Assembly (NCBI GenBank): GCA_035606695.1
Contig: DATNEW010000044.1
Span: 1 to 64,000, forward strand
DNA from: Gemmatimonadaceae bacterium
GTDB lineage: Bacteria; Gemmatimonadota; Gemmatimonadetes; Gemmatimonadales; Gemmatimonadaceae
Direction of reading: 5' to 3'
Length of the DNA stretch: 64,000 nt
Shown here: one piece after another, positions 1-64,000 of the stretch
Numbering within the stretch: the first letter of the stretch is position 1
How the letters are laid out: every line of letters begins with the position of its first letter
The notes under the pieces: model-generated
What the model was told of the DNA's origin: nothing
Databases searched by the model: none
What the model saw: the letters and a program-made list of their open reading frames with translations, nothing else
Translations under genes and position numbers: made by a program

Positions 1-777
1 AAAATCGTCTGCGCGGTGCCCTCGGTGGTCGCGATCGCGGCGAATGTTGGGCATGACCAGGTCGAGTGGCGCGATGGCCGCCAGGCATTCGCGATCGCCG
101 GCGAGAACGGTCACGTGTGTCGCATCGATCGGATCATGGCGCCCGCGGTCGACCGAGCGAACGACGACGACGCTGAGCGCTACATCGATGCGCGTGCCGC
201 GACCGCGATGCGGCCGAATGGGCCGTTGTGTTGGCGGCCGGCAGTCGATGCGAGTCGTGCGCACTGGCGCACGCGACTTCGCCTCGGCCTCGAAAGTGTT
301 TGCCTTGCCGCTGCCGGACTCTTCGCGCTCGCGGGTCGCGGCTATCGCGCCGAACGATTCGCCCGTCACGCGCGCGTGGAGCTCGCCCGCGCAGAAGATC
401 GGCGCTCGGCGCTGGCGCGCGATCAGGCGGAGCTCAGACGAATCACGCAAACGCTGGCGCGTATCGAGGCGTTTCGCGGGGAGCGTGGCCGGGTGAGCAG
501 CGTGTTGGGTGAGCTGAGCGAAGCGATTCCGGAGTCGACGGCGGTCCTGACGTTTCACGTGGATTCCGTGGATGGAAGCTTCGCTGCGATCGCCGCACAG
601 GTCGCGGATGTGCTGCCCGAGCTGCAGGGCATGAGTGAGATCGTGGCGCCACGCATCGTGGGCTCGGTGACGCGTGAGGTGATTGGCGGCGTACGTGTCG
701 AGCGCGCCTCGTTTCGGTTTCGGCGGCCGGGAAGGCGGACCGTTTCGCTGGCGCGAGCGGAACGGAGAGCACCGTGA
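1..777 (+). CDS. Type II secretion GspL/PilN-like inner-membrane protein, 5' truncated
   Basis: The frame is open from the first base, so the true start lies outside the window; 258 residues are visible and the frame ends with TGA at 775-777. One hydrophobic segment (core CLAAAGLFALAG) lies near visible residues 100-112. A long Arg/Glu/Ala-rich helix that looks like coiled coil follows, then a compact region around IPESTAVLTFHVDS that resembles the periplasmic domain of GspL/PilN. The next genes encode GspM-, GspC- and GspD-like proteins, each overlapping its neighbour by 4 bases. That supports a role in the cytoplasmic-membrane platform of a type II secretion system. PilN of a type IV pilus is the alternative; the GspC-like partner favours T2SS. 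Confidence 0.7.
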   Translation, partial: KIVCAVPSVVAIAANVGHDQVEWRDGRQAFAIAGENGHVCRIDRIMAPAVDRANDDDAERYIDARAATAMRPNGPLCWRPAVDASRAHWRTRLRLGLESVCLAAAGLFALAGRGYRAERFARHARVELARAEDRRSALARDQAELRRITQTLARIEAFRGERGRVSSVLGELSEAIPESTAVLTFHVDSVDGSFAAIAAQVADVLPELQGMSEIVAPRIVGSVTREVIGGVRVERASFRFRRPGRRTVSLARAERRAP

Positions 778-800
778 GCACCGTGAGCACCGTGAGCACC
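774..800 (+). repeat. 9-bp tandem repeat (GTGAGCACC) x3 over a start codon
   Basis: Three perfect copies of GTGAGCACC, with a diverged copy upstream (GAGAGCACC, 765-773) and a decaying one downstream, encode Met-Ser-Thr-Val-Ser-Thr. Each unit carries a potential GTG start and keeps the frame, so changes in copy number would alter the N-terminus and possibly initiation without breaking the gene. Confidence 0.85.
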
Positions 801-1403
801 GTGGGCGCGGTGAGCGTCGATCTCGGAATGTCGCGGCGCGATCGGCGAACATTGCTCGGCGGCGCGGTATCCGTGACTCTGCTGGTCGCGATCGCGCGCG
901 GCGTGCCGGCGTTGCAGCGCTGGCAATCCGATCGTGTCACCGACGCGCAGGCCGCCGCGCAAGAGCTCGCGACCTATCAACAGGCGTTGATGTCCAGCGG
1001 CGCGGTTCGCGACAGCCTCGCCGCGCGTCGTGCGCGGCTCGCGGAAGTCGACTCGGCCATTCTGTCCGGACCGTCGCCGGCAGCGATCGCGGCCTTGCTC
1101 GCGTCCTCGGTCGAAGACCTGGCCGATGAGAATTCCATAAAACTCACCGCGCTTCAGCTTCGCGCCGATTCCGCCGCGACCGCGGGCCTCGCGCAAGTCG
1201 AGGTGCGGCTTACGGGACTCACGGATGTCACCGGCCTCGCTGGATTTCTGCACGCGATCGAGGGCGGCGGCGCGACGCTCGTCGTGCGCGAGTTGAGCGT
1301 GTCGCAGCCCGAGCCGGTCTCGAGTGCGCTGAAGGTCGAGACGCTGCGCATCGACGTGTTGGTGGCTGGGATCGGCGCGATCGTGCGAGATACCGGCCGA
1401 TGA
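774..1403 (+). CDS. gspM: Type II secretion system protein M (GspM)-like
   Basis: A 209-residue protein, starting at a GTG that overlaps the previous stop (GTGA). It has one transmembrane helix at about residues 27-46 (core LLGGAVSVTLLVAIARG). A periplasmic helical region follows, then an alpha/beta domain (VEVRLTGLTDVTGLAGFL ... LKVETLRIDVLV) of the GspM/PilO ferredoxin-like type. The family member pairs with GspL in the inner-membrane platform. The start is uncertain because the first 27 bases are three copies of a 9-bp repeat, each with an in-frame GTG (774, 783, 792), followed by another GTG at 801. Position between GspL- and GspC-like genes supports the call. Confidence 0.72.
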   Translation: MSTVSTVSTVGAVSVDLGMSRRDRRTLLGGAVSVTLLVAIARGVPALQRWQSDRVTDAQAAAQELATYQQALMSSGAVRDSLAARRARLAEVDSAILSGPSPAAIAALLASSVEDLADENSIKLTALQLRADSAATAGLAQVEVRLTGLTDVTGLAGFLHAIEGGGATLVVRELSVSQPEPVSSALKVETLRIDVLVAGIGAIVRDTGR

Positions 1404-1939
1404 GTGCGTGGCGCGGGTGGCGCGCGTGGCGCGCGTGGCGCGCGTGGCGCGCGTGGCGCGGGTCAGCGTTTGGCGGTTTGGCGTTCGCGGCCCTCATGAC
1501 GATCGGCGTCGTTCGGTGGCGTGACGCCGTGCCGGCGCTTCCGGTTGCATCGCTGAACCTGGACGTGGTGGCTCGCCCCAACACCGACTCGCTCGAGGCA
1601 CATCTCGCCGAATCGGAGGCGCTCATCGTCTCCAACGATCCGTTTCGGATCGCGAACGAGCCGGCGGGCGTGCGATTCGACGCCACCGTGGAGACGAGTG
1701 CGGGCGCGAATCCAATCGTTGCGCCGCCGCCGCTCCGTCCAGTCATGACGTTGAAAGCGGTCATCGGGGGACCGCCATGGCAGGCCGTGATCGACGGGAT
1801 TCCCGGACAGGCGCAGGGCACGCTCGTTCGGACCGGAAGCGCGTTCGACAAGCTCGTCATGCGCACGGTGACGCGCGACAGCGTCGTGGTGCAGGGCCCG
1901 GACACGACGTGGATCCTGAGCTTTCGGCGGCGGCAATGA
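1400..1939 (+). CDS. Type II secretion system protein C (GspC)-like
   Basis: A 179-residue protein whose ATG overlaps the stop of gspM by 4 bases. The N-terminus is an unusual Trp-Arg-Ala repeat (WRAWRAWRAWR), then one membrane helix at about residues 23-40. An acidic linker leads to a C-terminal domain around residues 115-175 with MTLKAVIGGPPWQAVIDG and GTLVRTGSAFDKL, the pattern of the GspC homology region/PilP fold that contacts the secretin N0 domain. Its gene lies directly before the secretin gene, the usual place for GspC. PilP is the alternative. Confidence 0.68.
   Translation: MSAWRGWRAWRAWRAWRAWRGSAFGGLAFAALMTIGVVRWRDAVPALPVASLNLDVVARPNTDSLEAHLAESEALIVSNDPFRIANEPAGVRFDATVETSAGANPIVAPPPLRPVMTLKAVIGGPPWQAVIDGIPGQAQGTLVRTGSAFDKLVMRTVTRDSVVVQGPDTTWILSFRRRQ
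1406..1459 (+). repeat. 9-bp tandem repeat (GCGTGGCGC) x6 at gspC start
   Basis: Six units of GCGTGGCGC (the second is GGGTGGCGC) encode the Trp-Arg-Ala repeat at the N-terminus of the GspC-like protein. The period is a multiple of three, so unit gain or loss keeps the frame. The previous gene also begins with a 9-bp array. Confidence 0.9.
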
Positions 1940-3438
1940 GGCGCGCGATCCCAGCGCTCGCGTGCATCCTGAGCGCGAGCTCGGCGCCGCTGAGCGCGCA
2001 AACGCATCCGGACAGCGTGACGATTCGCATCGTGAACACCGATCTTCGCACCGCGGTGCAGGTCATTCAACAGTATCTCGATAAACCCGTGATCTTCAGC
2101 GGTTCGGGCCCCGGTCCGCAGGTGACGCTCGAGCCGCCGAGAGCGATTCCGCGCGCCGACGTGCCGCGTCTTCTGCGCGGGTTGCTCGACGCGCAGGGAT
2201 ATGAGTTCGTGGAAGACACCGCGAGTGGCGCGTATCGCGCACGGCCGAGGGAGGCGCCGCGTGCCTCATCGGCTTCGCCGGTCTCGTCCATGATGACGAC
2301 CGCGCCCGGCGCCAGCGCAAAACAGCAGGTCGCGAGCCCCGAGTTGTTCGTGGTGCCGCTGAGTCATGCGCGCGCATCGGATGTCGCGTCCACGGTCAAC
2401 GCGCTGTTCGGACGCGGCACACCGCAACAATCCGCCGCATTCGGCGGCAGTCACACGCCGACGCTCGCCGACGAGTTGCGCACCAACCAGGTGCCGCCGG
2501 TCGATGCGCCGCTTCCGCAGTCGATGCCCGGCACGATCGGCCGAACCGCCGCGTTGACGGGCGATGTGACGATCGTTTCGGATGCGCACGCAAACAGCCT
2601 GCTGATTCGCGCCAATCGCGCGGACTTCGAGCTCATTCGCGCGGCCGTGGAGCAGATCGACGTCCGACCCGCGCAGGTGCTCATCGAAGTTCTCATCGTC
2701 GAAGCGCGGCGCGATCGGAACTTCAGCCTTGGCGTCGCGGCGACGATCGGCCAGCAGCATGTCGCGGGAACCGAGAACACGACGATCGGCGGCGCCTTCA
2801 CGCCGGCATCCGCCGGACTCGCCGATTTCACGCTGCACGTCATGGGCGTTGGCGGCTTCGACCTCGACGCTACGATCCAGGCGGCGGCCAGTCGCGGCGA
2901 CGTGCGGATCGTGAGCCGGCCGATCGTGCTGACCGCGAACGACCAGCAAGCGGAAGTAAACGTGGGAAGCCAGCGGCCGTTCGTTCAGGTGTCGCGATCG
3001 CTGCCGACGGATGCGGCGGTCCGCGATCAAATCGTCGAATATCGCGACGTGGGCACGAAGCTGAGCGTGCGTCCGACGATCAGCGTCGACGGCACGGTCG
3101 CGATGTCGGTGACGCAGGAGGTGAGCAGCGCGACGACGGAAACCGCGTTCAACGCGCCCGTCATCTCGACGCGATCGGTGAAGACCGATCTGCTCGTGCG
3201 CGACAGCCAGACGGTGGTGCTCGGTGGCTTGAGCGACAAGGAGCGCGACGTGCAGGTGAGTGGAATTCCAATTCTATCGAGCATTCCGTTGATCGGGGGC
3301 TTGTTCGGCAGCCACACGCGGTCGGGAAACGAGACAGAGCTGTTCATCTTTCTCACGCCGCACGTCATTCGAAATGACGCAGACCTCGAGCGATTGACGG
3401 CGCCGATGCGAAAGCGGGCGACCAAGGTGATGCCGTGA
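1936..3438 (+). CDS. gspD: Type II secretion secretin GspD
   Basis: A 500-residue outer-membrane secretin. The start is the ATG at 1936 overlapping the gspC stop (ATGA); it gives a signal peptide ending in PLSA before QTHPD (about residues 1-21). An N0-like domain (IRIVNTDLRTAVQVIQQYL) is followed by an N1/KH-like domain near residues 135-235 and then the secretin domain. The secretin domain carries VLIEVLIVEARRD, the NVGSQRPFV region, and the C-terminal signature VSGIPILSSIPLIGGLFG followed by ETELFIFLTPHVI. The length is at the short end for GspD, with fewer N-domains. It forms the multimeric gate for exporting folded proteins. Confidence 0.88.
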   Translation: MRRAIPALACILSASSAPLSAQTHPDSVTIRIVNTDLRTAVQVIQQYLDKPVIFSGSGPGPQVTLEPPRAIPRADVPRLLRGLLDAQGYEFVEDTASGAYRARPREAPRASSASPVSSMMTTAPGASAKQQVASPELFVVPLSHARASDVASTVNALFGRGTPQQSAAFGGSHTPTLADELRTNQVPPVDAPLPQSMPGTIGRTAALTGDVTIVSDAHANSLLIRANRADFELIRAAVEQIDVRPAQVLIEVLIVEARRDRNFSLGVAATIGQQHVAGTENTTIGGAFTPASAGLADFTLHVMGVGGFDLDATIQAAASRGDVRIVSRPIVLTANDQQAEVNVGSQRPFVQVSRSLPTDAAVRDQIVEYRDVGTKLSVRPTISVDGTVAMSVTQEVSSATTETAFNAPVISTRSVKTDLLVRDSQTVVLGGLSDKERDVQVSGIPILSSIPLIGGLFGSHTRSGNETELFIFLTPHVIRNDADLERLTAPMRKRATKVMP

Positions 3439-3469
3439 CTGCGCGACCTTCATCCTCACCACGAGAACG

Positions 3470-4630
3470 TCAGCGGCTCTGGTACTGGCGGTCCTTCCAC
3501 TCGACCCGACGGCCGCGTCTCACGGCGCCCGCGGCGATGTACAAGAGCATCGCGAATCCCAACGGGTAGATGAGCGCGTATGCGACTGGTTCGCCCATGA
3601 AACGGTAGATCGCGCCCCAGAACACGAGCATCGCCCCAACGGCCATGGCCGACCAGATCAGCCACGCCGCCGACAACATCCCGAACAGAGCGGCGATCAA
3701 TATGAAAACTGGAATGAGCCCAACGAGCGGAATGCCGAGCAGCATCGCGGGATAGAAGAATCGGCCGACGGCGCCGCCGAGGACGGCGTTGCGACCGCCG
3801 GCGAAGATGTTCTTGCGCCATCCGCCGATCAGCTCGCGCAGCGACGCGTACATGTGCGTGGAGAGTTGCTCGATCGCCGCCAGCATCGCGATCCGCCGCC
3901 CGGCGCGTACGAACTCCTGCGCGAGTCCGAGATCCTCCGCCACGCGATCGCGCACGATGGCGTGGCCCCCCATCGCGACGTACGCGTGACGCCGGACGAG
4001 AATGAACTGCCCGTTCGCGATTGCATTCTCCGGATGCCGCGTTCGGCTCACGTCCTCGCCGCCGCCGTAGCGCAGCGAGAGCAACCCAAACATCTGAGGC
4101 TGAATCACGCGTTCCCAGAAGCTGTGCATCTCCTGATGCCCCGCGACGCTGAGCAAGTCAACATCGCGCGCGTGAAGTGCGTTCACGGCGCGCGGCAACA
4201 AGTCCGGCGCATGTGCGGTGTCGGCGTCGGTGAACAACAACAAATCCCCGCGCGCGGCGCCCGCGCCGCTGGCGCACGCCCACTGCTTTCCGAACCAACC
4301 GGCGGGTAGTGGCGGCGCTTCGATCACGCGTACGCGACCGTCCGCCTCGGCGATCGCACGCGCGGCGTCGCCGGTGCCGTCAGTCGAGTGATCGTCGATC
4401 ACCAGCACCTCGAACGCGGGATAGCTCGCCGTCAGAATCGACCGGACGCAACGCTCGATGTTGCGGCGCTCGTTGCGCGCCGGCACGATCACCGACACGA
4501 CCGGCGCGTTCGCGCCGATCGCCACGTCGTACGCGGCGAGGGACGTGGTGCGCCGAGCTCTGAGCAGCGAGACGATGGGCGGCAGCGTCCACGGTAACGA
4601 CCACAACACCGGTGCCGCGATGTTCATCAA
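3470..4630 (-). CDS. Membrane-bound family 2 glycosyltransferase (carotenoid glycosyltransferase CruC-like)
   Basis: A 386-residue GT-A fold enzyme with an N-terminal membrane helix and a cluster of helices at about residues 285-365. Catalytic-domain motifs are visible: VSVIVPARNE at about 45, DDHSTDGTG (nucleotide-sugar binding), TDADT (DxD metal site), ED in VAEDLGLAQEF and GGWRKN near the membrane exit. The layout matches hydroxychlorobactene/carotenoid glucosyltransferase-type GT2 proteins. Substrate is inferred only from family resemblance; a lipid or polyprenol acceptor is also possible. It overlaps the upstream symporter gene by 4 bases (ATGA), so the two are probably cotranscribed. 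Confidence 0.72.
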   Translation of the reverse strand: MMNIAAPVLWSLPWTLPPIVSLLRARRTTSLAAYDVAIGANAPVVSVIVPARNERRNIERCVRSILTASYPAFEVLVIDDHSTDGTGDAARAIAEADGRVRVIEAPPLPAGWFGKQWACASGAGAARGDLLLFTDADTAHAPDLLPRAVNALHARDVDLLSVAGHQEMHSFWERVIQPQMFGLLSLRYGGGEDVSRTRHPENAIANGQFILVRRHAYVAMGGHAIVRDRVAEDLGLAQEFVRAGRRIAMLAAIEQLSTHMYASLRELIGGWRKNIFAGGRNAVLGGAVGRFFYPAMLLGIPLVGLIPVFILIAALFGMLSAAWLIWSAMAVGAMLVFWGAIYRFMGEPVAYALIYPLGFAMLLYIAAGAVRRGRRVEWKDRQYQSR

Positions 4631-5898
4631 TTCATCGGTTGAACATCATCGACACGCGCGACGCTCCGCGGCTGTCCGCGCGCCACGATCGTTGCCGCCG
4701 CGAGTTGTCCCGTGACGTTCGCCGTCGTGCGAAACATGTCGGGAATGGTATCGACACCGAGCAGAATGCCGATGCCCTCGACCGGAAGCCCGGCCGCGGT
4801 CAGCACCGGCACCATCGCGATGATCGATCCGCCGGGAATGCCAGGAATGCTGAAGCTGGTCACGATCGCCGTCGCGACGACCGTCGCGAGCTGCATGCTA
4901 CTTACCGGCGCGCCATAGATGCGCGCGAGAAACACCGCGCCCGTCGTGAGCCCCAGCGCCGCACCGACGCGAAACACGACGGTGGCCAGCGGCAGGAAGA
5001 ATCCACTGATCTCTTCGGGCAGATGCAGCCGATTGCGCGATGCGTCGATGAGCGCGGGCAGCGCGGCGAGAGACGAGCGCGACGAGAACGCGACGGCCTG
5101 CGCGGGGAGTGCGGCGCGCGCGAACTCGCGAAGGCCAATCGCTCCGAGCCATGCGCCCGCCGGATACAACACCAGGAGAATGAAAACGCCGGCCGCGATC
5201 GACACGAGCGCGACATAGGCGGCCAGCGCGCCGATGGCCGCGAGCCCGAGTCGCGCGACGAGCGGCACCGCCAGCGCGAACACGCCGATCGGCGCGACGA
5301 CGAGCATCCATCGCACCAGCACGAGCATCGCGTCGGCGATGCCGCGGAACAATGTCACGACGCGATCGCGAAGCGGCGCACTCACGCGGAGCAGCGCGAG
5401 ACCGAGGAAGAGGGAGAACACGATGAGGGGGAGCATCGCGCCATCGACGGCGGCGCCCATTGCGTTCGGCGGCACGAGCGACACGAGCCATTGCGACGGA
5501 GTTTGAATCGATGCCGCGCCACGCGCGGGGTCGATCGAAGCCGATGCGGCGCGCACGCTCGCGATCGCCGCGGGCTCGAGCGTGACGTGCGACAAGACCG
5601 GCGGCGCCACGAGCGCGCCAACCAATCCGGACGCGACGAGCAGCGCCACGAAAATCACGAACCCGCGCCCGCCGACGCGTGCGACGATGGCCCCGCTCCC
5701 CGACGTCGCGATGCCGACGATCAGGCTCGCGACGACGAGCGGCACGACCGTCATGCGAATGCCGTTGACGAACAGCGTGCCGACGGGTTCGACGAGCGCG
5801 ACGGCAATGCGTCGCGAGTCCGGCGCTAGAAACGTCAGCGCAAGCCCGGTCAAGAGGCCGAGGACGAGCGCGATCAGCACACGCGTCGAGAGAGACAC
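4627..5898 (-). CDS. Dicarboxylate/amino acid:cation symporter (DAACS family)
   Basis: A 423-residue protein with about eight hydrophobic helices plus re-entrant loops. Hallmarks of the glutamate/aspartate/C4-dicarboxylate (GltP/DctA) family are present: the serine-rich re-entrant loop FSSRSSLAALP near residue 270, the second hairpin SFSIPGIPGGSI near 345, and GVDTIPDMFRTTANVTG near 380, where the Asp, Arg and Asn bind substrate and sodium. It would import acidic amino acids or dicarboxylates with Na+ or H+. The start ATG is the first in frame. No regulatory element could be assigned in the 124 bases upstream beyond the terminator of the next gene. Confidence 0.87.
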   Translation of the reverse strand: MSLSTRVLIALVLGLLTGLALTFLAPDSRRIAVALVEPVGTLFVNGIRMTVVPLVVASLIVGIATSGSGAIVARVGGRGFVIFVALLVASGLVGALVAPPVLSHVTLEPAAIASVRAASASIDPARGAASIQTPSQWLVSLVPPNAMGAAVDGAMLPLIVFSLFLGLALLRVSAPLRDRVVTLFRGIADAMLVLVRWMLVVAPIGVFALAVPLVARLGLAAIGALAAYVALVSIAAGVFILLVLYPAGAWLGAIGLREFARAALPAQAVAFSSRSSLAALPALIDASRNRLHLPEEISGFFLPLATVVFRVGAALGLTTGAVFLARIYGAPVSSMQLATVVATAIVTSFSIPGIPGGSIIAMVPVLTAAGLPVEGIGILLGVDTIPDMFRTTANVTGQLAAATIVARGQPRSVARVDDVQPMN

Positions 5899-5922
5899 GC
5901 CGCAAAGCTACGCCACTCGGGC

Positions 5923-5963
5923 AAAAAAGAAACGCGGAGTGCGTCGATGACGCACCCCGCGTT
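5923..5963 (-). terminator. Intrinsic terminator of the Ser/Gly-rich gene
   Basis: Read on the minus strand, arms AACGCGG and GTGCGTC pair with GACGCAC and CCGCGTT (one mismatch between the blocks, 3-base loop), followed by TCTTTTTT. It lies 59 bases after the stop of the gene at 6022-6534 and before the symporter start. Confidence 0.88.
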
Positions 5964-6021
5964 CACACGAGAGCCGCGGTGCTTCGCGGTGTACCGCGAG
6001 GTTTCGCGATACGACGCGCTG

Positions 6022-6534
6022 CTAGCGGTTGCCCGTGTTCCCGGTGTTTCCGGTATTGCCAGACGTGCCGGTGTTGCCGGTGTTGCCGGTGTTGCCGGTG
6101 TTGCCGGTCTTCCCCATGTCACCGGTCTTGCCGGTCGTACCGGTGTTTCCCTGCGAGCCGCTCGACGACCCGCTCATGCCGCCCTTGGTGCTCGAGCTGC
6201 CGATGCCTTCGTCGCCCTGGTTGCCGCGATCCGTGCGGCTGCCCGAGGTGCCGGTGCTTCCGGTGTTGCCCGTGCTGCCGGTCTGACCGGGGTTGTTGCC
6301 CGATGCACCGTAGCCGCTCTCGTTGCTGGACGAGCTGCCGCTGCTCGCTCCACGCGACGAGCTCGAGCCGCTCGACGACGAGCCGCTGAGTCCACCACTC
6401 CGCGAGCTGGAGCCCGACGAGCCGCTCAAGCCGCTCGACTGCGAGCTGCTCGACGAGCCGCTCATGCCGCTGTCGCGCGAGCTGCTCGATGAGTCACCCA
6501 TTCCATCACCCTGGTTGTTCTGGCGATCCGCCAT
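6022..6534 (-). CDS. Low-complexity Ser/Gly/Thr/Asn-rich protein
   Basis: A 170-residue protein of almost pure low complexity: Ser-Ser-Gly clusters in the N-terminal two thirds and a Thr-Gly-Asn tripeptide repeat (NTGNTGNTGNTG) at the C-terminus. There is no signal peptide or membrane segment, and no catalytic motif. Support for a real gene comes from a strong Shine-Dalgarno sequence (GGAGG, complement of 6544-6548) about 9 bases before the ATG and a strong terminator downstream. The N-terminus MADRQNNQGDG is hydrophilic and resembles hydrophilin-like stress proteins. No function can be assigned. A separate KGG-type hydrophilic protein at 50465 is similar in style. Confidence 0.6.
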   Translation of the reverse strand: MADRQNNQGDGMGDSSSSSRDSGMSGSSSSSQSSGLSGSSGSSSRSGGLSGSSSSGSSSSRGASSGSSSSNESGYGASGNNPGQTGSTGNTGSTGTSGSRTDRGNQGDEGIGSSSTKGGMSGSSSGSQGNTGTTGKTGDMGKTGNTGNTGNTGNTGTSGNTGNTGNTGNR

Positions 6535-6652
6535 AAATCAGTTCCTCCGAAAGCGTCGAAAAAGTCTGGCGCCGGCGTCCTTCCCTCCGTCCCCGCCGGC
6601 TAGCGGTGGCTAAAGCGCAGCATCGGTGCCACGCCGCGTTGAAAACATCGAG

Positions 6653-6681
6653 TTGACGATGCGCGCGCGATGTCATTATCT
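6653..6681 (+). promoter_or_regulatory. Sigma70-type promoter giving a leaderless ldcA transcript
   Basis: TTGACG (6653-6658), 17-base spacer, TTATCT (6676-6681). The expected start point, seven bases after the -10 box, is the A of the ATG at 6688. An upstream in-frame ATG at 6670 lies inside the spacer and cannot be used from this promoter. Confidence 0.65.
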
Positions 6682-6687
6682 CCGCAG

Positions 6688-7608
6688 ATGCGATTTCCGC
6701 CCCCGCTTCACGTGGGATCACGCGTTGCCCTGGTTGCGCCCGCCGGCCCGCTCCGCGGTGAAGCCGATCTCGAGCGTTCGGTCGCCAACGCGCGCTCGCT
6801 CGGCTGGCAACCCGTCGCGGGCGATTACGTGCTCGAGCGTGACGGCTATCTCGCGGGCAGCGACGCCAACCGTGCCGCTGACCTCAACCGATTCGCCCGT
6901 GATCCCGACATCGAGGCGATCTGGTGCATTCGCGGCGGATACGGCGCCATGAGAATTCTCGAACAAATCGACTATGGCGCGTGGCGCGCTCAGCCGAAAA
7001 CACTGATCGGCTACTCGGACGTCACGGCGTTACACGCAGCGATCGGACAACGTGCCGAGCTCGTCACATTTCACGGGCCGACGGCGCGCGCGGAGCTGAG
7101 CGAGATGACACGTCGATCCTTTCTCGACGCCGTGGCGCGGGAGAACGGCGATGCGCCGCCGCTCGGCATCCATGCCGAGGGCGCGACGACGTTGCGTGCG
7201 GGTGCGGCGCACGGCCGTCTCGTCGGGGGGAATCTGGCACTCGTCGCCGCGTTGGCCGGCACCCCCTACGCGTGGAATCTCGACGGTGCGATCGTGGTGC
7301 TCGAGGACGTGACCGAGTCGGTGTATCGCATCGACCGGATGTTGATGCAATTGTGGCTGAGCGGCGGGCTGCGGCGGTTGGCGGGGCTGGTGTTCGGGCA
7401 GTTCACGGAGATTCCGGACGACAGCGCAAACGCGGAGTGGCCGCTCGAACGGGTCCTTCGCGAAACAGCCGAGCGATGCGGCGTTCCGACGATTGCCAAT
7501 TTCCCACTCGGCCATATCCATGATCAAGTCACGCTGCCGTTCGGTGCACCGGCGCACCTCGACGCCGACCGGCGAACGCTCACCATTTCTAATATTATAA
7601 CACAGTGA
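6688..7608 (+). CDS. ldcA: Muramoyltetrapeptide LD-carboxypeptidase (peptidase S66)
   Basis: Cytoplasmic serine peptidase of murein recycling, about 306 residues. The nucleophile motif IGYSD lies near residue 108 and GG(Y/F)G upstream in CIRGGYGAMR. The catalytic Glu is in VVLEDVTE near 200 and the His in FPLGHIHDQ near 272, giving the Ser-Glu-His triad of LdcA/MccF. The start was set at ATG 6688 (MRFPPPLHVG) because family members begin this way and the promoter places transcription initiation there. A start at 6670 would add six residues. It overlaps the rhodanese gene by GTGA. A microcin-immunity MccF role is the less likely alternative. Confidence 0.85.
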   Translation: MRFPPPLHVGSRVALVAPAGPLRGEADLERSVANARSLGWQPVAGDYVLERDGYLAGSDANRAADLNRFARDPDIEAIWCIRGGYGAMRILEQIDYGAWRAQPKTLIGYSDVTALHAAIGQRAELVTFHGPTARAELSEMTRRSFLDAVARENGDAPPLGIHAEGATTLRAGAAHGRLVGGNLALVAALAGTPYAWNLDGAIVVLEDVTESVYRIDRMLMQLWLSGGLRRLAGLVFGQFTEIPDDSANAEWPLERVLRETAERCGVPTIANFPLGHIHDQVTLPFGAPAHLDADRRTLTISNIITQ

Positions 7609-7958
7609 AAACAGCCGCCGACATGATCGCCGCCGCGAAGGCGAAGATCCGCGAAGTCACGCCGCGAGAGCTGCGCGAGATGCAGGCCCGAAACGAGCCG
7701 GTCGTGCTCCTCGACTGCCGCGACCTGAACGAGGTCAACCTCGGGAAGGTGCCGGGCGCTGTCCACATCTCGCGCGGCAACCTCGAGACGAAGGTCGAGG
7801 CGCTGATTCCGCGCGACGCCAACCTCGTGATCTACTGTGCCAGCGGCAACCGCTCGGCCTTCGCGGCCGCGACGTTGCAGGAGATGGGATACCAGCACGT
7901 CGCGTCGCTGGCGACCGGGTTTCGCGGTTGGGTCGAATCCGGCGGAGAGGTGGACTAG
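7605..7958 (+). CDS. Single-domain rhodanese-like sulfurtransferase
   Basis: A 117-residue protein beginning at a GTG overlapping the ldcA stop. It has the rhodanese fold signatures VVLLDCRDLNEVNLGKVPGAVHI and the active loop YCASGNRSAFAA, with the catalytic Cys and the CxxGxRS pattern of GlpE/PspE-type enzymes, and the closing GFRGW motif. The first 20 residues form a basic helix rather than a signal peptide, so it is cytoplasmic. Likely role: persulfide sulfur transfer; the acceptor is unknown. It is the middle gene of ldcA-rhodanese-Nudix. Confidence 0.85.
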   Translation: MKTAADMIAAAKAKIREVTPRELREMQARNEPVVLLDCRDLNEVNLGKVPGAVHISRGNLETKVEALIPRDANLVIYCASGNRSAFAAATLQEMGYQHVASLATGFRGWVESGGEVD

Positions 7959-7982
7959 CGGAGTCCGAGGAGTTTGCAGTCG

Positions 7983-8609
7983 ATGCCTCTCGATGCACTG
8001 CTCGCGCACCCCGACGTCGCGCGCCTTGCGCGACGTCTCGCCCTGTCGCCGGGCAAGCCCATTCACGCCGAGGGCGCGATGCGCTACGCGGCGATCGCGC
8101 TGGTGCTGCGCGCGTCACCCGCGGGCGAGCCCGAGCTGCTGATGATTCGCCGCGCGGAATACGAGAACGATCCGTGGAGTGGCCACGTCGCGTGCCCGGG
8201 CGGCCGCATGGATCCGACCGATCGCGATCTGGAGCACACCGCCGTGCGCGAGACATGGGAAGAAACCGGCATCGACCTCGCGCGCGACGGCCGGATACTC
8301 GGCACGCTCGATGACATCACGCCGCGTACACCGTCCCTGCCGCCGCTCGTGATCAGGCCGTTCGTGGCGGTGGTGCGTCCCGACGTCGCGCTGATCGAGA
8401 GCGAAGAAGTCGCCGAAGTGTTCTGGGTGCCGATCGGCGCGATTCAGGAGACGGCGCGTTGGGGAAAGGCGTTCGTGCCGATTCGCGGCGTAGGCGAGCG
8501 CGAGGTGGATGTCTTCCGGCACGGTGAGCACACGGTGTGGGGGCTCACGCATCGGGCACTGTCGCAGTTCCTGGACCTGCTTACCGACAGCGGCGGAGAA
8601 CTACCGTAG
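7983..8609 (+). CDS. Nudix hydrolase, CoA pyrophosphatase (NudL) type
   Basis: A Nudix hydrolase of about 208 residues. The Nudix box reads GGRMDPTDRDLEHTAVRE followed by EETG, with the one-residue-longer spacing seen in CoA pyrophosphatases. It is preceded by the family pattern LMIRRAEYENDPWSGHVACPGG. Expected activity is cleavage of CoA to 4'-phosphopantetheine and 3',5'-ADP. The start is ATG 7983, ten bases after GAGGAG (7967-7972); a TTG at 7974 sits only one base after that site. Substrate assignment follows from the motif family, not from experiment. Confidence 0.8.
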   Translation: MPLDALLAHPDVARLARRLALSPGKPIHAEGAMRYAAIALVLRASPAGEPELLMIRRAEYENDPWSGHVACPGGRMDPTDRDLEHTAVRETWEETGIDLARDGRILGTLDDITPRTPSLPPLVIRPFVAVVRPDVALIESEEVAEVFWVPIGAIQETARWGKAFVPIRGVGEREVDVFRHGEHTVWGLTHRALSQFLDLLTDSGGELP

Positions 8610-8783
8610 AACAACTGGAACAACTAGAACAACGACAAGGTCTGACAAGATCTGAGAAAAACAACAGAAGAGCCCAGCTGCCCAAGGAACGACCGGTGTC
8701 GCGGCAACCACCAAATTGTTTTTGTTTGCCGCAGTTTTCAGATGTTGTCAGATCTGGTCAGAACTTGTCGTAGTACCAGTTGT
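8610..8783. repeat. Dispersed inverted repeat, TCTGACAAGATCTG family, copy A
   Basis: Between convergent genes. The left arm (8611-8659) contains ACAACGACAAGGTCTGACAA and GATCTGAG. The right arm (8735-8782) is its imperfect reverse complement (TTTTCAGATGTTGTCAGATC, TGGTCAGAACTTGTCG). The loop is about 75 bases. Copies B, C and D are at 26901, 48127 and 58976. It could fold as a long RNA hairpin and end transcription from either side. Confidence 0.85.
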
Positions 8784-8796
8784 CGCCACCTCGAGC

Positions 8797-11370
8797 CTAG
8801 TCCGCCCGCAGAGCCTCGACCGGATCCACCCGCGCCGCCCGCACCGCCGGCCGGATGCACCCGATCAACGTGGTCGCGGCGCACAGAAACACCGCCAGCC
8901 CAAACGTGGCCGGATCGCTCGGGCTCACACCGACCAGCAACGAGCTCATCGCCCGCGCCGCCCAGTACGCGACGATCACACCCGGCAGAATCGCCAACAG
9001 CGAGAGCACGAGTCCCTCACGCAACACCATGCGCAGCACTTCGTCCGAGCGCGCGCCGAGCGCGACGCGAACGCCGATCTCGCGCGTGCGGCGAGCGACG
9101 GTGAACGACAGCAGGCCGTGAATGCCGATGCCCGACAGGAGCAGCGCGATCGCCGCGAGAATCATCAGCACGCGAAGCTGTGCGACGCGCGGCGCGGTTT
9201 CACCCGCGACGATGTCGGCCAGCATGCGCACGTCCGAGACGGGCTGCAGCGGATCGGCATCGTGCACGATGCGACGGATTTCACCCGCGATCGCGGTCGT
9301 GGCGCAACGGCATCGAATGGCGAGATTCTGCGGTACGTACCCGATCAGGTTGCCCTTCTCGACTTGCCTCGCCGGTATGTACATCTGCGGCTCACTCGTC
9401 TGCTCCAGACCGCGCACGCGCACGTCGGCGACGACACCCACGACCATGCGGTCGTGAAATGCCGAGAAGAAGTGCTTGCCGATCGGCGTTTCGTGCGGCC
9501 ACATCCGCTCCGCGAACGACTTGCTGACGACGGCGGCATATGGCTTGTCGGGCGTGTCGGTGGCGTCGACGTCGCGGCCTTGCAGGAGCGGAATGCCCAG
9601 CGTCGAGAAGAAGCCCGGCGTCACGAAACGGAGGCTCGCGGTCTTCGACGCGTCGCGAATCTGCTGCTCCTGCTCGTTGTACGACACGGCCCAGATGCCA
9701 CCCTTGCGCTCGATCGGCAGACCGCTGATGTACGCCGCGCTCGATACGCCGGGCAGCGCGCGTACGCGATCGAGCACGCTCGTGTAGAATCGCCAGCGGA
9801 CTTCGGGATCACCGTAGCGTCTAAACGACAGTGCGGTCGTCGCGGTCAGCACATTCTCCGTGCGGAAGCCGACGTCTTCGGATTGCAATCGCCAGATTGC
9901 GCGAACCAGTAGCCCGCTCGAGATCAGCAGCACGACCGACGCGCCGATCTCGATCATCACGAGCGCGCCGCGCATGCGCCGCCGCGCACCGCCGCCCGAC
10001 CGGCTATCCTCGCGCAACGCGCTGATCGCGTTAGCGCCCGCGCTTTGCCACGCGGGAATGATGCTGAACGCCAAACCGGTGACCAGCACCAGCAGACACG
10101 CGAACGCGCCGACGCGCAGATCGATCTTGGGTTGGCTCGCGATCGGCAACGTGAACGGCACGAGCGCCGTGAGTGCCGGCACCGCGACAATGGCCACGAG
10201 CACGCCGGCGACGCCGCCGATGAGCGCCAGCACGAAGCTCTCGGTGAGAATTTGCCGAATCAATCGTTCGCGCCCGGCGCCGAGCGCCGTGCGCACCGCC
10301 AGCTCACGCTCGCGCGACGCGGCGCGCGCCAACAACAGATTCGCGAGATTCGCGCACGCGAGCAGCAGGATGCACAGCGCCGCCCCGCACAAGGCGAGCA
10401 GCAGCGCGCGCGAGCGCGTCGACAGCTCGTCACGCAAGCGGATGACGTGCGCGCCCGTTCCCTGATTCGCCTTCGGAAACTGTTGCGCCAATCTCTCCGC
10501 AATCAGTCCCGTCTCGGCGCGCGCCTGCTCGAACGTCGCCCCCGGCTTGAGACGGCCGACGCCGGTGATGTAGTTGTCCGCGCGATCCGCAAGCTGGTCA
10601 GTCGAGAAGGCGAACGTCGTCCACATCGTCTCGTCGCGCGACGGAAAGTGAAAGTCCGCCGGCATGACGCCGATTACGACATGCGGCTGGTCGTCGAGCA
10701 CGATGCTGCGCCCGATCACCGCCGGGTCGCCGCCGAAGTGGGACTGCCACAGCGCGTAGCTCAACATCACCGACTGATTCGCCACGGTGTCGCTCGCCGT
10801 AAATACGCGGCCGATCACCGGCTTCACGCCGAGGACGTCGAACAAATCCCAGGTGACGAGGCCGCGGCCAAGGCGCATCGGCTCACCGCTGCCGGTGAGA
10901 TTCACCGGGATGTCGCTATACGCGCCCATCGATTCGAACGAACGCGCCTGCGCTTTCCAATCCTTATAATTGCCCGGGGACAGCTCCATGTAGCCGTAGC
11001 CCGGCGTGCTCTCGTACAGCTTGATCAACCGCTCTGCCTGCGGAAACGGCAGCGGCCGGATGAGCACGAAGTCCGCGACTGAAAACGCCGCGGTGTTCGC
11101 GCCGACGCCCAGGGCGACGACGAGCGCCGCCGTGATGGCGAAGCCAGGTGAGCGGCGCAGCACACGCGCCGTGTGCCGGAGATCGGCGCGCAGAATGTCC
11201 CAATGCGCGGCGGCGGCGTTCGGAACGACGTCGGTCAGCGCCGCGATCGCGACTCCTACTGCGCTCGCGTTCCGCATTCTCGCCTTGAATGCCGCCGCCA
11301 TCTCGCCCGCATACTCGGCGCGGAACGACCGTGGATAGAGATGCAGCAGGAATTTGTAGAAGCGCATCAC
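8797..11370 (-). CDS. ADOP-type duplicated ABC transporter permease (MacB/FtsX)
   Basis: An 857-residue permease with the N-terminal LHLYPRSFRAEYAGEM motif typical of the acidobacterial duplicated orphan permease family. Two MacB-type periplasmic domains plus FtsX cores follow: RSPGFAITAALVVALGVGAN near residue 72, a first three-helix block near 330-430, a second periplasmic domain, and a final block near 735-850 containing RTREIGVRVALGA. No ATPase gene accompanies it. Its gene starts with an ATG overlapping the padR stop by 4 bases, the usual PadR-ADOP arrangement. Function is export or mechanotransmission of an unknown substrate, regulated by the PadR protein. Confidence 0.9.
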   Translation of the reverse strand: MMRFYKFLLHLYPRSFRAEYAGEMAAAFKARMRNASAVGVAIAALTDVVPNAAAAHWDILRADLRHTARVLRRSPGFAITAALVVALGVGANTAAFSVADFVLIRPLPFPQAERLIKLYESTPGYGYMELSPGNYKDWKAQARSFESMGAYSDIPVNLTGSGEPMRLGRGLVTWDLFDVLGVKPVIGRVFTASDTVANQSVMLSYALWQSHFGGDPAVIGRSIVLDDQPHVVIGVMPADFHFPSRDETMWTTFAFSTDQLADRADNYITGVGRLKPGATFEQARAETGLIAERLAQQFPKANQGTGAHVIRLRDELSTRSRALLLALCGAALCILLLACANLANLLLARAASRERELAVRTALGAGRERLIRQILTESFVLALIGGVAGVLVAIVAVPALTALVPFTLPIASQPKIDLRVGAFACLLVLVTGLAFSIIPAWQSAGANAISALREDSRSGGGARRRMRGALVMIEIGASVVLLISSGLLVRAIWRLQSEDVGFRTENVLTATTALSFRRYGDPEVRWRFYTSVLDRVRALPGVSSAAYISGLPIERKGGIWAVSYNEQEQQIRDASKTASLRFVTPGFFSTLGIPLLQGRDVDATDTPDKPYAAVVSKSFAERMWPHETPIGKHFFSAFHDRMVVGVVADVRVRGLEQTSEPQMYIPARQVEKGNLIGYVPQNLAIRCRCATTAIAGEIRRIVHDADPLQPVSDVRMLADIVAGETAPRVAQLRVLMILAAIALLLSGIGIHGLLSFTVARRTREIGVRVALGARSDEVLRMVLREGLVLSLLAILPGVIVAYWAARAMSSLLVGVSPSDPATFGLAVFLCAATTLIGCIRPAVRAARVDPVEALRAD

Positions 11371-11723
11371 GGGATCTCCGGCGTGAGTCCGCGCGCCCGC
11401 GCCATTTTCACGAGCTGCGTCAACCGCCGCATTTCGGCGCGCGCGACCGCACGACCGAACGACGTGATCGAGTAGTAGCGGCGGCGCTCGTCATCGAGCG
11501 CGGGGGCGGGGCGCTTGTTCGCCTCGACGATCAGCCCCTGCTCCTGCATGCGCTGAATGGAGCGATACAGCGTTCCGGCGCTCAGCCGCAGCTCGTTGTC
11601 GGTGCGCGCGGCGACGTCCTGAATGATGGCGTAGCCGTGTCGATCCTCGTCCGCGAGCGCCAGCAGAATGTGAAACGTGGCCGGCGGCAGGGGCAGCAGT
11701 CCTTCGATCTCGTCTCGGGTCAT
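11367..11723 (-). CDS. PadR-family transcriptional repressor
   Basis: A 118-residue winged-helix protein. The recognition region is FHILLALADEDRHGYAIIQ with LSAGTLYRSIQRMQEQGLI, the classical PadR pattern, and the wing is DDERRRYYSITSFGR. The short C-terminal dimerisation helix (VARAEMRRLTQLVKMAR) places it in PadR subfamily 2. It is cotranscribed with the ADOP permease. The overlapping operator described at 11732-11767 implies autorepression, relieved by an unknown ligand. Confidence 0.9.
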   Translation of the reverse strand: MTRDEIEGLLPLPPATFHILLALADEDRHGYAIIQDVAARTDNELRLSAGTLYRSIQRMQEQGLIVEANKRPAPALDDERRRYYSITSFGRAVARAEMRRLTQLVKMARARGLTPEIP

Positions 11724-11731
11724 GCGTCCAA

Positions 11732-11767
11732 ACTATATCCACACTGGATATATTCGCAATGGATATA
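11732..11767 (-). promoter_or_regulatory. padR-ADOP promoter with embedded palindromic operator
   Basis: On the minus strand, TTGCGA (11754-11759), 16-base spacer, TATAGT (11732-11737), then 8 bases to the padR ATG. Over it lies a perfect palindrome, TATATCC-ACACT-GGATATA (11734-11752). A third half-site GGATATA (11761-11767) lies 15 bases from the second one in the same orientation. The arrangement suggests PadR binding that blocks polymerase. Confidence 0.78.
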
Positions 11768-11792
11768 CGCAGGCCGGACTGAGTCAGGGATG

Positions 11793-11833
11793 AAATGGAA
11801 AGGGAGCCGGCGACCGGTCGGTCGCCAGCTCCC
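11793..11833 (-). terminator. Intrinsic terminator after the TonB-dependent receptor gene
   Basis: On the minus strand GGGAGC and GGCGACC pair with GGTCGCC and GCTCCC around a short loop, followed by TTTCCATTTC. It lies 29 bases after the receptor stop and separates it from the padR promoter. Confidence 0.75.
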
Positions 11834-11861
11834 GTCTGCGTTGTCGGACCCGAACCTCGAC

Positions 11862-14246
11862 TTAGAAGCGCGCCGCTTCCACGCCAACCCGGAAGGTTCT
11901 CGGCAGACCCTGCGTGACGACCGTCGGATTCGCCGCCGTGCCCGCGCCGCCGATGTTGATCATGTACTGCTTGTTCGTGAGGTTCTCCACCGACACGAAG
12001 CCGCTGACGCCCCGCACGAGCTCGCGCTGCACGTTGGCGTCGACCACGGTATAGGGGTCGAGCCCAACACCCTGGAGCGTCGTCGTGCGGCCCTCGTGGC
12101 GCCAGACCGCCGTCCAGTCACCCAGCTTCGACGACGTCCACGTGCCGCGAATGGTCTGCTTCGGCGACGGCACGCGGTTCACGTGCGGCTTGTGATCGTT
12201 CGGTGTGCTCGCCGGCAACGCCGACTGCTGACGCGCGTCATCGTAGTTCACGCCGGCGCTCAGGTAGAGCTGCTGGATTGGCCGCACCGCGACCGACGCT
12301 TCGCCGCCCTGGCTGCGCACCTTCGTGACGTTGAGTCGCGTACGGCACGTCGCGACCGTTCCGCATTCCGCGGGACGCGGGGGCGTCGACGTCGGCGAGA
12401 GATTCGTCGGAACGTTGAAGTTGTTGTAATCGGCCACGTACCATGTGCCCTTCGCCTGCATCCAGTCGAGCGGCTGCCAGTCGAAGCCCGCTTCGCGACC
12501 GACCGCCGTTTCCGCATCGAGTGACGGGTTCGGAATCGTGATCGACGACGCGCTCACCTGCTTGCGATACAACTCGGCGAGATTCGGCGCGCGGAACGCC
12601 TTGTACACCGCGCCGCGCACGGAGAACGTCGACGTCAACGCGTAGCGGGCGCCGAGTCGCGGCGAGAAGGCGCTGGCCGTCTTGTTCGCGTACGTCGCGT
12701 CGCTGCGCACGCCGGCCGCACTCGTCGTGAACGAATGCCCGTCGTTGTTGTTCCACTGATCGACGCGACCGCTCAGCTCGATGCGCAGCGGCTGAAACGG
12801 TGCCGCGATCGCCTGCGCGAACGCGCCGCTCAACGCCTGATCGCCGCCCGACGACACGTGCTGCGTGACCGAGTGACAGGCCGCACCGTTCGCGGCACAG
12901 GCCGCAGTATTGAAATCAACTTCGTTGAAGTCGCCTTGATAGTGCCGGAGATCGGCGCCGAGGCTGAACGACTCGAGGTGCCACGCGTTGCTGCGCGTCC
13001 ATTGCGCGGATGCGCCCCAATCATGGCTCGGGATCTGAGCGGTGAGCGAAGAGTCCTCGATCGCGCGCGCGGCGGCGGACCGGAACGCGCTCGACCGCTG
13101 CTGCTCGATCAGACGGCCATCCCAGCCGCGAACGGCCAGTGCCCCATTGAGAACTGCGTTATGAGTAAATCCGAAATCCAGGTTGCGCTGATCGCGATTG
13201 TCGAACGTGAGCGGGGTGCCGAGGCTTCGGCTGTCGCCGAACAGGTGTCCGGTCGCGAACATCGACCAGTCGGACGACGGAGCGTAGTTCAGCCGAAGAA
13301 ACGCGTTGCGCTGAATGACGTTCGACTCGACGTCGCTCGGACCGGCCACGCACGGACACACGGCGGTGCCGAAACCGTTGGGGCTGATCAAGCGATAGCC
13401 GCCGCCGGACTGATAGTCGCCGTTGACGTTGGCCGTGAGGGCGCCGACGAGCGGAACCCCCGCCGCGACATAGGCGTGCTGCGCGCTGCGGCTGCCGCCA
13501 TCGAGCTGAAAATCGACGGCGCCCGGCGCGAGCGGCCGCGAGAAGAACGAGATCAGACCACCCATCGCCCCGTTGCCGTACAGACTGGACGTGCCGCCTT
13601 CGACGACCTCGACGTGATCGAGCATCGACTTGGGTACGCGACCCCAATCGATCCACTCACCCCACGCGTCGTTGATCGGCACGCCGTCGAAGAGCACCGC
13701 GGTGCGGCCCTCGTCGACGCCGCGAATCGAGACGATCTGCGCCGTTCCGCCAACCAGGCTGCTCTGCCGCGGCAGCTCGACGGACGGCAACTCGCGCAAG
13801 AGATCCTGCGCTTCACGCGTGGGACTTTGCTTCACCTGCTCGGGCGTCAGCACGTCGACCGTCGCGGCGACCTTCGATGCCTCGACCGGCGTGCGCGTGG
13901 CGGAGACAATGACGCTCGACAACATCAGCGAGCCCTGCTTGAGTGCGATGTCGAGCGTCGCGCTGTTTGGCGCCGTGACGGTGACGGTAGCGCTGTCGGG
14001 CGAGCGTCCGATCGCGGAAACGAACACTTTGTACGTGCCCGCGGGAACGTCTCGCAGCAGATAGACGCCCGTCGGATCGGTGATCGCGATGCGCTGCGGC
14101 ATCTGGATCTCTACCCGCGCGCCGGGGATCGCTGCATGCGACGTCGCGCTCGTGACCGTCCCGTGAATACTGCCGGTCTGTTGCGCGATTGCCGCTGGAG
14201 CGGCGGCGACCAGAAGGAGCGCGCCAAGTCGATTCATCGCGTGCAT
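11862..14246 (-). CDS. TonB-dependent outer-membrane receptor
   Basis: About 794 residues. The start is ATG 14246 or 14237, giving a signal peptide with core LGALLLVAAAPAAIA before QQTGS; no clear Shine-Dalgarno decides. An N-terminal carboxypeptidase-regulatory-like domain (IHGTVTSATSHAAIPGARVEI) leads to a plug with DVLTPEQVKQSPTREAQDLL and VSIRGVDEGRTAVLFDGVPI. A beta-barrel follows, ending in aromatic Phe (GVEAARF). The plug is BtuB/FepA-like, but no ligand can be read from sequence. It lies downstream of two lipoprotein genes and a VOC gene that face mntH across DtxR-like palindromes, so metal, metallophore or cobalamin uptake is plausible. No B12 riboswitch was seen upstream. Confidence 0.9.
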   Translation of the reverse strand: MHAMNRLGALLLVAAAPAAIAQQTGSIHGTVTSATSHAAIPGARVEIQMPQRIAITDPTGVYLLRDVPAGTYKVFVSAIGRSPDSATVTVTAPNSATLDIALKQGSLMLSSVIVSATRTPVEASKVAATVDVLTPEQVKQSPTREAQDLLRELPSVELPRQSSLVGGTAQIVSIRGVDEGRTAVLFDGVPINDAWGEWIDWGRVPKSMLDHVEVVEGGTSSLYGNGAMGGLISFFSRPLAPGAVDFQLDGGSRSAQHAYVAAGVPLVGALTANVNGDYQSGGGYRLISPNGFGTAVCPCVAGPSDVESNVIQRNAFLRLNYAPSSDWSMFATGHLFGDSRSLGTPLTFDNRDQRNLDFGFTHNAVLNGALAVRGWDGRLIEQQRSSAFRSAAARAIEDSSLTAQIPSHDWGASAQWTRSNAWHLESFSLGADLRHYQGDFNEVDFNTAACAANGAACHSVTQHVSSGGDQALSGAFAQAIAAPFQPLRIELSGRVDQWNNNDGHSFTTSAAGVRSDATYANKTASAFSPRLGARYALTSTFSVRGAVYKAFRAPNLAELYRKQVSASSITIPNPSLDAETAVGREAGFDWQPLDWMQAKGTWYVADYNNFNVPTNLSPTSTPPRPAECGTVATCRTRLNVTKVRSQGGEASVAVRPIQQLYLSAGVNYDDARQQSALPASTPNDHKPHVNRVPSPKQTIRGTWTSSKLGDWTAVWRHEGRTTTLQGVGLDPYTVVDANVQRELVRGVSGFVSVENLTNKQYMINIGGAGTAANPTVVTQGLPRTFRVGVEAARF

Positions 14247-14342
14247 GAAAATGGGCGAGTGGAGAAGCGAAGCGGGGCGGGGGATTTCGACAATCAATAT
14301 ACGGTCGTGACCGCCCGGCCGCTGCTGACCGATGAGCCTCTA

Positions 14343-14792
14343 TCACCGCTGCAAGTCGGGCCGCCGACATATGGGACACGGCATGAGTTTCGGATCGTGT
14401 CCATACGTGACGCTTACCGGGCCCAGCGTCACGGTCTGATGCTGCACTGTGTCGTTTACGGTGATCGTCAACGTCGCCGTCGCGCCGTCAAGTCGGCCGA
14501 CGAAGCGAGCCGGCACGGCGGGACCGAGGGCGATCGGAAACGCGCGAAGCATGTAGCTGCCGTTTACGTCGAATCGATCGTTCGTCACCGGCACGCGTCC
14601 AGCGACGTCGCCGAAGGTGCAGCCGACGTGAATGTGCATCGCGGTGTCGCCGACGATCATCGCGGCGCTGTCGCCGCCCCAGGTGCCAATGGCCAGCGCG
14701 CCGTCGAACGGCGGCAGCGTCGTCGTCGAGCTCGACGAGCAGCTTGCGATCGCGACAACGCACAACGTCAACGCGACCGCGAAGAATTTCAC
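14343..14792 (-). CDS. Small lipoprotein of unknown function
   Basis: A 149-residue protein starting at a GTG that overlaps the upstream lipoprotein stop (GTGA at 14789-14792). It has a lipoprotein signal (VKFFAVALTLCVVAIASC) with lipobox IASC at about residue 18, then a Ser/Thr linker. The beta-rich domain has features GTWGGDSAAMIV, HVGCTFGDVAGRV and ITVNDTVQHQTVTLGPV, and two Cys near the end (MPCPICRRP). The C-terminal CxxC could bind metal or form a disulfide. Family not recognised. It sits between another lipoprotein and the TonB-dependent receptor. Confidence 0.72.
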   Translation of the reverse strand: MKFFAVALTLCVVAIASCSSSSTTTLPPFDGALAIGTWGGDSAAMIVGDTAMHIHVGCTFGDVAGRVPVTNDRFDVNGSYMLRAFPIALGPAVPARFVGRLDGATATLTITVNDTVQHQTVTLGPVSVTYGHDPKLMPCPICRRPDLQR

Positions 14793-15223
14793 GGCGTTGC
14801 GCGGTCGAGCGGAACGACGAGCGTGACCGGCACTGACTCCGGACATGGACCACCGGTCGACGCAACGTTCACGCTCACGTTTCGGTTCAGATAGCCGGCG
14901 CGCGACACGATGAGTTGATACGAGCCTGCCGATACGATCTCCAGAATGAAGGCACTCGTATCCGGATACGAAGCCGGCACGTGCTCGGTGAGCGCGACGT
15001 CGTCGCCACTTCGCGACCACGCAATTTGCGTCGAGCTCGTGATCGGCGCACCCGTCGCGTTGTCGATGACGCGCACGCCGACCGCCCGAATCGCGATATC
15101 GGGACATACCACCTGCTGCGCCGACCCGCAGCCGGCGGCGAGCGCGAGCAACGTCAATCCGAGTTGCGTGTATGTAGGTATTTGCATCTGATAGCCAAAC
15201 ATCGCGAGACGCCGCGGCGTCAC
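14789..15223 (-). CDS. Lipoprotein with carboxypeptidase-regulatory-like domain
   Basis: A 144-residue protein with a lipobox (LLALAAGC), then a beta-sandwich of the transthyretin-like type (VGVRVIDNATGAPI ... LIVSRAGYLNRNVSVNV). The annotated start is a GTG overlapping the VOC stop (GTGA). ATG at 15187 gives a more usual signal length and ATG 15202 is also possible. Coupled on both sides by 4-base overlaps, it appears to be part of a VOC-lipoprotein-lipoprotein unit leading towards the TonB receptor. Function unknown; such domains often sit in surface-associated proteins. Confidence 0.72.
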   Translation of the reverse strand: MTPRRLAMFGYQMQIPTYTQLGLTLLALAAGCGSAQQVVCPDIAIRAVGVRVIDNATGAPITSSTQIAWSRSGDDVALTEHVPASYPDTSAFILEIVSAGSYQLIVSRAGYLNRNVSVNVASTGGPCPESVPVTLVVPLDRATP

Positions 15224-15612
15224 TCTCGCGTGTCAGGCACTTCGCACGCGCTCTCCATGAGCGCGAGCACATTGTCTTCCGAATCGCGAAACTCGCACAG
15301 CCAGAGATCGTGATCGGGCATCTGCGCGATGACGTGCGGCGCATCGAAGAGGCGCGCGCCCTTTCCGGCGATCTCCTTCTGCACCGCCTCGATGTCCTGC
15401 ACGAAGAAGTACAACACCGACGTGCCCGTCGCCTCGCCCTCGGCGGGACTGAGCATGAGACGCACGTCGCCGCAGCGAAAAAAGGAAAGGGTCGGTCCCG
15501 CCGCGAACAGGAACGAAAGGCCGAGGACGTCGCGGTAGAAGGTGGTGGCGCGCGCGACGTCTTTGCAGACGATGGCGATCTGACCGATGCGGCTGGACGC
15601 GAGGGCGGGCAT
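15220..15612 (-). CDS. VOC (glyoxalase/dioxygenase superfamily) protein
   Basis: A 130-residue single VOC module pair: RIGQIAIVCKDVARATTFYRD opens the first beta-alpha-beta unit and LYFFVQDIEAVQKEIAGKG the second. The sequence ends with the usual DSEDNVLALME carrying a conserved Glu. The position normally held by a metal-binding His (HVAI) is Gln (GQIAI), so the metal site may be incomplete and catalysis is uncertain. It is divergent from mntH, with an 11-bp-arm palindrome 24 bases upstream of its start, hence probably metal-regulated. Confidence 0.82.
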   Translation of the reverse strand: MPALASSRIGQIAIVCKDVARATTFYRDVLGLSFLFAAGPTLSFFRCGDVRLMLSPAEGEATGTSVLYFFVQDIEAVQKEIAGKGARLFDAPHVIAQMPDHDLWLCEFRDSEDNVLALMESACEVPDTRE

Positions 15613-15635
15613 GGGAATGGGCCGTGGTGAGAGGA

Positions 15636-15658
15636 GATAATTAGCTAAGCTAACTATC
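15636..15658. promoter_or_regulatory. DtxR/MntR-like palindromic operator 1
   Basis: A 23-bp palindrome with 11-base arms around 15647 and a single mismatch pair (15640/15654); the core TTAGCTAAGCTAA is perfect. It has the TTAG...CTAA character of DtxR-family boxes. It lies 24 bases upstream of the VOC start and overlaps the AT-rich segment where that gene's -10 box should be. Confidence 0.72.
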
Positions 15659-15707
15659 TCCAGTATTCACGGGATCGGCGATTCGCGCAAGGGTGAAGCG
15701 TGCCCCA

Positions 15708-15741
15708 TTGCCTTCGTGGCAAAGTTAGCCTATCCTAACTT
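15708..15741 (+). promoter_or_regulatory. mntH promoter with MntR-like operator 2, leaderless
   Basis: TTGCCT (15708-15713), 17-base spacer, TATCCT (15731-15736), then 5 bases to the mntH ATG. Transcription would begin at or next to the start codon. An inverted repeat AAGTTAG-6-CTAACTT (15722-15741) covers the -10 box and ends against the ATG. Metal-loaded regulator bound there would block initiation. Confidence 0.72.
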
Positions 15742-17175
15742 ATGGCGGCACCGCACGAAACTCCCGAACCGACGACCAACTCCGAACCCACCGGCGAACC
15801 CACCGGCGAACCCACTGGCGAACCCACCGGCGACCACGCCGGCGAGCCCACGGGGGACCACGGCTGGCGCCGCTCGCGCGTCGCGCCCAGCCTGCAGGAG
15901 GTCTATCGCTCGGTCCCGGTAGGCGGCGGCAGCTTTCTCCGCAAGCTCCTCGCGTTCGCCGGACCCGGGTATCTCGTCGCCGTCGGCTACATGGATCCCG
16001 GCAACTGGGCCACCGATCTCGCCGGCGGATCGAGCTTCGGCTACTCGCTGCTCAGCATCGTCCTCCTGTCGAACATCATGGCGGTGCTGCTGCAGGGGCT
16101 CGCGTCCAAGCTCGGCATCGTCACCGGGCGCGATCTCGCGCAAGCGTGCCGCGATCACTACTCGCGGCCGACGACGATCATGTTGTGGCTCTTGTGCGAG
16201 ATCGCGATTGCCGCGTGCGATCTGGCCGAGGTGATCGGCTCGGCGATCGCGTTGAACCTGCTGTTTCATCTGCCGGTCGCGATCGGCGTGCTCGTCACCG
16301 GCTTCGACGTGCTGCTGCTGCTCGCGTTGCAAAACCGCGGCGTGCGCGTGCTGGAAGCGCTCGTGGTGACGCTCATCGCGACGGTCGGCATCTGCTTTCT
16401 CTTCGAGATCATTCTCGCGCATCCCGACGTGCCGGCGGTGATGCGCGGCTTCGTGCCGACGGCGCGCATCGTCGGCGACCGACAGATGCTCTACCTCGCG
16501 ATCAGCATCCTGGGCGCGACGGTCATGCCGCACAACCTGTATCTGCATTCGTCGATCGTGCAGACGCGCCGGTACGAGGAGACCGCGGACGGCAAGCGCG
16601 AGGCGGTACGGTTTGCGTTTCTCGATTCGACGATCGCGCTCAGCTTCGCGTTCTTCATCAACGCGGCGATCCTCATCATCGCCGCGGCGACGTTTCATCG
16701 GTCGGGCCACGCCGGCGTCGCCGAGATTCAGGATGCGCACAAGCTGCTGACGCCGTTGCTCGGCGCCGGCGCCAGTACGGCATTCGCGCTCGCGCTCCTG
16801 GCCTCGGGCCAGAACTCGACGCTGACCGGCACGCTCGCCGGCCAGATCGTGATGGAAGGATTTCTTAACATTCGCCTGCGGCCGTGGATGCGGCGGTTGA
16901 TTACACGGCTCATCGCCATTGTGCCGGCCGCGATCGTCGCCATTTTCTATGGCGAAAGTGGAACGGCGCAACTTCTCATACTGAGCCAGGTCGTTCTCAG
17001 CTTGCAGCTGTCCTTCGCCGTGATTCCCTTGGTGCAGTTCACGTCGGAGCGCGCGAAGATGGGCCGCTTCGCGAATCCGGTCTGGCTCAAGACACTCGCG
17101 TGGGCGGTGGCGTTCATCATCGCCGTACTCAACGTATGGCTGCTCGTGCAGACCATCCGGGGATGGGTGAGTTGA
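15742..17175 (+). CDS. mntH: NRAMP-family divalent metal (Mn2+/Fe2+) transporter MntH
   Basis: A 477-residue protein with about 11 transmembrane helices. The metal site is intact: D85-P86-G87-N88 in [12 protein letters not shown] (helix 1) and M262-P263-H264 in [13 protein letters not shown] (helix 6). The N-terminus has a repeated Gly-Glu-Pro-Thr motif, encoded by four 12-bp units, before a conserved basic stretch. It imports Mn2+ with protons across the inner membrane. Its gene overlaps the next (TGATG), forming mntH-usp-mntR, and the operator at 15722-15741 predicts repression by MntR. Confidence 0.93.
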
Positions 17176-17645
17176 TGTACCGGCGCATTCTCGTTCCGCT
17201 CGAGCACTCGGATTACGATCACGCCATCGTCGAGCACGTACGCGCGCTCGCCGCGATGTGTCATGCGTCCGTCGTGCTGATTCATGTCGCCGACGGTTGG
17301 GCGGCGCGCAATGTGAAACAGCTCCATCTGCGCGAGTCCGAGGAAATGCGCCTCGATCGCGAGTATCTCGAGCAGACGTGCGCGTCGCTGAGCGCGGACG
17401 GCATCGAGGCGGACTCCCTGCTCGCCGGCGGCGATCCGGCGCGAGAGATCGCCGACGCCGCGGCGCGGGAAGGGTGCGACCTCATCGCCATGTCGACGCA
17501 CGGGCACCGGTTTCTCAAGGACGTGATCTACGGCAGCGTCGCAAACGAAGTGCGGCATCTGTCCCGCGTGCCGGTGCTGCTCGTGCGCGGCGAACGCCGC
17601 GGCACGCCGCGCGATACACCGTCGCGCGAGGTGCCTCCGTCGTGA
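17175..17645 (+). CDS. Universal stress protein (UspA family)
   Basis: A 156-residue single Usp domain. The start is ATG 17175, overlapping the mntH stop by one base. The N-terminal strand is YRRILVPLEHSDYDHAIVEH. The nucleotide loop is MSTHGHRFLKDVIYGS, where the second glycine of the G-x2-G-x9-G(S/T) ATP motif is Phe, so ATP binding may be altered. Position between mntH and mntR suggests a role in metal or oxidative stress; that is inference. Confidence 0.88.
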   Translation: MYRRILVPLEHSDYDHAIVEHVRALAAMCHASVVLIHVADGWAARNVKQLHLRESEEMRLDREYLEQTCASLSADGIEADSLLAGGDPAREIADAAAREGCDLIAMSTHGHRFLKDVIYGSVANEVRHLSRVPVLLVRGERRGTPRDTPSREVPPS

Positions 17646-18079
17646 CCGCGCTCAGACCGACGCCGGTCACCGCGCCGGTTGAGGATTATCTAAAGGTCAT
17701 CTTCGAGCTGGGCGGCGACGGCGGCCTGGCATCGACGAACGACATCGCCGGCGCGCTCGGCTTCGCGCCGCCGTCGGTGAGCGGCATGATGCGGCGGCTC
17801 GCCGAGCAGCGGCTCATCACGTACGAGCGGTACCGCGGCGCGACGCTGACGCGCGCGGGCCGGCGTGCCGCGCTGCGCACGATTCGGCGGCATCGCGTGA
17901 TCGAGGCCTATCTCACGACGGCGCTCGGGTACCCGCAGGATCGCGTGCACGACGAAGCCGAGCGGATCGAGCACGCGGCGTCGGACGAGCTGATTGATTT
18001 GATGGCCGCGGCGATCGGCGAGCCCGAGATCGATCCGCACGGCGCGCCGATTCCGACGCGTGAGGCGTGCGAAGCGTAG
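17642..18079 (+). CDS. mntR: DtxR-family manganese-responsive repressor (MntR)
   Basis: A 145-residue protein starting at GTG overlapping the usp stop (GTGA). It has an N-terminal winged helix (VEDYLKVIFELG, then TNDIAGALGFAPPSVSGMMR) and a dimerisation/metal domain (VHDEAERIEHAASDELID). The SH3 domain of DtxR/IdeR is absent, and the residue equivalent to the DtxR metal-binding Cys is Glu, the Mn-selective MntR pattern. The residue matching B. subtilis MntR Glu11 appears to be Lys, so the second metal site may differ. It likely represses mntH and the divergent VOC unit through the two palindromes. Confidence 0.85.
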   Translation: MTALRPTPVTAPVEDYLKVIFELGGDGGLASTNDIAGALGFAPPSVSGMMRRLAEQRLITYERYRGATLTRAGRRAALRTIRRHRVIEAYLTTALGYPQDRVHDEAERIEHAASDELIDLMAAAIGEPEIDPHGAPIPTREACEA

Positions 18080-18086
18080 CGCGCCT

Positions 18087-18184
18087 GTCATCCCGAGCGA
18101 AGCGAGGGATCTAACTCGTGGTAAGAGGGCTGTCCCCGCTACCGGGACGTTAGATCCTTCGTCGCTTCGCTCCTTCGGGATGAC
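18087..18184. repeat. Dispersed hairpin repeat, TCATCC(C/T)GAGCGAAGCGA family, copy 1
   Basis: The left arm (18087-18115) begins GTCATCCCGAGCGAAGCGAG. The right arm (18149-18184) is its imperfect inverse, ending CTCCTTCGGGATGAC. The two are separated by about 33 bases. It lies between convergent genes and a second copy is at 37323. It may end transcription from both sides; similar intergenic hairpins are common in high-GC soil bacteria. Confidence 0.85.
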
Positions 18185-18186
18185 GG

Positions 18187-19794
18187 CTACGCGACGACGA
18201 CGCGGTCTCGCCCCTCTGACTTCGCGCGCGCCAACGCATCGTCCGCCACGCGATAGAGCGTCGTCCAGTCGGCGCCATTCTCCGGAAACTCGGCCACGCC
18301 CGCGCTGAACGACACCGTGAAGCCCTGACCGGCGCTCTCGAACCGCTCGCCGCGCAACTTCTCCAGCGCTTGACCCAGGCGGCGCGCGGCGGCATCGCCG
18401 GGCATCGAATACATGCCGACGACGAACTCCTCGCCGCCCCAGCGCGCGACGATATCTTCACCGCGGAAACACTTCGACAGAATCGTCGCGACGCGGCGCA
18501 GCACGAGATCGCCGACGAGATGACCCCAGCGATCGTTCACGGCCTTGAAGTGATCGAGATCGATCGCCGCCACCGAGATGGGCTGCCCCTGACGCTGCGC
18601 CAGGCGGAAGTAGCGCTCGAGCACCTCGATGCCGCGGCGGCGCGTGGCGACGCCCGTGAGGCTGTCGACGTCGGCGGCGAGACGCAGCATGCGCGTTCGC
18701 TCGAGACGATTGCGCACGCGCGCCACCAGCTCGGGGCCGAGCACGGGCTTGGCGACGAAGTCGTCGGCGCCCGCCTCGAACATGCGCATCACGGTCATCG
18801 GGTCGACCTGGCCGGTGAGAAACAACACCGGCACCGCGGCCCAGCGCGGGTCGTTGCGCAGCACGCGACAGAGCTCGATACCCGAGAGTCCCGGCATGTC
18901 TTCGTCGAGCATCACGAGGTCCGGCGCGTGCTCGACGAGCGCGTTGAGCGCGCGCAGCGGGTCGGTCACGGCGATCACGCGCGCGCGCAGCGGCTGCAGC
19001 ATTGCCTCGAGCAGCGCGAGCAGGTCTTCGTCGTCGTCCACCGCGACGATCGTCGACACATGCTGTTTCGCGACGACGAGTGAATCGCGCAGCAGGTCGA
19101 TGAGCTGCGAGGGACGCACGGGCTTCTGCAAAAACCCGCGTCCGCCAAGTCGCGCGGCTTCGACGCGATCCTGAAATTCGTCGCCGCTCGAGATCACGAT
19201 CACGGGCAGCGTCGGCCGCGCGACCTGCAACTCCTCGAGGAACGGCAGGCCCGCGCTGTCGACCGAGAGATCGAGCACCACCGCGTCGATGGGGCCGGCG
19301 GCGAGGGTCGCGCGTGCATCGGCGACGTTCTGCGCGGCGAGGACGTCGACACCAAGACTCCGCGCCTCGAGCGCCACGTGATCTCGGAAATCGAGATCGT
19401 CGGCGAGAATCAGCAAATGCGAACGAATCGGCAGCTCGTCGGTATTCTCGTCATCCGACATGGCCGACGGACGTTCGTCCTGGTCGATCTGGCGCCGCAG
19501 CTCCGCCGCGATGGTGGAAAGGCGCAACACGTCGCGCGACGCGATCGGACCCGATCCCGTCAGCAGCTGCTCGGCTTCTCGTGCGAGTACCGACGCGTGC
19601 TGAAAGCCGAACGTTCCCGCCACACCAGCCAGCTTGTGCGCTTCGCGCTCGGCGTTGCGGCGCGCGTCTTCGTCGAGCGGCGCCGAGAGCAGCGACTGCG
19701 CGGCGCGCTCGATGGCCGCGACACGATTCAACACCGTGTCGCGCGAACGCTCCCACAGCGCATCCATCGCGCTTTGTACGGCGACGTCGCTCAT
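18187..19794 (-). CDS. Hpt-REC-REC-GGDEF response regulator diguanylate cyclase
   Basis: A 535-residue protein; the ATG at 19794 overlaps the stop of the upstream receiver gene. Domains: Hpt helices at about 1-105 with the phosphorylatable His in REAHKLAGVAGTFG; REC1 at about 125-240 (VVLDLSVDSAG); REC2 at about 250-370 (VDDDEDLLALL, VMLDEDMPGLSG, conserved Lys in VAKPV); and GGDEF at about 375-535. The active site GGEEF and an inhibitory RxxD site (RGED) five residues before it are intact, so it should make cyclic di-GMP with product inhibition. It is the last gene of a kinase-receiver-cyclase operon. Confidence 0.9.
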   Translation of the reverse strand: MSDVAVQSAMDALWERSRDTVLNRVAAIERAAQSLLSAPLDEDARRNAEREAHKLAGVAGTFGFQHASVLAREAEQLLTGSGPIASRDVLRLSTIAAELRRQIDQDERPSAMSDDENTDELPIRSHLLILADDLDFRDHVALEARSLGVDVLAAQNVADARATLAAGPIDAVVLDLSVDSAGLPFLEELQVARPTLPVIVISSGDEFQDRVEAARLGGRGFLQKPVRPSQLIDLLRDSLVVAKQHVSTIVAVDDDEDLLALLEAMLQPLRARVIAVTDPLRALNALVEHAPDLVMLDEDMPGLSGIELCRVLRNDPRWAAVPVLFLTGQVDPMTVMRMFEAGADDFVAKPVLGPELVARVRNRLERTRMLRLAADVDSLTGVATRRRGIEVLERYFRLAQRQGQPISVAAIDLDHFKAVNDRWGHLVGDLVLRRVATILSKCFRGEDIVARWGGEEFVVGMYSMPGDAAARRLGQALEKLRGERFESAGQGFTVSFSAGVAEFPENGADWTTLYRVADDALARAKSEGRDRVVVA

Positions 19795-20168
19795 CGCGGC
19801 CAGCCGAGCAGGTCGCCGACCTGGTCTGGCAGCATGATTGGATCGAACGGCTTGCCGAGGACGCCGGAGACGTCGAGTCCGGCGAGGCGGTCGCGCTCGG
19901 CAGGTCGTGATTTGGCCGTGAGAAACAGCACCGGGATGTCGCGCGTGCGCTCGTCTTCGCGGAGCGCGGCGAGCGTCGCCGGACCATCCATGCCCGGCAT
20001 CATGACGTCGAGCAGAATCGCTTCGGGCGCGTTCGCGCGCGCGATCGACAATCCTTCCGCACCCGATGCCGCGCACCATACCGTCCAGCCGGCGCCAAGC
20101 TCCAGCGACAGCTGCGCGATCTCGCGAATGTCGTCATCGTCGTCGATGAGCAGGACGGTTCGATTCAT
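19791..20168 (-). CDS. Single-domain response regulator (CheY-like)
   Basis: A 125-residue lone receiver domain. The acidic pocket DDDDD is at about residues 9-13, the phospho-acceptor Asp is in ILLDVMMPGMDG at about 53, Thr is in LFLTAKS, and Lys in GVLGKPFDP. There is no output domain. Coupled by 4-base overlaps to the kinase upstream and the Hpt-REC-REC-GGDEF protein downstream, it could shuttle phosphate between them. Confidence 0.9.
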   Translation of the reverse strand: MNRTVLLIDDDDDIREIAQLSLELGAGWTVWCAASGAEGLSIARANAPEAILLDVMMPGMDGPATLAALREDERTRDIPVLFLTAKSRPAERDRLAGLDVSGVLGKPFDPIMLPDQVGDLLGWPR

Positions 20169-22132
20169 CCGGCGTGTGTTGCGTTGGGCACGACCGCGCG
20201 CCCGACTTCGTCAGCCAGCGCCTCTGGAGTGCTGCGGGCCTTCGTTACGATAGTCGCTCCGATGCCGCGGATGAAGTCTCGCTCGGCGACGTCGAGGTAC
20301 GTCGCTGTATACACGATGATGCGCGTCGTCGGCGACGACGCGTGAATGTGGCGCAGCAAACGGATGCCGCTGATATCCGGCAGTAGAATGTCGACCACCG
20401 CGACGTCCGCGCCTTCCGCGTCGAACAGATCGATCGCGGTCTTGCCGCGTTGCGCCCCGATGACGCGGAACCCGCGCTGCATGAGCGTCGCGCGCAGCAC
20501 TTCGACCAGGTCGGCGTCATCGTCGCACACCAGGACACGTGGCGCGCCCGGATCTCCAGTACTCAGCCGCCGCCCTTCCACGAGCGGAATCGTGAACGTG
20601 AACGTCGAGCCGTCCCCGACCGTGCTCTCGACCCAGATACGGCCGCCGTGCTGTTCGACGATGCTCTTGCAGATGGCGAGGCCAAGGCCGGTGCCTCCCT
20701 TTTCCCGTGCGTCGGACGCGTCGACCTGCTGGAAGCGTTTGAACACGGCGTCGATCTTGTCCGCCGGAATACCGCGCCCGTGGTCGCTCACCTCGAAGAT
20801 GGCGAACTGCCCGTCGCGCCGAACGTTCACGTCGACCGTGGACGACGGCTCCGAGAACTTGATCGCGTTGTCGACCAGGTTCGTGAGCGTTTGGGTCATG
20901 CGGTCGGGATCGGCCCAGATCTCGAGATCGTCAGCGGTCCAGCGCAAGTGGACGCCGGCGCGATCGGCAACCGTGCGCAATCCGTCGACGCTTTGCTCGA
21001 GGATGTCGCGGACCTTCACGTCCTCGCGGTCGAACGTGACGCCGCCCGAGTTCAGACGCTCGACGTCGAGAATGTCGTTGATGAGCCGGATGAGCCGATC
21101 GGTATTCGACGCGGCGAGGTCGATCATTCGGTCGCGCTTTTCGGGCGTCGCCTCGAGCCGGCCGCCCGCAAGCAAGCCAAGCGCGCCGCGGATGGAGGTG
21201 AGCGGCGTGCGGAGCTCGTGACTGACGATCGAGACGAACTCGTCCTTCGCGCGTTCGATTTCCTTGCGCTCGCTGATGTCGCGCGCGATCACCTGCACGC
21301 GGCCGTCCTCGAGCATGGTCGCGCGAATCTCGACGGGGATGCGCGAGCCGTCGGCCCGTGCGACCCAGAACTCGCCGGTCGTGACGTGGCCATAGCGCAG
21401 CATGGGGAGAATCGGGCCCGTGGCCGCGCCGTCACGACGAACGAATGCCTTCAGTGGAAGCCCCCGAATCTGTTCTTCGGGCCGTCCAAGAATTTCCGCG
21501 GCGCGGGCATTCGCCTCGACGCACACGGCATCCGAATTCACGATGAAAATCGCGTCGGCCGCCTGCTCCATGAGCACGCGGTACTTCGTCTCGCTGTCCT
21601 GCAGCGCGCGCTCCGCGAGCCGCCGGCGGCGCAGATCGCGGTGCAGCAGCTGCAGCGCGCCGCCCATGAGCAGGAGGGCCAGCACCGTGCTGGTCAGAAT
21701 GATGACCGACGTGCGCGCCGCGGATTTGTCCGTCGCCGCGTTGCGTACGGTGAGCAATCGTTGCTCTTCGGTCTTGAGGCGGGCCACGACGCCCAACGCC
21801 TTGGCGCGCGGTCCGTTGATCGACGCCTGCAGCGTGTCCAGACGTTGTTGCTGGCGCGAATTGTCGCTGGTGAGCGCTCGAGCCTGGCTGAGCTCGCCCG
21901 CCAGTCGCTGCGTGACGAACATGTCGCGCACGGGCAGGCGAATGTCGTTCTCGACTTCGTCCAGGATATGGAGGACTTGATAGGTGTGGCTGACCCAGCC
22001 GGCCTCGGTGCGGAGGTGTTGGCTGCTGAACAGCGACGATCCTCCGACGATGACGAGCGCCAGGCCGGCGATCAGAAATCCGATGTCGATCGGCGAGCGA
22101 ATGCTGGGCTTCAATCTGGGCGAGACGTGCAT
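20165..22132 (-). CDS. Hybrid sensor histidine kinase (sensor-PAS-HisKA-HATPase-REC)
   Basis: About 655 residues from ATG 22132; the frame is open further upstream but the extension is composition-like noise. A transmembrane helix at about 15-35 and another near 145-165 flank a helical extracytoplasmic CHASE3-like sensor. A PAS domain follows (TKYRVLMEQAADAIFIVN). HisKA has its phosphorylated His in FVSIVSHELRTPLTSIRG. HATPase N and G boxes read NLVDNAIKFSE and GGTGLGLAI, and a C-terminal REC contains VVDILLPDISG. The phosphorelay partners are the two downstream genes. Confidence 0.9.
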   Translation of the reverse strand: MHVSPRLKPSIRSPIDIGFLIAGLALVIVGGSSLFSSQHLRTEAGWVSHTYQVLHILDEVENDIRLPVRDMFVTQRLAGELSQARALTSDNSRQQQRLDTLQASINGPRAKALGVVARLKTEEQRLLTVRNAATDKSAARTSVIILTSTVLALLLMGGALQLLHRDLRRRRLAERALQDSETKYRVLMEQAADAIFIVNSDAVCVEANARAAEILGRPEEQIRGLPLKAFVRRDGAATGPILPMLRYGHVTTGEFWVARADGSRIPVEIRATMLEDGRVQVIARDISERKEIERAKDEFVSIVSHELRTPLTSIRGALGLLAGGRLEATPEKRDRMIDLAASNTDRLIRLINDILDVERLNSGGVTFDREDVKVRDILEQSVDGLRTVADRAGVHLRWTADDLEIWADPDRMTQTLTNLVDNAIKFSEPSSTVDVNVRRDGQFAIFEVSDHGRGIPADKIDAVFKRFQQVDASDAREKGGTGLGLAICKSIVEQHGGRIWVESTVGDGSTFTFTIPLVEGRRLSTGDPGAPRVLVCDDDADLVEVLRATLMQRGFRVIGAQRGKTAIDLFDAEGADVAVVDILLPDISGIRLLRHIHASSPTTRIIVYTATYLDVAERDFIRGIGATIVTKARSTPEALADEVGRAVVPNATHAG

Positions 22133-22266
22133 CGATAAAAGACGGCTATCCGCACCGCGAGGGCACAAACGCGGGCGCCTCAACCGAGGCGCGCAAACCC
22201 GGCGGCAAGAACTGGACGGAACGCTCTTTGCCCCCGGGGTTGGTTGGCGCAAGCGATGAGGAAGCC

Positions 22267-22644
22267 ATGGGCGTGCAACGTATGCCGATCGATCCCGATA
22301 TCGGCATTCCCGATCTGATCTCGAGACTCGGCGACGACTCCAAGCGGCTGCTTGGCGACGAAGTCCGGCTGGCGAAGCTCGAGGTCAAAGACAACCTCAA
22401 GGGCGGCGTCTTCGGCGTCATGTGGCTCGGCATCGCGTTCGGTGTCGGTGTGGTGGCGATGGTGGCCTTCACGATGTTCGTCGCGACGCTCATCGGCCGT
22501 CTCGTGGCGGGACACATGTGGCTGGGCGCCATGGTCGCCGCCGTCATCGATCTCGCGCTCGGCGCCCTGATGATCAAGAAAGGCTTCGCGGCGTACGCGG
22601 AGCCGTCGTACACGCTGGAGCAGACGCGCTCGACGCTGCATTAG
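22267..22644 (+). CDS. Putative phage-holin-family (PF07332-like) membrane protein
   Basis: A 125-residue protein with a charged amphipathic N-terminal helix (GDDSKRLLGDEVRLAKLEVKD) and two hydrophobic hairpins (about residues 47-72 and 80-103), the plan of the Phage_holin_3_6/DUF1469 family. These are ordinary chromosomal proteins despite the name and often linked to membrane stress. The start ATG 22267 has GAGGAAG just upstream; 22282 is an alternative. No phage genes are nearby. Confidence 0.7.
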   Translation: MGVQRMPIDPDIGIPDLISRLGDDSKRLLGDEVRLAKLEVKDNLKGGVFGVMWLGIAFGVGVVAMVAFTMFVATLIGRLVAGHMWLGAMVAAVIDLALGALMIKKGFAAYAEPSYTLEQTRSTLH

Positions 22645-22653
22645 CTTTTCGGC

Positions 22654-23493
22654 ATGCCCGTCGCGCTGCTTCTTGCAGCAGTCGTCTTCCAGACAATCGA
22701 TTCCGTCCCTCCGCGTCACGCGCCGCGCACGATCGCGATCGACGAGCGGCTCGCGGCGGACGGTCGTGTCTCGATCGGCGATCGGCTGATCGTCTCGGAT
22801 ATACCGGGCGGCGCGGGCGATACCGTCGTCGTCTCAGCCATCGTTCGCCGCCGTGCGGATCCGTCGGAGGTGGCGCGCGCCGAGTATCGCGTGCGGATGC
22901 ACCTCGACGAGCTGCAGTCGCTCATCGGCTATGGCGATCGCGTCGATCGGTTTGCGGTCGCGACGCGGCCGGGCCCGGCGGTCGATAGCGCGATTCATCA
23001 AATCGATCGCGCCGCGTTCGGCTTCCAGGCGTATCGCTCGCGCGACATCGCGGTCGAGACGTCGCGCACGTTTCTGGTCGTGAGCCGATTTCATCGCGCG
23101 ATCGGCGTCATTACCATCGTCGCGAGCGCGGTTTTTCTACTGTGCATCATGCTGCTCAAGGTCGACGAGCGGCGGCGCGACGTCGCCGCGCTGCGACTGC
23201 TCGGCATCTCGGCGCCGTCGATCGTGCGTTCGGTGATGATCGAATCGGCGCTCGTCGCGGTGGCCGGGAGCGGTGTCGGCGTCGCGCTGGGTTGGCTGTC
23301 GGCGGCGATCGTGAACTGGCATTATCGCGGCGTGTATCGTACGCCGTTGGCCTTCGCCGCGGTGACGCCGAGTGTGGTGATACTCGCGGTGTCGCTGTCG
23401 GTGGTGCTCGGACTTGGCGCCGGGTTTCTCGCGGCGCAGCGGCTGGTGCATGTGCCGCCGCTCGATTTGCTGACGGGCCGGCGCGCGGCGTGA
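22654..23493 (+). CDS. ABC transporter permease, FtsX/MacB type (AttF/AttG-like)
   Basis: A 279-residue protein with a short hydrophobic N-terminus, a periplasmic region of about 125 residues, then an FtsX core of three helices at about 145-265 with ERRRDVAALRLLGISAPS between the first two. The N-terminal quarter is shorter than in a standard MacB-type permease, so this may be a half-permease that works with the next gene. It leads the four-gene operon that resembles AttEFGH. A low-confidence start at ATG 22654 is used; no strong ribosome-binding site is visible. Confidence 0.75.
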   Translation: MPVALLLAAVVFQTIDSVPPRHAPRTIAIDERLAADGRVSIGDRLIVSDIPGGAGDTVVVSAIVRRRADPSEVARAEYRVRMHLDELQSLIGYGDRVDRFAVATRPGPAVDSAIHQIDRAAFGFQAYRSRDIAVETSRTFLVVSRFHRAIGVITIVASAVFLLCIMLLKVDERRRDVAALRLLGISAPSIVRSVMIESALVAVAGSGVGVALGWLSAAIVNWHYRGVYRTPLAFAAVTPSVVILAVSLSVVLGLGAGFLAAQRLVHVPPLDLLTGRRAA

Positions 23494-23503
23494 AGATTTC
23501 CTG

Positions 23504-24691
23504 ATGCTGCTGCGCCTGGCCTGGGCGACGCTCACGCGTCATCGCTCGCGCACGCTGCTCGCCGTGCTTGGTGTCGCGGTGTCCGCGGCGATGCTGCTCG
23601 ACATGGTGATGCTGTCGAGCGGCATGCGCGCATCGTTTAAAGATCTCTTATTGTCGCGTGGCTTTCAGCTTCGTATCGCGCCGAAAGGAACGTTGCCGTT
23701 CGATACCGATGCGACGATTCCGGACGCGAGCGACGTCGTGCATGCGTTGCAGGCGATTCCGGGCGTGACGACCGTCAGTCCCGTGCTCGGAGGCCAGGTG
23801 CACGCGATCGTCGGCGATCGCACCGTGACCGCCAGCGCGCTCGGGCTCAATGCGGCGGTCCAGGGCGACTACGAGATCCTCGCCGGGCGGATTCCGGACG
23901 GGCCGAACGAGATCGTCGCGAACGACGACTTTCTTCGCGCGGCGCACGCGGCGGTTGGTGATACCATCCCCGCCGCCGCCGGGTACGATCCGCAGCTGCG
24001 CTCGTACTCGGGCCGGAGGACGTTGCGCATCGTGGCGCGCGCGCGATTCCTCTATCTCGCGGCCGGCCAGCGCGCGGTGGCGTTGCCACTGGCGACGCTG
24101 CAGGCCATGCAGGGCACGATTGGTCACGATCGCGTGTCGCTCGTGATGATTCGCGCCGCATCGAACGCGAACGTCGACAGTATCACGCGCCGCATCGAGG
24201 CCGCTTTGCCGCGCGTCAGCGTCATTTCCACCGAGAGCGCGCTTCAGCAGGTCGATCAGCGTCTGAGCTACTTTCGCCAGCTCGCGCTCATCCTCGGCGT
24301 GGTGAGCCTCGTCGTCGGATTCCTGCTCGTGAGCACGCTCGTGACCGTGTCGGTGAATGAACGGCTCGGAGAGATCGTCGTGATGCGCGCGATCGGTGTC
24401 GCGCGGGGGCGCATCGTGCTGCAAATCGTGGTCGAGGGTGTCGCGATCATGACGATTGGCGCGGCGGCGGGATTAGGGCTGGGGCTCGTCACCGCGCGCT
24501 ACCTCAATTCGATCCTCGCGTCATTTCCGGGACTTCCCGCGGCGATCGACTTCTTTCTCTTCGAACCGCACGACGCGTGGGCGGCGCTCGGCATGCTGGT
24601 GGGCGCGGGGATTCTCGCCGGCATCTATCCCTCGTGGCGAGGTGCGTCGCTGCCGATCGCGGTCACACTGCGCGAGGAGGCGATCGGATGA
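23504..24691 (+). CDS. ABC transporter permease, FtsX/MacB type
   Basis: A 395-residue permease: first helix at about 18-38 (TLLAVLGVAVSAAMLLDMV), a MacB-like periplasmic domain (to about 265), then an FtsX core with VNERLGEIVVMRAIGVARG in the coupling loop and two last helices. It overlaps the ATPase gene by ATGA. Together with the previous half-permease and the ATPase it would form a type VII (MacB-like) ABC machine, which usually moves lipids or proteins in the periplasm rather than pumping across the inner membrane. Confidence 0.85.
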   Translation: MLLRLAWATLTRHRSRTLLAVLGVAVSAAMLLDMVMLSSGMRASFKDLLLSRGFQLRIAPKGTLPFDTDATIPDASDVVHALQAIPGVTTVSPVLGGQVHAIVGDRTVTASALGLNAAVQGDYEILAGRIPDGPNEIVANDDFLRAAHAAVGDTIPAAAGYDPQLRSYSGRRTLRIVARARFLYLAAGQRAVALPLATLQAMQGTIGHDRVSLVMIRAASNANVDSITRRIEAALPRVSVISTESALQQVDQRLSYFRQLALILGVVSLVVGFLLVSTLVTVSVNERLGEIVVMRAIGVARGRIVLQIVVEGVAIMTIGAAAGLGLGLVTARYLNSILASFPGLPAAIDFFLFEPHDAWAALGMLVGAGILAGIYPSWRGASLPIAVTLREEAIG

Positions 24692-25383
24692 GCGATCCGC
24701 TGCTGAGCGCCCGCGAGTTGAAGCGCGACTATCGCATGGGTGAAGAGCTCGTGCACGCGGTGCGCGGCGTGTCGCTCGAGGTGCGGGCGGGCGAGTATGT
24801 GGCGTTCGTCGGCCCTTCCGGTTGCGGCAAGTCGACCATGCTCAATCTGCTCGGCGGCATCGACAAGCCGACGTCCGGTTCGGTGTCGATCGACGGCGTG
24901 CGCGTCGACGCCATGTCGGATGCGGCGGCGACGCGCTTTCGCCTGATGCACGTCGGCTTGGTCTTTCAGCGTTTCTATCTCATGCCGGCGTTGACCGCGA
25001 TGGAAAACATCGAGTTGCCGATGGCCGAGGCAAAGGTGTCGCGCGCGGAGCGGCAGAGGCGTGCACGCGAGTTGCTCGCCTACGTGGGATTGCGCGAGCG
25101 GCGCGATCATCGCCCCGCGCAGCTCTCGGGTGGCGAACAGCAGCGTGTGGCGATTGCGCGCGCGCTGGCGAATCAGCCGCGGCTGCTGCTCGCCGATGAG
25201 CCGACCGGCGAGCTCGATGCGCGTACGGGCGCGGAGATGATCGAGTTGCTCGGCCGGGTGAATGCGGATGGGACGACGATCGTCGTCGTGACGCACGATG
25301 AAGATCTCGCGAATGCGGCGAAACGCGTGGTGCACATGCGCGACGGGGTGATCGTCGACGATCGCCAGCGGGCGTCGCCGTGA
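24688..25383 (+). CDS. ABC transporter ATP-binding protein (LolD/MacB type)
   Basis: A 231-residue ATPase. Walker A is GPSGCGKST at about residues 43-51, the Q-loop is in VFQRFYLMPALTAMEN, the signature is LSGGEQQR, Walker B is LLLADEPTGELD, and the H-loop His is in VVVTHD. The start ATG 24688 overlaps the permease stop. It energises the neighbouring permeases; in the AttEFGH comparison it takes the AttE position. Confidence 0.93.
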   Translation: MSDPLLSARELKRDYRMGEELVHAVRGVSLEVRAGEYVAFVGPSGCGKSTMLNLLGGIDKPTSGSVSIDGVRVDAMSDAAATRFRLMHVGLVFQRFYLMPALTAMENIELPMAEAKVSRAERQRRARELLAYVGLRERRDHRPAQLSGGEQQRVAIARALANQPRLLLADEPTGELDARTGAEMIELLGRVNADGTTIVVVTHDEDLANAAKRVVHMRDGVIVDDRQRASP

Positions 25384-26873
25384 TCCACTTGCTGGCGCTG
25401 CGCAATCTCGCGCTCCGGCCCTGGCGATCCGCGTTCCTGCTGTTCGGCTACAGCCTCGGCGTCGGCGTGATGATCGTGCTGCTGTCGATCGGGGAAGCGT
25501 TGTTGAATCAGGCGCGCGACGAGAGGCTGGTCGGCGGCGGATCGATCACCGTGTTGCCTGAAGGCATCGACGTCGAGGTGATGAAGACCGGCGGCCTTGG
25601 CGGCATGTTCTTCTCGATCGATCACGCGCGCTTCATCTATCGGCAAGTGCTGGCGGCGCCGCGGCAGGCCGCATACGTCACCGCCGTCGCGCCGCAGGTC
25701 GAAGCGAAGTTGCTTTATGCGAGAACTGTGAACGGGCGCGAGGTTCCTGTTCTCGCTTCGGGCGAGATTCCGTCTCGCACGTCGATGGTGGGCGCCGCGC
25801 CATCATTGGCGGCGGGGCAGTGGGGCGATGACGGATTCGATCGTGCGTGGCGCGACCCAGCTCCCGGCGAGCTGCGCGATGCGATCGATCATTTCCATGT
25901 GCCGCCACCTGAAGTGCGCAACGATCCGGCGTGGGCGGAGTGGCACTATTTCAACGTGTTGTCGGCGGATGGGAAGAAGTGGGCGTTCATTTCGTTCATC
26001 GTCGGTGGTGCCGTACCGAATGGTGTGTGGGGTGGTCAGGTCTTGGTGACGACACACGAGCAAGGCGGGATATCTCGGCGATACGTCGCGAACGTGCCCA
26101 AAAGCGCGGTGAAGTTCTCGACGACGAGCGCGAACGTGGCGATGGGCGCATCGAGTGTCACGGTATTGACGGACGGGCGCTACGCCGTGCGCGCGCATGC
26201 GGTGGCCGAGCATGGAACAGATGCGCTCGATGTCGCGCTGGTCGTTTCGCCGGCGGAGAATGTGTATTTCCCGGGCGGTGCGCTCACGGGCGGCGAAGCG
26301 CCGTCGGGCTACGTCGTGCCGGGTCTTCGCGCGGAGGCGACGGGATCGATCTGTGTGAATGGGGTCTGTGAGCGCTACGCTCGCGCGCAGAGCTATCACG
26401 ATCACAACTGGGGCGTCTGGCGCGGGGTGACGTGGGACTGGGGTGCGTCGCGCGCGGGGGCGTACACGTTGTTGTACGGACGCATTCAGGCGTCGGACAG
26501 CGCGACCGCGTCGCAACCGTTGTTCGTGTACGTGACGGATTCGCTGGGCTTTCTGTCGTTGTTTCGGCCGCGAACGATTTCGTATGAGGATGGACTCTCG
26601 GTGCGCGTTGGCGATGCGACGATTCATGTGCCGTCGCGCGCGACGATGGTCGATGTGCGGGGCGATGACAGTTTACGGATTGACCTGTCGATCGAAGACG
26701 CGACGGCGACGGATACGCGGACGCCGAAGGCGGAGCGCGGGGAAGCGTTCGCGGGGCGCGGACTGGAACGGCCCTATTTCATTCAGATGAAAGGGCGGAT
26801 GAAGATCAGCGGGCGGGTGGCGGGGAAGGTGGTCGCGGGCGAGGGAGCCGGGTTCTTTGAGACGTACCGGTAG
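25380..26873 (+). CDS. Permease-like N-terminus fused to AttH/CrtC lipocalin-like domain
   Basis: A 497-residue protein. Residues 1-100 look like the first part of a MacB-type permease (LRNLALRPWRSAFLLFGYS with a membrane helix at about 14-37). From about residue 165 the protein is an AttH/CrtC-type double-lipocalin fold: AWAEWHYFNVLSADGKKWAF, SYHDHNWGVW and WDWGASRAGAYTLLYG are its landmarks. In the agrobacterial AttEFGH system AttH is a separate protein, so this fusion tethers it to the membrane. A role in handling a lipid or hydrophobic ligand is inference. The gene overlaps the ATPase gene by ATGA and is last in the operon. Confidence 0.78.
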   Translation: MIHLLALRNLALRPWRSAFLLFGYSLGVGVMIVLLSIGEALLNQARDERLVGGGSITVLPEGIDVEVMKTGGLGGMFFSIDHARFIYRQVLAAPRQAAYVTAVAPQVEAKLLYARTVNGREVPVLASGEIPSRTSMVGAAPSLAAGQWGDDGFDRAWRDPAPGELRDAIDHFHVPPPEVRNDPAWAEWHYFNVLSADGKKWAFISFIVGGAVPNGVWGGQVLVTTHEQGGISRRYVANVPKSAVKFSTTSANVAMGASSVTVLTDGRYAVRAHAVAEHGTDALDVALVVSPAENVYFPGGALTGGEAPSGYVVPGLRAEATGSICVNGVCERYARAQSYHDHNWGVWRGVTWDWGASRAGAYTLLYGRIQASDSATASQPLFVYVTDSLGFLSLFRPRTISYEDGLSVRVGDATIHVPSRATMVDVRGDDSLRIDLSIEDATATDTRTPKAERGEAFAGRGLERPYFIQMKGRMKISGRVAGKVVAGEGAGFFETYR

Positions 26874-26900
26874 AGAGGCTGGTCGCAGCGGGCACATCGA

Positions 26901-27040
26901 ATAAAACGACCACGTCTGACAAAATCTGATCAGATCCGGGTCTGTGATCTGAGAGGCGGGCGCCATGGCCAGCCTCGACGCACTGCAAGATTACAGATCT
27001 TGTCAGATGTGGCCAGACGTTGTCGTTGTTATCTTTTTTT
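26901..27040. repeat. Dispersed inverted repeat, TCTGACAAGATCTG family, copy B
   Basis: The left arm (26901-26939) has ACGACCACGTCTGACAAAAT. The right arm (26991-27032) has CAGATCTTGTCAGATGTGGC and CAGACGTTGTCGTTG. It is followed by seven T (27034-27040). It sits 27 bases after the AttH-like stop, so it probably ends that operon's transcript. Confidence 0.85.
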
Positions 27041-27054
27041 AATACTAGTTCTTG

Positions 27055-27579
27055 CTATGGCCGAGATTCGTCCCGCTCCACCGGGACTCTCGCTTCCTGC
27101 TGGCCCTTCGCCCGCCGTGCCGCGTCATCTAGACGCGACCGGCCTCGATTGAACCCCTCCGCCGCATAGCCACGCACCGTCGGCCATGGGCCGTACTTCT
27201 CCGCATATGGGCCCCACCCGCGCTCCAGCTCCGGCTCCACTTCCTCGAACTCGCGCGCGGTAAAATTCGGGTTGTGGCTCGCGATCTGGCCCAGATAGTA
27301 CGCGCCGCGCACGTCGTCGTACGCACGATCCGCCGGACGATCACGCACCGAATCGAAGTGCGAACGGAAGTACTCCTCGTCGTCGTGCGAAAGCGTGCCC
27401 GCCGCATCCGCGACCGCTCGGCCGGCCCACCATCCGCCGAGCGCGCCGGCAATGCCGCCGAGCAACGTGCCGATCGGTCCCGCCGCCGAACCAATCCCCG
27501 CTCCGACCAACACGCCCGTAATCCCACCGGTCGCCTCGCCCAGCTCCTCGCCAACGCCTGGATCGCCGTTGTCAGCCAT
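27055..27579 (-). CDS. Glycine-zipper protein of unknown function
   Basis: A 174-residue protein. Residues 18-60 are a Gly/Ala-rich glycine-zipper hairpin (GVLVGAGIGSAAGPIGTLLG and GGIAGALGGWWAG) able to insert in membranes. The rest is hydrophilic with a conserved-looking block YDDVRGAYYLGQIA and aromatic segments (ERGWGPYAEKYGPW). A good Shine-Dalgarno (CGAGGAA) precedes the ATG. No enzyme motif; a stress-related membrane or envelope role is a guess. Confidence 0.7.
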   Translation of the reverse strand: MADNGDPGVGEELGEATGGITGVLVGAGIGSAAGPIGTLLGGIAGALGGWWAGRAVADAAGTLSHDDEEYFRSHFDSVRDRPADRAYDDVRGAYYLGQIASHNPNFTAREFEEVEPELERGWGPYAEKYGPWPTVRGYAAEGFNRGRSRLDDAARRAKGQQEARVPVERDESRP

Positions 27580-27714
27580 TCTCGAATTCCTCGCCGTGTC
27601 GTTCTGTGTCGTTCTACCCGATAGGGCGGCAAGAAAGAGACCGCTTGGCTCCAGTCACCATCACCCACCATCGCCGCACTTGACTCGCATCGGCGCCGCG
27701 TGCCGATTCCATCC

Positions 27715-28524
27715 ATGCCCGGGATGATTCGCGTTGGCACTCAAGGCTGGAACTACGATGCGTGGGTCGGACCCTTCTACCCACCCGCCACCCGCGCGAC
27801 CGAATTTCTGGGCGTCTACGCCCGCGCATTCGATACCGTCGAGGTCGACTCGACGTTCTACGCCATTCCCGCGGTCAAGACCGTGCGCGGCTGGGCGCAG
27901 CGGACGCCCGATGATTTCACCTTTTCGCTCAAGCTCCCGCAGGAAATCACCCACGAACGCCGCCTCCGCGACGTCGACGAGCTCGCCAACGAATTCTTCG
28001 ACCGCGCGCGCGAGCTCGGCCCCAAACTCGGTCCGATCCTCATCCAGCTCGGGCCCGATTTCGGACCGGTCGAGCTGCCGGCCATCGCGGCGTTTCTCCC
28101 GAAGCTGCCGCGCGACATCCGCTTCGCGATCGAGTTTCGGCAGCGCGGATGGATCCACGACGGCGTGCTCGCCCTGCTCGCCGAGCATAACGTGGCGCTC
28201 ACGTTGAGCGACGGACGATGGATTCCGCGCAAGCAGATGATGCAGCTCGCGACACGCCCCACCTCCGATTTCACCTACGTGCGGCTCATGGGTGTCGATC
28301 AGAGCATCGTCGATTTCTCGCGCATCCAGGTCGATCGCACGCGCGATCTCGAGACGTGGGCCAACGTACTCTGGCCGTACATCGAGCAGCAGCGGATGGC
28401 GTACGTCTACGTGAACAATCATTTCGCCGGCCATTCGCCGCAGTCCGGGCGCGACTTGCAGCGGCTTCTCAAGCAGGACGCCGTCGAGCCCGAACAACTC
28501 GGCGAACAAATGAGTCTTTTCTAA
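27715..28524 (+). CDS. DUF72 family protein (YecE-like TIM-barrel)
   Basis: A 269-residue protein. The opening MIRVGTQGWNYDAWVGPFYP, then FDTVEVDSTFYAIP, FSLKLPQEITH and IEFRQRGW, and near the end YVYVNNHFAGHSP, are the recurring motifs of the DUF72 family, which has a TIM-barrel fold related to phosphodiesterases or xylose isomerases and no agreed function. Starts at ATG 27715 or 27724; a GTG at 27700 would add five residues. It overlaps the next gene by one base (TAATG). Confidence 0.85.
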   Translation: MPGMIRVGTQGWNYDAWVGPFYPPATRATEFLGVYARAFDTVEVDSTFYAIPAVKTVRGWAQRTPDDFTFSLKLPQEITHERRLRDVDELANEFFDRARELGPKLGPILIQLGPDFGPVELPAIAAFLPKLPRDIRFAIEFRQRGWIHDGVLALLAEHNVALTLSDGRWIPRKQMMQLATRPTSDFTYVRLMGVDQSIVDFSRIQVDRTRDLETWANVLWPYIEQQRMAYVYVNNHFAGHSPQSGRDLQRLLKQDAVEPEQLGEQMSLF

Positions 28525-29720
28525 TGGCAACCGAGGTTTTCGTCCCACGCGTCGGGCCGGGCGCCGGTGCCGAGCGGGTCGAACGCGTTGAAGCGCCCGC
28601 CACATCGAAGCTCGCCTACGCCGCGGTGTTCGCGGCCGCCTGCGTGATGATCGGCGTCTACTGGGACATCTCGTGGCACATGTCGATTGGGCGCGACACG
28701 TTCTGGACGCCGGCGCATCTGCTCATTCAAACAGGCGGCTTGATCGCCGGGCTCGGATCGGGCGTCGTGGCGCTGCACACCACGTTTCGCGGTTCCGAGG
28801 CCGAACGCGCTGCCACCGTCAGCTTCTGGGGCTTTCGCGCGCCGCTCGGGGTGTGGATCTGCATCTGGGGCTGCATCGCCATGCTCGCGTCGGCGCCATT
28901 CGACAACTGGTGGCACAACGCATACGGCCTCGACGTGAAGATCATCAGCCCGCCGCACGCGGTGCTCGCGATCGGGATTTTCGCCATCGTCACCGGCGCA
29001 CTGCTGTTGACGCTGGCCGAGCAGAATCGCGCGGCCGAGCGTGATCGAAGGCGGCTGGCGTGGGTGCTGTCGTTGACGGCCGGCTTTTTCCTCATGAACT
29101 ACGCGCTGTTTCTGACCGAGTACAGCGAACGCCGCATGATGCACAGCGGCTGGTTCTATGCGATGTGCTCGGCCGCATTTCCGTTTGGTCTCGCCGCGAT
29201 GGGCCGCGCGATCAAGCTGCGCTGGGCGGCGACCGCGGCGGCGGCGTGGTTCACGGCAATCATGGTCGTGCTGATGTGGACGATCGAACTATTTCCCGCA
29301 ACGCCCAAGCTGGGACCGATCTTCCAGCACGTCACGCACATGGTGACGCTGCCGTTTCCGCTGCTCGTGATCGCGCCGGCCATCTGCTTCGATCTCATCA
29401 CACAGCGTCTCGACGGCCGCGTCCCGACACTTGCGCTCGCGGCCATTCTCGGCGCGACGTTCGTGAGCGTGTTTCTCGCCGTGCAGTGGCCGTTCGCCTC
29501 GTTCCTGATGACGCCGGCGGCGGCGAACCGCCTGATCAACCCACAGAGCTTCGTGTACTGGATGGCGCCGGCGTATGCGGCGCTGACACGTCGATTCGAT
29601 CCAGCCGCGCCGGGCGCGTGGTCGTTTGGTGCGTACATGCTGCTCGCCTTCTGCCTCGCGACAGCGTCCAGCGCGCTTGGCTTGGGACGCGGCGCATGGA
29701 TGCGCCGTGTGCAGCGGTGA
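28524..29720 (+). CDS. Polytopic membrane protein in a SURF1 operon, unknown function
   Basis: A 398-residue protein with about ten transmembrane helices. Several His lie close to helix ends: GVYWDISWHMSIGRD, FWTPAHLLIQ, DNWWHNAYGLD, ISPPHAVLAIG and IFQHVTHMVTLPF. Such residues could bind heme or copper, but no known cofactor motif is identifiable. The start ATG overlaps the DUF72 stop and the end overlaps the next gene (GTGA). Coupling to a FixH/YtkA-like protein and SURF1 suggests a part in cytochrome oxidase or copper handling; this is inference from context. Confidence 0.7.
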   Translation: MATEVFVPRVGPGAGAERVERVEAPATSKLAYAAVFAAACVMIGVYWDISWHMSIGRDTFWTPAHLLIQTGGLIAGLGSGVVALHTTFRGSEAERAATVSFWGFRAPLGVWICIWGCIAMLASAPFDNWWHNAYGLDVKIISPPHAVLAIGIFAIVTGALLLTLAEQNRAAERDRRRLAWVLSLTAGFFLMNYALFLTEYSERRMMHSGWFYAMCSAAFPFGLAAMGRAIKLRWAATAAAAWFTAIMVVLMWTIELFPATPKLGPIFQHVTHMVTLPFPLLVIAPAICFDLITQRLDGRVPTLALAAILGATFVSVFLAVQWPFASFLMTPAAANRLINPQSFVYWMAPAYAALTRRFDPAAPGAWSFGAYMLLAFCLATASSALGLGRGAWMRRVQR

Positions 29721-31198
29721 AGCGGCGCGCGTTCGGCGCGGTGCTGATTCCCGCCCTGTGGCTCGTCGCATCGGCCCACGTGGGAAGTCCCGACGTCGTA
29801 TACGACGGATCGGCGGGCGCGTACGCGGTGCGTGTAATTGTCCGGCCTCCGAACGTCGTGCCCGGATTAGCCGACGTCGTCGTGCGCGTGAATGCGAGCG
29901 ATGCGCGCCGCGTGACGATTCAACCGGTGTTCTGGAAGACCGGCGTCAGTGGCGCGCCGATCGGCGACGAAGCTCGCCGTGTCGCGGGTGAGGCGAATCT
30001 CTACAGCGGTCAGGTGTGGCTGATGTCGCGCGGCGCGTACAGCGTCTACGTGAATGTCGAGGGCGCCCGCGGTTCCGGCACCGCGGTTGTGCCGGTGAAT
30101 TCGATCGCGACCGCGCGCCTCGGCATGTCGCCGTTCCTCGGCGGCATTCTCGTCGTGCTCGGCGGCGTGTTGATCGCGGGGCTCATCACGATCGTGCGCG
30201 CGGCGGCCGGCGAGGGTGTGTTGCCGCCGGGCCAAGTGGCCGATGCATCGGTGCGGCGCCGCGCGAATCGCTTCGCGCTGATCGCGACGCCGCTCTTCGC
30301 CGTTCTCGTATTCGGCGGCGCGAAGTGGTGGAATACAGTCGATGCGGCGTACCGCCGCACGATGTTTCGTCCGCCGGCAGTGGATGTTGCGCTTTCGGCG
30401 AATGGCCTGTTGCAGCTGAACGTTCACGACACGGCATCATATCGCGCGCTGTTCGCGCCCGTCGTGCCCGATCACGGCAAGATGATGCACCTGTTCATCG
30501 TGAGCGAGCCGGATCATCTCGTGTTCGCACATCTGCATCCGGTGCAGGGGGACTCGCTTCACTTCAGCACGACGCTGCCGCCTCTGCCGGCCGGCCACTA
30601 CCGGTTGTTCGGCGATCTCACGATCGAAACGGGTGCGTCGTTCACGGTGACGAACACGTTCGACGTCGGCAGCTCGGCTTCGAATGGAGCGCCGGCAGAT
30701 TCCGACGACGCGTGGCTGGAATCGCGGACGCTAGCGCCGGCCAATCGCGGAGCGATCGCGCGTCTCGGGGGCGGCTCGACGTTGACGTGGCTGACGAACG
30801 GTCCGATCGTCGCGCGGCGTCCTCTGGATCTGGCCTTCGAAGTGAAAGATTCGGCCGGCCGAGTAGCCGCGCTGCAGCCGTTTCTCGGCATGGCGGCGCA
30901 CGCCGTCGTGCTCGCGAGCGATGATTCAGTTTTCATTCATCTACACCCGATGGGTACCGTCACCGCGGCCGCGCAGCAGATATTTCAGGCGCGCGACCGC
31001 GGCGACACGACCGCGCGCGGCCGTCTTCGCGCCGACGCAGTGATTTCGCCGGCGATGGACATGAGCTACTCGGGCTCGCTGTCCTTTCCATATGAGTTTC
31101 CTAAAGCGGGACGCTATCGCATGTGGGTGCAAGTGAAGCGGCAGAACCGAATTCTCACCGGAGCCTTCGACATCGACGTCCGCGGTAGCTCGAATTGA
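29717..31198 (+). CDS. Membrane protein with two YtkA/FixH-like copper-type domains
   Basis: A 493-residue protein starting at GTG 29717 (GTGA overlap). A signal peptide (FGAVLIPALWLVASA) leads to an extracytoplasmic beta-domain (VIVRPPNVVPGLADVVVRV). Two membrane helices at about 137-160 and 190-210 follow, then two similar beta-domains. Their clusters of His and Met are HGKMMHLFIVSEPDHLVFAH with HLHP in the first, and GMAAHAVVLASDDSVFIHLH with HPMG in the second, as in proteins that accompany copper trafficking. The last strand ends with YRMWVQVKRQNRI. Substrate unproven; lies directly before surf1. Confidence 0.68.
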   Translation: MKRRAFGAVLIPALWLVASAHVGSPDVVYDGSAGAYAVRVIVRPPNVVPGLADVVVRVNASDARRVTIQPVFWKTGVSGAPIGDEARRVAGEANLYSGQVWLMSRGAYSVYVNVEGARGSGTAVVPVNSIATARLGMSPFLGGILVVLGGVLIAGLITIVRAAAGEGVLPPGQVADASVRRRANRFALIATPLFAVLVFGGAKWWNTVDAAYRRTMFRPPAVDVALSANGLLQLNVHDTASYRALFAPVVPDHGKMMHLFIVSEPDHLVFAHLHPVQGDSLHFSTTLPPLPAGHYRLFGDLTIETGASFTVTNTFDVGSSASNGAPADSDDAWLESRTLAPANRGAIARLGGGSTLTWLTNGPIVARRPLDLAFEVKDSAGRVAALQPFLGMAAHAVVLASDDSVFIHLHPMGTVTAAAQQIFQARDRGDTTARGRLRADAVISPAMDMSYSGSLSFPYEFPKAGRYRMWVQVKRQNRILTGAFDIDVRGSSN

Positions 31199-31941
31199 AA
31201 GGCGCGCGCCTCTGGCTGTTCGTGGCGATTGCCGTCGCGGCCGCCGCGGGCTGCATTCGCCTCGGCGTCTGGCAGTTGAGCCGACTGCATCAACGCCGCG
31301 CGCGAAACGCACTCGTGATCTCGCGGCTCGATTCAGCCGAAGCCGACGTGACTCAGCTTCCGCATGACACGGCCGAAGCCCGTTTTCGTCGCGCGCGCGT
31401 CACCGGCGTCGCGGACTACGCGCACGAGCTCATCTACGCGGCGCGGACGCACAATGGATCGCCAGGCGTGAATCTCCTCACGCCGGTTCGCATTCCCGGG
31501 CACGATACCGCCGTGCTGGTCAATCGCGGGTGGATCTACGCGCCGGATGGAGCGTCGGTCGACCAAGTGCGGTGGCGCGACACCGCCACGACGTTCAGCG
31601 GCTATGCGGAGGAGATTCCGTCCGTGTCGGGAACCGCGTTCGCCTCGAAGCCGAACGTCATTTCACGGCTGGGATACGCGGCCGTGTCGCACGCGCTCCC
31701 CTACCCGGTGTCGCCGGTGTACGTCGTGCTGCTCGGCGACTCGGTGATGCGGGCCGACAAGATGGCGCGCCTCACCGTGCCGCCGCTCGACGAGGGCCCG
31801 CACATGAGCTACGCGATCCAATGGTTCGCGTTCGCATGTGTGGCCCTCGGCGGCGCGGGCATCGTGATCACGCAGTCACGACGCGAGCGGCATCACCAGC
31901 ATCACGGCGGCGCGTTCGACGATAACGACGCGCCAGATTGA
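31195..31941 (+). CDS. SURF1 family cytochrome oxidase assembly protein
   Basis: A 248-residue protein with helices at both ends. N-terminal motif CIRLGVWQLSRLHQRRARN and later PGVNLLTPVRIPGHDTAVLVNRGWIY are SURF1 hallmarks, as is HMSYAIQWFAFACVALGG at the C-terminal helix. SURF1 helps insert heme a into cytochrome c oxidase. The start is TTG 31195, overlapping the previous stop (TTGA). No oxidase subunit gene is nearby. The His-rich tail (RRERHHQHHGG) is unusual and could bind metal. Confidence 0.85.
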   Translation: MKGARLWLFVAIAVAAAAGCIRLGVWQLSRLHQRRARNALVISRLDSAEADVTQLPHDTAEARFRRARVTGVADYAHELIYAARTHNGSPGVNLLTPVRIPGHDTAVLVNRGWIYAPDGASVDQVRWRDTATTFSGYAEEIPSVSGTAFASKPNVISRLGYAAVSHALPYPVSPVYVVLLGDSVMRADKMARLTVPPLDEGPHMSYAIQWFAFACVALGGAGIVITQSRRERHHQHHGGAFDDNDAPD

Positions 31942-32128
31942 GCAGCAGGTCGGCGGAAATCACGACGGCGACGATCACCGCCGGCCGCGGAACGTCGAAC
32001 GCGAAGCCGAGCACGAGCAGCGCGAGTATCGTGAGCGTCGAGAATGGACAACTCGTCAACAGCCACTCGGCCAGCTGGTCGATCAACGACGTGCGTGTGG
32101 TCGAATTCGGACGGCTCGAGGCATGCAT
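31868..32128 (-). CDS. Small membrane protein, antisense overlap with surf1
   Basis: An 86-residue protein with two hydrophobic stretches (STLTILALLVLGFAFDV and AVIVAVVISADLLLNL), flanked by a polar N-terminus and an Arg-rich tail, so it looks like an inner-membrane hairpin. Its last 74 bases overlap the 3' end of surf1 on the other strand. No family recognised. It may be real, but the Arg-rich tail is antisense to the His-rich tail of SURF1. Confidence 0.45.
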   Translation of the reverse strand: MHASSRPNSTTRTSLIDQLAEWLLTSCPFSTLTILALLVLGFAFDVPRPAVIVAVVISADLLLNLARRYRRTRRRDAGDAARVVTA

Positions 32129-32274
32129 AGATCACTCGGGGAAGCGAACGGAAGAATTTCGAAACTGCGGCTGCATCGCCAACGCCGAAGGTTGCGCCTT
32201 TGCGCGCGGTTGAGAGAGTGGCCGGAGTCACACCGCGACGGTGATTTCCTCAGTCGTCGTCCCCGCTGTACCTT

Positions 32275-34224
32275 ATGAACGACGGAACATCACGGCGAGC
32301 GTGTATGACGAATCCAGCGGCGAGTCCGGTTTCTGAACGTGAAGCGCGCGATGTGGCCGAAGCGGCGCGCGAGAGCGAATGGTCCGGCGAGAGCTTCGTG
32401 CGCGAGCTGTTTCTCGGCCGCTTTCGGCTGGATCTGATTCATCCACATCCCGCTGAAGATCCAAGCGAGGAAGCGCGCGCGAAGCCGTTTTTCGACAAGC
32501 TCCAGGCATTTCTCGAGCGCGTCGATTCCGACATGATCGACCGCACGGGCGAGATTCCCGAAGAGTACGTGCAGGAGCTGCGCGACATCGGCGCGTTCGG
32601 CATCAAGATCCCGACCGAGTACGGCGGTCTTGGGCTTTCGTACTCGAGCTACGTGAAAGCGATGGCGATGGTGACGTCGAAAGACGGCTCGCTCACCGCG
32701 CTGCTCTCCGCACACCAGTCGATCGGATTGCCGCAGCCGCTCAAGCTGTTCGGCAGCGACGAGCAGAAAAAAAAGTTCTTCCCTAGACTGGCCAAGGGAG
32801 CGATCAGCGCGTTCGCGCTCACGGAAGTCGACGCGGGATCGGATCCGGCGAACATGCACGCCCACGCCGAGCCGAGCGCCGACGGATCGCACTTCATCTT
32901 GAATGGCGAAAAGTTGTGGTGCACCAACGGCACGCGCGCCGAGCTGCTGCTCGTCATGGCGCGGACGCCGGACGCCGTCGTCAACGGCAAGCCGCGCAAG
33001 CAGATCACGGCATTCATCGTCGAGACGTCGTGGCCCGGCGTGGAAGTCGTGCACCGCTGCCGCTTCATGGGGCTCAAGGCCATCGAGAACGGCGTGATTC
33101 ACTTCACGAACGTGAAGGTTCCGCGCGAAAACATTCTGTGGGGTGAGGGCAAGGGACTCAAGCTGGCGCTGATCACGCTCAACACCGGCCGGCTCACGCT
33201 GCCGGCGAGCGTCGCCGGCGGCGGCAAGGCGATGCTGCTTACCTCGCGCACGTGGGCGCAGGAGCGCGTGCAGTGGGGCGCGCCGATCGGCAAGCACGAA
33301 GCGGTGGCGCAGAAAGTCGCCATGATGGCCGCGAACACGTTCGCGATGGAAGCGATCTCCGGCCTCACCGTCGGCCTGGCCGAACATGGGCACTATGACA
33401 TCAGGCTGGAAGCGGCGATCGCGAAGATGTACAACACCGAGCATGGGTGGCACATCGTCGACGACGCGCTGCAGATTCGCGGCGGCCGCGGTTACGAGAC
33501 CGCCGACTCGCTGCGCGCGCGCGGCGAGCGTCCAATTCCCATTGAACGCGCAATGCGCGACGCCCGCATCAACCTGATCTTCGAGGGATCGTCGGAGATC
33601 ATGCGGCTGTTCATCGCGCGCGAAGCGGTCGACCATCACTTCAAGACCGCGTTCGCGCTCGTCGACAAGGAATCATCGAAAGGCGAGAAAGCGGCGGCGT
33701 TCGGGCGCGTGATGAAATTCTATCCGACGTGGTATCCGGCGCGGTGGGTCGGCAAGGGACAGGTACCGGGATCATTCGGCGAATTCGGTCCGCTCGCCGG
33801 CCACATGCGATTCGCCGAGCGTCACACGAGAAAGCTCGGCCGCGCGATCTTCCATGCGATGGTGCGGCTTGGCCCCAAGCTCGAGCGGCGGCAGCTCGTG
33901 CTGTTCCGCGCGGTGGACATCGGCGCCGAGCTGTTCGCGATGAGCGCCGCGTGCGTGCGCGCGCGCAAGCTGGCGAAGGAAGGAAACAAGAACGCGAACG
34001 GCCTGGCGGATCTGTTCTGCCGTGCGGCGCGTGTGCGCATCGCGCGCCTATTCGATGATTTCTACGGGCACTACGACGCGGAGATGTATCGCGTGGCGCA
34101 GCAGGTCATGCGCGGCGAGCATGCGTGGCTCGAGACGGGGATCATCAGTCCGCTCGAGGATCGCGCCGATGGCGCGAACCTGACGCAGACGCAGGATAAC
34201 ATTCGCGTGGCCGCGGGCCGATAA
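32275..34224 (+). CDS. Acyl-CoA dehydrogenase (very-long-chain type, extended C-terminus)
   Basis: A 649-residue flavoenzyme. The ACAD core spans about residues 75-460: SFGIKIP-type N-terminal helices (AFGIKIPTEYGGLGLSYSS), FALTEVDAGSD at the FAD site, WCTNGTRAELLL, RGGRGYETADS, and the catalytic Glu in NLIFEGSSEIMR. The extra 180 residues at the C-terminus resemble the VLCAD/ACAD9 type. It oxidises fatty acyl-CoA in beta-oxidation. Standing alone here; start ATG 32275, with ATG 32305 an alternative closer to common N-termini. Confidence 0.88.
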   Translation: MNDGTSRRACMTNPAASPVSEREARDVAEAARESEWSGESFVRELFLGRFRLDLIHPHPAEDPSEEARAKPFFDKLQAFLERVDSDMIDRTGEIPEEYVQELRDIGAFGIKIPTEYGGLGLSYSSYVKAMAMVTSKDGSLTALLSAHQSIGLPQPLKLFGSDEQKKKFFPRLAKGAISAFALTEVDAGSDPANMHAHAEPSADGSHFILNGEKLWCTNGTRAELLLVMARTPDAVVNGKPRKQITAFIVETSWPGVEVVHRCRFMGLKAIENGVIHFTNVKVPRENILWGEGKGLKLALITLNTGRLTLPASVAGGGKAMLLTSRTWAQERVQWGAPIGKHEAVAQKVAMMAANTFAMEAISGLTVGLAEHGHYDIRLEAAIAKMYNTEHGWHIVDDALQIRGGRGYETADSLRARGERPIPIERAMRDARINLIFEGSSEIMRLFIAREAVDHHFKTAFALVDKESSKGEKAAAFGRVMKFYPTWYPARWVGKGQVPGSFGEFGPLAGHMRFAERHTRKLGRAIFHAMVRLGPKLERRQLVLFRAVDIGAELFAMSAACVRARKLAKEGNKNANGLADLFCRAARVRIARLFDDFYGHYDAEMYRVAQQVMRGEHAWLETGIISPLEDRADGANLTQTQDNIRVAAGR

Positions 34225-34252
34225 CGCGAGCGGCTCCGAGGCTTCCAGCTTC

Positions 34253-35131
34253 TTACAGCTCGCGGTACGCTTCCCGCTCGCGCGACCACGGGAACTGCGC
34301 GGGGTGCAGTATGTGGGCGAGCAGCTCGACGCCATCGACCAGTCGCGGTCCCGGCCGCGCGAAGTAGGCGTTGGCATCGACGGCGACGATACGCGGCGCA
34401 TCGATGCCGAGCATTGGAGCTTGTTCGATCGCTCCGGCCAATGAGAATCCACATGGGCCGACGATGATCACATCGGGGGCGGCCGCGGGAATTTCGTCGC
34501 GATCGATGCGCACTGAATCGGCGTTCGGTCGTGCGATGAGCGGTACGCCTCCGGCGCGCTCGATCATCTCGGGCACCCAGTGTCCGGCGCAGTAGATCGG
34601 CTCGACCCACTCGGCGAAGAACACGGTCGGGTGACTTGTTCCTTTCATGCGTTCGGAGACATGCGCCAGACGTTGTTCCCGTTCCGCCAAGAGCGCCTCC
34701 GCGCGCGCTTCCGTTCCCGTCGCCCGTGCGACGGCGCGAAGGTTGTCGGCGACGTCCTCGAACGATCGCGGCGTGAGATACAGAATCTCAGGACGCGGCG
34801 ACAGCGATGCGAGGAGTCGAGTAACGTCGTTGCCTGACGGCGCGCAGACCTGACATAGGTCCTGTGTGATGATCAGATCGGGCGCGAGCGCGCGCAGCAA
34901 CGATTCATCGACGACATAGAGGCTCTCGCCACCGTGCAGTCGTTGTCGGACCGCATCGTCGATCGCGGCCGGGCCGAGCGCGGCCAATGCCATCGCCGAA
35001 TGCACGACAACGGGCCGCTCGCGCGCGATCGCCGGATAGTCGCATTCGTGCGAGACGCCGACGAGCGACTCCTCGAGCCCAAGCGCGCATACGATCTCTG
35101 TCGCGGCCGGCAAGAAGGAGACGACTCGCAC
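34253..35131 (-). CDS. BtuF-like metal-chelate (cobalamin) binding protein, cytosolic form
   Basis: A 292-residue helical-backbone metal receptor. It opens with VRVVSFLPAATEIVCALG directly at the start GTG 35131, so it has no signal peptide. GVSHECDYP, DLIITQDLCQVCAP and FAEWVEPIYCAGHWVPEMIE, and the C-terminal VIIVGPCGFS, match the cobalamin-binding subgroup. A frame extension upstream is read-through of another gene. GAGGG in front of the GTG supports this start. Role: binding B12 or another corrinoid in the cytosol; no transporter lies next to it. Confidence 0.77.
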   Translation of the reverse strand: MRVVSFLPAATEIVCALGLEESLVGVSHECDYPAIARERPVVVHSAMALAALGPAAIDDAVRQRLHGGESLYVVDESLLRALAPDLIITQDLCQVCAPSGNDVTRLLASLSPRPEILYLTPRSFEDVADNLRAVARATGTEARAEALLAEREQRLAHVSERMKGTSHPTVFFAEWVEPIYCAGHWVPEMIERAGGVPLIARPNADSVRIDRDEIPAAAPDVIIVGPCGFSLAGAIEQAPMLGIDAPRIVAVDANAYFARPGPRLVDGVELLAHILHPAQFPWSREREAYREL

Positions 35132-35139
35132 CTGGGCCC

Positions 35140-35349
35140 TCAATCGGCCACGAACGCCGTGTAGCCCTCGTCCGCGATCGCGTCCTCGATCGCGTCGACG
35201 TTCGTTTTCGCGGGATCGAACTTGAGCTTCGCCGAGCCGACCTGTACGTCGCCGACTCTCACGCCGTCGGTTTTCTCGAGGCGTCCACGCACCGCGCGGA
35301 CGCAGTGCTCGCACGTCATTCCTTCGATCGTCAGGTTCAGCGCTTCCAT
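35140..35349 (-). CDS. Heavy-metal-associated (CopZ-like) copper chaperone
   Basis: A 69-residue HMA domain with the metal motif GMTCEHCVRAV near residue 10 and a ferredoxin-like beta-alpha-beta pattern ending in GYTAFVAD. It would bind Cu(I) through the two Cys. It lies 8 bases upstream of the BtuF-like gene. A second HMA gene is at 42079. No CopA ATPase is in the window. Confidence 0.9.
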   Translation of the reverse strand: MEALNLTIEGMTCEHCVRAVRGRLEKTDGVRVGDVQVGSAKLKFDPAKTNVDAIEDAIADEGYTAFVAD

Positions 35350-35379
35350 CGTGGCCCTCGAGATTGTTCGCCGAGAAAG

Positions 35380-35643
35380 TTAACGCTTCGGCACGAACGA
35401 GCCGAGTTTTCCCGCGACGCTTGGCCGCGCCGCCGCGGTACTCGATGCCGGCTTGTTCGGCGTCGGCGGATGCGGCTTGGAGACGGTCGCCTTCGGTGGC
35501 GCCGCGAGAAGCGGTTTCATCACGCGCGGCACCGGTGGCTTCGGCAGTTTGGGAGGCAGCGGCAAGCCGCCGACGGATCGCGCCAGCGTTGGACGTGACT
35601 GCGCCGGCGGCTTCGGCCGCGGCGATCCAGGTTTGGCTTTCAT
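35380..35643 (-). CDS. Small basic proline-rich protein
   Basis: An 87-residue protein rich in Pro, Lys, Arg and Ala (PLPPKLPKPPVPRVMKPLL), likely disordered. Its ATG overlaps the mgtE stop by 4 bases, which supports translation. No homologous family recognised. The extreme composition could instead arise from non-coding sequence in this GC-rich genome. Confidence 0.42.
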   Translation of the reverse strand: MKAKPGSPRPKPPAQSRPTLARSVGGLPLPPKLPKPPVPRVMKPLLAAPPKATVSKPHPPTPNKPASSTAAARPSVAGKLGSFVPKR

Positions 35644-37115
35644 CGCAACAGAATGTGCAACGCGACGTTGAAGTAAATGATCAACCCCGTCACGTCCACG
35701 AACGTGGCGATGAACGGCGCCGACGCGCTCGCGGGATCGAAGCCCAGGCCTCGGAAAATGAACGGCAGCATCGAGCCGACGAGCGTGCCGAACATCACGA
35801 CGCCCACGAGCGCGACGGCGACGGTGAGCGCGAGTGGATTATGCACGATGTGCACGACGGGCACGCCGTTGGCGAACGTGATGTCGTAGTTGTGACCAAG
35901 CTTGAATCCGAGCACCGTCCAGCCGTGCTCCGCCATGTACTGCCACGCCTCGATGCGCGCGAAGCCGATGATCGCCAGGATCACGCCGAGCGTGAGCCCC
36001 GTCGCGATCTCGCGGCTCGCGACACGCCACCAGTCGCGAAGCGACACTTCGCGGAGCGCGAGCGCCCGGATGAGCAGCGACGTGCCCTGCGAGCCCGAGT
36101 TGCCGCCTGAGCTCACGATGAGCGGCAAGAACAACGCGAGCACGGTCTGCTCGTCGATCACCTTCTGATATGACGCGAGTGCGGTCGCCGTCAGCATCTC
36201 ACCAAGGAACAGCGCGCTCAACCACCCCGCGCGCTTCTTGATCATGCGCCAGAAGCCGATCGTCGAATACGGCTCGTCCAGCGCCTCCATACCGCCGAGC
36301 TTCTGGACGTCTTCGGTCTGTTCTTCCTGAATCGCGTCGATGATGTCGTCGACGGTGATCACACCCATGATGTGGCCGGACTCGCTCACGACGGGCACCG
36401 CGACGAGGTCGTAGTTCGCGATTACGCGCGCGACCTCTTCGCGGTCGGCCTGCGGCGACACACTCACCACTTCCGACCACGCGATGTCGTTGATGCGCGC
36501 CCCCGCCGGCGCGGCGAGCAGCTCGCGCAGCGACATCACCCCGACCACGCGATTCTGTGCGTCGGTCGTGTAGATGGCGTGCATGGCCTCCCGGCGTCCG
36601 GAGCGCGCGACGGCGCGCACATTCTCGAGCGCCGCTTCCACGGTCATGTCCGCCGACACCGAGACGAACTCGGTGGTCATCAGACCGCCGCCGGTGTCCG
36701 GCTCGTACGCGAGCAGCTTCTCGGTTTCCTGCCGCGCTTCGGCCGGAATCTCCGAGAGGATCTCCTCGACGTGCTCCTCGTCGATCTCCTCGAGCGTGTC
36801 GGCGCGATCGTCCGGCGTCATGGCCGAGACGAGCTCCGCTGCCTGACGCGGCGTGATGCCTTCGAGGAATTCGGTTCTCAGCTCTTCGTCGAGATACTCC
36901 AGCACGTCGGCGGCGCGATCCGGTCCGAGCGCGGCGAGGAACGCCTGCAGCTGTTGGTGCTCCAGCAGCTCGGCGACGTCGGCGAGATCGGCGGGGTGAA
37001 TCTCCTCCGTCTCCGCGCGGATGTCGGCCGGCGACTCCTCGAGGAGCGCGACGATATCGGGCGCGAGCAATGCCGCGACCGGACGGTCCTCTGGGTTGCG
37101 CTGTGCTGGGGCCAT
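35640..37115 (-). CDS. mgtE: Magnesium transporter MgtE
   Basis: A 491-residue channel. The cytosolic N-domain at about 20-150 (LADVAELLEHQQLQAFLAAL, acidic repeats) precedes two CBS domains at about 155-275 (TTEFVSVSADMTVEAALENV; DIIDAIQEEQ) and a plug helix. Five membrane helices run from about residue 305 with SSGGNSGSQGTSLLIRALA, the MgtE pore motif, near 340. Mg2+ bound between N and CBS domains closes the channel. A ribosome-binding site AAAGGA precedes the ATG. No M-box was recognised upstream. Confidence 0.92.
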   Translation of the reverse strand: MAPAQRNPEDRPVAALLAPDIVALLEESPADIRAETEEIHPADLADVAELLEHQQLQAFLAALGPDRAADVLEYLDEELRTEFLEGITPRQAAELVSAMTPDDRADTLEEIDEEHVEEILSEIPAEARQETEKLLAYEPDTGGGLMTTEFVSVSADMTVEAALENVRAVARSGRREAMHAIYTTDAQNRVVGVMSLRELLAAPAGARINDIAWSEVVSVSPQADREEVARVIANYDLVAVPVVSESGHIMGVITVDDIIDAIQEEQTEDVQKLGGMEALDEPYSTIGFWRMIKKRAGWLSALFLGEMLTATALASYQKVIDEQTVLALFLPLIVSSGGNSGSQGTSLLIRALALREVSLRDWWRVASREIATGLTLGVILAIIGFARIEAWQYMAEHGWTVLGFKLGHNYDITFANGVPVVHIVHNPLALTVAVALVGVVMFGTLVGSMLPFIFRGLGFDPASASAPFIATFVDVTGLIIYFNVALHILLR

Positions 37116-37429
37116 GGTGCCGTCCTTTACCGAGATCGTTCCTCGCGTCGGCGCTACGCACCTCCGCTTGGAATTCCGCCAGGACGGTTGAACCGTGGGC
37201 GGATTCGCGGCGGCAAGTTAGGCACGACGAGCGCGGCGGCACAACCCTGAATCGCGACGAATCTGCGCTAAGTGATACAAATCTCGTGGCGCATCGTGAG
37301 CCGGCGCATCGTGAGCCGCGGTGTCATCCTGAGCGAAGCGAAGGATCTCTCTCCTCGGCGACGCAGGGTCCTTCGCTCGCTGCGCTCGCTCAGGATGACA
37401 AGGACGGCGTTTGACGTTAGCCTCATGAC
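37116..37429. other. Intergenic region between mgtE and bioF
   Basis: A 314-base non-coding stretch between divergent genes. It contains a perfect 13-bp palindrome, ACGGTT-G-AACCGT (37184-37196), in the mgtE leader, a direct repeat GGCGCATCGTGAGCC near 37290-37318, and the hairpin repeat at 37323-37399. No BirA box, M-box or open reading frame of quality was seen. Confidence 0.7.
37323..37399. repeat. Dispersed hairpin repeat, TCATCC(C/T)GAGCGAAGCGA family, copy 2
   Basis: The left arm (37323-37347) begins GTCATCCTGAGCGAAGCGAA. The right arm (37366-37399) ends GCGCTCGCTCAGGATGAC. The loop is about 18 bases. The same family as at 18087, but here it lies 31 bases upstream of bioF rather than between convergent genes, so it would be in or next to the bio promoter region. 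Confidence 0.85.
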
Positions 37430-38617
37430 GTGTCTTCCTCCGTCACGTCTTCGCTCGACGCCGCGCTCGACGCCGAGTTGGAATCGCTGCGACAGGCCGG
37501 CCTCGAGCGATCGCTTCGAGTCGTTCGTCGGACGCTCGGCGCCGACGTCGAAGTCGACGGTGCGCCCGCGATCGACTTCTCATCGAACGATTACCTCGGC
37601 CTTTCGACCGATGCTCGGCTCGCTGCCGCGGGCGCCGAGGCGGCGCAGGAATACGGAAGCGGCGCTGGCGCATCGCGGCTCATTTCCGGAAACAGTCCGG
37701 CCCACGAGGCGCTGGAGCGCGACCTGGCCGAGTTCTTCGGCACCGGGGCGACGTTGTCGTTCGCGACCGGGTACGCCGCGAACGTCGGCACGATCGGCGC
37801 CCTCGTTGGCCGCGGCGACGCGATCTTCTCCGACCAGCTCAATCACGCGTCGCTGATCGACGGATGCCGGCTCAGTCGCGCTGCCGTCCACGTCTATCCG
37901 CACGCTGACATGGACGCACTGCGCGGGCTGCTCGCTCGAGCGCGCGCGAGCACGCGGCGCGCCGTCATCGTGACCGACGGGCTCTTCTCGATGGACGGCG
38001 ACCTCGCGCCCCTGCCCGAGATCGTCGCGCTCGCGCGTGCTTTCGACGCCTGGGTCTACGTCGACGACGCGCATGCGACCGGCGTCCTCGGTTCGCATGG
38101 ACGCGGGTCACCGGAGCACTGCGGCGTCGAGGGCGACATCGACGTGCTCGTTGGCACGCTGGGCAAAGCGTTCGGCGGCGCGGGTGCGTACGTCGCGGGA
38201 AGCGAGACACTTCGGCGCCTGCTGATCAATCGCGCGCGCAGCTTCGTGTTTTCCACCGGACCGCTGCCGGCGCAGGCTGCGATAGCGCGCGCCGCGATCG
38301 GCATCGTCCGCGCCGAGCCGGATCGTCGAGCGCGTGTCGCGCGAAACGCCGATGCGATGCGTGCGGCGCTCACCGAGCGACGCATTCCGGGCGTCGCGCC
38401 GACGGGAACGCACATCATTCCGATTCACATCGGCCATGCCGCCGCGACAGCTCGTATCGGGAATGAGCTCGCGCGGCGCGGCGTACTGGTCGGCGCCGTT
38501 CGGCCGCCAACGGTTCCCGACGGAACGTCGCGGCTCCGCATATCGCTGAGCGCCGCGCACACGGACGATCAGATCGGGCGACTGGCGGATACACTCGCCG
38601 ACGTGATTCACGAATGA
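37430..38617 (+). CDS. bioF: 8-amino-7-oxononanoate synthase (BioF)
   Basis: A 395-residue PLP enzyme of the alpha-oxoamine synthase family, condensing pimeloyl-ACP/CoA with alanine in biotin synthesis. Landmarks: DFSSNDYLGLS, GSGAGASRLISGN, the Asp and His of VYVDDAHATGVLG, and the PLP-lysine in VGTLGKAFGGAGAY. The start is GTG 37430; no Shine-Dalgarno is apparent. It overlaps bioA by ATGA and heads bioF-bioA-bioD-bioB. Confidence 0.93.
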   Translation: MSSSVTSSLDAALDAELESLRQAGLERSLRVVRRTLGADVEVDGAPAIDFSSNDYLGLSTDARLAAAGAEAAQEYGSGAGASRLISGNSPAHEALERDLAEFFGTGATLSFATGYAANVGTIGALVGRGDAIFSDQLNHASLIDGCRLSRAAVHVYPHADMDALRGLLARARASTRRAVIVTDGLFSMDGDLAPLPEIVALARAFDAWVYVDDAHATGVLGSHGRGSPEHCGVEGDIDVLVGTLGKAFGGAGAYVAGSETLRRLLINRARSFVFSTGPLPAQAAIARAAIGIVRAEPDRRARVARNADAMRAALTERRIPGVAPTGTHIIPIHIGHAAATARIGNELARRGVLVGAVRPPTVPDGTSRLRISLSAAHTDDQIGRLADTLADVIHE

Positions 38618-39891
38618 AGCACACGCCTTTCGATGTGAGCGCCGCGGATGCGCGGCACGTTTGGCATCCGTACACGCAGCACGGGTTGCGCGAGCCGGCG
38701 GACGTCATCGTGCGCGCCGAGGGCGCCTATCTCTACGACGCGTCGGGCCGCGCGATCTTCGACGCCATCTCGTCGTGGTGGGTGACGCTGCACGGCCACG
38801 CGCAGCCGGAGATCGCCGACGCGATCGCGCGCCAGGCTCGCGAGCTGGAGCAAGTCATCTTCGCGGGTTTCACCCACGAACCGGCGGCGCGCCTGGCCGA
38901 GTCGCTGGTGAAGCGCGTGCCGTCCGGTCTCGAGCGCGTCTTTTTCTCCGACGACGGGTCCACCGCGGTCGAGGTCGCGGTGAAGATGGCGCTGCAGTAC
39001 TGGCAGAATCGCGGTGAGAAGCGCCGCGTCATCGTGGCTTTAGAGAATGCGTATCACGGCGACACGTTCGGCGCGATGAGCGTCAGCGCGCGCGGCCTGT
39101 TCACCGACCCGTTCGCCGAGGAGCTGTTCGAGGTCGTGCATCTGCCCGATCCGTCGGAGGAAGACGTCGTCTCGGCATTCGAGCACGTCGTGGCGGTGCG
39201 CGAGGGGCAGGTGGCGGCGCTCATCGTCGAACCGATGGTGCAGGGCGCCGGCGGCATGCGTCTGTGGCCGGCCGAATCGCTGGCGGCGCTGCGCGAGATC
39301 GCGAAGCGTGACGGCGCGTTGTTCATCGCCGACGAGGTGATGACGGGCTTTGGCCGCACCGGCCCACTGTTCGCGTGCGAGCATGCGCGCGTAAGTCCCG
39401 ATCTGATGTGCGTCTCCAAGGGCATCACCGGCGGCTTTCTTCCGCTCGGAGCCACGTTCGCGACGGACGAGATCTTCAAGGCGTTCCAATCGACGGATCG
39501 TAAGAGAACACTATTTCACGGACACTCATACACGGCCAACCCCATCGCGTGCGCGGCGGGGCTGGCGTCGCTCGCGTTGCTCGACGAGGCGTGTGGGTCA
39601 CGCCGGCGCGCCATCGAGGCGGGCCATCGCGCGGCGGTGGGGCGTTTCGCCGGCATTCGTACCGTCACCAACGTCCGCGTCCTCGGGACGATCTTCGCGC
39701 TGGATCTCGTCGCGCCGGACACCGGGTATCTGAGTGGTATCGGTCCGCGCTTGCGCGCGTTCGCTCTCGAGCGCGGCGTGCTCCTCCGCCCACTCGGCGA
39801 CACCGTGTACGTCCTGCCGCCCTATTGCTCCACGGCCGACGATCTCGGAAAGGCGTACGACGTCATCGCCGAATTCGCGGAGGGACTGTGA
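38614..39891 (+). CDS. bioA: Adenosylmethionine-8-amino-7-oxononanoate aminotransferase (BioA)
   Basis: A 425-residue class III aminotransferase using S-adenosylmethionine as amino donor to make 7,8-diaminopelargonate. Motifs: VWHPYTQHGL-type N-terminus (HVWHPYTQHG), ISSWWVTLHGHAQPEI, FIADEVMTGFGRTG with the PLP-binding Asp, and the PLP-lysine in CVSKGITGGFLPLGAT. It overlaps bioF (ATGA) and bioD (GTGA). Confidence 0.94.
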   Translation: MKHTPFDVSAADARHVWHPYTQHGLREPADVIVRAEGAYLYDASGRAIFDAISSWWVTLHGHAQPEIADAIARQARELEQVIFAGFTHEPAARLAESLVKRVPSGLERVFFSDDGSTAVEVAVKMALQYWQNRGEKRRVIVALENAYHGDTFGAMSVSARGLFTDPFAEELFEVVHLPDPSEEDVVSAFEHVVAVREGQVAALIVEPMVQGAGGMRLWPAESLAALREIAKRDGALFIADEVMTGFGRTGPLFACEHARVSPDLMCVSKGITGGFLPLGATFATDEIFKAFQSTDRKRTLFHGHSYTANPIACAAGLASLALLDEACGSRRRAIEAGHRAAVGRFAGIRTVTNVRVLGTIFALDLVAPDTGYLSGIGPRLRAFALERGVLLRPLGDTVYVLPPYCSTADDLGKAYDVIAEFAEGL

Positions 39892-40592
39892 TTCGACTCG
39901 GCATCACCGGAACGGACACTGGCGTCGGCAAAACCATGGTCGGTTGCGCGATCGCCGCCGGCCTGCGCAGGCGCGGGCTTCGCGTTGCGGCGATGAAACC
40001 GGTCGAGACCGGCGTCGCGTTCGATGATGAATCGCGCGACGGCATGCGGCTGGCGAAAGCCGCGGGCGCGGTGCTGCCGCTGTCGATCGTTGCACCGCTC
40101 GTTTTCGCCGATCCAATCGCGCCGCTCGCGGCCGCGCGTCGCTCGCGGTCGTCGGTCGATCTCAACGTGCTCGATCACACGATTCGCACCGCGGTCGCCG
40201 AATGCGACGCGCTGCTCGTCGAAGGCGCGGGTGGCTTGCTCGTTCCGATCGCCGACCGCTTGTCATTCGACGGGTTGTTCGCGCGCTGGAATCTCGACGT
40301 GCTGGTCGTCGCGGCGAATCGCCTGGGCGTGATCAACCACACCCGGCTCACGATCGCCGCGGCTCGTGCGGCGGGGCTGGTCGTGCGCGCCGTCGCGTTG
40401 AACAACGTCAAGCCGTCGAGCGACACGTCGGCGCGCGAGAACGGCCTGCTGATCGCCGAGCTCGAGGATGTTCCCGTCGTCGAGCTTCCGTGGCTCGCCG
40501 ACACCGACGAACTTGATTCGATATCCGACCTCCTCCTTCCTCATGTCATTTCAGAATTGGAACTCGCTGGCGGACAAGGCGCTCGCCGGTGA
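39888..40592 (+). CDS. bioD: Dethiobiotin synthetase (BioD)
   Basis: A 234-residue P-loop enzyme: [12 protein letters not shown] at residues 7-18, the substrate Lys in MKPVETG, and [11 protein letters not shown]. It closes the ureido ring of dethiobiotin with CO2 and ATP. The start is GTG 39888, overlapping the bioA stop. Its last 50 bases overlap the predicted start of bioB, and the C-terminal residues after LLLPHVIS lie in that overlap. Confidence 0.93.
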
Positions 40593-41637
40593 GCTGATCT
40601 CGCGCGACGAAGCGCTTGCGGTGCTCAGCGCTCCGGACGACGCGATGCTCGACCAGCTTGCCGCGGCCTATCGCGTGCGCCGGCATCACTTCGGCAATCG
40701 CGTGCGCCTGCACTTTTTATTGAATGCGCAGAGCGGGCTGTGTCCCGAGGACTGTCACTACTGCTCGCAGTCCGCGGTGTCGGCGGCGGAGATCGAGAAG
40801 TATCCCTTCCTGGCGCGCGAAAAGATTCTCGCGGCGGCCGATCGCGCGGCGAAGCTCAACGTCGGCACGTTCTGCATGGTGATCTCGGGCCGCGCGCCCG
40901 GGGGCCGGGTGTTCGACAAGGTGCTCGACGCGGTGCGCGAGGTGAAGGCGCGACACGACATGCACGTGTGCGCATGTCTTGGATTGCTCACCGAAGATCA
41001 CGTCCGACGGCTCGAGGAGGCCGGCGTCGATCAGGTGAATCACAACCTGAACAGCTCCGAGCGATTCACCGACGAGATCGTGACGACGCACACGTTCGGC
41101 GACCGCGTCGCGACGGTGAACAACGTCGCGCAGTCACGGATGAAGACCTGCTCGGGCGGTATCATCGGCATGGGCGAGAGTCGCGACGACGTGATCGACC
41201 TCGCGCTCTCGTTGCGCGAGCTCGGGGTGCGCAGCGTGCCGGTGAATTTCCTCATTCCAATTCCTGGAACGCCGTTCGAGACGTTGCGCGCGCTCGATCC
41301 GCGCTACTGCCTCCGCGTGCTGTGCTTGTATCGCTTCATCCTGCCGTCGCAGGAGATTCGAATCGCCGGCGGGCGCGAAGTGCATTTGCGGTCCATGCAG
41401 CCGCTCGGCCTCTACGCGGCGAACTCGATTTTCATCGGCGACTATCTCACGACGCCGGGCCAGGCCGCACGCGCCGACTACGAGATGATTCGCGATGCCG
41501 GTTTCGTGCTCGAGTCGCCGGATGGAGCAGCGCTCGACGCCGCACGGCTGGACGAGCTGTTGACGGCGGCGGACGTGCTGGTCGAGAGCGATCAGCTATC
41601 CAACGCCAACTCGATCAATTCGATCGTCTCACGCTGA
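40543..41637 (+). CDS. bioB: Biotin synthase (BioB)
   Basis: A 364-residue radical SAM enzyme that inserts sulfur into dethiobiotin. The SAM [4Fe-4S] motif is CPEDCHYC at about residues 67-74. [22 protein letters not shown] and [10 protein letters not shown] follow, with Arg and Cys ligands of the auxiliary [2Fe-2S] cluster further on. The start is ATG 40543 inside bioD; upstream frame residues are read-through. The C-terminal tail [11 protein letters not shown] overlaps an antisense gene by 46 bases. Confidence 0.93.
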
Positions 41638-42023
41638 AACCTCAGCAGCTCCGCCGCCAGCGGCTGGTCCTCCGGCGCGTAGCCGGGAAGCATTCGCTCG
41701 TCGAAGCTCAGTTGCATCCTCTCACTCGCGAGAATGGCGCGCGCGCGATCCGCATCGCTCAACGATCGGGGCGTGGCCAGCAAGTCCCTGTTCGCCTGAC
41801 CGGCAGCTCGCCGCGCGTCGTCAATCCATCGCTGTTGTTTGGGCGTCAGATGCGCCGCGCGCCCTTCTCGCACTTGACGGTGATGGAGAATGCTTTCGGC
41901 AAACCGAGCGTACATCTTCTCGAATGTCGTCCTGCGCCGCGCAAGGAGCGTGAACAGGCGAGCGAGCTTCGGGTCACTGGCCTGCTTCGCGAAGACTCGT
42001 AACGGGTCAGGCGTCCGCGGCAT
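41592..42023 (-). CDS. Hypothetical helical protein, antisense to the bioB 3' end
   Basis: A 143-residue, largely alpha-helical, charged protein ([40 protein letters not shown]) with no signal peptide or known motif. Amino-acid use is protein-like rather than Arg/Pro-skewed, which supports coding. It overlaps bioB by 46 bases tail to tail. Nothing in it suggests a function. Confidence 0.5.
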
Positions 42024-42078
42024 GATTGAAATAGTCCAATGAGTTCCGCGGTCCGCCGGTCGCCGGCGGCCCCGGTCC

Positions 42079-42309
42079 CTAAACGACGGGGAGTACCCGT
42101 CGATCGGTCTTGCCGGCGACCACCGTGTAACCCGCCACCGCCACCGCCTCGCGCAACTGATCGACCGTCACCCGTCCGTCATGCTCCACCTCGATCGCGC
42201 CGATCGACACGTCCGCCCGCGAGATGCCTTCCAGCGCGGTGAGCGCGGTAAATACCGCGCGCACGCAATGCTGGCAGCTCATTCCCTCGACGCGCGCTCG
42301 CGTGATCAT
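42079..42309 (-). CDS. Heavy-metal-associated (CopZ-like) domain protein
   Basis: A 76-residue HMA domain from ATG 42309: metal motif GMSCQHCVRAVFTAL near residue 9, then ADVSIGAIEVEHDG and VAVAGYTVVAG. A longer frame upstream is antisense read-through of the neighbouring dehydrogenase. Like the gene at 35140 it lacks a partner ATPase. Divergent from the dehydrogenase with a 45-base gap. Confidence 0.88.
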   Translation of the reverse strand: MITRARVEGMSCQHCVRAVFTALTALEGISRADVSIGAIEVEHDGRVTVDQLREAVAVAGYTVVAGKTDRRVLPVV

Positions 42310-42354
42310 GCGTGAAAGATAGCGAACTGATAACGACGCGATAACTTCCCTCGC

Positions 42355-43242
42355 ATGAACACAGCCTTCCTCGGCCTGGGCGCCATCGGGCGCCCGATGG
42401 CCGCACGCATCGCCGCGGCCGGTATGCCGCTCGCGGTCTGGAATCGCACGGCCGAGCGCGCCGAATCGTTCGCGACCGAGCACCGCGCGCGGCACGCGAA
42501 GTCGCCGGCCGACGCCGCGCGCGACGCCCAAGTCATCGTCATCTGCCTGTCGACGTCGCCCGACGTCTATTCGCTGCTCGACGGCGACGAAGGATTGCTC
42601 GCCGGCATCGAGCGCGGCGCGATCGTCGTCGATTGCACGTCGGGCGATCCGGGCACGTCGCGCAAGATCGCCGCGAGACTCGCCGAAAAAGGCGCCGACT
42701 TTCTCGACGCCCCGGTGAGCGGTGGCGTGAGCGGTGCGGAAAAGGGAATCCTCACCGTGATGGTTGGCGGCGATGCCGCCGTGCTCGACCGCGCTCGGCC
42801 AGTCATCGCGACGTTCGGTCAAAAAATTGTTCACTGCGGCGACATCGGCGCGGGCGACACCGTGAAGGCGGTGAACCAGGCCTTCCTCGCCATTCATCTC
42901 CTGTCGGCGGCCGAAGGGCTGGCGACGCTCGTGAAAGAAGGCGTGGATCCCGCGAAGGCGCTCGAAGTGATCAACGCCTCGAGCGGCCGATCGAACTCGT
43001 CGATGAATCTCATTCCCGAGCGCGTCCTCACGCGCGCCTTTCCGCGGACGTTTCGACTTGCGCTGCTCGAAAAGGACATCGGCATCGCCGCGGGATTGGC
43101 GCGCGACAATCGCGTACCCGCGCCGGTCACGCAACTCACGGCGGACGTGTTTCGCATCGCGCGCGGCGAGCTCGGTGAGCTCGCCGACCACGTGGAGATC
43201 GTGAAGCTCATCGAGCAGTGGGCAGGAGTGGAGATTCAATGA
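42355..43242 (+). CDS. NAD(P)-dependent beta-hydroxyacid dehydrogenase (3-hydroxyisobutyrate dehydrogenase family)
   Basis: A 295-residue enzyme: Rossmann motif FLGLGAIGRPMA, CLSTSPDVYSLL, substrate loop DAPVSGGVSGAEKG, and catalytic Lys in GDTVKAVNQ near 170. Oxidises 3-hydroxyisobutyrate, tartronate semialdehyde or glyoxylate-type substrates; the exact one is not set by sequence. It overlaps the next gene by ATGA. Confidence 0.87.
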   Translation: MNTAFLGLGAIGRPMAARIAAAGMPLAVWNRTAERAESFATEHRARHAKSPADAARDAQVIVICLSTSPDVYSLLDGDEGLLAGIERGAIVVDCTSGDPGTSRKIAARLAEKGADFLDAPVSGGVSGAEKGILTVMVGGDAAVLDRARPVIATFGQKIVHCGDIGAGDTVKAVNQAFLAIHLLSAAEGLATLVKEGVDPAKALEVINASSGRSNSSMNLIPERVLTRAFPRTFRLALLEKDIGIAAGLARDNRVPAPVTQLTADVFRIARGELGELADHVEIVKLIEQWAGVEIQ

Positions 43243-44498
43243 CCGCGACCGCGCGCGATACGACGGCGCACGTCGCGAGCGTCGCCGAGATTCGCTCACG
43301 CTTTCCCGCGCTCGAACGAATGCACAACGGGCATCCCGTCGCGTACTTCGACGGGCCGGGTGGAACACAGGTGCCGCGCGACGTCGTCGACGCGATGGCG
43401 GAGTATCTCTATCACCACAACGCGAACACGCACTGGAAGTATCCGACGAGCGAAGAGACCGACGCGCTGCTCGCCGAGGCGCGGCAGGCGATGGCCGACT
43501 TCGTGAACGGCCGCGCCGACGAGATCGCGTTTGGACAGAACATGACGACGCTCACGTTCCATCTCGCGCGCGCGTTCGGCAGCGAGTGGGGCAAGGGCGA
43601 CGAGATCGTCATCACGGAGATCGATCACCACGGCAACGTCGCGCCGTGGACGTGGCTCGAGAAGGAGCGCGGCGTCACGGTGCGCATGGTGCGCCTCAAT
43701 ACCGAGCGCGGGTGTCTCGATTGGAGCGATCTCGAGAAGGCGATCACGCCGCGCACCAAGCTGCTCGCGATCAACGCGGCATCGAACGCGCTCGGCACCA
43801 TCACCGACGTCGCGAAAGCCGGTGCGCTCGCGCATGTCGTCGGCGCCAAGGTCTTCGTCGATGCGGTGCATTACTCGCCGCACGTCCTGGTCGACGTCCA
43901 GCAACTCGGCTGCGATTTCCTCGGCTGCTCGGCATACAAGTTCTATGGGCCGCACATCGGCATGCTGTGGGGCAAGAAGGATTTGATCGAGGCGCTGGAC
44001 GCGCCGCGGTTGGATCCCGCGCCGCAGGATTCGCCCGAACGGCTGGAGACCGGAACGCAGAATCACGAAGGTATGGTCGGCGCGGCGGCGGCGGTCGATT
44101 TTCTGGCGTCGTTGGCCGGCGGCGAGATGAATCGGCGCGGCGCGCTGCGCCGCACGTTCGACACGCTGCACGCGCGCGGCGACTCGCTGCTCACGACGCT
44201 CTGGAATTCGCTCGCGGAGATCGACGGACTCACGTTGTACGGTCCGCCGCCGGGCACACCGCGCACGCCGACGCTGTCGTTCACGCTGCGCGCCTTCACG
44301 ACCGACGACGTGGCGATCGCGCTCGCCAAGCGCGGCGTGTTCGTGTCGAACGGCGATTTCTATGCGGCGACGATCGTCGATCGCCTGGGCCTGCGCCCGC
44401 ACGGGTTGGTGCGCGTCGGGTGCAGCTGCTACACGAGCGAGGATGAAGTCGGCCGGCTGATCGAGGGCCTGCGGGCGATCGCGGCCGGACGAACCTAG
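43239..44498 (+). CDS. Cysteine desulfurase-like aminotransferase class V (VC1184-type)
   Basis: A 419-residue PLP enzyme. Key elements: YFDGPGGTQVPRDVVDAM at the start, NMTTLTFHLARAFG, EIDHHGNVAPW with the stacking His, VDAVHYSPH with the Asp, and PLP-lysine in CSAYKFYGPHIG. The SufS/IscS catalytic Cys loop is not recognisable; the equivalent region reads LVRVGCSCYTSEDEV. Family assignment is to the cysteine-desulfurase-like, VC1184-type group whose reaction is unknown. Coupled to the dehydrogenase by a 4-base overlap. Confidence 0.82.
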   Translation: MTATARDTTAHVASVAEIRSRFPALERMHNGHPVAYFDGPGGTQVPRDVVDAMAEYLYHHNANTHWKYPTSEETDALLAEARQAMADFVNGRADEIAFGQNMTTLTFHLARAFGSEWGKGDEIVITEIDHHGNVAPWTWLEKERGVTVRMVRLNTERGCLDWSDLEKAITPRTKLLAINAASNALGTITDVAKAGALAHVVGAKVFVDAVHYSPHVLVDVQQLGCDFLGCSAYKFYGPHIGMLWGKKDLIEALDAPRLDPAPQDSPERLETGTQNHEGMVGAAAAVDFLASLAGGEMNRRGALRRTFDTLHARGDSLLTTLWNSLAEIDGLTLYGPPPGTPRTPTLSFTLRAFTTDDVAIALAKRGVFVSNGDFYAATIVDRLGLRPHGLVRVGCSCYTSEDEVGRLIEGLRAIAAGRT

Positions 44499-44516
44499 CG
44501 CGCGAACGATCGCCCG

Positions 44517-45605
44517 CTACTTCTTCCGCGACACCAGCGTTTTCTCCAGCGCCGGCATGTACACGTCGTAGATCGAGCCGGGGTTCCACATCACCCAGCC
44601 GTCGTAACCCGCGTCGTACACTGCCTGCTTTTCCGCCTTGAGCTGCTCCGGCCCGTATTCCGGCTTCCCGAGCGTGAAGGCCTGAAGCCAGGGACGGATG
44701 TGTTCAGGAGTTGTAATACCAATTCTCTTATCGCGCACCTTCGCCCGGTCGATCGCCCACTTGATCACCTTGTACGGCTCGGCGTTGGGATGCGGCACCC
44801 CCGGCACGTCGTCCGAGCGGTAGTGTGACGGGTAGACCATCGGCAGCACCACGTCGACGTTCGGCGAGATCTTCTCCCAGTCCTGACCAACTTCCAGCGG
44901 ACCGGCGACCGTCGTCACCAGACCAAAGATGTCCGCCGTCACGCGCACGCCCAGCTTGTTCATGCGGGCCTTGGCTTCCTTGAGGTACGCGGCGAGTGCG
45001 TCCGGCTTCGACACGCCGCCGTTGTCGGGAAATACCTGCGGCGGAAGGCTCGGATATGGTTCAGGAAAGCGGATGTAATCGAACTGAATCTCGCCGAAGC
45101 CCATCTTCGCCAGCTCTTCGGCGACGCCGATGTTGTACGCCCACAGCTCGCGATGATAGGGATTCACCCACGCGATGCCTTTCTTGTCGCGCCAGATCGA
45201 GTTGTCCTTGCGGCGAATCGTCCACTCCGGATGGACGCGCGCCGTCACCGAATCCTTGAACACGACGATGCGCGCGATCGCCAGGATGTGATGGGCCTTG
45301 AGCGTGTCGAGCAGCGCGTGCAGGTCGCGCACCTTGTTCGCGGTGCCGGCGTTCTTCGCGAACTCGGGATTCTCGGTCTTGTAGTTCAACCCGAACTCGT
45401 CCTTCATGTCGATGACGAGCGCGTTGATCTCGGTTTCATCCGCGGCGGCGAGCAGCTTCGCCATGCGCTTCTTGCTTTGCGAAGCCCAGCGATTCACGTA
45501 CAGCGCGCGCACGGTCGTCGGCGCGGACTGTTGTGCGACGAGCGGCGTGGTGACAACGAGAGCGATCGACGCGAGCAGCGAGAGAACGGCAAGTGAGCGG
45601 CGCAT
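44517..45605 (-). CDS. Secreted putative glycoside hydrolase (DUF4015-like TIM barrel)
   Basis: A 362-residue protein with a signal peptide (LAVLSLLASIALVVTTPLVA, cleavage before QQS). The barrel starts at VRALYVNRWASQSKKRM; further markers are ALVIDMKDEFGLNYKT, WVNPYHRELWAYN, GEIQFDYIRFPEP and VVLPMVYPSHY, typical of the GH13-related DUF4015 family. Polysaccharide hydrolysis is inferred. The start ATG 45605 follows a TAGAAT -10 box by 7 bases. Confidence 0.83.
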   Translation of the reverse strand: MRRSLAVLSLLASIALVVTTPLVAQQSAPTTVRALYVNRWASQSKKRMAKLLAAADETEINALVIDMKDEFGLNYKTENPEFAKNAGTANKVRDLHALLDTLKAHHILAIARIVVFKDSVTARVHPEWTIRRKDNSIWRDKKGIAWVNPYHRELWAYNIGVAEELAKMGFGEIQFDYIRFPEPYPSLPPQVFPDNGGVSKPDALAAYLKEAKARMNKLGVRVTADIFGLVTTVAGPLEVGQDWEKISPNVDVVLPMVYPSHYRSDDVPGVPHPNAEPYKVIKWAIDRAKVRDKRIGITTPEHIRPWLQAFTLGKPEYGPEQLKAEKQAVYDAGYDGWVMWNPGSIYDVYMPALEKTLVSRKK

Positions 45606-45612
45606 GCGCAGA

Positions 45613-45627
45613 ATTCTAGCGTATATT
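45613..45627. promoter_or_regulatory. Divergent -10 boxes of two near-leaderless genes
   Basis: Minus strand: TAGAAT (complement of 45613-45618), 7 bases before the ATG at 45605. Plus strand: TATATT (45622-45627), 8 bases before the ATG at 45636. The start codons are only 30 bases apart. No convincing -35 box is visible for either. Confidence 0.55.
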
Positions 45628-45635
45628 TGCCCGCA

Positions 45636-47159
45636 ATGAGGCTCGCTCCGCGTCGTTTGCTCGCCTGGGTTCCGCTCGCCGCGGCTGTCGCTGCCATCGC
45701 GTGCGCGCGGCCGCACGAGGTGTCACGCAATGCGGCTCCTCGCTCGGAGTTCCTCGTGAGCGGCGGCGATTCGACGTACTGGGTCACGACCGGGACAGAG
45801 GCGCGCGCGCACGTTCGCGGCGTTCCGCTCACACTCGCGCGCTACGAGGGCAAGTTCTTCGAGCTGTATGTCGCCGACGAGGATCTCTCGTACGACGACG
45901 CGCTCCTCTTGGGCGAGCGCGTTTTTCGCCGCGACCTCTCGACCGGCGACAGCTTGCTGGTGTTCGCCGACACGACGGTGCCGCGCATCGCGGAGGCGTA
46001 CGGACGTGCGCACCCCGACGAGCGGCCGCTGGATCCGAACGAGGACGGCGAGGCCGATCCCAGCACCAGCGCAACGGCCGAGTTCGATATCCTCGAGGTG
46101 CTTGGGCCCTACGTGTCGTTCGAGTACCACGTCGACATCTCGCTTCCTCACGCGCGGCCGTTCCACACGACACGTCGCGGCGTGCTCGACCTGCGCACCG
46201 CGAAGACAGTGTCCGTCGCCGACATCGCCGGCGCATCCGCGGCGAGCCATCTCGAATCACTCGGCCGCGATTCCTATCAAACCACGCGCGATTCAATCAT
46301 CGCCACGCGATCGACGTTGAGCGGCGAGGATCGCCGCGCGGCCGATGCACTGCTCCGCCTCTCGTTCGATCCCTCGAGCTTTACATTGACGTCGATGGAT
46401 GGCGCGCCGGCGGTGCAATTCGCCGTGCCCGGCTCGGGCCGAGGCGCCGAGGGCGACGTCGTGCAACTCGATCCACTGAAGTTGGATGCGGAGCCCGCGT
46501 GGTGGCGCGAAGTGCGCCGGTCGCTGCCGGTCACCGACGACGAAGGTACCGATCGGTGGACCACGCCGGCCTATCGCGTGATCGCCCGCTATGACACCTC
46601 GGGCGAAGTCGCGCATCTGTCGCTCGCCGACACGTCGCGGCGTGAATGGCCGATCGGACCGATGTCGGGACCCGTGCATCGCATCGACTGGCTCGATCGT
46701 CCAGCGATCGGCGACACCGATCGCCGCGCCCTCGTGCGCGCATTCAACGCAGCCGCCGCGTACGATGAAACTGCCCGTGTCGCATCCTTTTCCTCGCCCA
46801 TACGCCCATACGTCCATTCGCCCATACGCCCATCAAATGCGTCCTTCCAAAACCGTTCGCGAAAGCCAGCACGAAACGTCCGAGCTCATGATGCCGGAGC
46901 ATGCCAACAACATGGGGCACGTGTTCGGCGGTGTCATTCTCTCGATGATGGACAAGTGCGCCGCTATCGCCGCGTTTCGGCACAGTCGCGCGGCGGTCGT
47001 CACGGCGTCGATCGACCGCGTCGACTTCCGCGAGCCGATTCACTTGGGCGACCTCGTGGTGATGAAGGCGAGCGTCAACTTCGCCGGGCGGTCGTCGATG
47101 GAAGTCGGCGTGCGCGTGGAAGCGGAGGAATTGCTCACCGGAAGGCGGCGGCACACTAA
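45636..47159 (+). CDS. Lipoprotein of unknown function with abnormal read-through C-terminus
   Basis: From ATG 45636 a lipoprotein signal with lipobox AAIAC (about residue 23). A charged periplasmic protein follows, with segments FEYHVDISLPHARPFHTTRR and LRLSFDPSSFTLTSMDG, to about residue 385. There the frame enters five copies of an 8-bp repeat (46795-46834) and runs on for another 108 codons in the wrong frame of the thioesterase gene, giving an Arg-rich tail. The natural end is probably near residue 385. Family not recognised, though it resembles DUF3298/RsiV-like envelope proteins in layout. See findings. Confidence 0.65.
   Translation: MRLAPRRLLAWVPLAAAVAAIACARPHEVSRNAAPRSEFLVSGGDSTYWVTTGTEARAHVRGVPLTLARYEGKFFELYVADEDLSYDDALLLGERVFRRDLSTGDSLLVFADTTVPRIAEAYGRAHPDERPLDPNEDGEADPSTSATAEFDILEVLGPYVSFEYHVDISLPHARPFHTTRRGVLDLRTAKTVSVADIAGASAASHLESLGRDSYQTTRDSIIATRSTLSGEDRRAADALLRLSFDPSSFTLTSMDGAPAVQFAVPGSGRGAEGDVVQLDPLKLDAEPAWWREVRRSLPVTDDEGTDRWTTPAYRVIARYDTSGEVAHLSLADTSRREWPIGPMSGPVHRIDWLDRPAIGDTDRRALVRAFNAAAAYDETARVASFSSPIRPYVHSPIRPSNASFQNRSRKPARNVRAHDAGACQQHGARVRRCHSLDDGQVRRYRRVSAQSRGGRHGVDRPRRLPRADSLGRPRGDEGERQLRRAVVDGSRRARGSGGIAHRKAAAH
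46795..46834 (+). repeat. 8-bp tandem repeat array CGCCCATA, five units
   Basis: Units CGCCCATA, CGCCCATA, CGTCCATT, CGCCCATA, CGCCCATC directly precede the thioesterase ATG at 46837. The period is not a multiple of three, so unit gain or loss shifts the frame of the upstream lipoprotein gene. The same unit recurs at 51097-51120 and 51170-51209. Confidence 0.9.
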
Positions 47160-47355
47160 CTCGTGCTATCTGACGTTCGTTGCCGTGGATCGAAATGGTC
47201 GTCCCATCGAAGTACCGGAGTTGAGGCCGGAAACTGACGATGAGCTGCGCCGGAATGGTGCGGCGCAAGAGCGTCGCCGGCGGCGGCTCGAGGAACGCCA
47301 GGCGGAGGATCTCCGCAAGCAGCGCCGCTCGACCGAAAGCCCCCGAACCGAGTAG
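46837..47355 (+). CDS. Acyl-CoA thioesterase (hotdog fold, YciA/BACH type)
   Basis: A 172-residue hotdog enzyme. The catalytic region reads MMPEHANNMGHVFGGVILSM with D following, then VTASIDRVDFREPIHLGDLV and SYVEV-like RSSMEVGVRVEAE. It hydrolyses acyl-CoA to free acid and CoA. The ATG at 46837 follows the 8-bp repeat array with no Shine-Dalgarno. A C-terminal Arg/Glu-rich helix (RNGAAQERRRRRLEERQ) extends the family core. DUF2203 gene follows after 9 bases. Confidence 0.85.
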   Translation: MRPSKTVRESQHETSELMMPEHANNMGHVFGGVILSMMDKCAAIAAFRHSRAAVVTASIDRVDFREPIHLGDLVVMKASVNFAGRSSMEVGVRVEAEELLTGRRRHTNSCYLTFVAVDRNGRPIEVPELRPETDDELRRNGAAQERRRRRLEERQAEDLRKQRRSTESPRTE

Positions 47356-47364
47356 CTTTGTCGT

Positions 47365-47766
47365 ATGCAGTACTTCACCGTCGAGCAGGCCAACAAAACG
47401 CTTCCGTTGGTGCGGAAGATCGTCGAGGACGTCGTACAGCAGCACAAGCGCTGGCGTGAGACGATTCTCGAGCTCGACCTGGTGGCATCGACCGCGCGTG
47501 CCGACGAGCCGCGCGAACGCGCCGAAGAACTGGAACGTCAGGCGCTGGCGCTGGCGCGCGAGCTGGACGGTTATCAGCGCGAGCTCGAGGACCTTGGCAT
47601 TCAGCTGAAGGACCGCCGGCTTGGGCTCGTGGACTATCCCAGCGAGATGGGCGGGCGCACGGTGCTGCTGTGTTGGCGTTTAGGTGAGCCCGAGGTCCAG
47701 TTCTGGCACGAAGTCGACGCGGGGTACGCGGGCAGGCAGCCGCTGTCGCCCGAGCTGGTCGGCTAA
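47365..47766 (+). CDS. DUF2203 family protein
   Basis: A 133-residue protein. An N-terminal YFTVEQANKTLPLVRKIVED and coiled-coil middle lead to the family block LGLVDYPSEMGGRTVLLCWR and LGEPEVQFWHEVDAGYAGRQ, typical of DUF2203. Function unknown. It starts 9 bases after the thioesterase and is likely cotranscribed. Confidence 0.9.
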   Translation: MQYFTVEQANKTLPLVRKIVEDVVQQHKRWRETILELDLVASTARADEPRERAEELERQALALARELDGYQRELEDLGIQLKDRRLGLVDYPSEMGGRTVLLCWRLGEPEVQFWHEVDAGYAGRQPLSPELVG

Positions 47767-47825
47767 CTCCTCCGTAGAAGACGTTCAAGACCGTACACGA
47801 CCTCACACGGCACGTAAAAACAGAC

Positions 47826-48125
47826 ATGGCGAAGAACAGAGTCTGGCACTCGCCGGACGGTATCCAGTGGGTCGTCGACGTCGATCTTCCGGGATCGAGC
47901 AACGCGATGGTGATCTTCCGTCACCCCGGCGGATCGACGGGTCGCAAGGACAAGTACGCGTGGTACATCAGCAATGGGCCCGAGGCGCGCAGCGTGACGT
48001 CGCGCTTGAGCAAGTCGAAGGTGCTCGATGCATTGACTGATGAGGATATCGCGCGGCTGTTTCGGCGGGCGATGAATATTTCGCGACCGGATCCGTTGCT
48101 TCCGTCGCAGGCGTCCGACGGCTAG
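47826..48125 (+). CDS. Hypothetical 99-residue protein
   Basis: A short beta-rich protein (RVWHSPDGIQWVVDVDLPGS, MVIFRHPGGSTGRKDKYAWY) with a helical C-terminus. No family recognised. It starts 59 bases after the DUF2203 gene and ends against the inverted repeat of copy C. Amino-acid use is normal and it carries several Trp and Tyr, supporting coding. Confidence 0.65.
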   Translation: MAKNRVWHSPDGIQWVVDVDLPGSSNAMVIFRHPGGSTGRKDKYAWYISNGPEARSVTSRLSKSKVLDALTDEDIARLFRRAMNISRPDPLLPSQASDG

Positions 48126-48126
48126 C

Positions 48127-48242
48127 ACTACGGCCAGGTCCGACAAAATCTGACAAGATCCGTTGCGCCGCGCGCGGCACTCGCAGGGTGTCGCGGAGCA
48201 AACAGATCTTGTCAGATCTTGTTAGATCCGGTCGTTTTTAGT
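48127..48242. repeat. Dispersed inverted repeat, TCTGACAAGATCTG family, copy C
   Basis: The left arm has CCAGGTCCGACAAAATCTGA with CAAGATCCGTT, the right arm AACAGATCTTGTCAGATCTT with AGATCCGGTCGTTTTTAG. The loop is about 35 bases. It lies exactly between two convergent genes (stops at 48125 and 48246), consistent with a bidirectional terminator. Confidence 0.87.
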
Positions 48243-48245
48243 TTG

Positions 48246-49184
48246 TTAATTCGCCTGCGAAGCCAGATCTCGAAACGGAACCTCCACCTCGAGACCATCC
48301 TTCCCGACGACGGTCTCCGAAAAGACCCCGCACGCCTCTCGATACAAATCAGCGGCATCCCGGGAATAGCGCGCCGAGAAGTGCGTGAGGACGAGCCTCC
48401 GAACGCCGGCGTCGCGCGCGACTTGTGCCGCCTCGCGCGCCGTCGAATGACCCGTCTCCACCGCACGCTCGGCTTCTTCATCACCGAACGTTGCTTCATG
48501 AATGAGTAAGTCGGCGCCGCGTGCCGCGTCGATGGTTGCCTGGCATGGACGCGTATCGCCGGTAATTACGATAGTGCGGCCGGGGCGCTTGTCCCCAACC
48601 AGCACGCCCGGACTTATCACGCGGCCGTCGTCGAGTGTCACACTCTCGCCGCGGTGGATCTTGCCCCACAGCGGCCCCTCGGGAATTCCGAGCTCGCGCG
48701 CCATGTCCGGATTGAATCGGCCTTTGCGCTCCTCTTCAATGAGTGCATAGCCCAGCGACAGCGCGCCGCGGTGATCGACCGGAAACGCGGCGATCGCGTA
48801 GCCGTTGCGCGCGATCCGCGCATCCGGGTCGACTTCATTGATCGCGACGTTGAACGCCGGCCGCTCGAACCCGAATTCCAGCGCGCGTTTGAGCACCCGC
48901 GCCGAGCCGCGCGGTCCCCACAACCGCAGTGGCTCGACGCGGCCCTGGAGCGCCATCGTGCGCATCAAGCCGATGACACCCAGGAGGTGGTCCGCGTGCA
49001 TGTGTGTGAAGAAGATGTCCTCGAGCGCGAACGAGATGCCGTAGCGCATCATCTGCCGCTGCGTGCCTTCGCCGCAATCGAACATCAGCGTCTCGCCTTC
49101 GCGATGCACGGCGAGCGACGACACGTTGCGCTCGACGGTCGGGCGCGACGCGGATGTTCCAAGCAAGCGAACACTCAATGACAT
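48246..49184 (-). CDS. rnz: Ribonuclease Z (tRNA 3' processing)
   Basis: A 312-residue metallo-beta-lactamase-fold endonuclease. Zinc motif FTHMHADHLLG at about residues 60-70, MFDCGEGTQRQMM before it, KRPGRTIVITGDTRP with the metal-binding Asp, LLIHEATFGDE, and VLTHFSARY with the last His. Length fits bacterial RNase Z. It trims tRNA 3' trailers, relevant because the two tRNA genes in the window lack encoded CCA. Confidence 0.92.
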   Translation of the reverse strand: MSLSVRLLGTSASRPTVERNVSSLAVHREGETLMFDCGEGTQRQMMRYGISFALEDIFFTHMHADHLLGVIGLMRTMALQGRVEPLRLWGPRGSARVLKRALEFGFERPAFNVAINEVDPDARIARNGYAIAAFPVDHRGALSLGYALIEEERKGRFNPDMARELGIPEGPLWGKIHRGESVTLDDGRVISPGVLVGDKRPGRTIVITGDTRPCQATIDAARGADLLIHEATFGDEEAERAVETGHSTAREAAQVARDAGVRRLVLTHFSARYSRDAADLYREACGVFSETVVGKDGLEVEVPFRDLASQAN

Positions 49185-49309
49185 AACAGCGGAATTCCGA
49201 GCGAAGGTGCGAGCGGAGCGAAGCGCCGCCGCGAGGAACCATCAGCAGAACACGAGCGCTCGCAGAATATAGCAGTCTCTTCGGTCTGCTTCTTGCGGCG
49301 GCCCACTGC

Positions 49310-50239
49310 ATGCCGAACACGAAGCATCGCAGTAGCAAGAGTGGCAGCAAAAGTCGAAAGAACGCGAAGCGCGGCAATCGTCGCCCGAAGCCGCCGTTCA
49401 AGGCACAGCATCAGCCCCGTCCTGGGTTGGAGTCGCAGATCGATCCGAGCCCGCGTTTCGAGGCGCCGGACTACAAGGGAGCGGGGAAGCTCGATGGACG
49501 CGCCGCGCTGATCACCGGCGGCGACTCGGGCATCGGACGCGCCGTGGCCGTGCTGTTCGCGCGCGAAGGTGCCGACGTCGCGATCGTGTATCTGCCCGAA
49601 GAAGAGAGCGACGCCCAAGTGACCGAGAGCGCGGTCGTCGCGGAAGGACGCCGCTGTCTCCTCATTCCGGGCGACGTGCGTGATTCCCAATTCTGTGAAG
49701 ATGCCGTGCAGGCGACGGTCGACGCCTTCGGGTTCATCGACATTCTCGTGAACAACGCGGCGTATCAGCATCATCAGGAGACGATCGAGGACCTGACCGA
49801 CGAGCAGATCGATCGCACGTTCCGCACGAACATCTTCGGATACATGTACATGGCGCGCGCCGCGGTGCGGCACATGAAGCGTGGCAGCGCGATCGTGAAT
49901 ACGGGATCGATCACGGGCCTGCAGGGCAGCGGAGGCCTCCTCGACTACTCGGCGACCAAGGGCGCCATCCACGCGTTTACAAAATCGTTGGCGCAGAATC
50001 TCGTGGCCCAGGGCATTCGTGTGAACGCGGTGGCGCCGGGGCCCATCTGGACGCCGCTCAATGTGGCGGACAAGCCGGCAAAGAAAGCGGCCAGGCACGG
50101 AGAAGCGGTGCCAATGAAGCGGCCCGGCCAGCCCGAGGAGGTGGCTCCGGCGTACGTGTTCTTCGCGTCGAACGTGGATTCGAGCTACATCACCGGCGAG
50201 GTACTGACCTTGCTAGGTGGAGAGACGACTGCGGCGTAG
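49310..50239 (+). CDS. Short-chain dehydrogenase/reductase with basic N-terminal extension
   Basis: A 309-residue SDR. Cofactor motif ALITGGDSGIGRAV, NNAAYQHHQETIEDLT, catalytic Ser in NTGSITGLQGSGG, YSATKGAIHAFTKSLAQNL (Tyr and Lys), and VAPGPIWTPL. Related to YghA/YhdF-type SDRs often annotated as glucose 1-dehydrogenase-like; natural substrate unknown. Residues 1-30 are a Lys/Arg/Ser tail (RSSKSGSKSRKNAKRGNRR) typical of this subgroup. The start ATG is 9 bases after a run with no Shine-Dalgarno. Confidence 0.88.
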   Translation: MPNTKHRSSKSGSKSRKNAKRGNRRPKPPFKAQHQPRPGLESQIDPSPRFEAPDYKGAGKLDGRAALITGGDSGIGRAVAVLFAREGADVAIVYLPEEESDAQVTESAVVAEGRRCLLIPGDVRDSQFCEDAVQATVDAFGFIDILVNNAAYQHHQETIEDLTDEQIDRTFRTNIFGYMYMARAAVRHMKRGSAIVNTGSITGLQGSGGLLDYSATKGAIHAFTKSLAQNLVAQGIRVNAVAPGPIWTPLNVADKPAKKAARHGEAVPMKRPGQPEEVAPAYVFFASNVDSSYITGEVLTLLGGETTAA

Positions 50240-50464
50240 CGCTGGGAGTTGAGCGCTGGACGCTGGGCGTGGACTGTAACAACTACGAAGTTGCCCATCG
50301 TCCAACACCCATCGTCCATCGCACGACGGCAAGCAGTTTGCATTTGATTTGCTCGCAATGGCCCGGGGGGGCCTGGAGCACACGGCGTCGGACCCGAACG
50401 CACGTGCGGGACTGTACGTCCACGATCGGTTAGATCGGTTTAGCCAATTTTTAGGAGGAGCAGG

Positions 50465-51022
50465 ATGCCGAATAGACCGGGCAACGACGATCGCATCACG
50501 GCGGGCGGGATCGGATCGAACGGTGGAAGCGCGAACAGCTCGCAGAACGGCAACTCGCGCTCGCGCAGCAATCGCGGTTTCGCGTCGATGGATCGCGAAA
50601 AACAGCGGGAGATCGCCAGCAAGGGCGGTCGCGCCGCTCACGCCAAAGGCACGGCGCACGAATTCGACTCGGGCGAAGCGCGCGAGGCGGGACGCAAGGG
50701 CGGCATGGCGGTGAGCCGCAACCGCGAACACATGGCCGCGATCGGCCGTCGCGGCGGTGAAGCGCGCGGACAGGCGCGGACTCGCACCACGTCGCAGGTG
50801 AATTCCGGCGGCGCGGGCAGCAACGCGGAGGGCGGATTCCAGAACTCGCGTGCGGGATCGAACGGGGCGGATCGCCAGGTCGCGATCGACACCAACAGCG
50901 ACGGCGTCACGGGCAACACCCAGGGCACCCGCGGTGGAAACAGCTCACTCGGCGGCGAGCGCCGGACGAACGTCGGCGGCAATGAAGCCAGCAGCGGCAG
51001 TGAGACGTTCGGAAATCACTAA
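50465..51022 (+). CDS. KGG-repeat hydrophilic stress protein (GsiB/YciG-like)
   Basis: A 185-residue, highly hydrophilic protein. Three KGG-type repeats lie at about residues 40-105: QREIASKGGRAAHAKG, AREAGRKGGMAVSRNR and MAAIGRRGGEARGQA. The rest is Gly/Ser/Asn-rich. KGG repeat proteins are associated with general stress and desiccation. It has the strongest ribosome-binding site in the window (AGGAGGAG, 50453-50460) and a strong terminator after the stop, suggesting high expression as a single-gene unit. Confidence 0.82.
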   Translation: MPNRPGNDDRITAGGIGSNGGSANSSQNGNSRSRSNRGFASMDREKQREIASKGGRAAHAKGTAHEFDSGEAREAGRKGGMAVSRNREHMAAIGRRGGEARGQARTRTTSQVNSGGAGSNAEGGFQNSRAGSNGADRQVAIDTNSDGVTGNTQGTRGGNSSLGGERRTNVGGNEASSGSETFGNH

Positions 51023-51063
51023 TCTCGGCGTTCGTTAGTCGGGCAGCGCACAACCAGCAGAAG

Positions 51064-51094
51064 GGGAGCCGCGGCGTGCCGCGGGCTCCCTTTT
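51064..51094 (+). terminator. Intrinsic terminator of the KGG gene
   Basis: GGGAGCC and GCGGC pair with GCCGC and GGCTCCC around a 2-base loop with a one-base bulge, followed by TTTT. It lies 42 bases after the stop. Confidence 0.9.
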
Positions 51095-51096
51095 GT

Positions 51097-51209
51097 TATG
51101 GGCGTATGGGCGTATGGGCGGCAACGACATAAAGGGCGATGAAATCTCTCCGTCGCCCTTCGCAGTTTTCGCCCATACGGCCATGCGCCTATACGCCTAT
51201 ACGCCCGCC
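51097..51209. repeat. Inverted CGCCCATA arrays flanking a small hairpin
   Basis: The left arm is three units of TATGGGCG (51097-51120). The right arm is five units related to CGCCCATA (51170-51209). Between them a second hairpin, AAAGGGCGATG with CGTCGCCCTT. The arms are complementary. The right arm carries the stop codon (51197-51199) of the dehydratase gene on the minus strand. Confidence 0.88.
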
Positions 51210-52162
51210 TTTAGCAATTTCTCATGCCTCCCCGCATCGATATTGCCGCCGCTGATCACCACAACCGCCGGCCCCTCGATCGCCTTCACGTACCCGCCCC
51301 GCACCGCCGCCGCCGCGCACGCACCCGCGCCCTCGACCCGCTGCTCGTGCGTCCGCCACAGCCACGCGATCGTGTCGCCGATCTCCGCCTCGCTCACCGT
51401 CGCCATGTCGTCGAGCCCGTGCCGGCCGATGTCGAACGCCTCGTCGTCGATCTGACCCGCCAGCCCATCGGCGAGTGTCGGCAGATTGTCGATCTCGATC
51501 AAGCGTCCCGCGGCGAGTGACTTCGCCATCGCCGCCGTGTTCTCGCTCTGCGCGCCGACGATCCGCACGCTCGGCGACACGGCCCGCACGAGACTCGCGC
51601 ATCCGCCGAGCAGCCCGCCGCCGCCGACGTTGAGAACGAGCGTCGCGAGGTCGGGCAGCTCGCCCAGGATCTCGAGCGCCACGGTGCCCTGACCAGCAAG
51701 CAGCATTTCGCCGAGGCAGGGATTGATGAACGTCGCCCCATGCTCGCGCGCGAATGCCTTGGCCGCGTCCATCGCCGCGTCGTAATGCGGCTGCGTCGTA
51801 TCGAGCGTGGCGCCGAGTGCGGCGATGCCGTCGCGTTTCACTTGCGGGGCGTTGGTCGGCACGAAGATCGTGGCCGCCGTGCCAAAGTGCTTGGCCGCGT
51901 ACGCGACCCCCAAGCCGTGATTGCCCGCTGATGATGCGACGACTCCGCGCTTCCGCTGCTCGGGCGTGAGCGTCGCGAGCACGTTGAGCGCGCCGCGCAG
52001 CTTGAACGATCCGGTGGTCTGCTGATTCTCGAGCTTCAGGTAGACGTCGGCGCCGGCGATCGCACTCAGTGGTGCGCTTCGAATGAGCGCCGTTCGCGTG
52101 ATGAACGGCCGGATGCGATCGGCGGCGGCGATGACGTCGGCGGGGCGGAGGTCGGCGAACAT
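51197..52162 (-). CDS. Threonine/serine dehydratase, PLP fold type II
   Basis: A 321-residue enzyme, the length of catabolic or serine-racemase-like forms without an ACT domain. PLP-lysine in QTTGSFKLRGA near 54, SSAGNHGLGVAYAA, and the phosphate-binding loop NVGGGGLLGGCASL. Converts threonine or serine to the oxoacid, or racemises serine. The final Gly-Val and the stop lie in the 8-bp repeat, so the C-terminus was reshaped by it. Confidence 0.87.
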   Translation of the reverse strand: MFADLRPADVIAAADRIRPFITRTALIRSAPLSAIAGADVYLKLENQQTTGSFKLRGALNVLATLTPEQRKRGVVASSAGNHGLGVAYAAKHFGTAATIFVPTNAPQVKRDGIAALGATLDTTQPHYDAAMDAAKAFAREHGATFINPCLGEMLLAGQGTVALEILGELPDLATLVLNVGGGGLLGGCASLVRAVSPSVRIVGAQSENTAAMAKSLAAGRLIEIDNLPTLADGLAGQIDDEAFDIGRHGLDDMATVSEAEIGDTIAWLWRTHEQRVEGAGACAAAAVRGGYVKAIEGPAVVVISGGNIDAGRHEKLLKAGV

Positions 52163-52221
52163 GAGTCGAAACTAAAGTGATTCGGGAACCGTTGTTACCT
52201 TCAGACGGGTTGGCAGTCTTC

Positions 52222-52250
52222 TTGACGCAAGCCACGCCGCGCTCTAGATT
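52222..52250 (+). promoter_or_regulatory. Strong sigma70-type promoter upstream of tRNA-Ala
   Basis: TTGACG (52222-52227), a 17-base spacer and TAGATT (52245-52250). The predicted start is near 52257, 10 bases before the terminator-like hairpin at 52267 and 53 bases before the tRNA. Confidence 0.7.
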
Positions 52251-52266
52251 TAGCTTGTCGGGAGCG

Positions 52267-52288
52267 GCCCCGCTTTGCGGGGCTTTTT
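52267..52288 (+). terminator. Terminator-like hairpin between promoter and tRNA-Ala
   Basis: GCCCCGC-TTT-GCGGGGC followed by TTTTT, a textbook intrinsic terminator in form. Its position between the promoter at 52222 and the tRNA is unexpected; it could instead act as a processing or attenuation signal in the leader. Confidence 0.8.
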
Positions 52289-52309
52289 CCATGACGGGAC
52301 CCAGAGAAA

Positions 52310-52382
52310 GGGGCTGTAGCTCAGCTGGGAGAGCGCTGCAATCGCACTGCAGAGGTCACCGGTTCGATCCCGGTCAGCTCCA
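52310..52382 (+). tRNA. tRNA-Ala (anticodon CGC)
   Basis: A 73-base cloverleaf: acceptor GGGGCTG with CAGCTCC (one G-U pair), D arm GCTC/GAGC, anticodon stem CTGCA/TGCAG with loop ATCGCAC (CGC at 34-36), T arm ACCGG-TTCGATC-CCGGT, discriminator A. The CCA end is not encoded. It decodes GCG, a common codon in this genome. Confidence 0.95.
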
Positions 52383-52556
52383 TTAGACGCATAGAAATTC
52401 GTGGAATGTCTCCGACTTCCACCGGCATGCTTCTCGCCTTTTTGAAGTTTTGCCCGCCGCCGCTCGGTAGGACGCAGAGTTCCAATGACGGTGAGCGAGG
52501 CAGCTTCGGCGAGGGCCTCTGCCTCAAGCGACAGCACGCCGCAACAAAGCCGATCA

Positions 52557-52587
52557 CGCCGCGAGCTTCACGCTTCGCGGCGTTTTT
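52557..52587 (+). terminator. Intrinsic terminator after the tRNA-Ala transcript
   Basis: CGCCGCGAGC pairs with GCTTCGCGGCG (one bulge) around a short loop, followed by TTTTT. It lies 174 bases after the tRNA and 34 bases before the stop of the convergent lipoprotein gene. No gene was found in the 174 bases between. Confidence 0.83.
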
Positions 52588-52620
52588 GCTGTTCGGTAGT
52601 GCGACGTGCCGAGCCTGCGA

Positions 52621-53964
52621 TCAGCGCCGCAGCGCGATCAAGTCGTTCTGGAGCGCCACGAAGCCGTCGTGGAGGAAGCGGTGCTCGTCGAGCTCCACGC
52701 GGTCGTCGATGTCGCCCACCGCGTGCGAGGCGAGCGATCCGATGAATCGCATGATCGAGCTTTCCTGCACGTCGAGCCGCGCCGAGCGCTCGAAGATCGA
52801 CTGCGCGCCAGACGTATTAGAGGTACTCGACGTACTACCGCTGTCGCGGATCGCGAGGCGAATCATCGCGCCCGGTGCCTCGAACGGCCGGCGGAGCGGC
52901 GAGCGGATGAGCCGCTCCGTGATGAGCGGCAGGTTCCAGTCCGGTTCGCGCTGCGCGAGCACCGTCCACGCCCGATCGTGGGCGTTATTAGACGTGGTAT
53001 TAGAGATCACGAAATCCGTGATCAGGTTGTGAAACCCGACGGTGAACATCTTGACCTTGAGCGTCAAGTCGGCGTTGAGCACGAGGGTATCGCTCCACGG
53101 CTTCGGCGGTCCGAGCAGGGACACGAGCTTGCCCTGCTGCACGCGATAGCGAATCGTCATCGCGCGGTCGCGCCCCGTCACTTCGAACACCGCGCCGCCG
53201 GTCCGCTCGGCAAGCAGAAAGTGGTACTTCGCGGGGCCCAGATATTTGTCGAGATATCCGGCGAGCCCGGGATATGATGCGCGCATGAGCTCAGGATGAA
53301 AGCCGATGGTCATGCTCACGGCGGTGCTGCCCGATCCACCTGAAATCGTGCGGAGTGAGTCGAGTGAGAATCCCTTGCCGAACGACGCCATGGCGCGCGG
53401 GAATGCGGCGCGATAGTCGTCGCGCAGCGCACGCTCGTCACGATTCTGCGCGCTCGCGAACAATGCAGTGAACACGTCGCTCACGTCCTGGGCGGTGATC
53501 GTACCGATCGCCATGTCGACGCGCGTCTGCCACCGATAGATGCTCGGCTCGAGTCGATCGAGCGTGATCGTGTGACGCGTGTCGCCGAGTCGTGACGCGG
53601 GGGTGAGTGATGGACGTTGGTCGAGGCGATAGCGCCCGTCGACCAACCCGCCTTGGACGAACACTTCGCGCCGCGTGGGCGTCGGCCGCGCGTCCCAGAC
53701 TGAGGTGTCGTCGAACACGCGCGAGGGCACGAGGGCGCCGCTCGCGAGCTTGAGGCGCGTGGTCTTGTATCGGGGTGAGAAGTCGTTCGGGGAGAAGCGC
53801 GTCGCGCCCGCATCGAACATCTGCTCGGCTCGCGCGCCGACTATGGTTGGGCCCGCCGATCCGGCGCGAAACGTCTCGGCGCACGCGGCGATTCCCGCGA
53901 TCAGCAGGGCAGCGGCGAGGGGGCCAGCGAGCCGGGCTGATGCGTGGGTGCGCGAGGCGCGCAA
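52621..53964 (-). CDS. Lipoprotein of unknown function
   Basis: About 447 residues from TTG 53964, the only plausible start that does not run into tRNA-Gln; it gives a signal with lipobox GIAAC (PLAAALLIAGIAACAE) at about residue 27. The mature part is mixed alpha/beta with segments FVQGGLVDGRYRLDQRPSLT, STAVSMTIGFHPELM and IRYRVQQGKLVSLLGPP. No family recognised. A Ser/Thr-rich insertion (SGSTSSTSNTSGAQ) lies near residue 385. The AT-rich promoter candidate is near 54040-54060. Confidence 0.68.
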   Translation of the reverse strand: MRASRTHASARLAGPLAAALLIAGIAACAETFRAGSAGPTIVGARAEQMFDAGATRFSPNDFSPRYKTTRLKLASGALVPSRVFDDTSVWDARPTPTRREVFVQGGLVDGRYRLDQRPSLTPASRLGDTRHTITLDRLEPSIYRWQTRVDMAIGTITAQDVSDVFTALFASAQNRDERALRDDYRAAFPRAMASFGKGFSLDSLRTISGGSGSTAVSMTIGFHPELMRASYPGLAGYLDKYLGPAKYHFLLAERTGGAVFEVTGRDRAMTIRYRVQQGKLVSLLGPPKPWSDTLVLNADLTLKVKMFTVGFHNLITDFVISNTTSNNAHDRAWTVLAQREPDWNLPLITERLIRSPLRRPFEAPGAMIRLAIRDSGSTSSTSNTSGAQSIFERSARLDVQESSIMRFIGSLASHAVGDIDDRVELDEHRFLHDGFVALQNDLIALRR

Positions 53965-54134
53965 ATGATGATGTGTGATTGGGTTACCGACTGAGTGGCG
54001 CGGTGTGCCGGGCGGTGCCGGGGATTGATCGAGGGTGCTAATTGAAATATATTCAAAGGGTTGCGGGAAACCGTGACGCGTTGCGCATTTCGGGTGGTTT
54101 GGGATGTTCGGTGGGTCGGAATGCGCGGAAAAAC

Positions 54135-54207
54135 TGCCCCTTGGTGTAACTGGCAACACGCCTGACTCTGGATCAGGAGAGTCCTGGTTCGATCCCAGGA
54201 GGGGCAA
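54135..54207 (+). tRNA. tRNA-Gln (anticodon CTG)
   Basis: A 73-base cloverleaf: acceptor TGCCCCT with AGGGGCA (perfect), D arm GTGT/ACAC, anticodon stem CCTGA/TCAGG with loop CTCTGGA (CTG at 34-36), T arm CCTGG-TTCGATC-CCAGG, discriminator A. CCA is not encoded. It marks the left border of the low-GC island. Confidence 0.95.
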
Positions 54208-54212
54208 TTGAT

Positions 54213-54246
54213 AGCCAGACAATCACTTAGCTGATTGTCTGGCTTT
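54213..54246 (+). terminator. Hairpin terminator of tRNA-Gln
   Basis: A perfect 13-bp stem, AGCCAGACAATCA with TGATTGTCTGGCT, with loop CTTAGC and a short T run. It begins 5 bases after the tRNA. Confidence 0.88.
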
Positions 54247-54442
54247 ATCATTTCTGAGGATCTTGCGCGGCTGGGAAGCGCTTGGGAAGCGTTGACGATT
54301 GATTCGTCTCGAGTTGTCAGTCGTCGAAGCGACGCCGCGATAACGAGTGCTATCTCGTTGATGCCCGCCGACTTGCTAGTCGAGTTCGCCCCCTCGATGT
54401 TTTCGCATCAAGGTCGTACTGTCAAAGCGGCGGCCGAGCCAA

Positions 54443-55531
54443 ATGAACAGAAGGGGGATCAGAGTGCCGGACCATCTCGTTGACGCGGCAATAGTCGAGA
54501 CCGCGGAAGCACAGATCGTCGAGGAATCGAAACGGATTGAGTTCTATTTGACCGAGTACTCCGTCGAACTACTCGCCTCTAAAATGCGGAACGGCGATTT
54601 TGTCGTGCCCGCGTATCAGCGCGAGTTCACGTGGGAGGATCAACGCAAGTCCCGGTTTCTGGAGTCACTGATTATGGGACTTCCGATTCCATTCCTCTTT
54701 TTCTGGGAAAGCCCTGAAACGGGAAAGCTAGAGGTCGTCGACGGATCGCAGCGACTGCGCACGATCGAGGAATTTGTATTGGGCGATTTCTGTCTCGGAG
54801 AACTCGAGCAGCTTTCCCTCACGTCAGGCTTGCGGTTCGCCGATCTGCCGGAATCACGTCAAAGGAAGATCAAGAATCGCTCAATTCGGGGAATCGTGCT
54901 CAATGAGCACGCTGACGAACAATCTCGGTTTGACTTGTTCGACCGCATCAACACCGGAAGCAAGGCCGCGAACAAAGCTGAGGTGCGCCGCGGCGCTTTG
55001 GGCGGCCCCTTCTTGAACCTGGTTATCGAACTAGCGCAGTACCCGGCCTTTACCGAGCTAGCGCCTGTCTCAGAAAAACAGGAAAAGGAGCGAGAGAGAG
55101 AAGAACTGGTTACGCGTTTCTTTGCGTACAGCGACGGTCTGGCGGGATATAAAGACCGAGTCTCGCCGTTCTTGTACGCGTACTCGAAAAAGATGAACGC
55201 GGAATTCGAAGCAAATCCCCCGCTGGCGGAACAATATCGTCAGCGATTCATCTCGACTCTTGAGTTCGTAGCCAAGAAATTCCCATACGGATTTAGAAGA
55301 CGGCCAAATGGTACAGCAACTCCACGCGCTCGTTTTGAGGCGATCGCGATCGGAAGCTATTTGGCTCTATTGGCGCGACCTGCCCTAACGGACGCGCCGA
55401 TTGATGTCACCAGCTGGATAAATGACCCGGCGTTCCTCAGTGTGACCGGCTCGGACGGAGCAAATGCTATCGCGCGGCTTCAAGGGCGCATGCACTACGT
55501 GCGCGACAGACTCCTCGGGGCTGTGCAATGA
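54443..55531 (+). CDS. DUF262 (GmrS-like ParB-fold) protein of a defence island
   Basis: A 362-residue protein. DUF262 motifs: VVPAYQREFTWEDQRKSRFL near 55, GLPIPFLFFWE, VDGSQRLRTIEEF (usual DGQQR, here DGSQR) and FDLFDRINTGSKAANKAEVR. There is no DUF1524 HNH domain; the C-terminal half is helical, so it is a GmrS-only protein. The start is ATG 54443 or GTG 54464, the latter preceded by AGGGGGA. It overlaps the HEPN gene by ATGA. It may sense nucleotides or DNA and control the HEPN partner (inference). Confidence 0.85.
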   Translation: MNRRGIRVPDHLVDAAIVETAEAQIVEESKRIEFYLTEYSVELLASKMRNGDFVVPAYQREFTWEDQRKSRFLESLIMGLPIPFLFFWESPETGKLEVVDGSQRLRTIEEFVLGDFCLGELEQLSLTSGLRFADLPESRQRKIKNRSIRGIVLNEHADEQSRFDLFDRINTGSKAANKAEVRRGALGGPFLNLVIELAQYPAFTELAPVSEKQEKEREREELVTRFFAYSDGLAGYKDRVSPFLYAYSKKMNAEFEANPPLAEQYRQRFISTLEFVAKKFPYGFRRRPNGTATPRARFEAIAIGSYLALLARPALTDAPIDVTSWINDPAFLSVTGSDGANAIARLQGRMHYVRDRLLGAVQ

Positions 55532-56274
55532 ACGAGCTCGGCGCCGCGTTTGAAGAGCGTCTCCAGGAGATTCAGACATACTTAGACCTGCTCGAAGGCG
55601 TCGAAAAGCAGGTGCAAGATGGTCCTCCTCGCCTCGGTGAGAACGGGCTGACCATAAGCGCTCAACAGCAGAGAATACTGTATTCGAGCGTCTATTTGCA
55701 GCTCTACAATCTGGTTGAAGCGACTATCACCAGATGCATTGACCAGCTTTCGAAGGCTGTTGCGGGCGACGGGCGCTGGTTCCCGTTGGATCTTTCCGAT
55801 GCACTGAGGCGCGAGTGGGTGCGCTTTACAGCCCGCACTCACGTTGAGCAGAGTTCTGACAAGCGGCTCGATTCTGCGTTGGCCCTGTTCAACCAGGTTG
55901 CCGAGCGACGGCCGGTTTCTCGTTTGCACATCGTGAAAACGAGTGCTGGAAACTGGGACGACCACGCGATCGACGAGTTGGCTGAGCGGCTCGGACTCCC
56001 CCTGCGCATTCCTGACGAAACGGCCAATTCAGTTAAGCGGCATTATAAGAACGATCAAGGCCCTCTAAAATTCATCAAAGTCACCCGGAACGATCTCGCG
56101 CACGGAATTCTATCCTTCGCGGAGTGTGGAGAAGGTGTCACGGTCGCCGAGCTTCGCGACCTGACCCAAAAGACCAGCGTCTATCTCCGAGCTGTACTGT
56201 CGTCCTTTCAAAGGTCAATCGAGGCGCACGAATTTCTCGTACCCGATCGGCGACCCGACGAGAGGGGAGCATGA
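55528..56274 (+). CDS. HEPN-like nuclease (MAE_28990/MAE_18760 type)
   Basis: A 248-residue helical protein. The HEPN catalytic motif R-x4-H is present as RNDLAHG near 192, with a helix ILYSSVYLQLYNLVEATITR near 50 typical of MAE_28990-type HEPN proteins. Predicted activity is metal-independent RNA cleavage, as in abortive-infection and toxin systems. Coupled by 4-base overlaps to DUF262 upstream and the methyltransferase downstream. Enzymatic activity is inferred from motif and family. Confidence 0.8.
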   Translation: MNELGAAFEERLQEIQTYLDLLEGVEKQVQDGPPRLGENGLTISAQQQRILYSSVYLQLYNLVEATITRCIDQLSKAVAGDGRWFPLDLSDALRREWVRFTARTHVEQSSDKRLDSALALFNQVAERRPVSRLHIVKTSAGNWDDHAIDELAERLGLPLRIPDETANSVKRHYKNDQGPLKFIKVTRNDLAHGILSFAECGEGVTVAELRDLTQKTSVYLRAVLSSFQRSIEAHEFLVPDRRPDERGA

Positions 56275-57386
56275 GGACAGCGCGCAGCCGGGCACGAGCT
56301 GCAGAGATTGCTGCAGTGGATTTGTTCTGCGGAGCCGGTGGCCTTACTCACGGGCTCCTTCGTGCGGGCGTACGCGTTGTTGCGGGTATCGACCTGGACC
56401 CCCACTGCAAGTTCCCATTTGTAACTAACAATGCAGCGAACTTTCTGGAGGGAAACGTTCGTGAGCTGTCGGGAGCGGACCTGGAGAAGCTGTGGGGAAA
56501 TGCGAGTACCAGATTGCTCGCCGGCTGTGCTCCCTGTCAGCCCTTTTCCACATATAGTCGAAAAGGCAGAAAGGTTCGAGAGGACGAGAAGTGGGATCTT
56601 GTAGCCGACTTTGGACGTCTTGTCAGAGAGTCAAAGCCAGAACTCGTCACCATCGAGAACGTACCTCAATTGGCCGACCACGCGGTCTTCAAGGACTTCC
56701 TTCGATCACTTGATGGCTACTCAATCTGGTGGCGAAGTCTAGAGTGTAGTGAACTCCGTATTCCACAAACTCGAAAGCGCTTAGTGTTGCTGGCTTCTCG
56801 TCTCGGGCCAATTCAGCTTTCAGCCCTAGACTTGGCGGGTGGTCACATGACCGTCAGAGGCGCTATTGCGCACCTTCCGGCTTTGGCGGCCGGTGAAACC
56901 AATGCAAAAGATCGTCTTCATACAGCGTCTGCTCTGAGCCCGCTCAATTTGCGACGCATACGAGCGTCAAAGCCCGGCGGCACTTGGCGCGATTGGGAAA
57001 AGTCGCTGGTCGCGAAGTGTCACCGCAAAGAGACTGGCGAGACTTACCCGAGCGTCTACGGTCGGATGGAGTGGGACGCCCCGGCCCCGACGATCACGAC
57101 TCAGTGCTTCGGGTTTGGGAACGGACGGTTCGGTCATCCGGAGCAAGACAGAGCAATCTCGCTAAGGGAAGCGGCAATTCTCCAAACATTCCCCGATGAC
57201 TATCAATTCGTCCGAGCCGAGGAGACTGTCAGCTTCAATCGCCTGGGTCGGCTAATCGGGAACGCCGTGCCCGTCAGGTTGGGTGAAATTGTCGGGTGCA
57301 GTCTGATGCGCCATCTGAAAGACAACTCAACCGTACCTTCCCGCCGTCGTCACAGGATGACCCAGAGTAAGTCGAGGAAGGCGTGA
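56271..57386 (+). CDS. DNA (cytosine-5) methyltransferase
   Basis: A 371-residue C5 methyltransferase. Motif I DLFCGAGGLTHGLLRAG, motif IV with the catalytic Cys in GCAPCQPFSTYSRKG, ENVPQLADH (VI), RIPQTRKRLVLLASR (VIII), and GNAVPV (X) are all present in order. Recognition sequence cannot be read. ATG 56271 overlaps the HEPN stop and has AGGGGA in front. It supplies host modification and creates the deamination hot spots that the neighbouring Vsr would repair. Confidence 0.92.
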   Translation: MRTARSRARAAEIAAVDLFCGAGGLTHGLLRAGVRVVAGIDLDPHCKFPFVTNNAANFLEGNVRELSGADLEKLWGNASTRLLAGCAPCQPFSTYSRKGRKVREDEKWDLVADFGRLVRESKPELVTIENVPQLADHAVFKDFLRSLDGYSIWWRSLECSELRIPQTRKRLVLLASRLGPIQLSALDLAGGHMTVRGAIAHLPALAAGETNAKDRLHTASALSPLNLRRIRASKPGGTWRDWEKSLVAKCHRKETGETYPSVYGRMEWDAPAPTITTQCFGFGNGRFGHPEQDRAISLREAAILQTFPDDYQFVRAEETVSFNRLGRLIGNAVPVRLGEIVGCSLMRHLKDNSTVPSRRRHRMTQSKSRKA

Positions 57387-57904
57387 CAACGGCAAGCAGG
57401 ACGAAAGGTGTAAATCGCTCTCGGTCAATTAGACGCCGATCGCCACCGTTTCCTCCCCGTCCTGGCGGTCGCCACGATCCACTCAGCGCGTCGCAACGGC
57501 GCGCTCTAATGCAATCCGTCAAACAGCGAGATACGCGCCCCGAAATCGTTCTTCGCCTGGCGCTGTGGAGCGCGGGGTTTCGCTACCGCATAAATCGACG
57601 GATAGGTCGTACAACGCCGGATCTCCTTTTCGTCGGCAAGCGTGTGGCGGTGTATGTCGACGGCTGTTTTTGGCACGGCTGTCCCAGGCACTATAGTGCT
57701 CCGAAGAACAACGCTTCGTTTTGGAAGAACAAGGTCGAAGAGAATCGCTTGCGAGATCATCGGGGAACAGCGGCCCTGGTGAGTGCTGGTTGGACAGTGC
57801 TAAGGTTCTGGTCTTGCCAGGTAATAGCAGATCTACCGACGGTCGTTCAATCCGTTGAATCGGCGCTCCAACGCGTGACGAAGGCTAGCGGCAGCTCTGT
57901 TTGA
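57383..57904 (+). CDS. vsr: Very short patch repair endonuclease (Vsr)
   Basis: A 173-residue enzyme that nicks next to T in T:G mismatches made by 5-methylcytosine deamination. Motifs: MQSVKQRDTRPEIVLRLAL (RDT-PE), GRTTPDLLFVGKRVAVYVDG with the catalytic Asp, FWHGCPRHY with the His, and NKVEENRLRD. A basic 30-residue N-terminal extension precedes the core. The start is GTG 57383, overlapping the methyltransferase stop and preceded by GAGGAAGG. Confidence 0.92.
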   Translation: MTTASRTKGVNRSRSIRRRSPPFPPRPGGRHDPLSASQRRALMQSVKQRDTRPEIVLRLALWSAGFRYRINRRIGRTTPDLLFVGKRVAVYVDGCFWHGCPRHYSAPKNNASFWKNKVEENRLRDHRGTAALVSAGWTVLRFWSCQVIADLPTVVQSVESALQRVTKASGSSV

Positions 57905-57910
57905 TCCGCG

Positions 57911-58852
57911 ATGGCGACTCGCGCCTTCAACGTCCAATTCGAACTTTCTAATCCAGACTTCGGAGATCATTAGACGCAGTTCGAATACAACCCTGTCCCT
58001 GTCTCGACGCTGCTGTGAGATGTCCGTAACGGGGAACTCGCACTACCAGAGTTCCAGCGCAGCTTTGTTTGGCGGCCACGTGACATCGCTGACTTGATGC
58101 GAACCGTGGTTCGTCGCTGGCCGGCTGGAAGTTTCTTGATGCTTGAAAACGTCGAGCAGCAACTACCGTGGAAGGAAATTCACGGCGCGCCGAAACCGGA
58201 CGGGATGCCGCAGTGGCTCTTGTTGGATGGACAGCAGCGAATGACTGCTCTGTACCAAACCCTCACGGATAGCGCTGAGGAATCGTATTTCATTCATATG
58301 GACCGGCTTCTCGATAGTGATTTCGACGATGACTATTTGAGATTTGAGCGAAAATCGTCGTTCGTTCGGCGCTACCCGAGTCTCGCATCAACGGCTGCCG
58401 AGAAGATTGCGACCCTCAGCGTTATCGCCGATGAAGAGCGGTTCAGTCAGTGGATAAGTCACCTGCTCGAGGAGCTCAGATCGCTGATGTTCGCCATCAA
58501 GCGGGACAAGCTGCCAGGGCTAATTCACTATGATATTCCAATTGTTCGGTTGACACGTCGAGTGCCGCTTGCCGCCGTCGCAAAGGTCTTCGAAACCTTG
58601 AATCGAACTGGGATCAAACTCGGCACGTTCGATCTCATGATCGCGATGCTCTATCCGCACAACTTCAAGCTGCGCGATAAATGGGAAGCGGCGGCCGCGG
58701 AATATCCCGTCTTGCTGAAATACGGTGTTATGGGAATCGATGTGCTTCGCGTAATTGCTCTTCAGGAGCACATCCGGCCGATGCGGAATCTGCGCGAGAC
58801 CACATCGCCGATAAACAGCAAGCGGCAAATCGTCAAAGTCAGCAACTCGTAG
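57911..58852 (+). pseudogene. Second DUF262 gene, broken by two stop codons and truncated
   Basis: One frame reads from ATG 57911 through TAG 57971-57973 and TGA 58016-58018 into an intact remainder. The interrupted N-terminus (FELSNPDFGD, FEYNPVPVSTLL, DVRNGELALPEFQRSFVWRP) and the later WLLLDGQQRMTALYQTL and FETLNRTGIKLGTFDLM are DUF262 motifs in proper order. The TGA is one substitution from an Arg codon. The protein also stops early (VSNS), before any C-terminal domain. Its DUF262 sequence differs from that at 54443, so it is not a recent duplicate. Confidence 0.82.
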
Positions 58853-58975
58853 AAGGCTATGTCGCGGGTCTACATCGGTTGCCCGCACTGCGGGACGGAC
58901 TTCTACATCTATACGCCAACCGAGTCGCCAAGCGATGCGCCGACTTTGCCGCTGTCCGTGAATTCAAGCTGGGAC

Positions 58976-59070
58976 ATGACAACGCTGGCCAGATCTTGTC
59001 AGACGTGGTCAGATTTTATCGTGATTCACATGTGACCACGACAGAATCTGACCACGTCCGACAACATCCC
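58976..59070. repeat. Dispersed inverted repeat, TCTGACAAGATCTG family, copy D
   Basis: The left arm (58995-59024) reads CTTGTCAGACGTGGTCAGAT then TTTATCGTGAT. The right arm (59035-59065) is its complement with a few mismatches. The loop is about 10 bases, shorter than in the other copies. It sits between the DUF262 pseudogene and the DinB gene, 22 bases before the DinB start. The rest of 58853-58975 holds no recognisable gene. Confidence 0.82.
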
Positions 59071-59091
59071 ACTCTTGCCACTCTCTCCGCG

Positions 59092-59631
59092 ATGACCATC
59101 CCTCGCACGACCGTGAAGGTCGACGACCGTCTCGGCAACGTCCTCTCGACGCTGATGCGCGAGCTGGCGCACGGCTCGCCCGATCCGCGCGCCGAGACGT
59201 CGATGCTCAATCGCGGCGACGAAGGATTGCTTCGCTCGCTGGAACAGCTATCCGCCGCCGAGGCGTCGAAAGCGAGCGACGGCGGCGCATCGATCGCCGC
59301 GCACGCCGATCACCTCCGCTACGGATACTCCATCCTCAACCGTTGGGCGAACGGCGAGGCCACGCCGTGGGCGACCGCGGATTGGACGCAAAGCTGGAAC
59401 ATCGTGGTCGCCGACGATGAACAATGGAAAGCGCTCGTCGCCGAGCTTCGCCGCGAGATCAACGACTGGCTCGACTCGCTGCGCACTCCGCGCGAGGTCG
59501 AGGATGCGGACGCGCTATGGCTGATCGGCAACATTGCACATCTCGCATACCACCTCGGCGCCATTCGGCAGATCGACCGCGCGACGCGCGGCCCCACGGC
59601 GGAAGACGAGCGGCGCGCCAAGATGATGTAA
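59092..59631 (+). CDS. DinB-like/YfiT-superfamily protein
   Basis: A 179-residue four-helix protein. Two His-bearing helices (SIAAHADHLRYGYSILNRW; IGNIAHLAYHLGAIRQIDR) provide the metal triad of DinB-like proteins, often thiol-dependent S-transferases. Start ATG 59092; an upstream in-frame extension is read-through from the pseudogene region. No Shine-Dalgarno. Ends 12 bases before the next frame opens. Confidence 0.8.
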   Translation: MTIPRTTVKVDDRLGNVLSTLMRELAHGSPDPRAETSMLNRGDEGLLRSLEQLSAAEASKASDGGASIAAHADHLRYGYSILNRWANGEATPWATADWTQSWNIVVADDEQWKALVAELRREINDWLDSLRTPREVEDADALWLIGNIAHLAYHLGAIRQIDRATRGPTAEDERRAKMM

Positions 59632-59676
59632 CGCGCGTCACGGGTGACGGACGCCCGCGGAAATCGTCTCGAAGGC

Positions 59677-61740
59677 ATGTCCTCCGACCGCAACGCCCAG
59701 CTCCGGCTCGCCACCTACACGGCGCTCGTGCTCTTCTTCGAGCTCGCCTTCATTCGATACACGTCCGCATACGTGCGTGTATTCGGATTCTATCAAAACT
59801 TCGTCCTGATCGGGACGTTCCTCGGAATGGGCGTCGGGCTGCTGCGCGCGGATCTCGCGCGCAAGCTCAATTGGCTCACCGTGCCCGCGACCATTCTTCT
59901 CCTCGGTGCCGTCTTCGTCTTCGGCGGCATGCGCATCGCGGTACCGAACGACAAGAGCGAGTTCCTGTGGGGCATCTTCGGCAACGTCGGTCCGACGCAC
60001 TCGGTTCCACTGACCGTCGTCGTCGCGGTGCTCTTCACGCTCGTCGCGCTGTTCTTCGTTCCTCTCGGTGCACTCATCGGCCAGGAATTTCGCAAGCTGC
60101 CGCCGTTGCGCGCCTACGCCGCCGACGTCGCGGGAAGTCTCGCCGGCATCCTGGTATTCGGGCTGCTCAGCGCAATGCGCGAGCCGCCGATCGTCTGGTT
60201 CGCCGTCGGCTTTGCGGCGTACATGCTCGTGTCGCTGCGCAACCGGCCATTCCTGATCGGTCTTGCTGTCGCCGGCGCGGCGGCCTTGCTGATTGCCGCG
60301 CGGACGGTTCGAGTGTCGCCGGAGTTCTGGTCGCCCTACTATCGCATCAACGTGCTGCGTCGCGACGACGGCGGCTTCATGCTCACCGTCAACGGCTCAC
60401 TGCATCAGATCATGTTGCCGCTCGACTCGGCGCACGCTGCCACGAGTCCGTACGTGCACGCGGTCTATCCCGCCTACGTGCGGCCGTATCGCTACGCCGC
60501 GAGTCTCGACACGGCGCTGATCGTCGGCGCGGGCACCGGCAACGACGTCGCGCTGCTGCTGCAGCACGGCGCCAAGTACATCGACGCCGTCGAGATCGAT
60601 CCGACCATTCAGGATATCGGCATCGCCGGGCATCCCGAGCAGCCGTATTCGAATCCGCGCGTGCACCGACACATCAACGACGCACGTGCCTACCTGCGCA
60701 CCACGCCGCATCATTACAATGTCATCATTTTCGGAACGCTCGACAGCCAGACGCTGCTTTCCGGTATGAGCTCCGTACGCCTGGACAACTATGTATACAC
60801 GGTCGAGTCGTTCAAGTCCGCGCGCAGTCGTCTCGCGCCTGACGGAACGCTGATCGCGTATCACATGTCGGCGAATCCCGCGATCGCGGCCAAGCTATAT
60901 CAGTTGATCGGCGAAGCGTTCGACGAGCCGCCTGGTGTCTTCAGCGAATATGACTATCTGTTCAACCTGACCTTCGTCGCGGGACACGGCGCGCGCGACG
61001 TACCGTCCGTCGCGCCCGCCGTGATGCGCCAGCTCACACAGAACACCGAGCGCCCGCACGACGACTGGCCATATCTCTATCTCTCCGGCCGCACGATTCC
61101 CGCGCACTACATCGGCGCGCTGCTCATCGTGCTCCTCGTCGCCGCATCGTTCATCACGGTCGGCGCGCGACGCTCACTTACCGGCGGACGCATCGACATC
61201 GCGATGTTCTTCATGGGCGCCGGATTCCTCCTCGTCGAGACGAAGAGCGTGACCGAGATGTCGCTGCTCTTCGGGTCGACATGGACGGTCAACCTCATGG
61301 TGTTCGCCGCCATTCTCATCATGGTGCTCATCGCGAATCTCGTCGTGCAGCGACGAGGCTTCGCGAGCACCAAACCGATGTTCGCCGGATTGTTCGCGAC
61401 GCTCGCGATTGCCTACGCCGTTCCGGCGAGCGCGCTGCTGCCACTTGGCGCCGCGGCGGAATGGATCGCCGGCGGATTCATGGTCGCGCTTCCGATCTTC
61501 TTCGCGGCGCTCATCTTCTCGACGCTGTTGTCACGACGGAGCGATGCGAGTCGCGCGCTCGCCTACAACCTGCTGGGCGCCATTCTTGGCGGTGTGTTGG
61601 AGTACAGCGCCATGGCCCTCGGCATCAAGGCGATGTACATCGTCGCGGCGCTGCTGTATGCCGGCGCAGCCGTGCCCGCGGTGCGCGAGGAACACACTGC
61701 CGACGAGGTCACGCCAGAGGCCGTGGCGTCGGCCGCCTGA
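59677..61740 (+). CDS. Membrane-bound spermidine synthase-like protein
   Basis: About 687 residues: six N-terminal helices, a Rossmann domain at about 275-440 with ALIVGAGTGNDVALLLQHG, DAVEIDP and HINDARAYLR, then about six more helices ending in YSAMALGIKAMYIVAALLY. This helix-synthase-helix plan is common in bacterial proteins annotated as spermidine synthase, but the polyamine-binding acidic residues are not evident, so the acceptor is unknown. ATG 59677 is preferred to GTG 59644 because it follows GAAGG and starts the family-like N-terminus. Confidence 0.78.
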   Translation: MSSDRNAQLRLATYTALVLFFELAFIRYTSAYVRVFGFYQNFVLIGTFLGMGVGLLRADLARKLNWLTVPATILLLGAVFVFGGMRIAVPNDKSEFLWGIFGNVGPTHSVPLTVVVAVLFTLVALFFVPLGALIGQEFRKLPPLRAYAADVAGSLAGILVFGLLSAMREPPIVWFAVGFAAYMLVSLRNRPFLIGLAVAGAAALLIAARTVRVSPEFWSPYYRINVLRRDDGGFMLTVNGSLHQIMLPLDSAHAATSPYVHAVYPAYVRPYRYAASLDTALIVGAGTGNDVALLLQHGAKYIDAVEIDPTIQDIGIAGHPEQPYSNPRVHRHINDARAYLRTTPHHYNVIIFGTLDSQTLLSGMSSVRLDNYVYTVESFKSARSRLAPDGTLIAYHMSANPAIAAKLYQLIGEAFDEPPGVFSEYDYLFNLTFVAGHGARDVPSVAPAVMRQLTQNTERPHDDWPYLYLSGRTIPAHYIGALLIVLLVAASFITVGARRSLTGGRIDIAMFFMGAGFLLVETKSVTEMSLLFGSTWTVNLMVFAAILIMVLIANLVVQRRGFASTKPMFAGLFATLAIAYAVPASALLPLGAAAEWIAGGFMVALPIFFAALIFSTLLSRRSDASRALAYNLLGAILGGVLEYSAMALGIKAMYIVAALLYAGAAVPAVREEHTADEVTPEAVASAA

Positions 61741-62299
61741 TCGCTTCGATCGCTTCGTCGTCTTCGAACAACGAAAGCGTCTGTGCCGCGCCCTCGAGCT
61801 CGAGCAGACGCTTCTTTCGCCACAAACCACCGCCGTATCCGGTCAGCGAGCCGTCTGATCCGATGACGCGGTGGCAGGGAATGAGAATCGACACGCGATT
61901 GTCGCCATTCGCTCGCGCGACCGCTCGCACCGCGGTCGGCTGACCGATCGACTCGGCGACGCGCGCGTACGTCGTCGTCGTACCGTGCGGGATGGTTTGC
62001 AGCGTATCCCACACGCGCATCTGAAACGGCGTGCCCGGTGTGCGCATGGGAACGGTGAACTCGCGCCGGTCGCCATCGAAGTACTCGGTGAGCTGCTGCC
62101 GCAGCAGATCGAAGACCGGCGAATGACCCCGTTCCAACTCACAGCGAAGCGCGCGACGCACGCGGCTCAACTGTTCGTCGAGCATGCGGCGGTACGTGAA
62201 CTCGAGCAGCAGCAAGTGCGTGTCGGTCGCGGCGGCGACCATCTCGCCGATCGGCGTCGCGATGTCGGCGAGCATTGCTCGCGGAATGGCATTGGCCAT
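61709..62299 (-). CDS. ogt: Methylated-DNA-protein-cysteine methyltransferase (Ogt type)
   Basis: A 196-residue repair protein that moves O6-alkyl groups to its own Cys. The active site ILIPCHRVIGSDG and upstream helix-turn-helix (PFQMRVWDTLQTIPHGTTTTYARVAE) are intact, as is the final GYGGGLWRKKRLL. The C-terminal 30 residues (LSLFEDDEAIEAIRRP) are longer than usual and overlap the 3' end of the spermidine-synthase-like gene by 32 bases. Confidence 0.93.
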   Translation of the reverse strand: MANAIPRAMLADIATPIGEMVAAATDTHLLLLEFTYRRMLDEQLSRVRRALRCELERGHSPVFDLLRQQLTEYFDGDRREFTVPMRTPGTPFQMRVWDTLQTIPHGTTTTYARVAESIGQPTAVRAVARANGDNRVSILIPCHRVIGSDGSLTGYGGGLWRKKRLLELEGAAQTLSLFEDDEAIEAIRRPTPRPLA

Positions 62300-62307
62300 C
62301 CCTCATT

Positions 62308-63141
62308 CTACGCCTCTCGCCGAGCGACGTACAGCAGGCTGGGGCTCGCGCAGTCGTCGTCGCCCGGGGCGAGTCGTCGTCCCTCGCCGTCGAAAACGTC
62401 GGTGAGCAGAAATCCAGCGTGGGCGAGCTGCGACTGTTGGCGCTCGCGATCGATGTAGTAGTGCAGTGCGGCGTAGTCGTGCCCGTGGTCGTTGAGCAGC
62501 GCGTACTCGTCCTCGACGCGGCGCAGGCGGCGAATGCGCCCATGATTCACCAGGCTGCGCATGAATCGAACGACATGGACGGCCTGCGTTGCCGGATTGT
62601 GGGCACGCTCGAGCCACGGCCCGTCGAACGCTCGATGATAGCGCCGATTGTGCGACGAGAACGCGAGCACTCCGTGCGGGCGCAGCACACGCCGAACTTC
62701 GCCGAGGGTGCGATGGCGGTCGGCGTGCGAGACGGCGTCGATCACGTTGGCCGACGCGAACACGAAGTCGAACGATTCATTCGCGAACGGTGACAAGTCG
62801 CGCATGTCCACGACGCGTGCGTCCACATTCGGCATGCGTTGCCGGAAATGCGCGATCATCGCGGCCGAATAGTCCGTCGCGACGTACGAGCGAGCGTGCG
62901 ATTCGAGATACCGCGTCGTGCGACCGGTCCCGACACCGATGTCGAGCACATCCTTGCCCGCGAAGTCCGGCTGATAGGCGAGGAGCGCCATCGTCTCTGC
63001 GCGGTCGAGCCCGGCGTCGGCCGGATAGAAACTGGGGATGCGCGCCGACTGATAGATCCGGCGATTCACCGCGTCTTGCGGATCGGCGGCGTTGGCCAGC
63101 GCGGCGGCTTCGTTACGTGGATCGGGTTGGGGCTGCATCAT
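62308..63141 (-). CDS. Class I SAM-dependent methyltransferase
   Basis: A 277-residue protein with SAM motif I VLDIGVGTGRTTRYLE near 66, SYVATDYSAAMIAHF, and SFDFVFASANVIDAVSHAD before RVLRPHGVLAFSSHN. The substrate is unknown; the N-terminal segment (ARIPSFYPADAGLDRAETM) and the C-terminal YALLNDHGHDYAALHYYIDR suggest a lipid or small-molecule acceptor. It lies 8 bases upstream of ogt on the same strand. Confidence 0.82.
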   Translation of the reverse strand: MMQPQPDPRNEAAALANAADPQDAVNRRIYQSARIPSFYPADAGLDRAETMALLAYQPDFAGKDVLDIGVGTGRTTRYLESHARSYVATDYSAAMIAHFRQRMPNVDARVVDMRDLSPFANESFDFVFASANVIDAVSHADRHRTLGEVRRVLRPHGVLAFSSHNRRYHRAFDGPWLERAHNPATQAVHVVRFMRSLVNHGRIRRLRRVEDEYALLNDHGHDYAALHYYIDRERQQSQLAHAGFLLTDVFDGEGRRLAPGDDDCASPSLLYVARREA

Positions 63142-63151
63142 CGCATCTCTC

Positions 63152-63180
63152 CTGACAACGGCGCTCAGAGGCGCTATAAT
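63152..63180 (+). promoter_or_regulatory. Consensus sigma70-type promoter of the HisC-like gene
   Basis: CTGACA (63152-63157), 17-base spacer and a perfect TATAAT (63175-63180). The predicted start is about 63187, 6 bases before the ATG at 63193, too short for a Shine-Dalgarno. This is the clearest promoter in the window. Confidence 0.8.
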
Positions 63181-63192
63181 CGGGCCACCTCA

Positions 63193-64000
63193 ATGCCGGA
63201 GCTTGGGATGCCAGTCTCTCGCCGCTCCTTCGTCGCCGCGCTCGGCGCGGGTGCCACGGGCCTCATTGCCGGGCCTCTCGTCACATGGCGTGGGCACGAA
63301 GAACTCTTTGCGTCGCAGGGGCAGCCCGATCGCAAAGCCGATCGCCTACTCGCGTCGCGGCCCGGGATGATTCGGATCGACAGCAACGAGAATCCCAATG
63401 GTCCCGGCCGCCGTGCGCTCGACGCGATCACGGCGCGGTTGCATCAATCGAATCGGTATCCGGTCAAGGAAGAGGACGACCTCGTCGCGACGATCGCGAA
63501 GGTCCATGGCGTCAAACCCGAGAATGTTCTGCTCGGTTGCGGCTCCGGAGAATTGCTGCGCGCCGCGGTGTACGCGTTCACGTCGCCGTCGCGCGCGCTC
63601 GTTGCGCCCGAGCCGACCTTCGAGGCGCCGGGCGCCTTCGCCAAATTCCTGAATCATCCCGTCGTCGCGCCTCGCGTCGACTCGAAGCTCCAGCTCGATC
63701 TCGACGCGATGGCCGACGCGGCGCGTGGCGCGGGGCTCGTCTATTTCTGCAATCCGAACAATCCCACCGCGACCGTGCACGGCGGCGATGCGGTGGCGGG
63801 CTATGTGAATCGTGTCGCGCAGACGTCGCCCGATACGACTATCCTCATCGACGAGGCATACCACGAATACGTCGCGGATCCGTCGTATCGCACCGCGGTG
63901 CCGATCGCGCTCGCGAATCCGCGCGTGGTCGTTACACGAACGTTCTCAAAAGTGTTCGGCATGGCGGGACTACGCGCCGGCTACGCGATCGGGCAGCCCG
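63193..64000 (+). CDS. Tat-exported HisC-like class I/II aminotransferase, 3' truncated
   Basis: The frame is open to the end of the window (269 complete residues visible). ATG 63193, or 63208 (MPVSRRSF). A twin-arginine signal (SRRSFVAALGAGATGLIAG) is followed by an HisC-type aminotransferase: IDSNENPNGPGRRALDAI, LLGCGSGELLRAAV, FCNPNNPTATVHGG (substrate Asn), LIDEAYHEYV (Asp/Tyr) and the PLP-lysine in TRTFSKVFGMAGLRAGYAIG. Export of a PLP enzyme is unusual; family and function beyond aminotransferase are not certain. Confidence 0.85.
   Translation, partial: MPELGMPVSRRSFVAALGAGATGLIAGPLVTWRGHEELFASQGQPDRKADRLLASRPGMIRIDSNENPNGPGRRALDAITARLHQSNRYPVKEEDDLVATIAKVHGVKPENVLLGCGSGELLRAAVYAFTSPSRALVAPEPTFEAPGAFAKFLNHPVVAPRVDSKLQLDLDAMADAARGAGLVYFCNPNNPTATVHGGDAVAGYVNRVAQTSPDTTILIDEAYHEYVADPSYRTAVPIALANPRVVVTRTFSKVFGMAGLRAGYAIGQP

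Follow-up and report, generated by a model that had tools for sequence, protein, structure and literature searches.

Palindromic sequences repeated between bacterial genes are known from several systems. An A-tract on one side of a hairpin together with a T-tract on the other is a known mark of bidirectional transcription terminators (PMC1852404), and the uptake signals of Neisseria and Pasteurellaceae can likewise sit in terminators as inverted pairs (PMC1852404). Published REP dimers share both the doublet build and the placement of the repeats considered here (PMC3733652). Our subject is a family of intergenic inverted repeats in the genome of a Gemmatimonadaceae bacterium, whose copies we consider, with a probability of roughly 70%, to be long bidirectional intrinsic (Rho-independent) transcription terminators. 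The family touches on two open questions, namely the separation of convergent genes in bacteria and the spread of extragenic palindromes without a recognisable transposase.

The repeat family and its four copies in the window

A first-pass annotation had described four copies of a dispersed inverted repeat in the window (the whole stretch of DNA that was analysed, 64,000 nucleotides). All four are present where it placed them, and other copies do exist, as a search of the host genome (5.9 Mb, 50 contigs) with an arm sequence profile (E up to 1) retrieved 97 arms falling into 51 clusters, four of which are the window copies. Paired arms make up 44 of the 51 clusters and are inverted in all 44, with CGAC on the outside in 38 and on the inside in six. 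With up to 3 mismatches allowed, the 20-mer TCTTGTCAGATCTNGTCAGA has 65 matches genome-wide against 1 for its reversed control, and the exact 12-mer TCTGACMAGATC has 59 against 0 for its control; the abundance of the family is far beyond chance. Each arm is about 37 nt long and the stem about 33 bp, and the aligned arms give the consensus nACnACGAC-MRSR-TCTGAC-MAGA-TCTGAC-MAGA-TCTG, in which three 10-bp units follow one another in tandem (an example unit is TCTGACAAGA, at 8641..8650 on the + strand). TGA, which recurs every 10 nt in the arm array, falls in all three reading frames and might supply in-frame stop codons.

Copy 1 (8620..8783) has arms at approximately 8628-8660 (+) and 8739-8774 (-) around a long loop, and lies between the stop at 8609 of a NUDIX gene (+) and an FtsX/MacB-like permease gene at 8797-11370 (-), the identity of the latter having been read off its translation without a family search. 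Copy 2 (26903..27030; arms 26903-26938 (+) and 26994-27030 (-)) is followed by ATCTTTTTTT and stands between gene ends at 26873 (+) and 27055 (-). Copy 3 (48127..48238; arms 48127-48162 (+) and 48203-48238 (-)) is followed by GTTTTTAGTTT and stands between gene ends at 48125 (+) and 48246 (-), the second belonging to a metallo-beta-lactamase/tRNase Z-like gene. Copies 1, 2, and 3 are thus all in convergent settings, which makes three in the window instead of the two that had been counted. Copy 4 (58990..59068) is reversed, in that its arms, at 58990-59025 (-) and 59035-59068 (+) with a 9-nt gap between them, read CAGA..GTCG first and CGAC..TCTG second. Since a DinB-like gene starts at 59092 (+) on its right and a weaker gene call at 58136-58852 (+) lies on its left, its setting is probably co-directional. 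The weaker call holds a GmrSD-like restriction-endonuclease N-terminal domain (58136-58849).

The annotation had also held that the copies share two 14-mer cores. Both are exact in copy 1 (TCTGACAAGATCTG on the left, CAGATGTTGTCAGA on the right), while copies 2 and 3 have only the right core exactly, with a near-match on the left, and copy 4 has the reverse arrangement. The distal part that it described, AACAACGAC / GTCGTTGTT, is real and general across the family.

Genomic placement and terminator-like anatomy

Placement was assessed against gene calls from a fifth-order gene caller trained on the host genome, which errs near weak genes. By these calls no copy lies inside a gene, and 21 of the 50 classifiable copies occupy convergent gaps, compared with 31 of 229 background gaps (13.5%; Fisher p 2.6e-5). 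Copies in convergent gaps stand a median of 25 nt away from the stop codon, and in co-directional gaps 18 of 19 copies are closer to the stop codon of the upstream gene (p 7.6e-5). The family is thus exclusively intergenic and strongly favours convergent junctions and the 3' ends of genes, much as had been proposed from the window alone.

The flanks of the stem are polar. Among 32 copies in the usual orientation, an A-run of at least 5 stands just left of the stem in 11 and a T-run of at least 5 just right of it in 7, with 0 in the opposite sense, and such runs are found in background intergenic DNA at a rate of about 1% each; the T-tract at 27031..27041 (+), 3' of the right arm of copy 2, is an example. 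The mean predicted fold is -52.5 kcal/mol on one strand and -52.7 on the other, compared with -28.1 for shuffled sequence, and predicted folds of window copies have z-scores of -5.7, -7.8, and -6.9.

Upon transcription from either side, the two arms would pair into a long hairpin, and because A-rich DNA precedes the left arm and T-rich DNA follows the right one, a U-rich tract would come downstream of the stem on either strand. RNA polymerase arriving from either gene would stop at the copy, and convergent transcription units would in this way be kept from running together. As regards the earlier suggestion that the repeats act as terminators, the A/T tracts, the stable predicted fold, and the 3'-end placement all provide terminator-like anatomy, from which we infer termination itself and a benefit of insulation. 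Against the terminator reading stand the many copies without a clear T-run, the six reversed-arm copies, whose A/T-rich ends are turned towards the loop, and the approximately 10 copies called in divergent gaps. A simple terminator scan of positions 44001-64000 missed the copies there; its loop limit of 8 leaves out most of the family. Rfam returned only two tRNAs at gathering score in the window, and the four copies had no match at E 1.

The arms could also be arrays of protein-binding sites, in which case a DNA- or RNA-binding protein would read GACNANATCN once per 10 bp, or about one helical turn, and the hairpin would be secondary. This would fit the pattern of conservation, in which GAC and ATC are near-invariant in every unit and peaks at GAC / A / ATC recur every 10 bp, with the positions between them variable and often mispaired between the arms, and it would also fit the presence of both arm orders. 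Helical phasing is nevertheless not general, because periods of 7, 8, 9, and 13 occur among other families of the host and its relatives, while the A/T tracts and the 3'-end placement correspond to what a terminator needs, and no candidate protein was found. We therefore regard binding-site arrays as quite unlikely, and favour bidirectional termination as the reading of the copies.

Relatives, loops, and the spread of the family

Arms from the same copy are 75.3% identical and arms from different copies 72.7% (a difference of about 3.6 sd), such that the complementarity of the arms comes mainly from their common consensus, without the compensatory change of ordinary terminator sets, a point that also counts against the terminator reading. 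Their build from tandem repeats of a single 10-bp word, conserved across loci, points to spread by copying of related sequence or to an additional sequence-specific constraint: the copies may descend from one another, with arms kept and loops changed, or a protein may read the word.

Loop length does differ across the family, as was first seen in the window; it extends from 0, where the arms overlap, up to 84 nt, and many values group at 40-56 nt. Most copies have loops unrelated to those of the others, a pattern not expected if a single master element had been copied recently. Related loops are found in C13:53472, C19:99578, and C44:48127, and again in C23:164036 with C40:34229. Two loops, in the copies C9:94856-95011 and C4:5154-5280, enclose complete strong hairpins (z-scores of -6.6 and -6.0) and give these copies a nested look; one of the two enclosed hairpins resembles a hairpin standing alone elsewhere in the host genome.

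The word is absent from all five congeners. Among the 394 genomes of the class it recurs only in G019, from another genus of the same family. There, two units of the word lie inside a hairpin that is longer, has another core, and was not reported by the arm profile with stricter filters; this likeness in sequence may reflect either homology or convergence. A search of approximately 85,000 species genomes with an exact 21-mer pattern gave 12 matches, apparently due to chance or self-palindromic and without family copies, and there were 0 matches in viral contigs and none in plasmids. A literature search by string and by topic found no paper on the repeat in the collection searched.

Comparison with the congeners at individual junctions reveals gain or loss of hairpins. 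G003 and G001 are without approximately 175-180 bp at the copy 2 junction, and the copy is missing from the orthologous gap. Copy 3 is likewise absent in G002 and G003, where the convergent stops nearly touch; in G004 and G005 the gap at this junction is longer and filled with unrelated sequence. The junction at C9:94856 holds a family copy in the host, a GTCATCCTGAGCGAAGCGAAGG-type palindrome in G002, a palindrome of GAGAGTG-like 7-mers in G005, and a short G+C-rich hairpin in G003; the sequences of G004 and G001 at this junction were read, and no clear hairpin could be assigned in them. At this single site, then, the species differ in the sequence of the hairpin that they carry. With some 50 one-word copies in the host and none in the congeners, and with three congeners each having a different hairpin at one junction, gain, loss, and replacement can be traced gene by gene.

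Junctions with and without a copy would also be expected if the repeats were MITEs, that is, non-autonomous transposons whose arms are terminal inverted repeats, and the few loops related to one another agree with such an origin. The unrelated state of most loops speaks against it, as do the flanks of the copies, where no target-site duplication was seen and no offset gave matching flanks beyond scatter, though old insertions could have lost this signal. In the host genome we found no arm-flanked element of larger size that carries a transposase, nor any widely spaced arm pair as a parent transposon would have, and there are no gene insertions of the kind expected from a free mobile element. 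Membership among MITEs, which had been raised in the first-pass annotation, appears unlikely.

The same annotation had raised REP-like elements. REPs and REPINs are inverted pairs of short palindromic units mobilised in trans by a RAYT transposase, and the inverted doublets, variable spacers, intergenic position, gene 3' ends, and both pair orientations seen here are all features in common with them. The host genome, however, is 99% complete and has no Y1_Tnp gene (PF01797), a lone arm folds weakly (-6 to -8 kcal/mol, compared with -4 for shuffled sequence), and neither a GTAG nor a CGTC tag is evident on reading the arm consensus. The sole Y1_Tnp gene of G019 adjoins a TnpB-like reading frame, and no repeat copy is close to it. 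An association with RAYT was rejected on the Y1_Tnp results from the two genomes, and we consider REP membership very improbable. Overall, a transposase route for the spread of the copies is not supported.

A survey of palindromes of any sequence (score of at least 14, in sampled blocks; five blocks for each congener, hence small numbers) found them in 18 of 46 convergent, 16 of 199 co-directional, and 2 of 76 divergent gaps of the host, and almost none in shuffled sequence. The corresponding counts in unselected blocks of G019 were 7 of 7, 7 of 26, and 0 of 9. Several palindromes have tandem-repeat arms, with periods of 10, 8, 7, and 13 in the host, 7 in G005, and 9 in G019, which makes the 10-bp family one among several that are built in this way. 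We would tentatively suggest, while holding it to be doubtful, that species of the genus mark convergent junctions with interchangeable lineage-specific tandem-word hairpins (of 10, 8, 7 or 13 bp), replaced at the same junction by transposase-free copying directed at gene 3' ends or at hairpins already in place.

Other repeats were noted along the way. In the window, a palindrome at 51097-51206 between convergent genes has arms of three TATGGGCG words (period 8), and similar stretches occur many times in the host genome. At 46794-46833 is a related stretch of 40 bp, with many host copies and some in G001. A TGTCATCCCGAGCGAAGCGAGGGATCT.. palindrome lies between convergent genes at 18075-18196 and also has many host copies, with a similar one at 37322-37400 and relatives of its word at gene ends in G002. 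A dispersed G+C-rich repeat (GAGCGAAGGTGCGAGCGGAGCGAAGCG) with several copies genome-wide is found in a divergent gap at 49187-49243. Palindromes occupy nearly all sampled convergent gaps of G019 (L169-L184, L235-L238) and belong to several families with outer words of 8-10 bp, several of which share a GGCTCCGCGTGG-like inner core. The hairpin arms at L217:7244-7409 and in L189 of G005 consist of many GAGAGTG-like 7-mers.

Comparison with known repeat and terminator systems

A repeated word of 9-11 nt, occurring in inverted pairs and used in terminators, could in principle be a DNA uptake signal sequence. Uptake signals generally number at least 1,000 per genome and also occur singly. All 59 exact TCTGACMAGATC sites of the host genome lie inside the 51 family copies, with none elsewhere; uptake signalling was rejected given this confinement of the word, and we judge its probability to be close to nil. 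The terminators formed by the uptake signals of Neisseria and Pasteurellaceae resemble the present copies in that a word of 9-11 nt forms inverted pairs, whereas the word here is found in hairpins only, in about 100 arms rather than at least 1,000 sites, and as several tandem units per arm.

REP, BIME, and REPIN elements of the GTAG and CGTC families (PMC3733652) are similarly intergenic, mainly downstream of genes, species-specific, and arranged as inverted dimers. In contrast to them, the present family is without RAYT and without a GTAG or CGTC tag, its unit does not form a strong hairpin, and its arms are tandem 10-bp arrays. Catalogued bacterial stem-loop families (PMC2267715), as far as their abstract-level description goes, are also repeated intergenic stem-loops of origin not established, and tandem-word arms do not form part of that description.

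Closest to our reading of the copies as bidirectional terminators are those of the TransTermHP type (PMC1852404), which likewise lie between convergent genes and have a hairpin flanked by an A-tract on one side and a T-tract on the other. The present family differs from these in the single conserved tandem word of its stems, common to 51 loci, in a stem length of about 33 bp, in loops that are long and variable, and in its minority of reversed arms. It can thus be described as a variant of intergenic palindromic repeats with predicted terminator anatomy, found in the host and, so far, by its word in one other genome.
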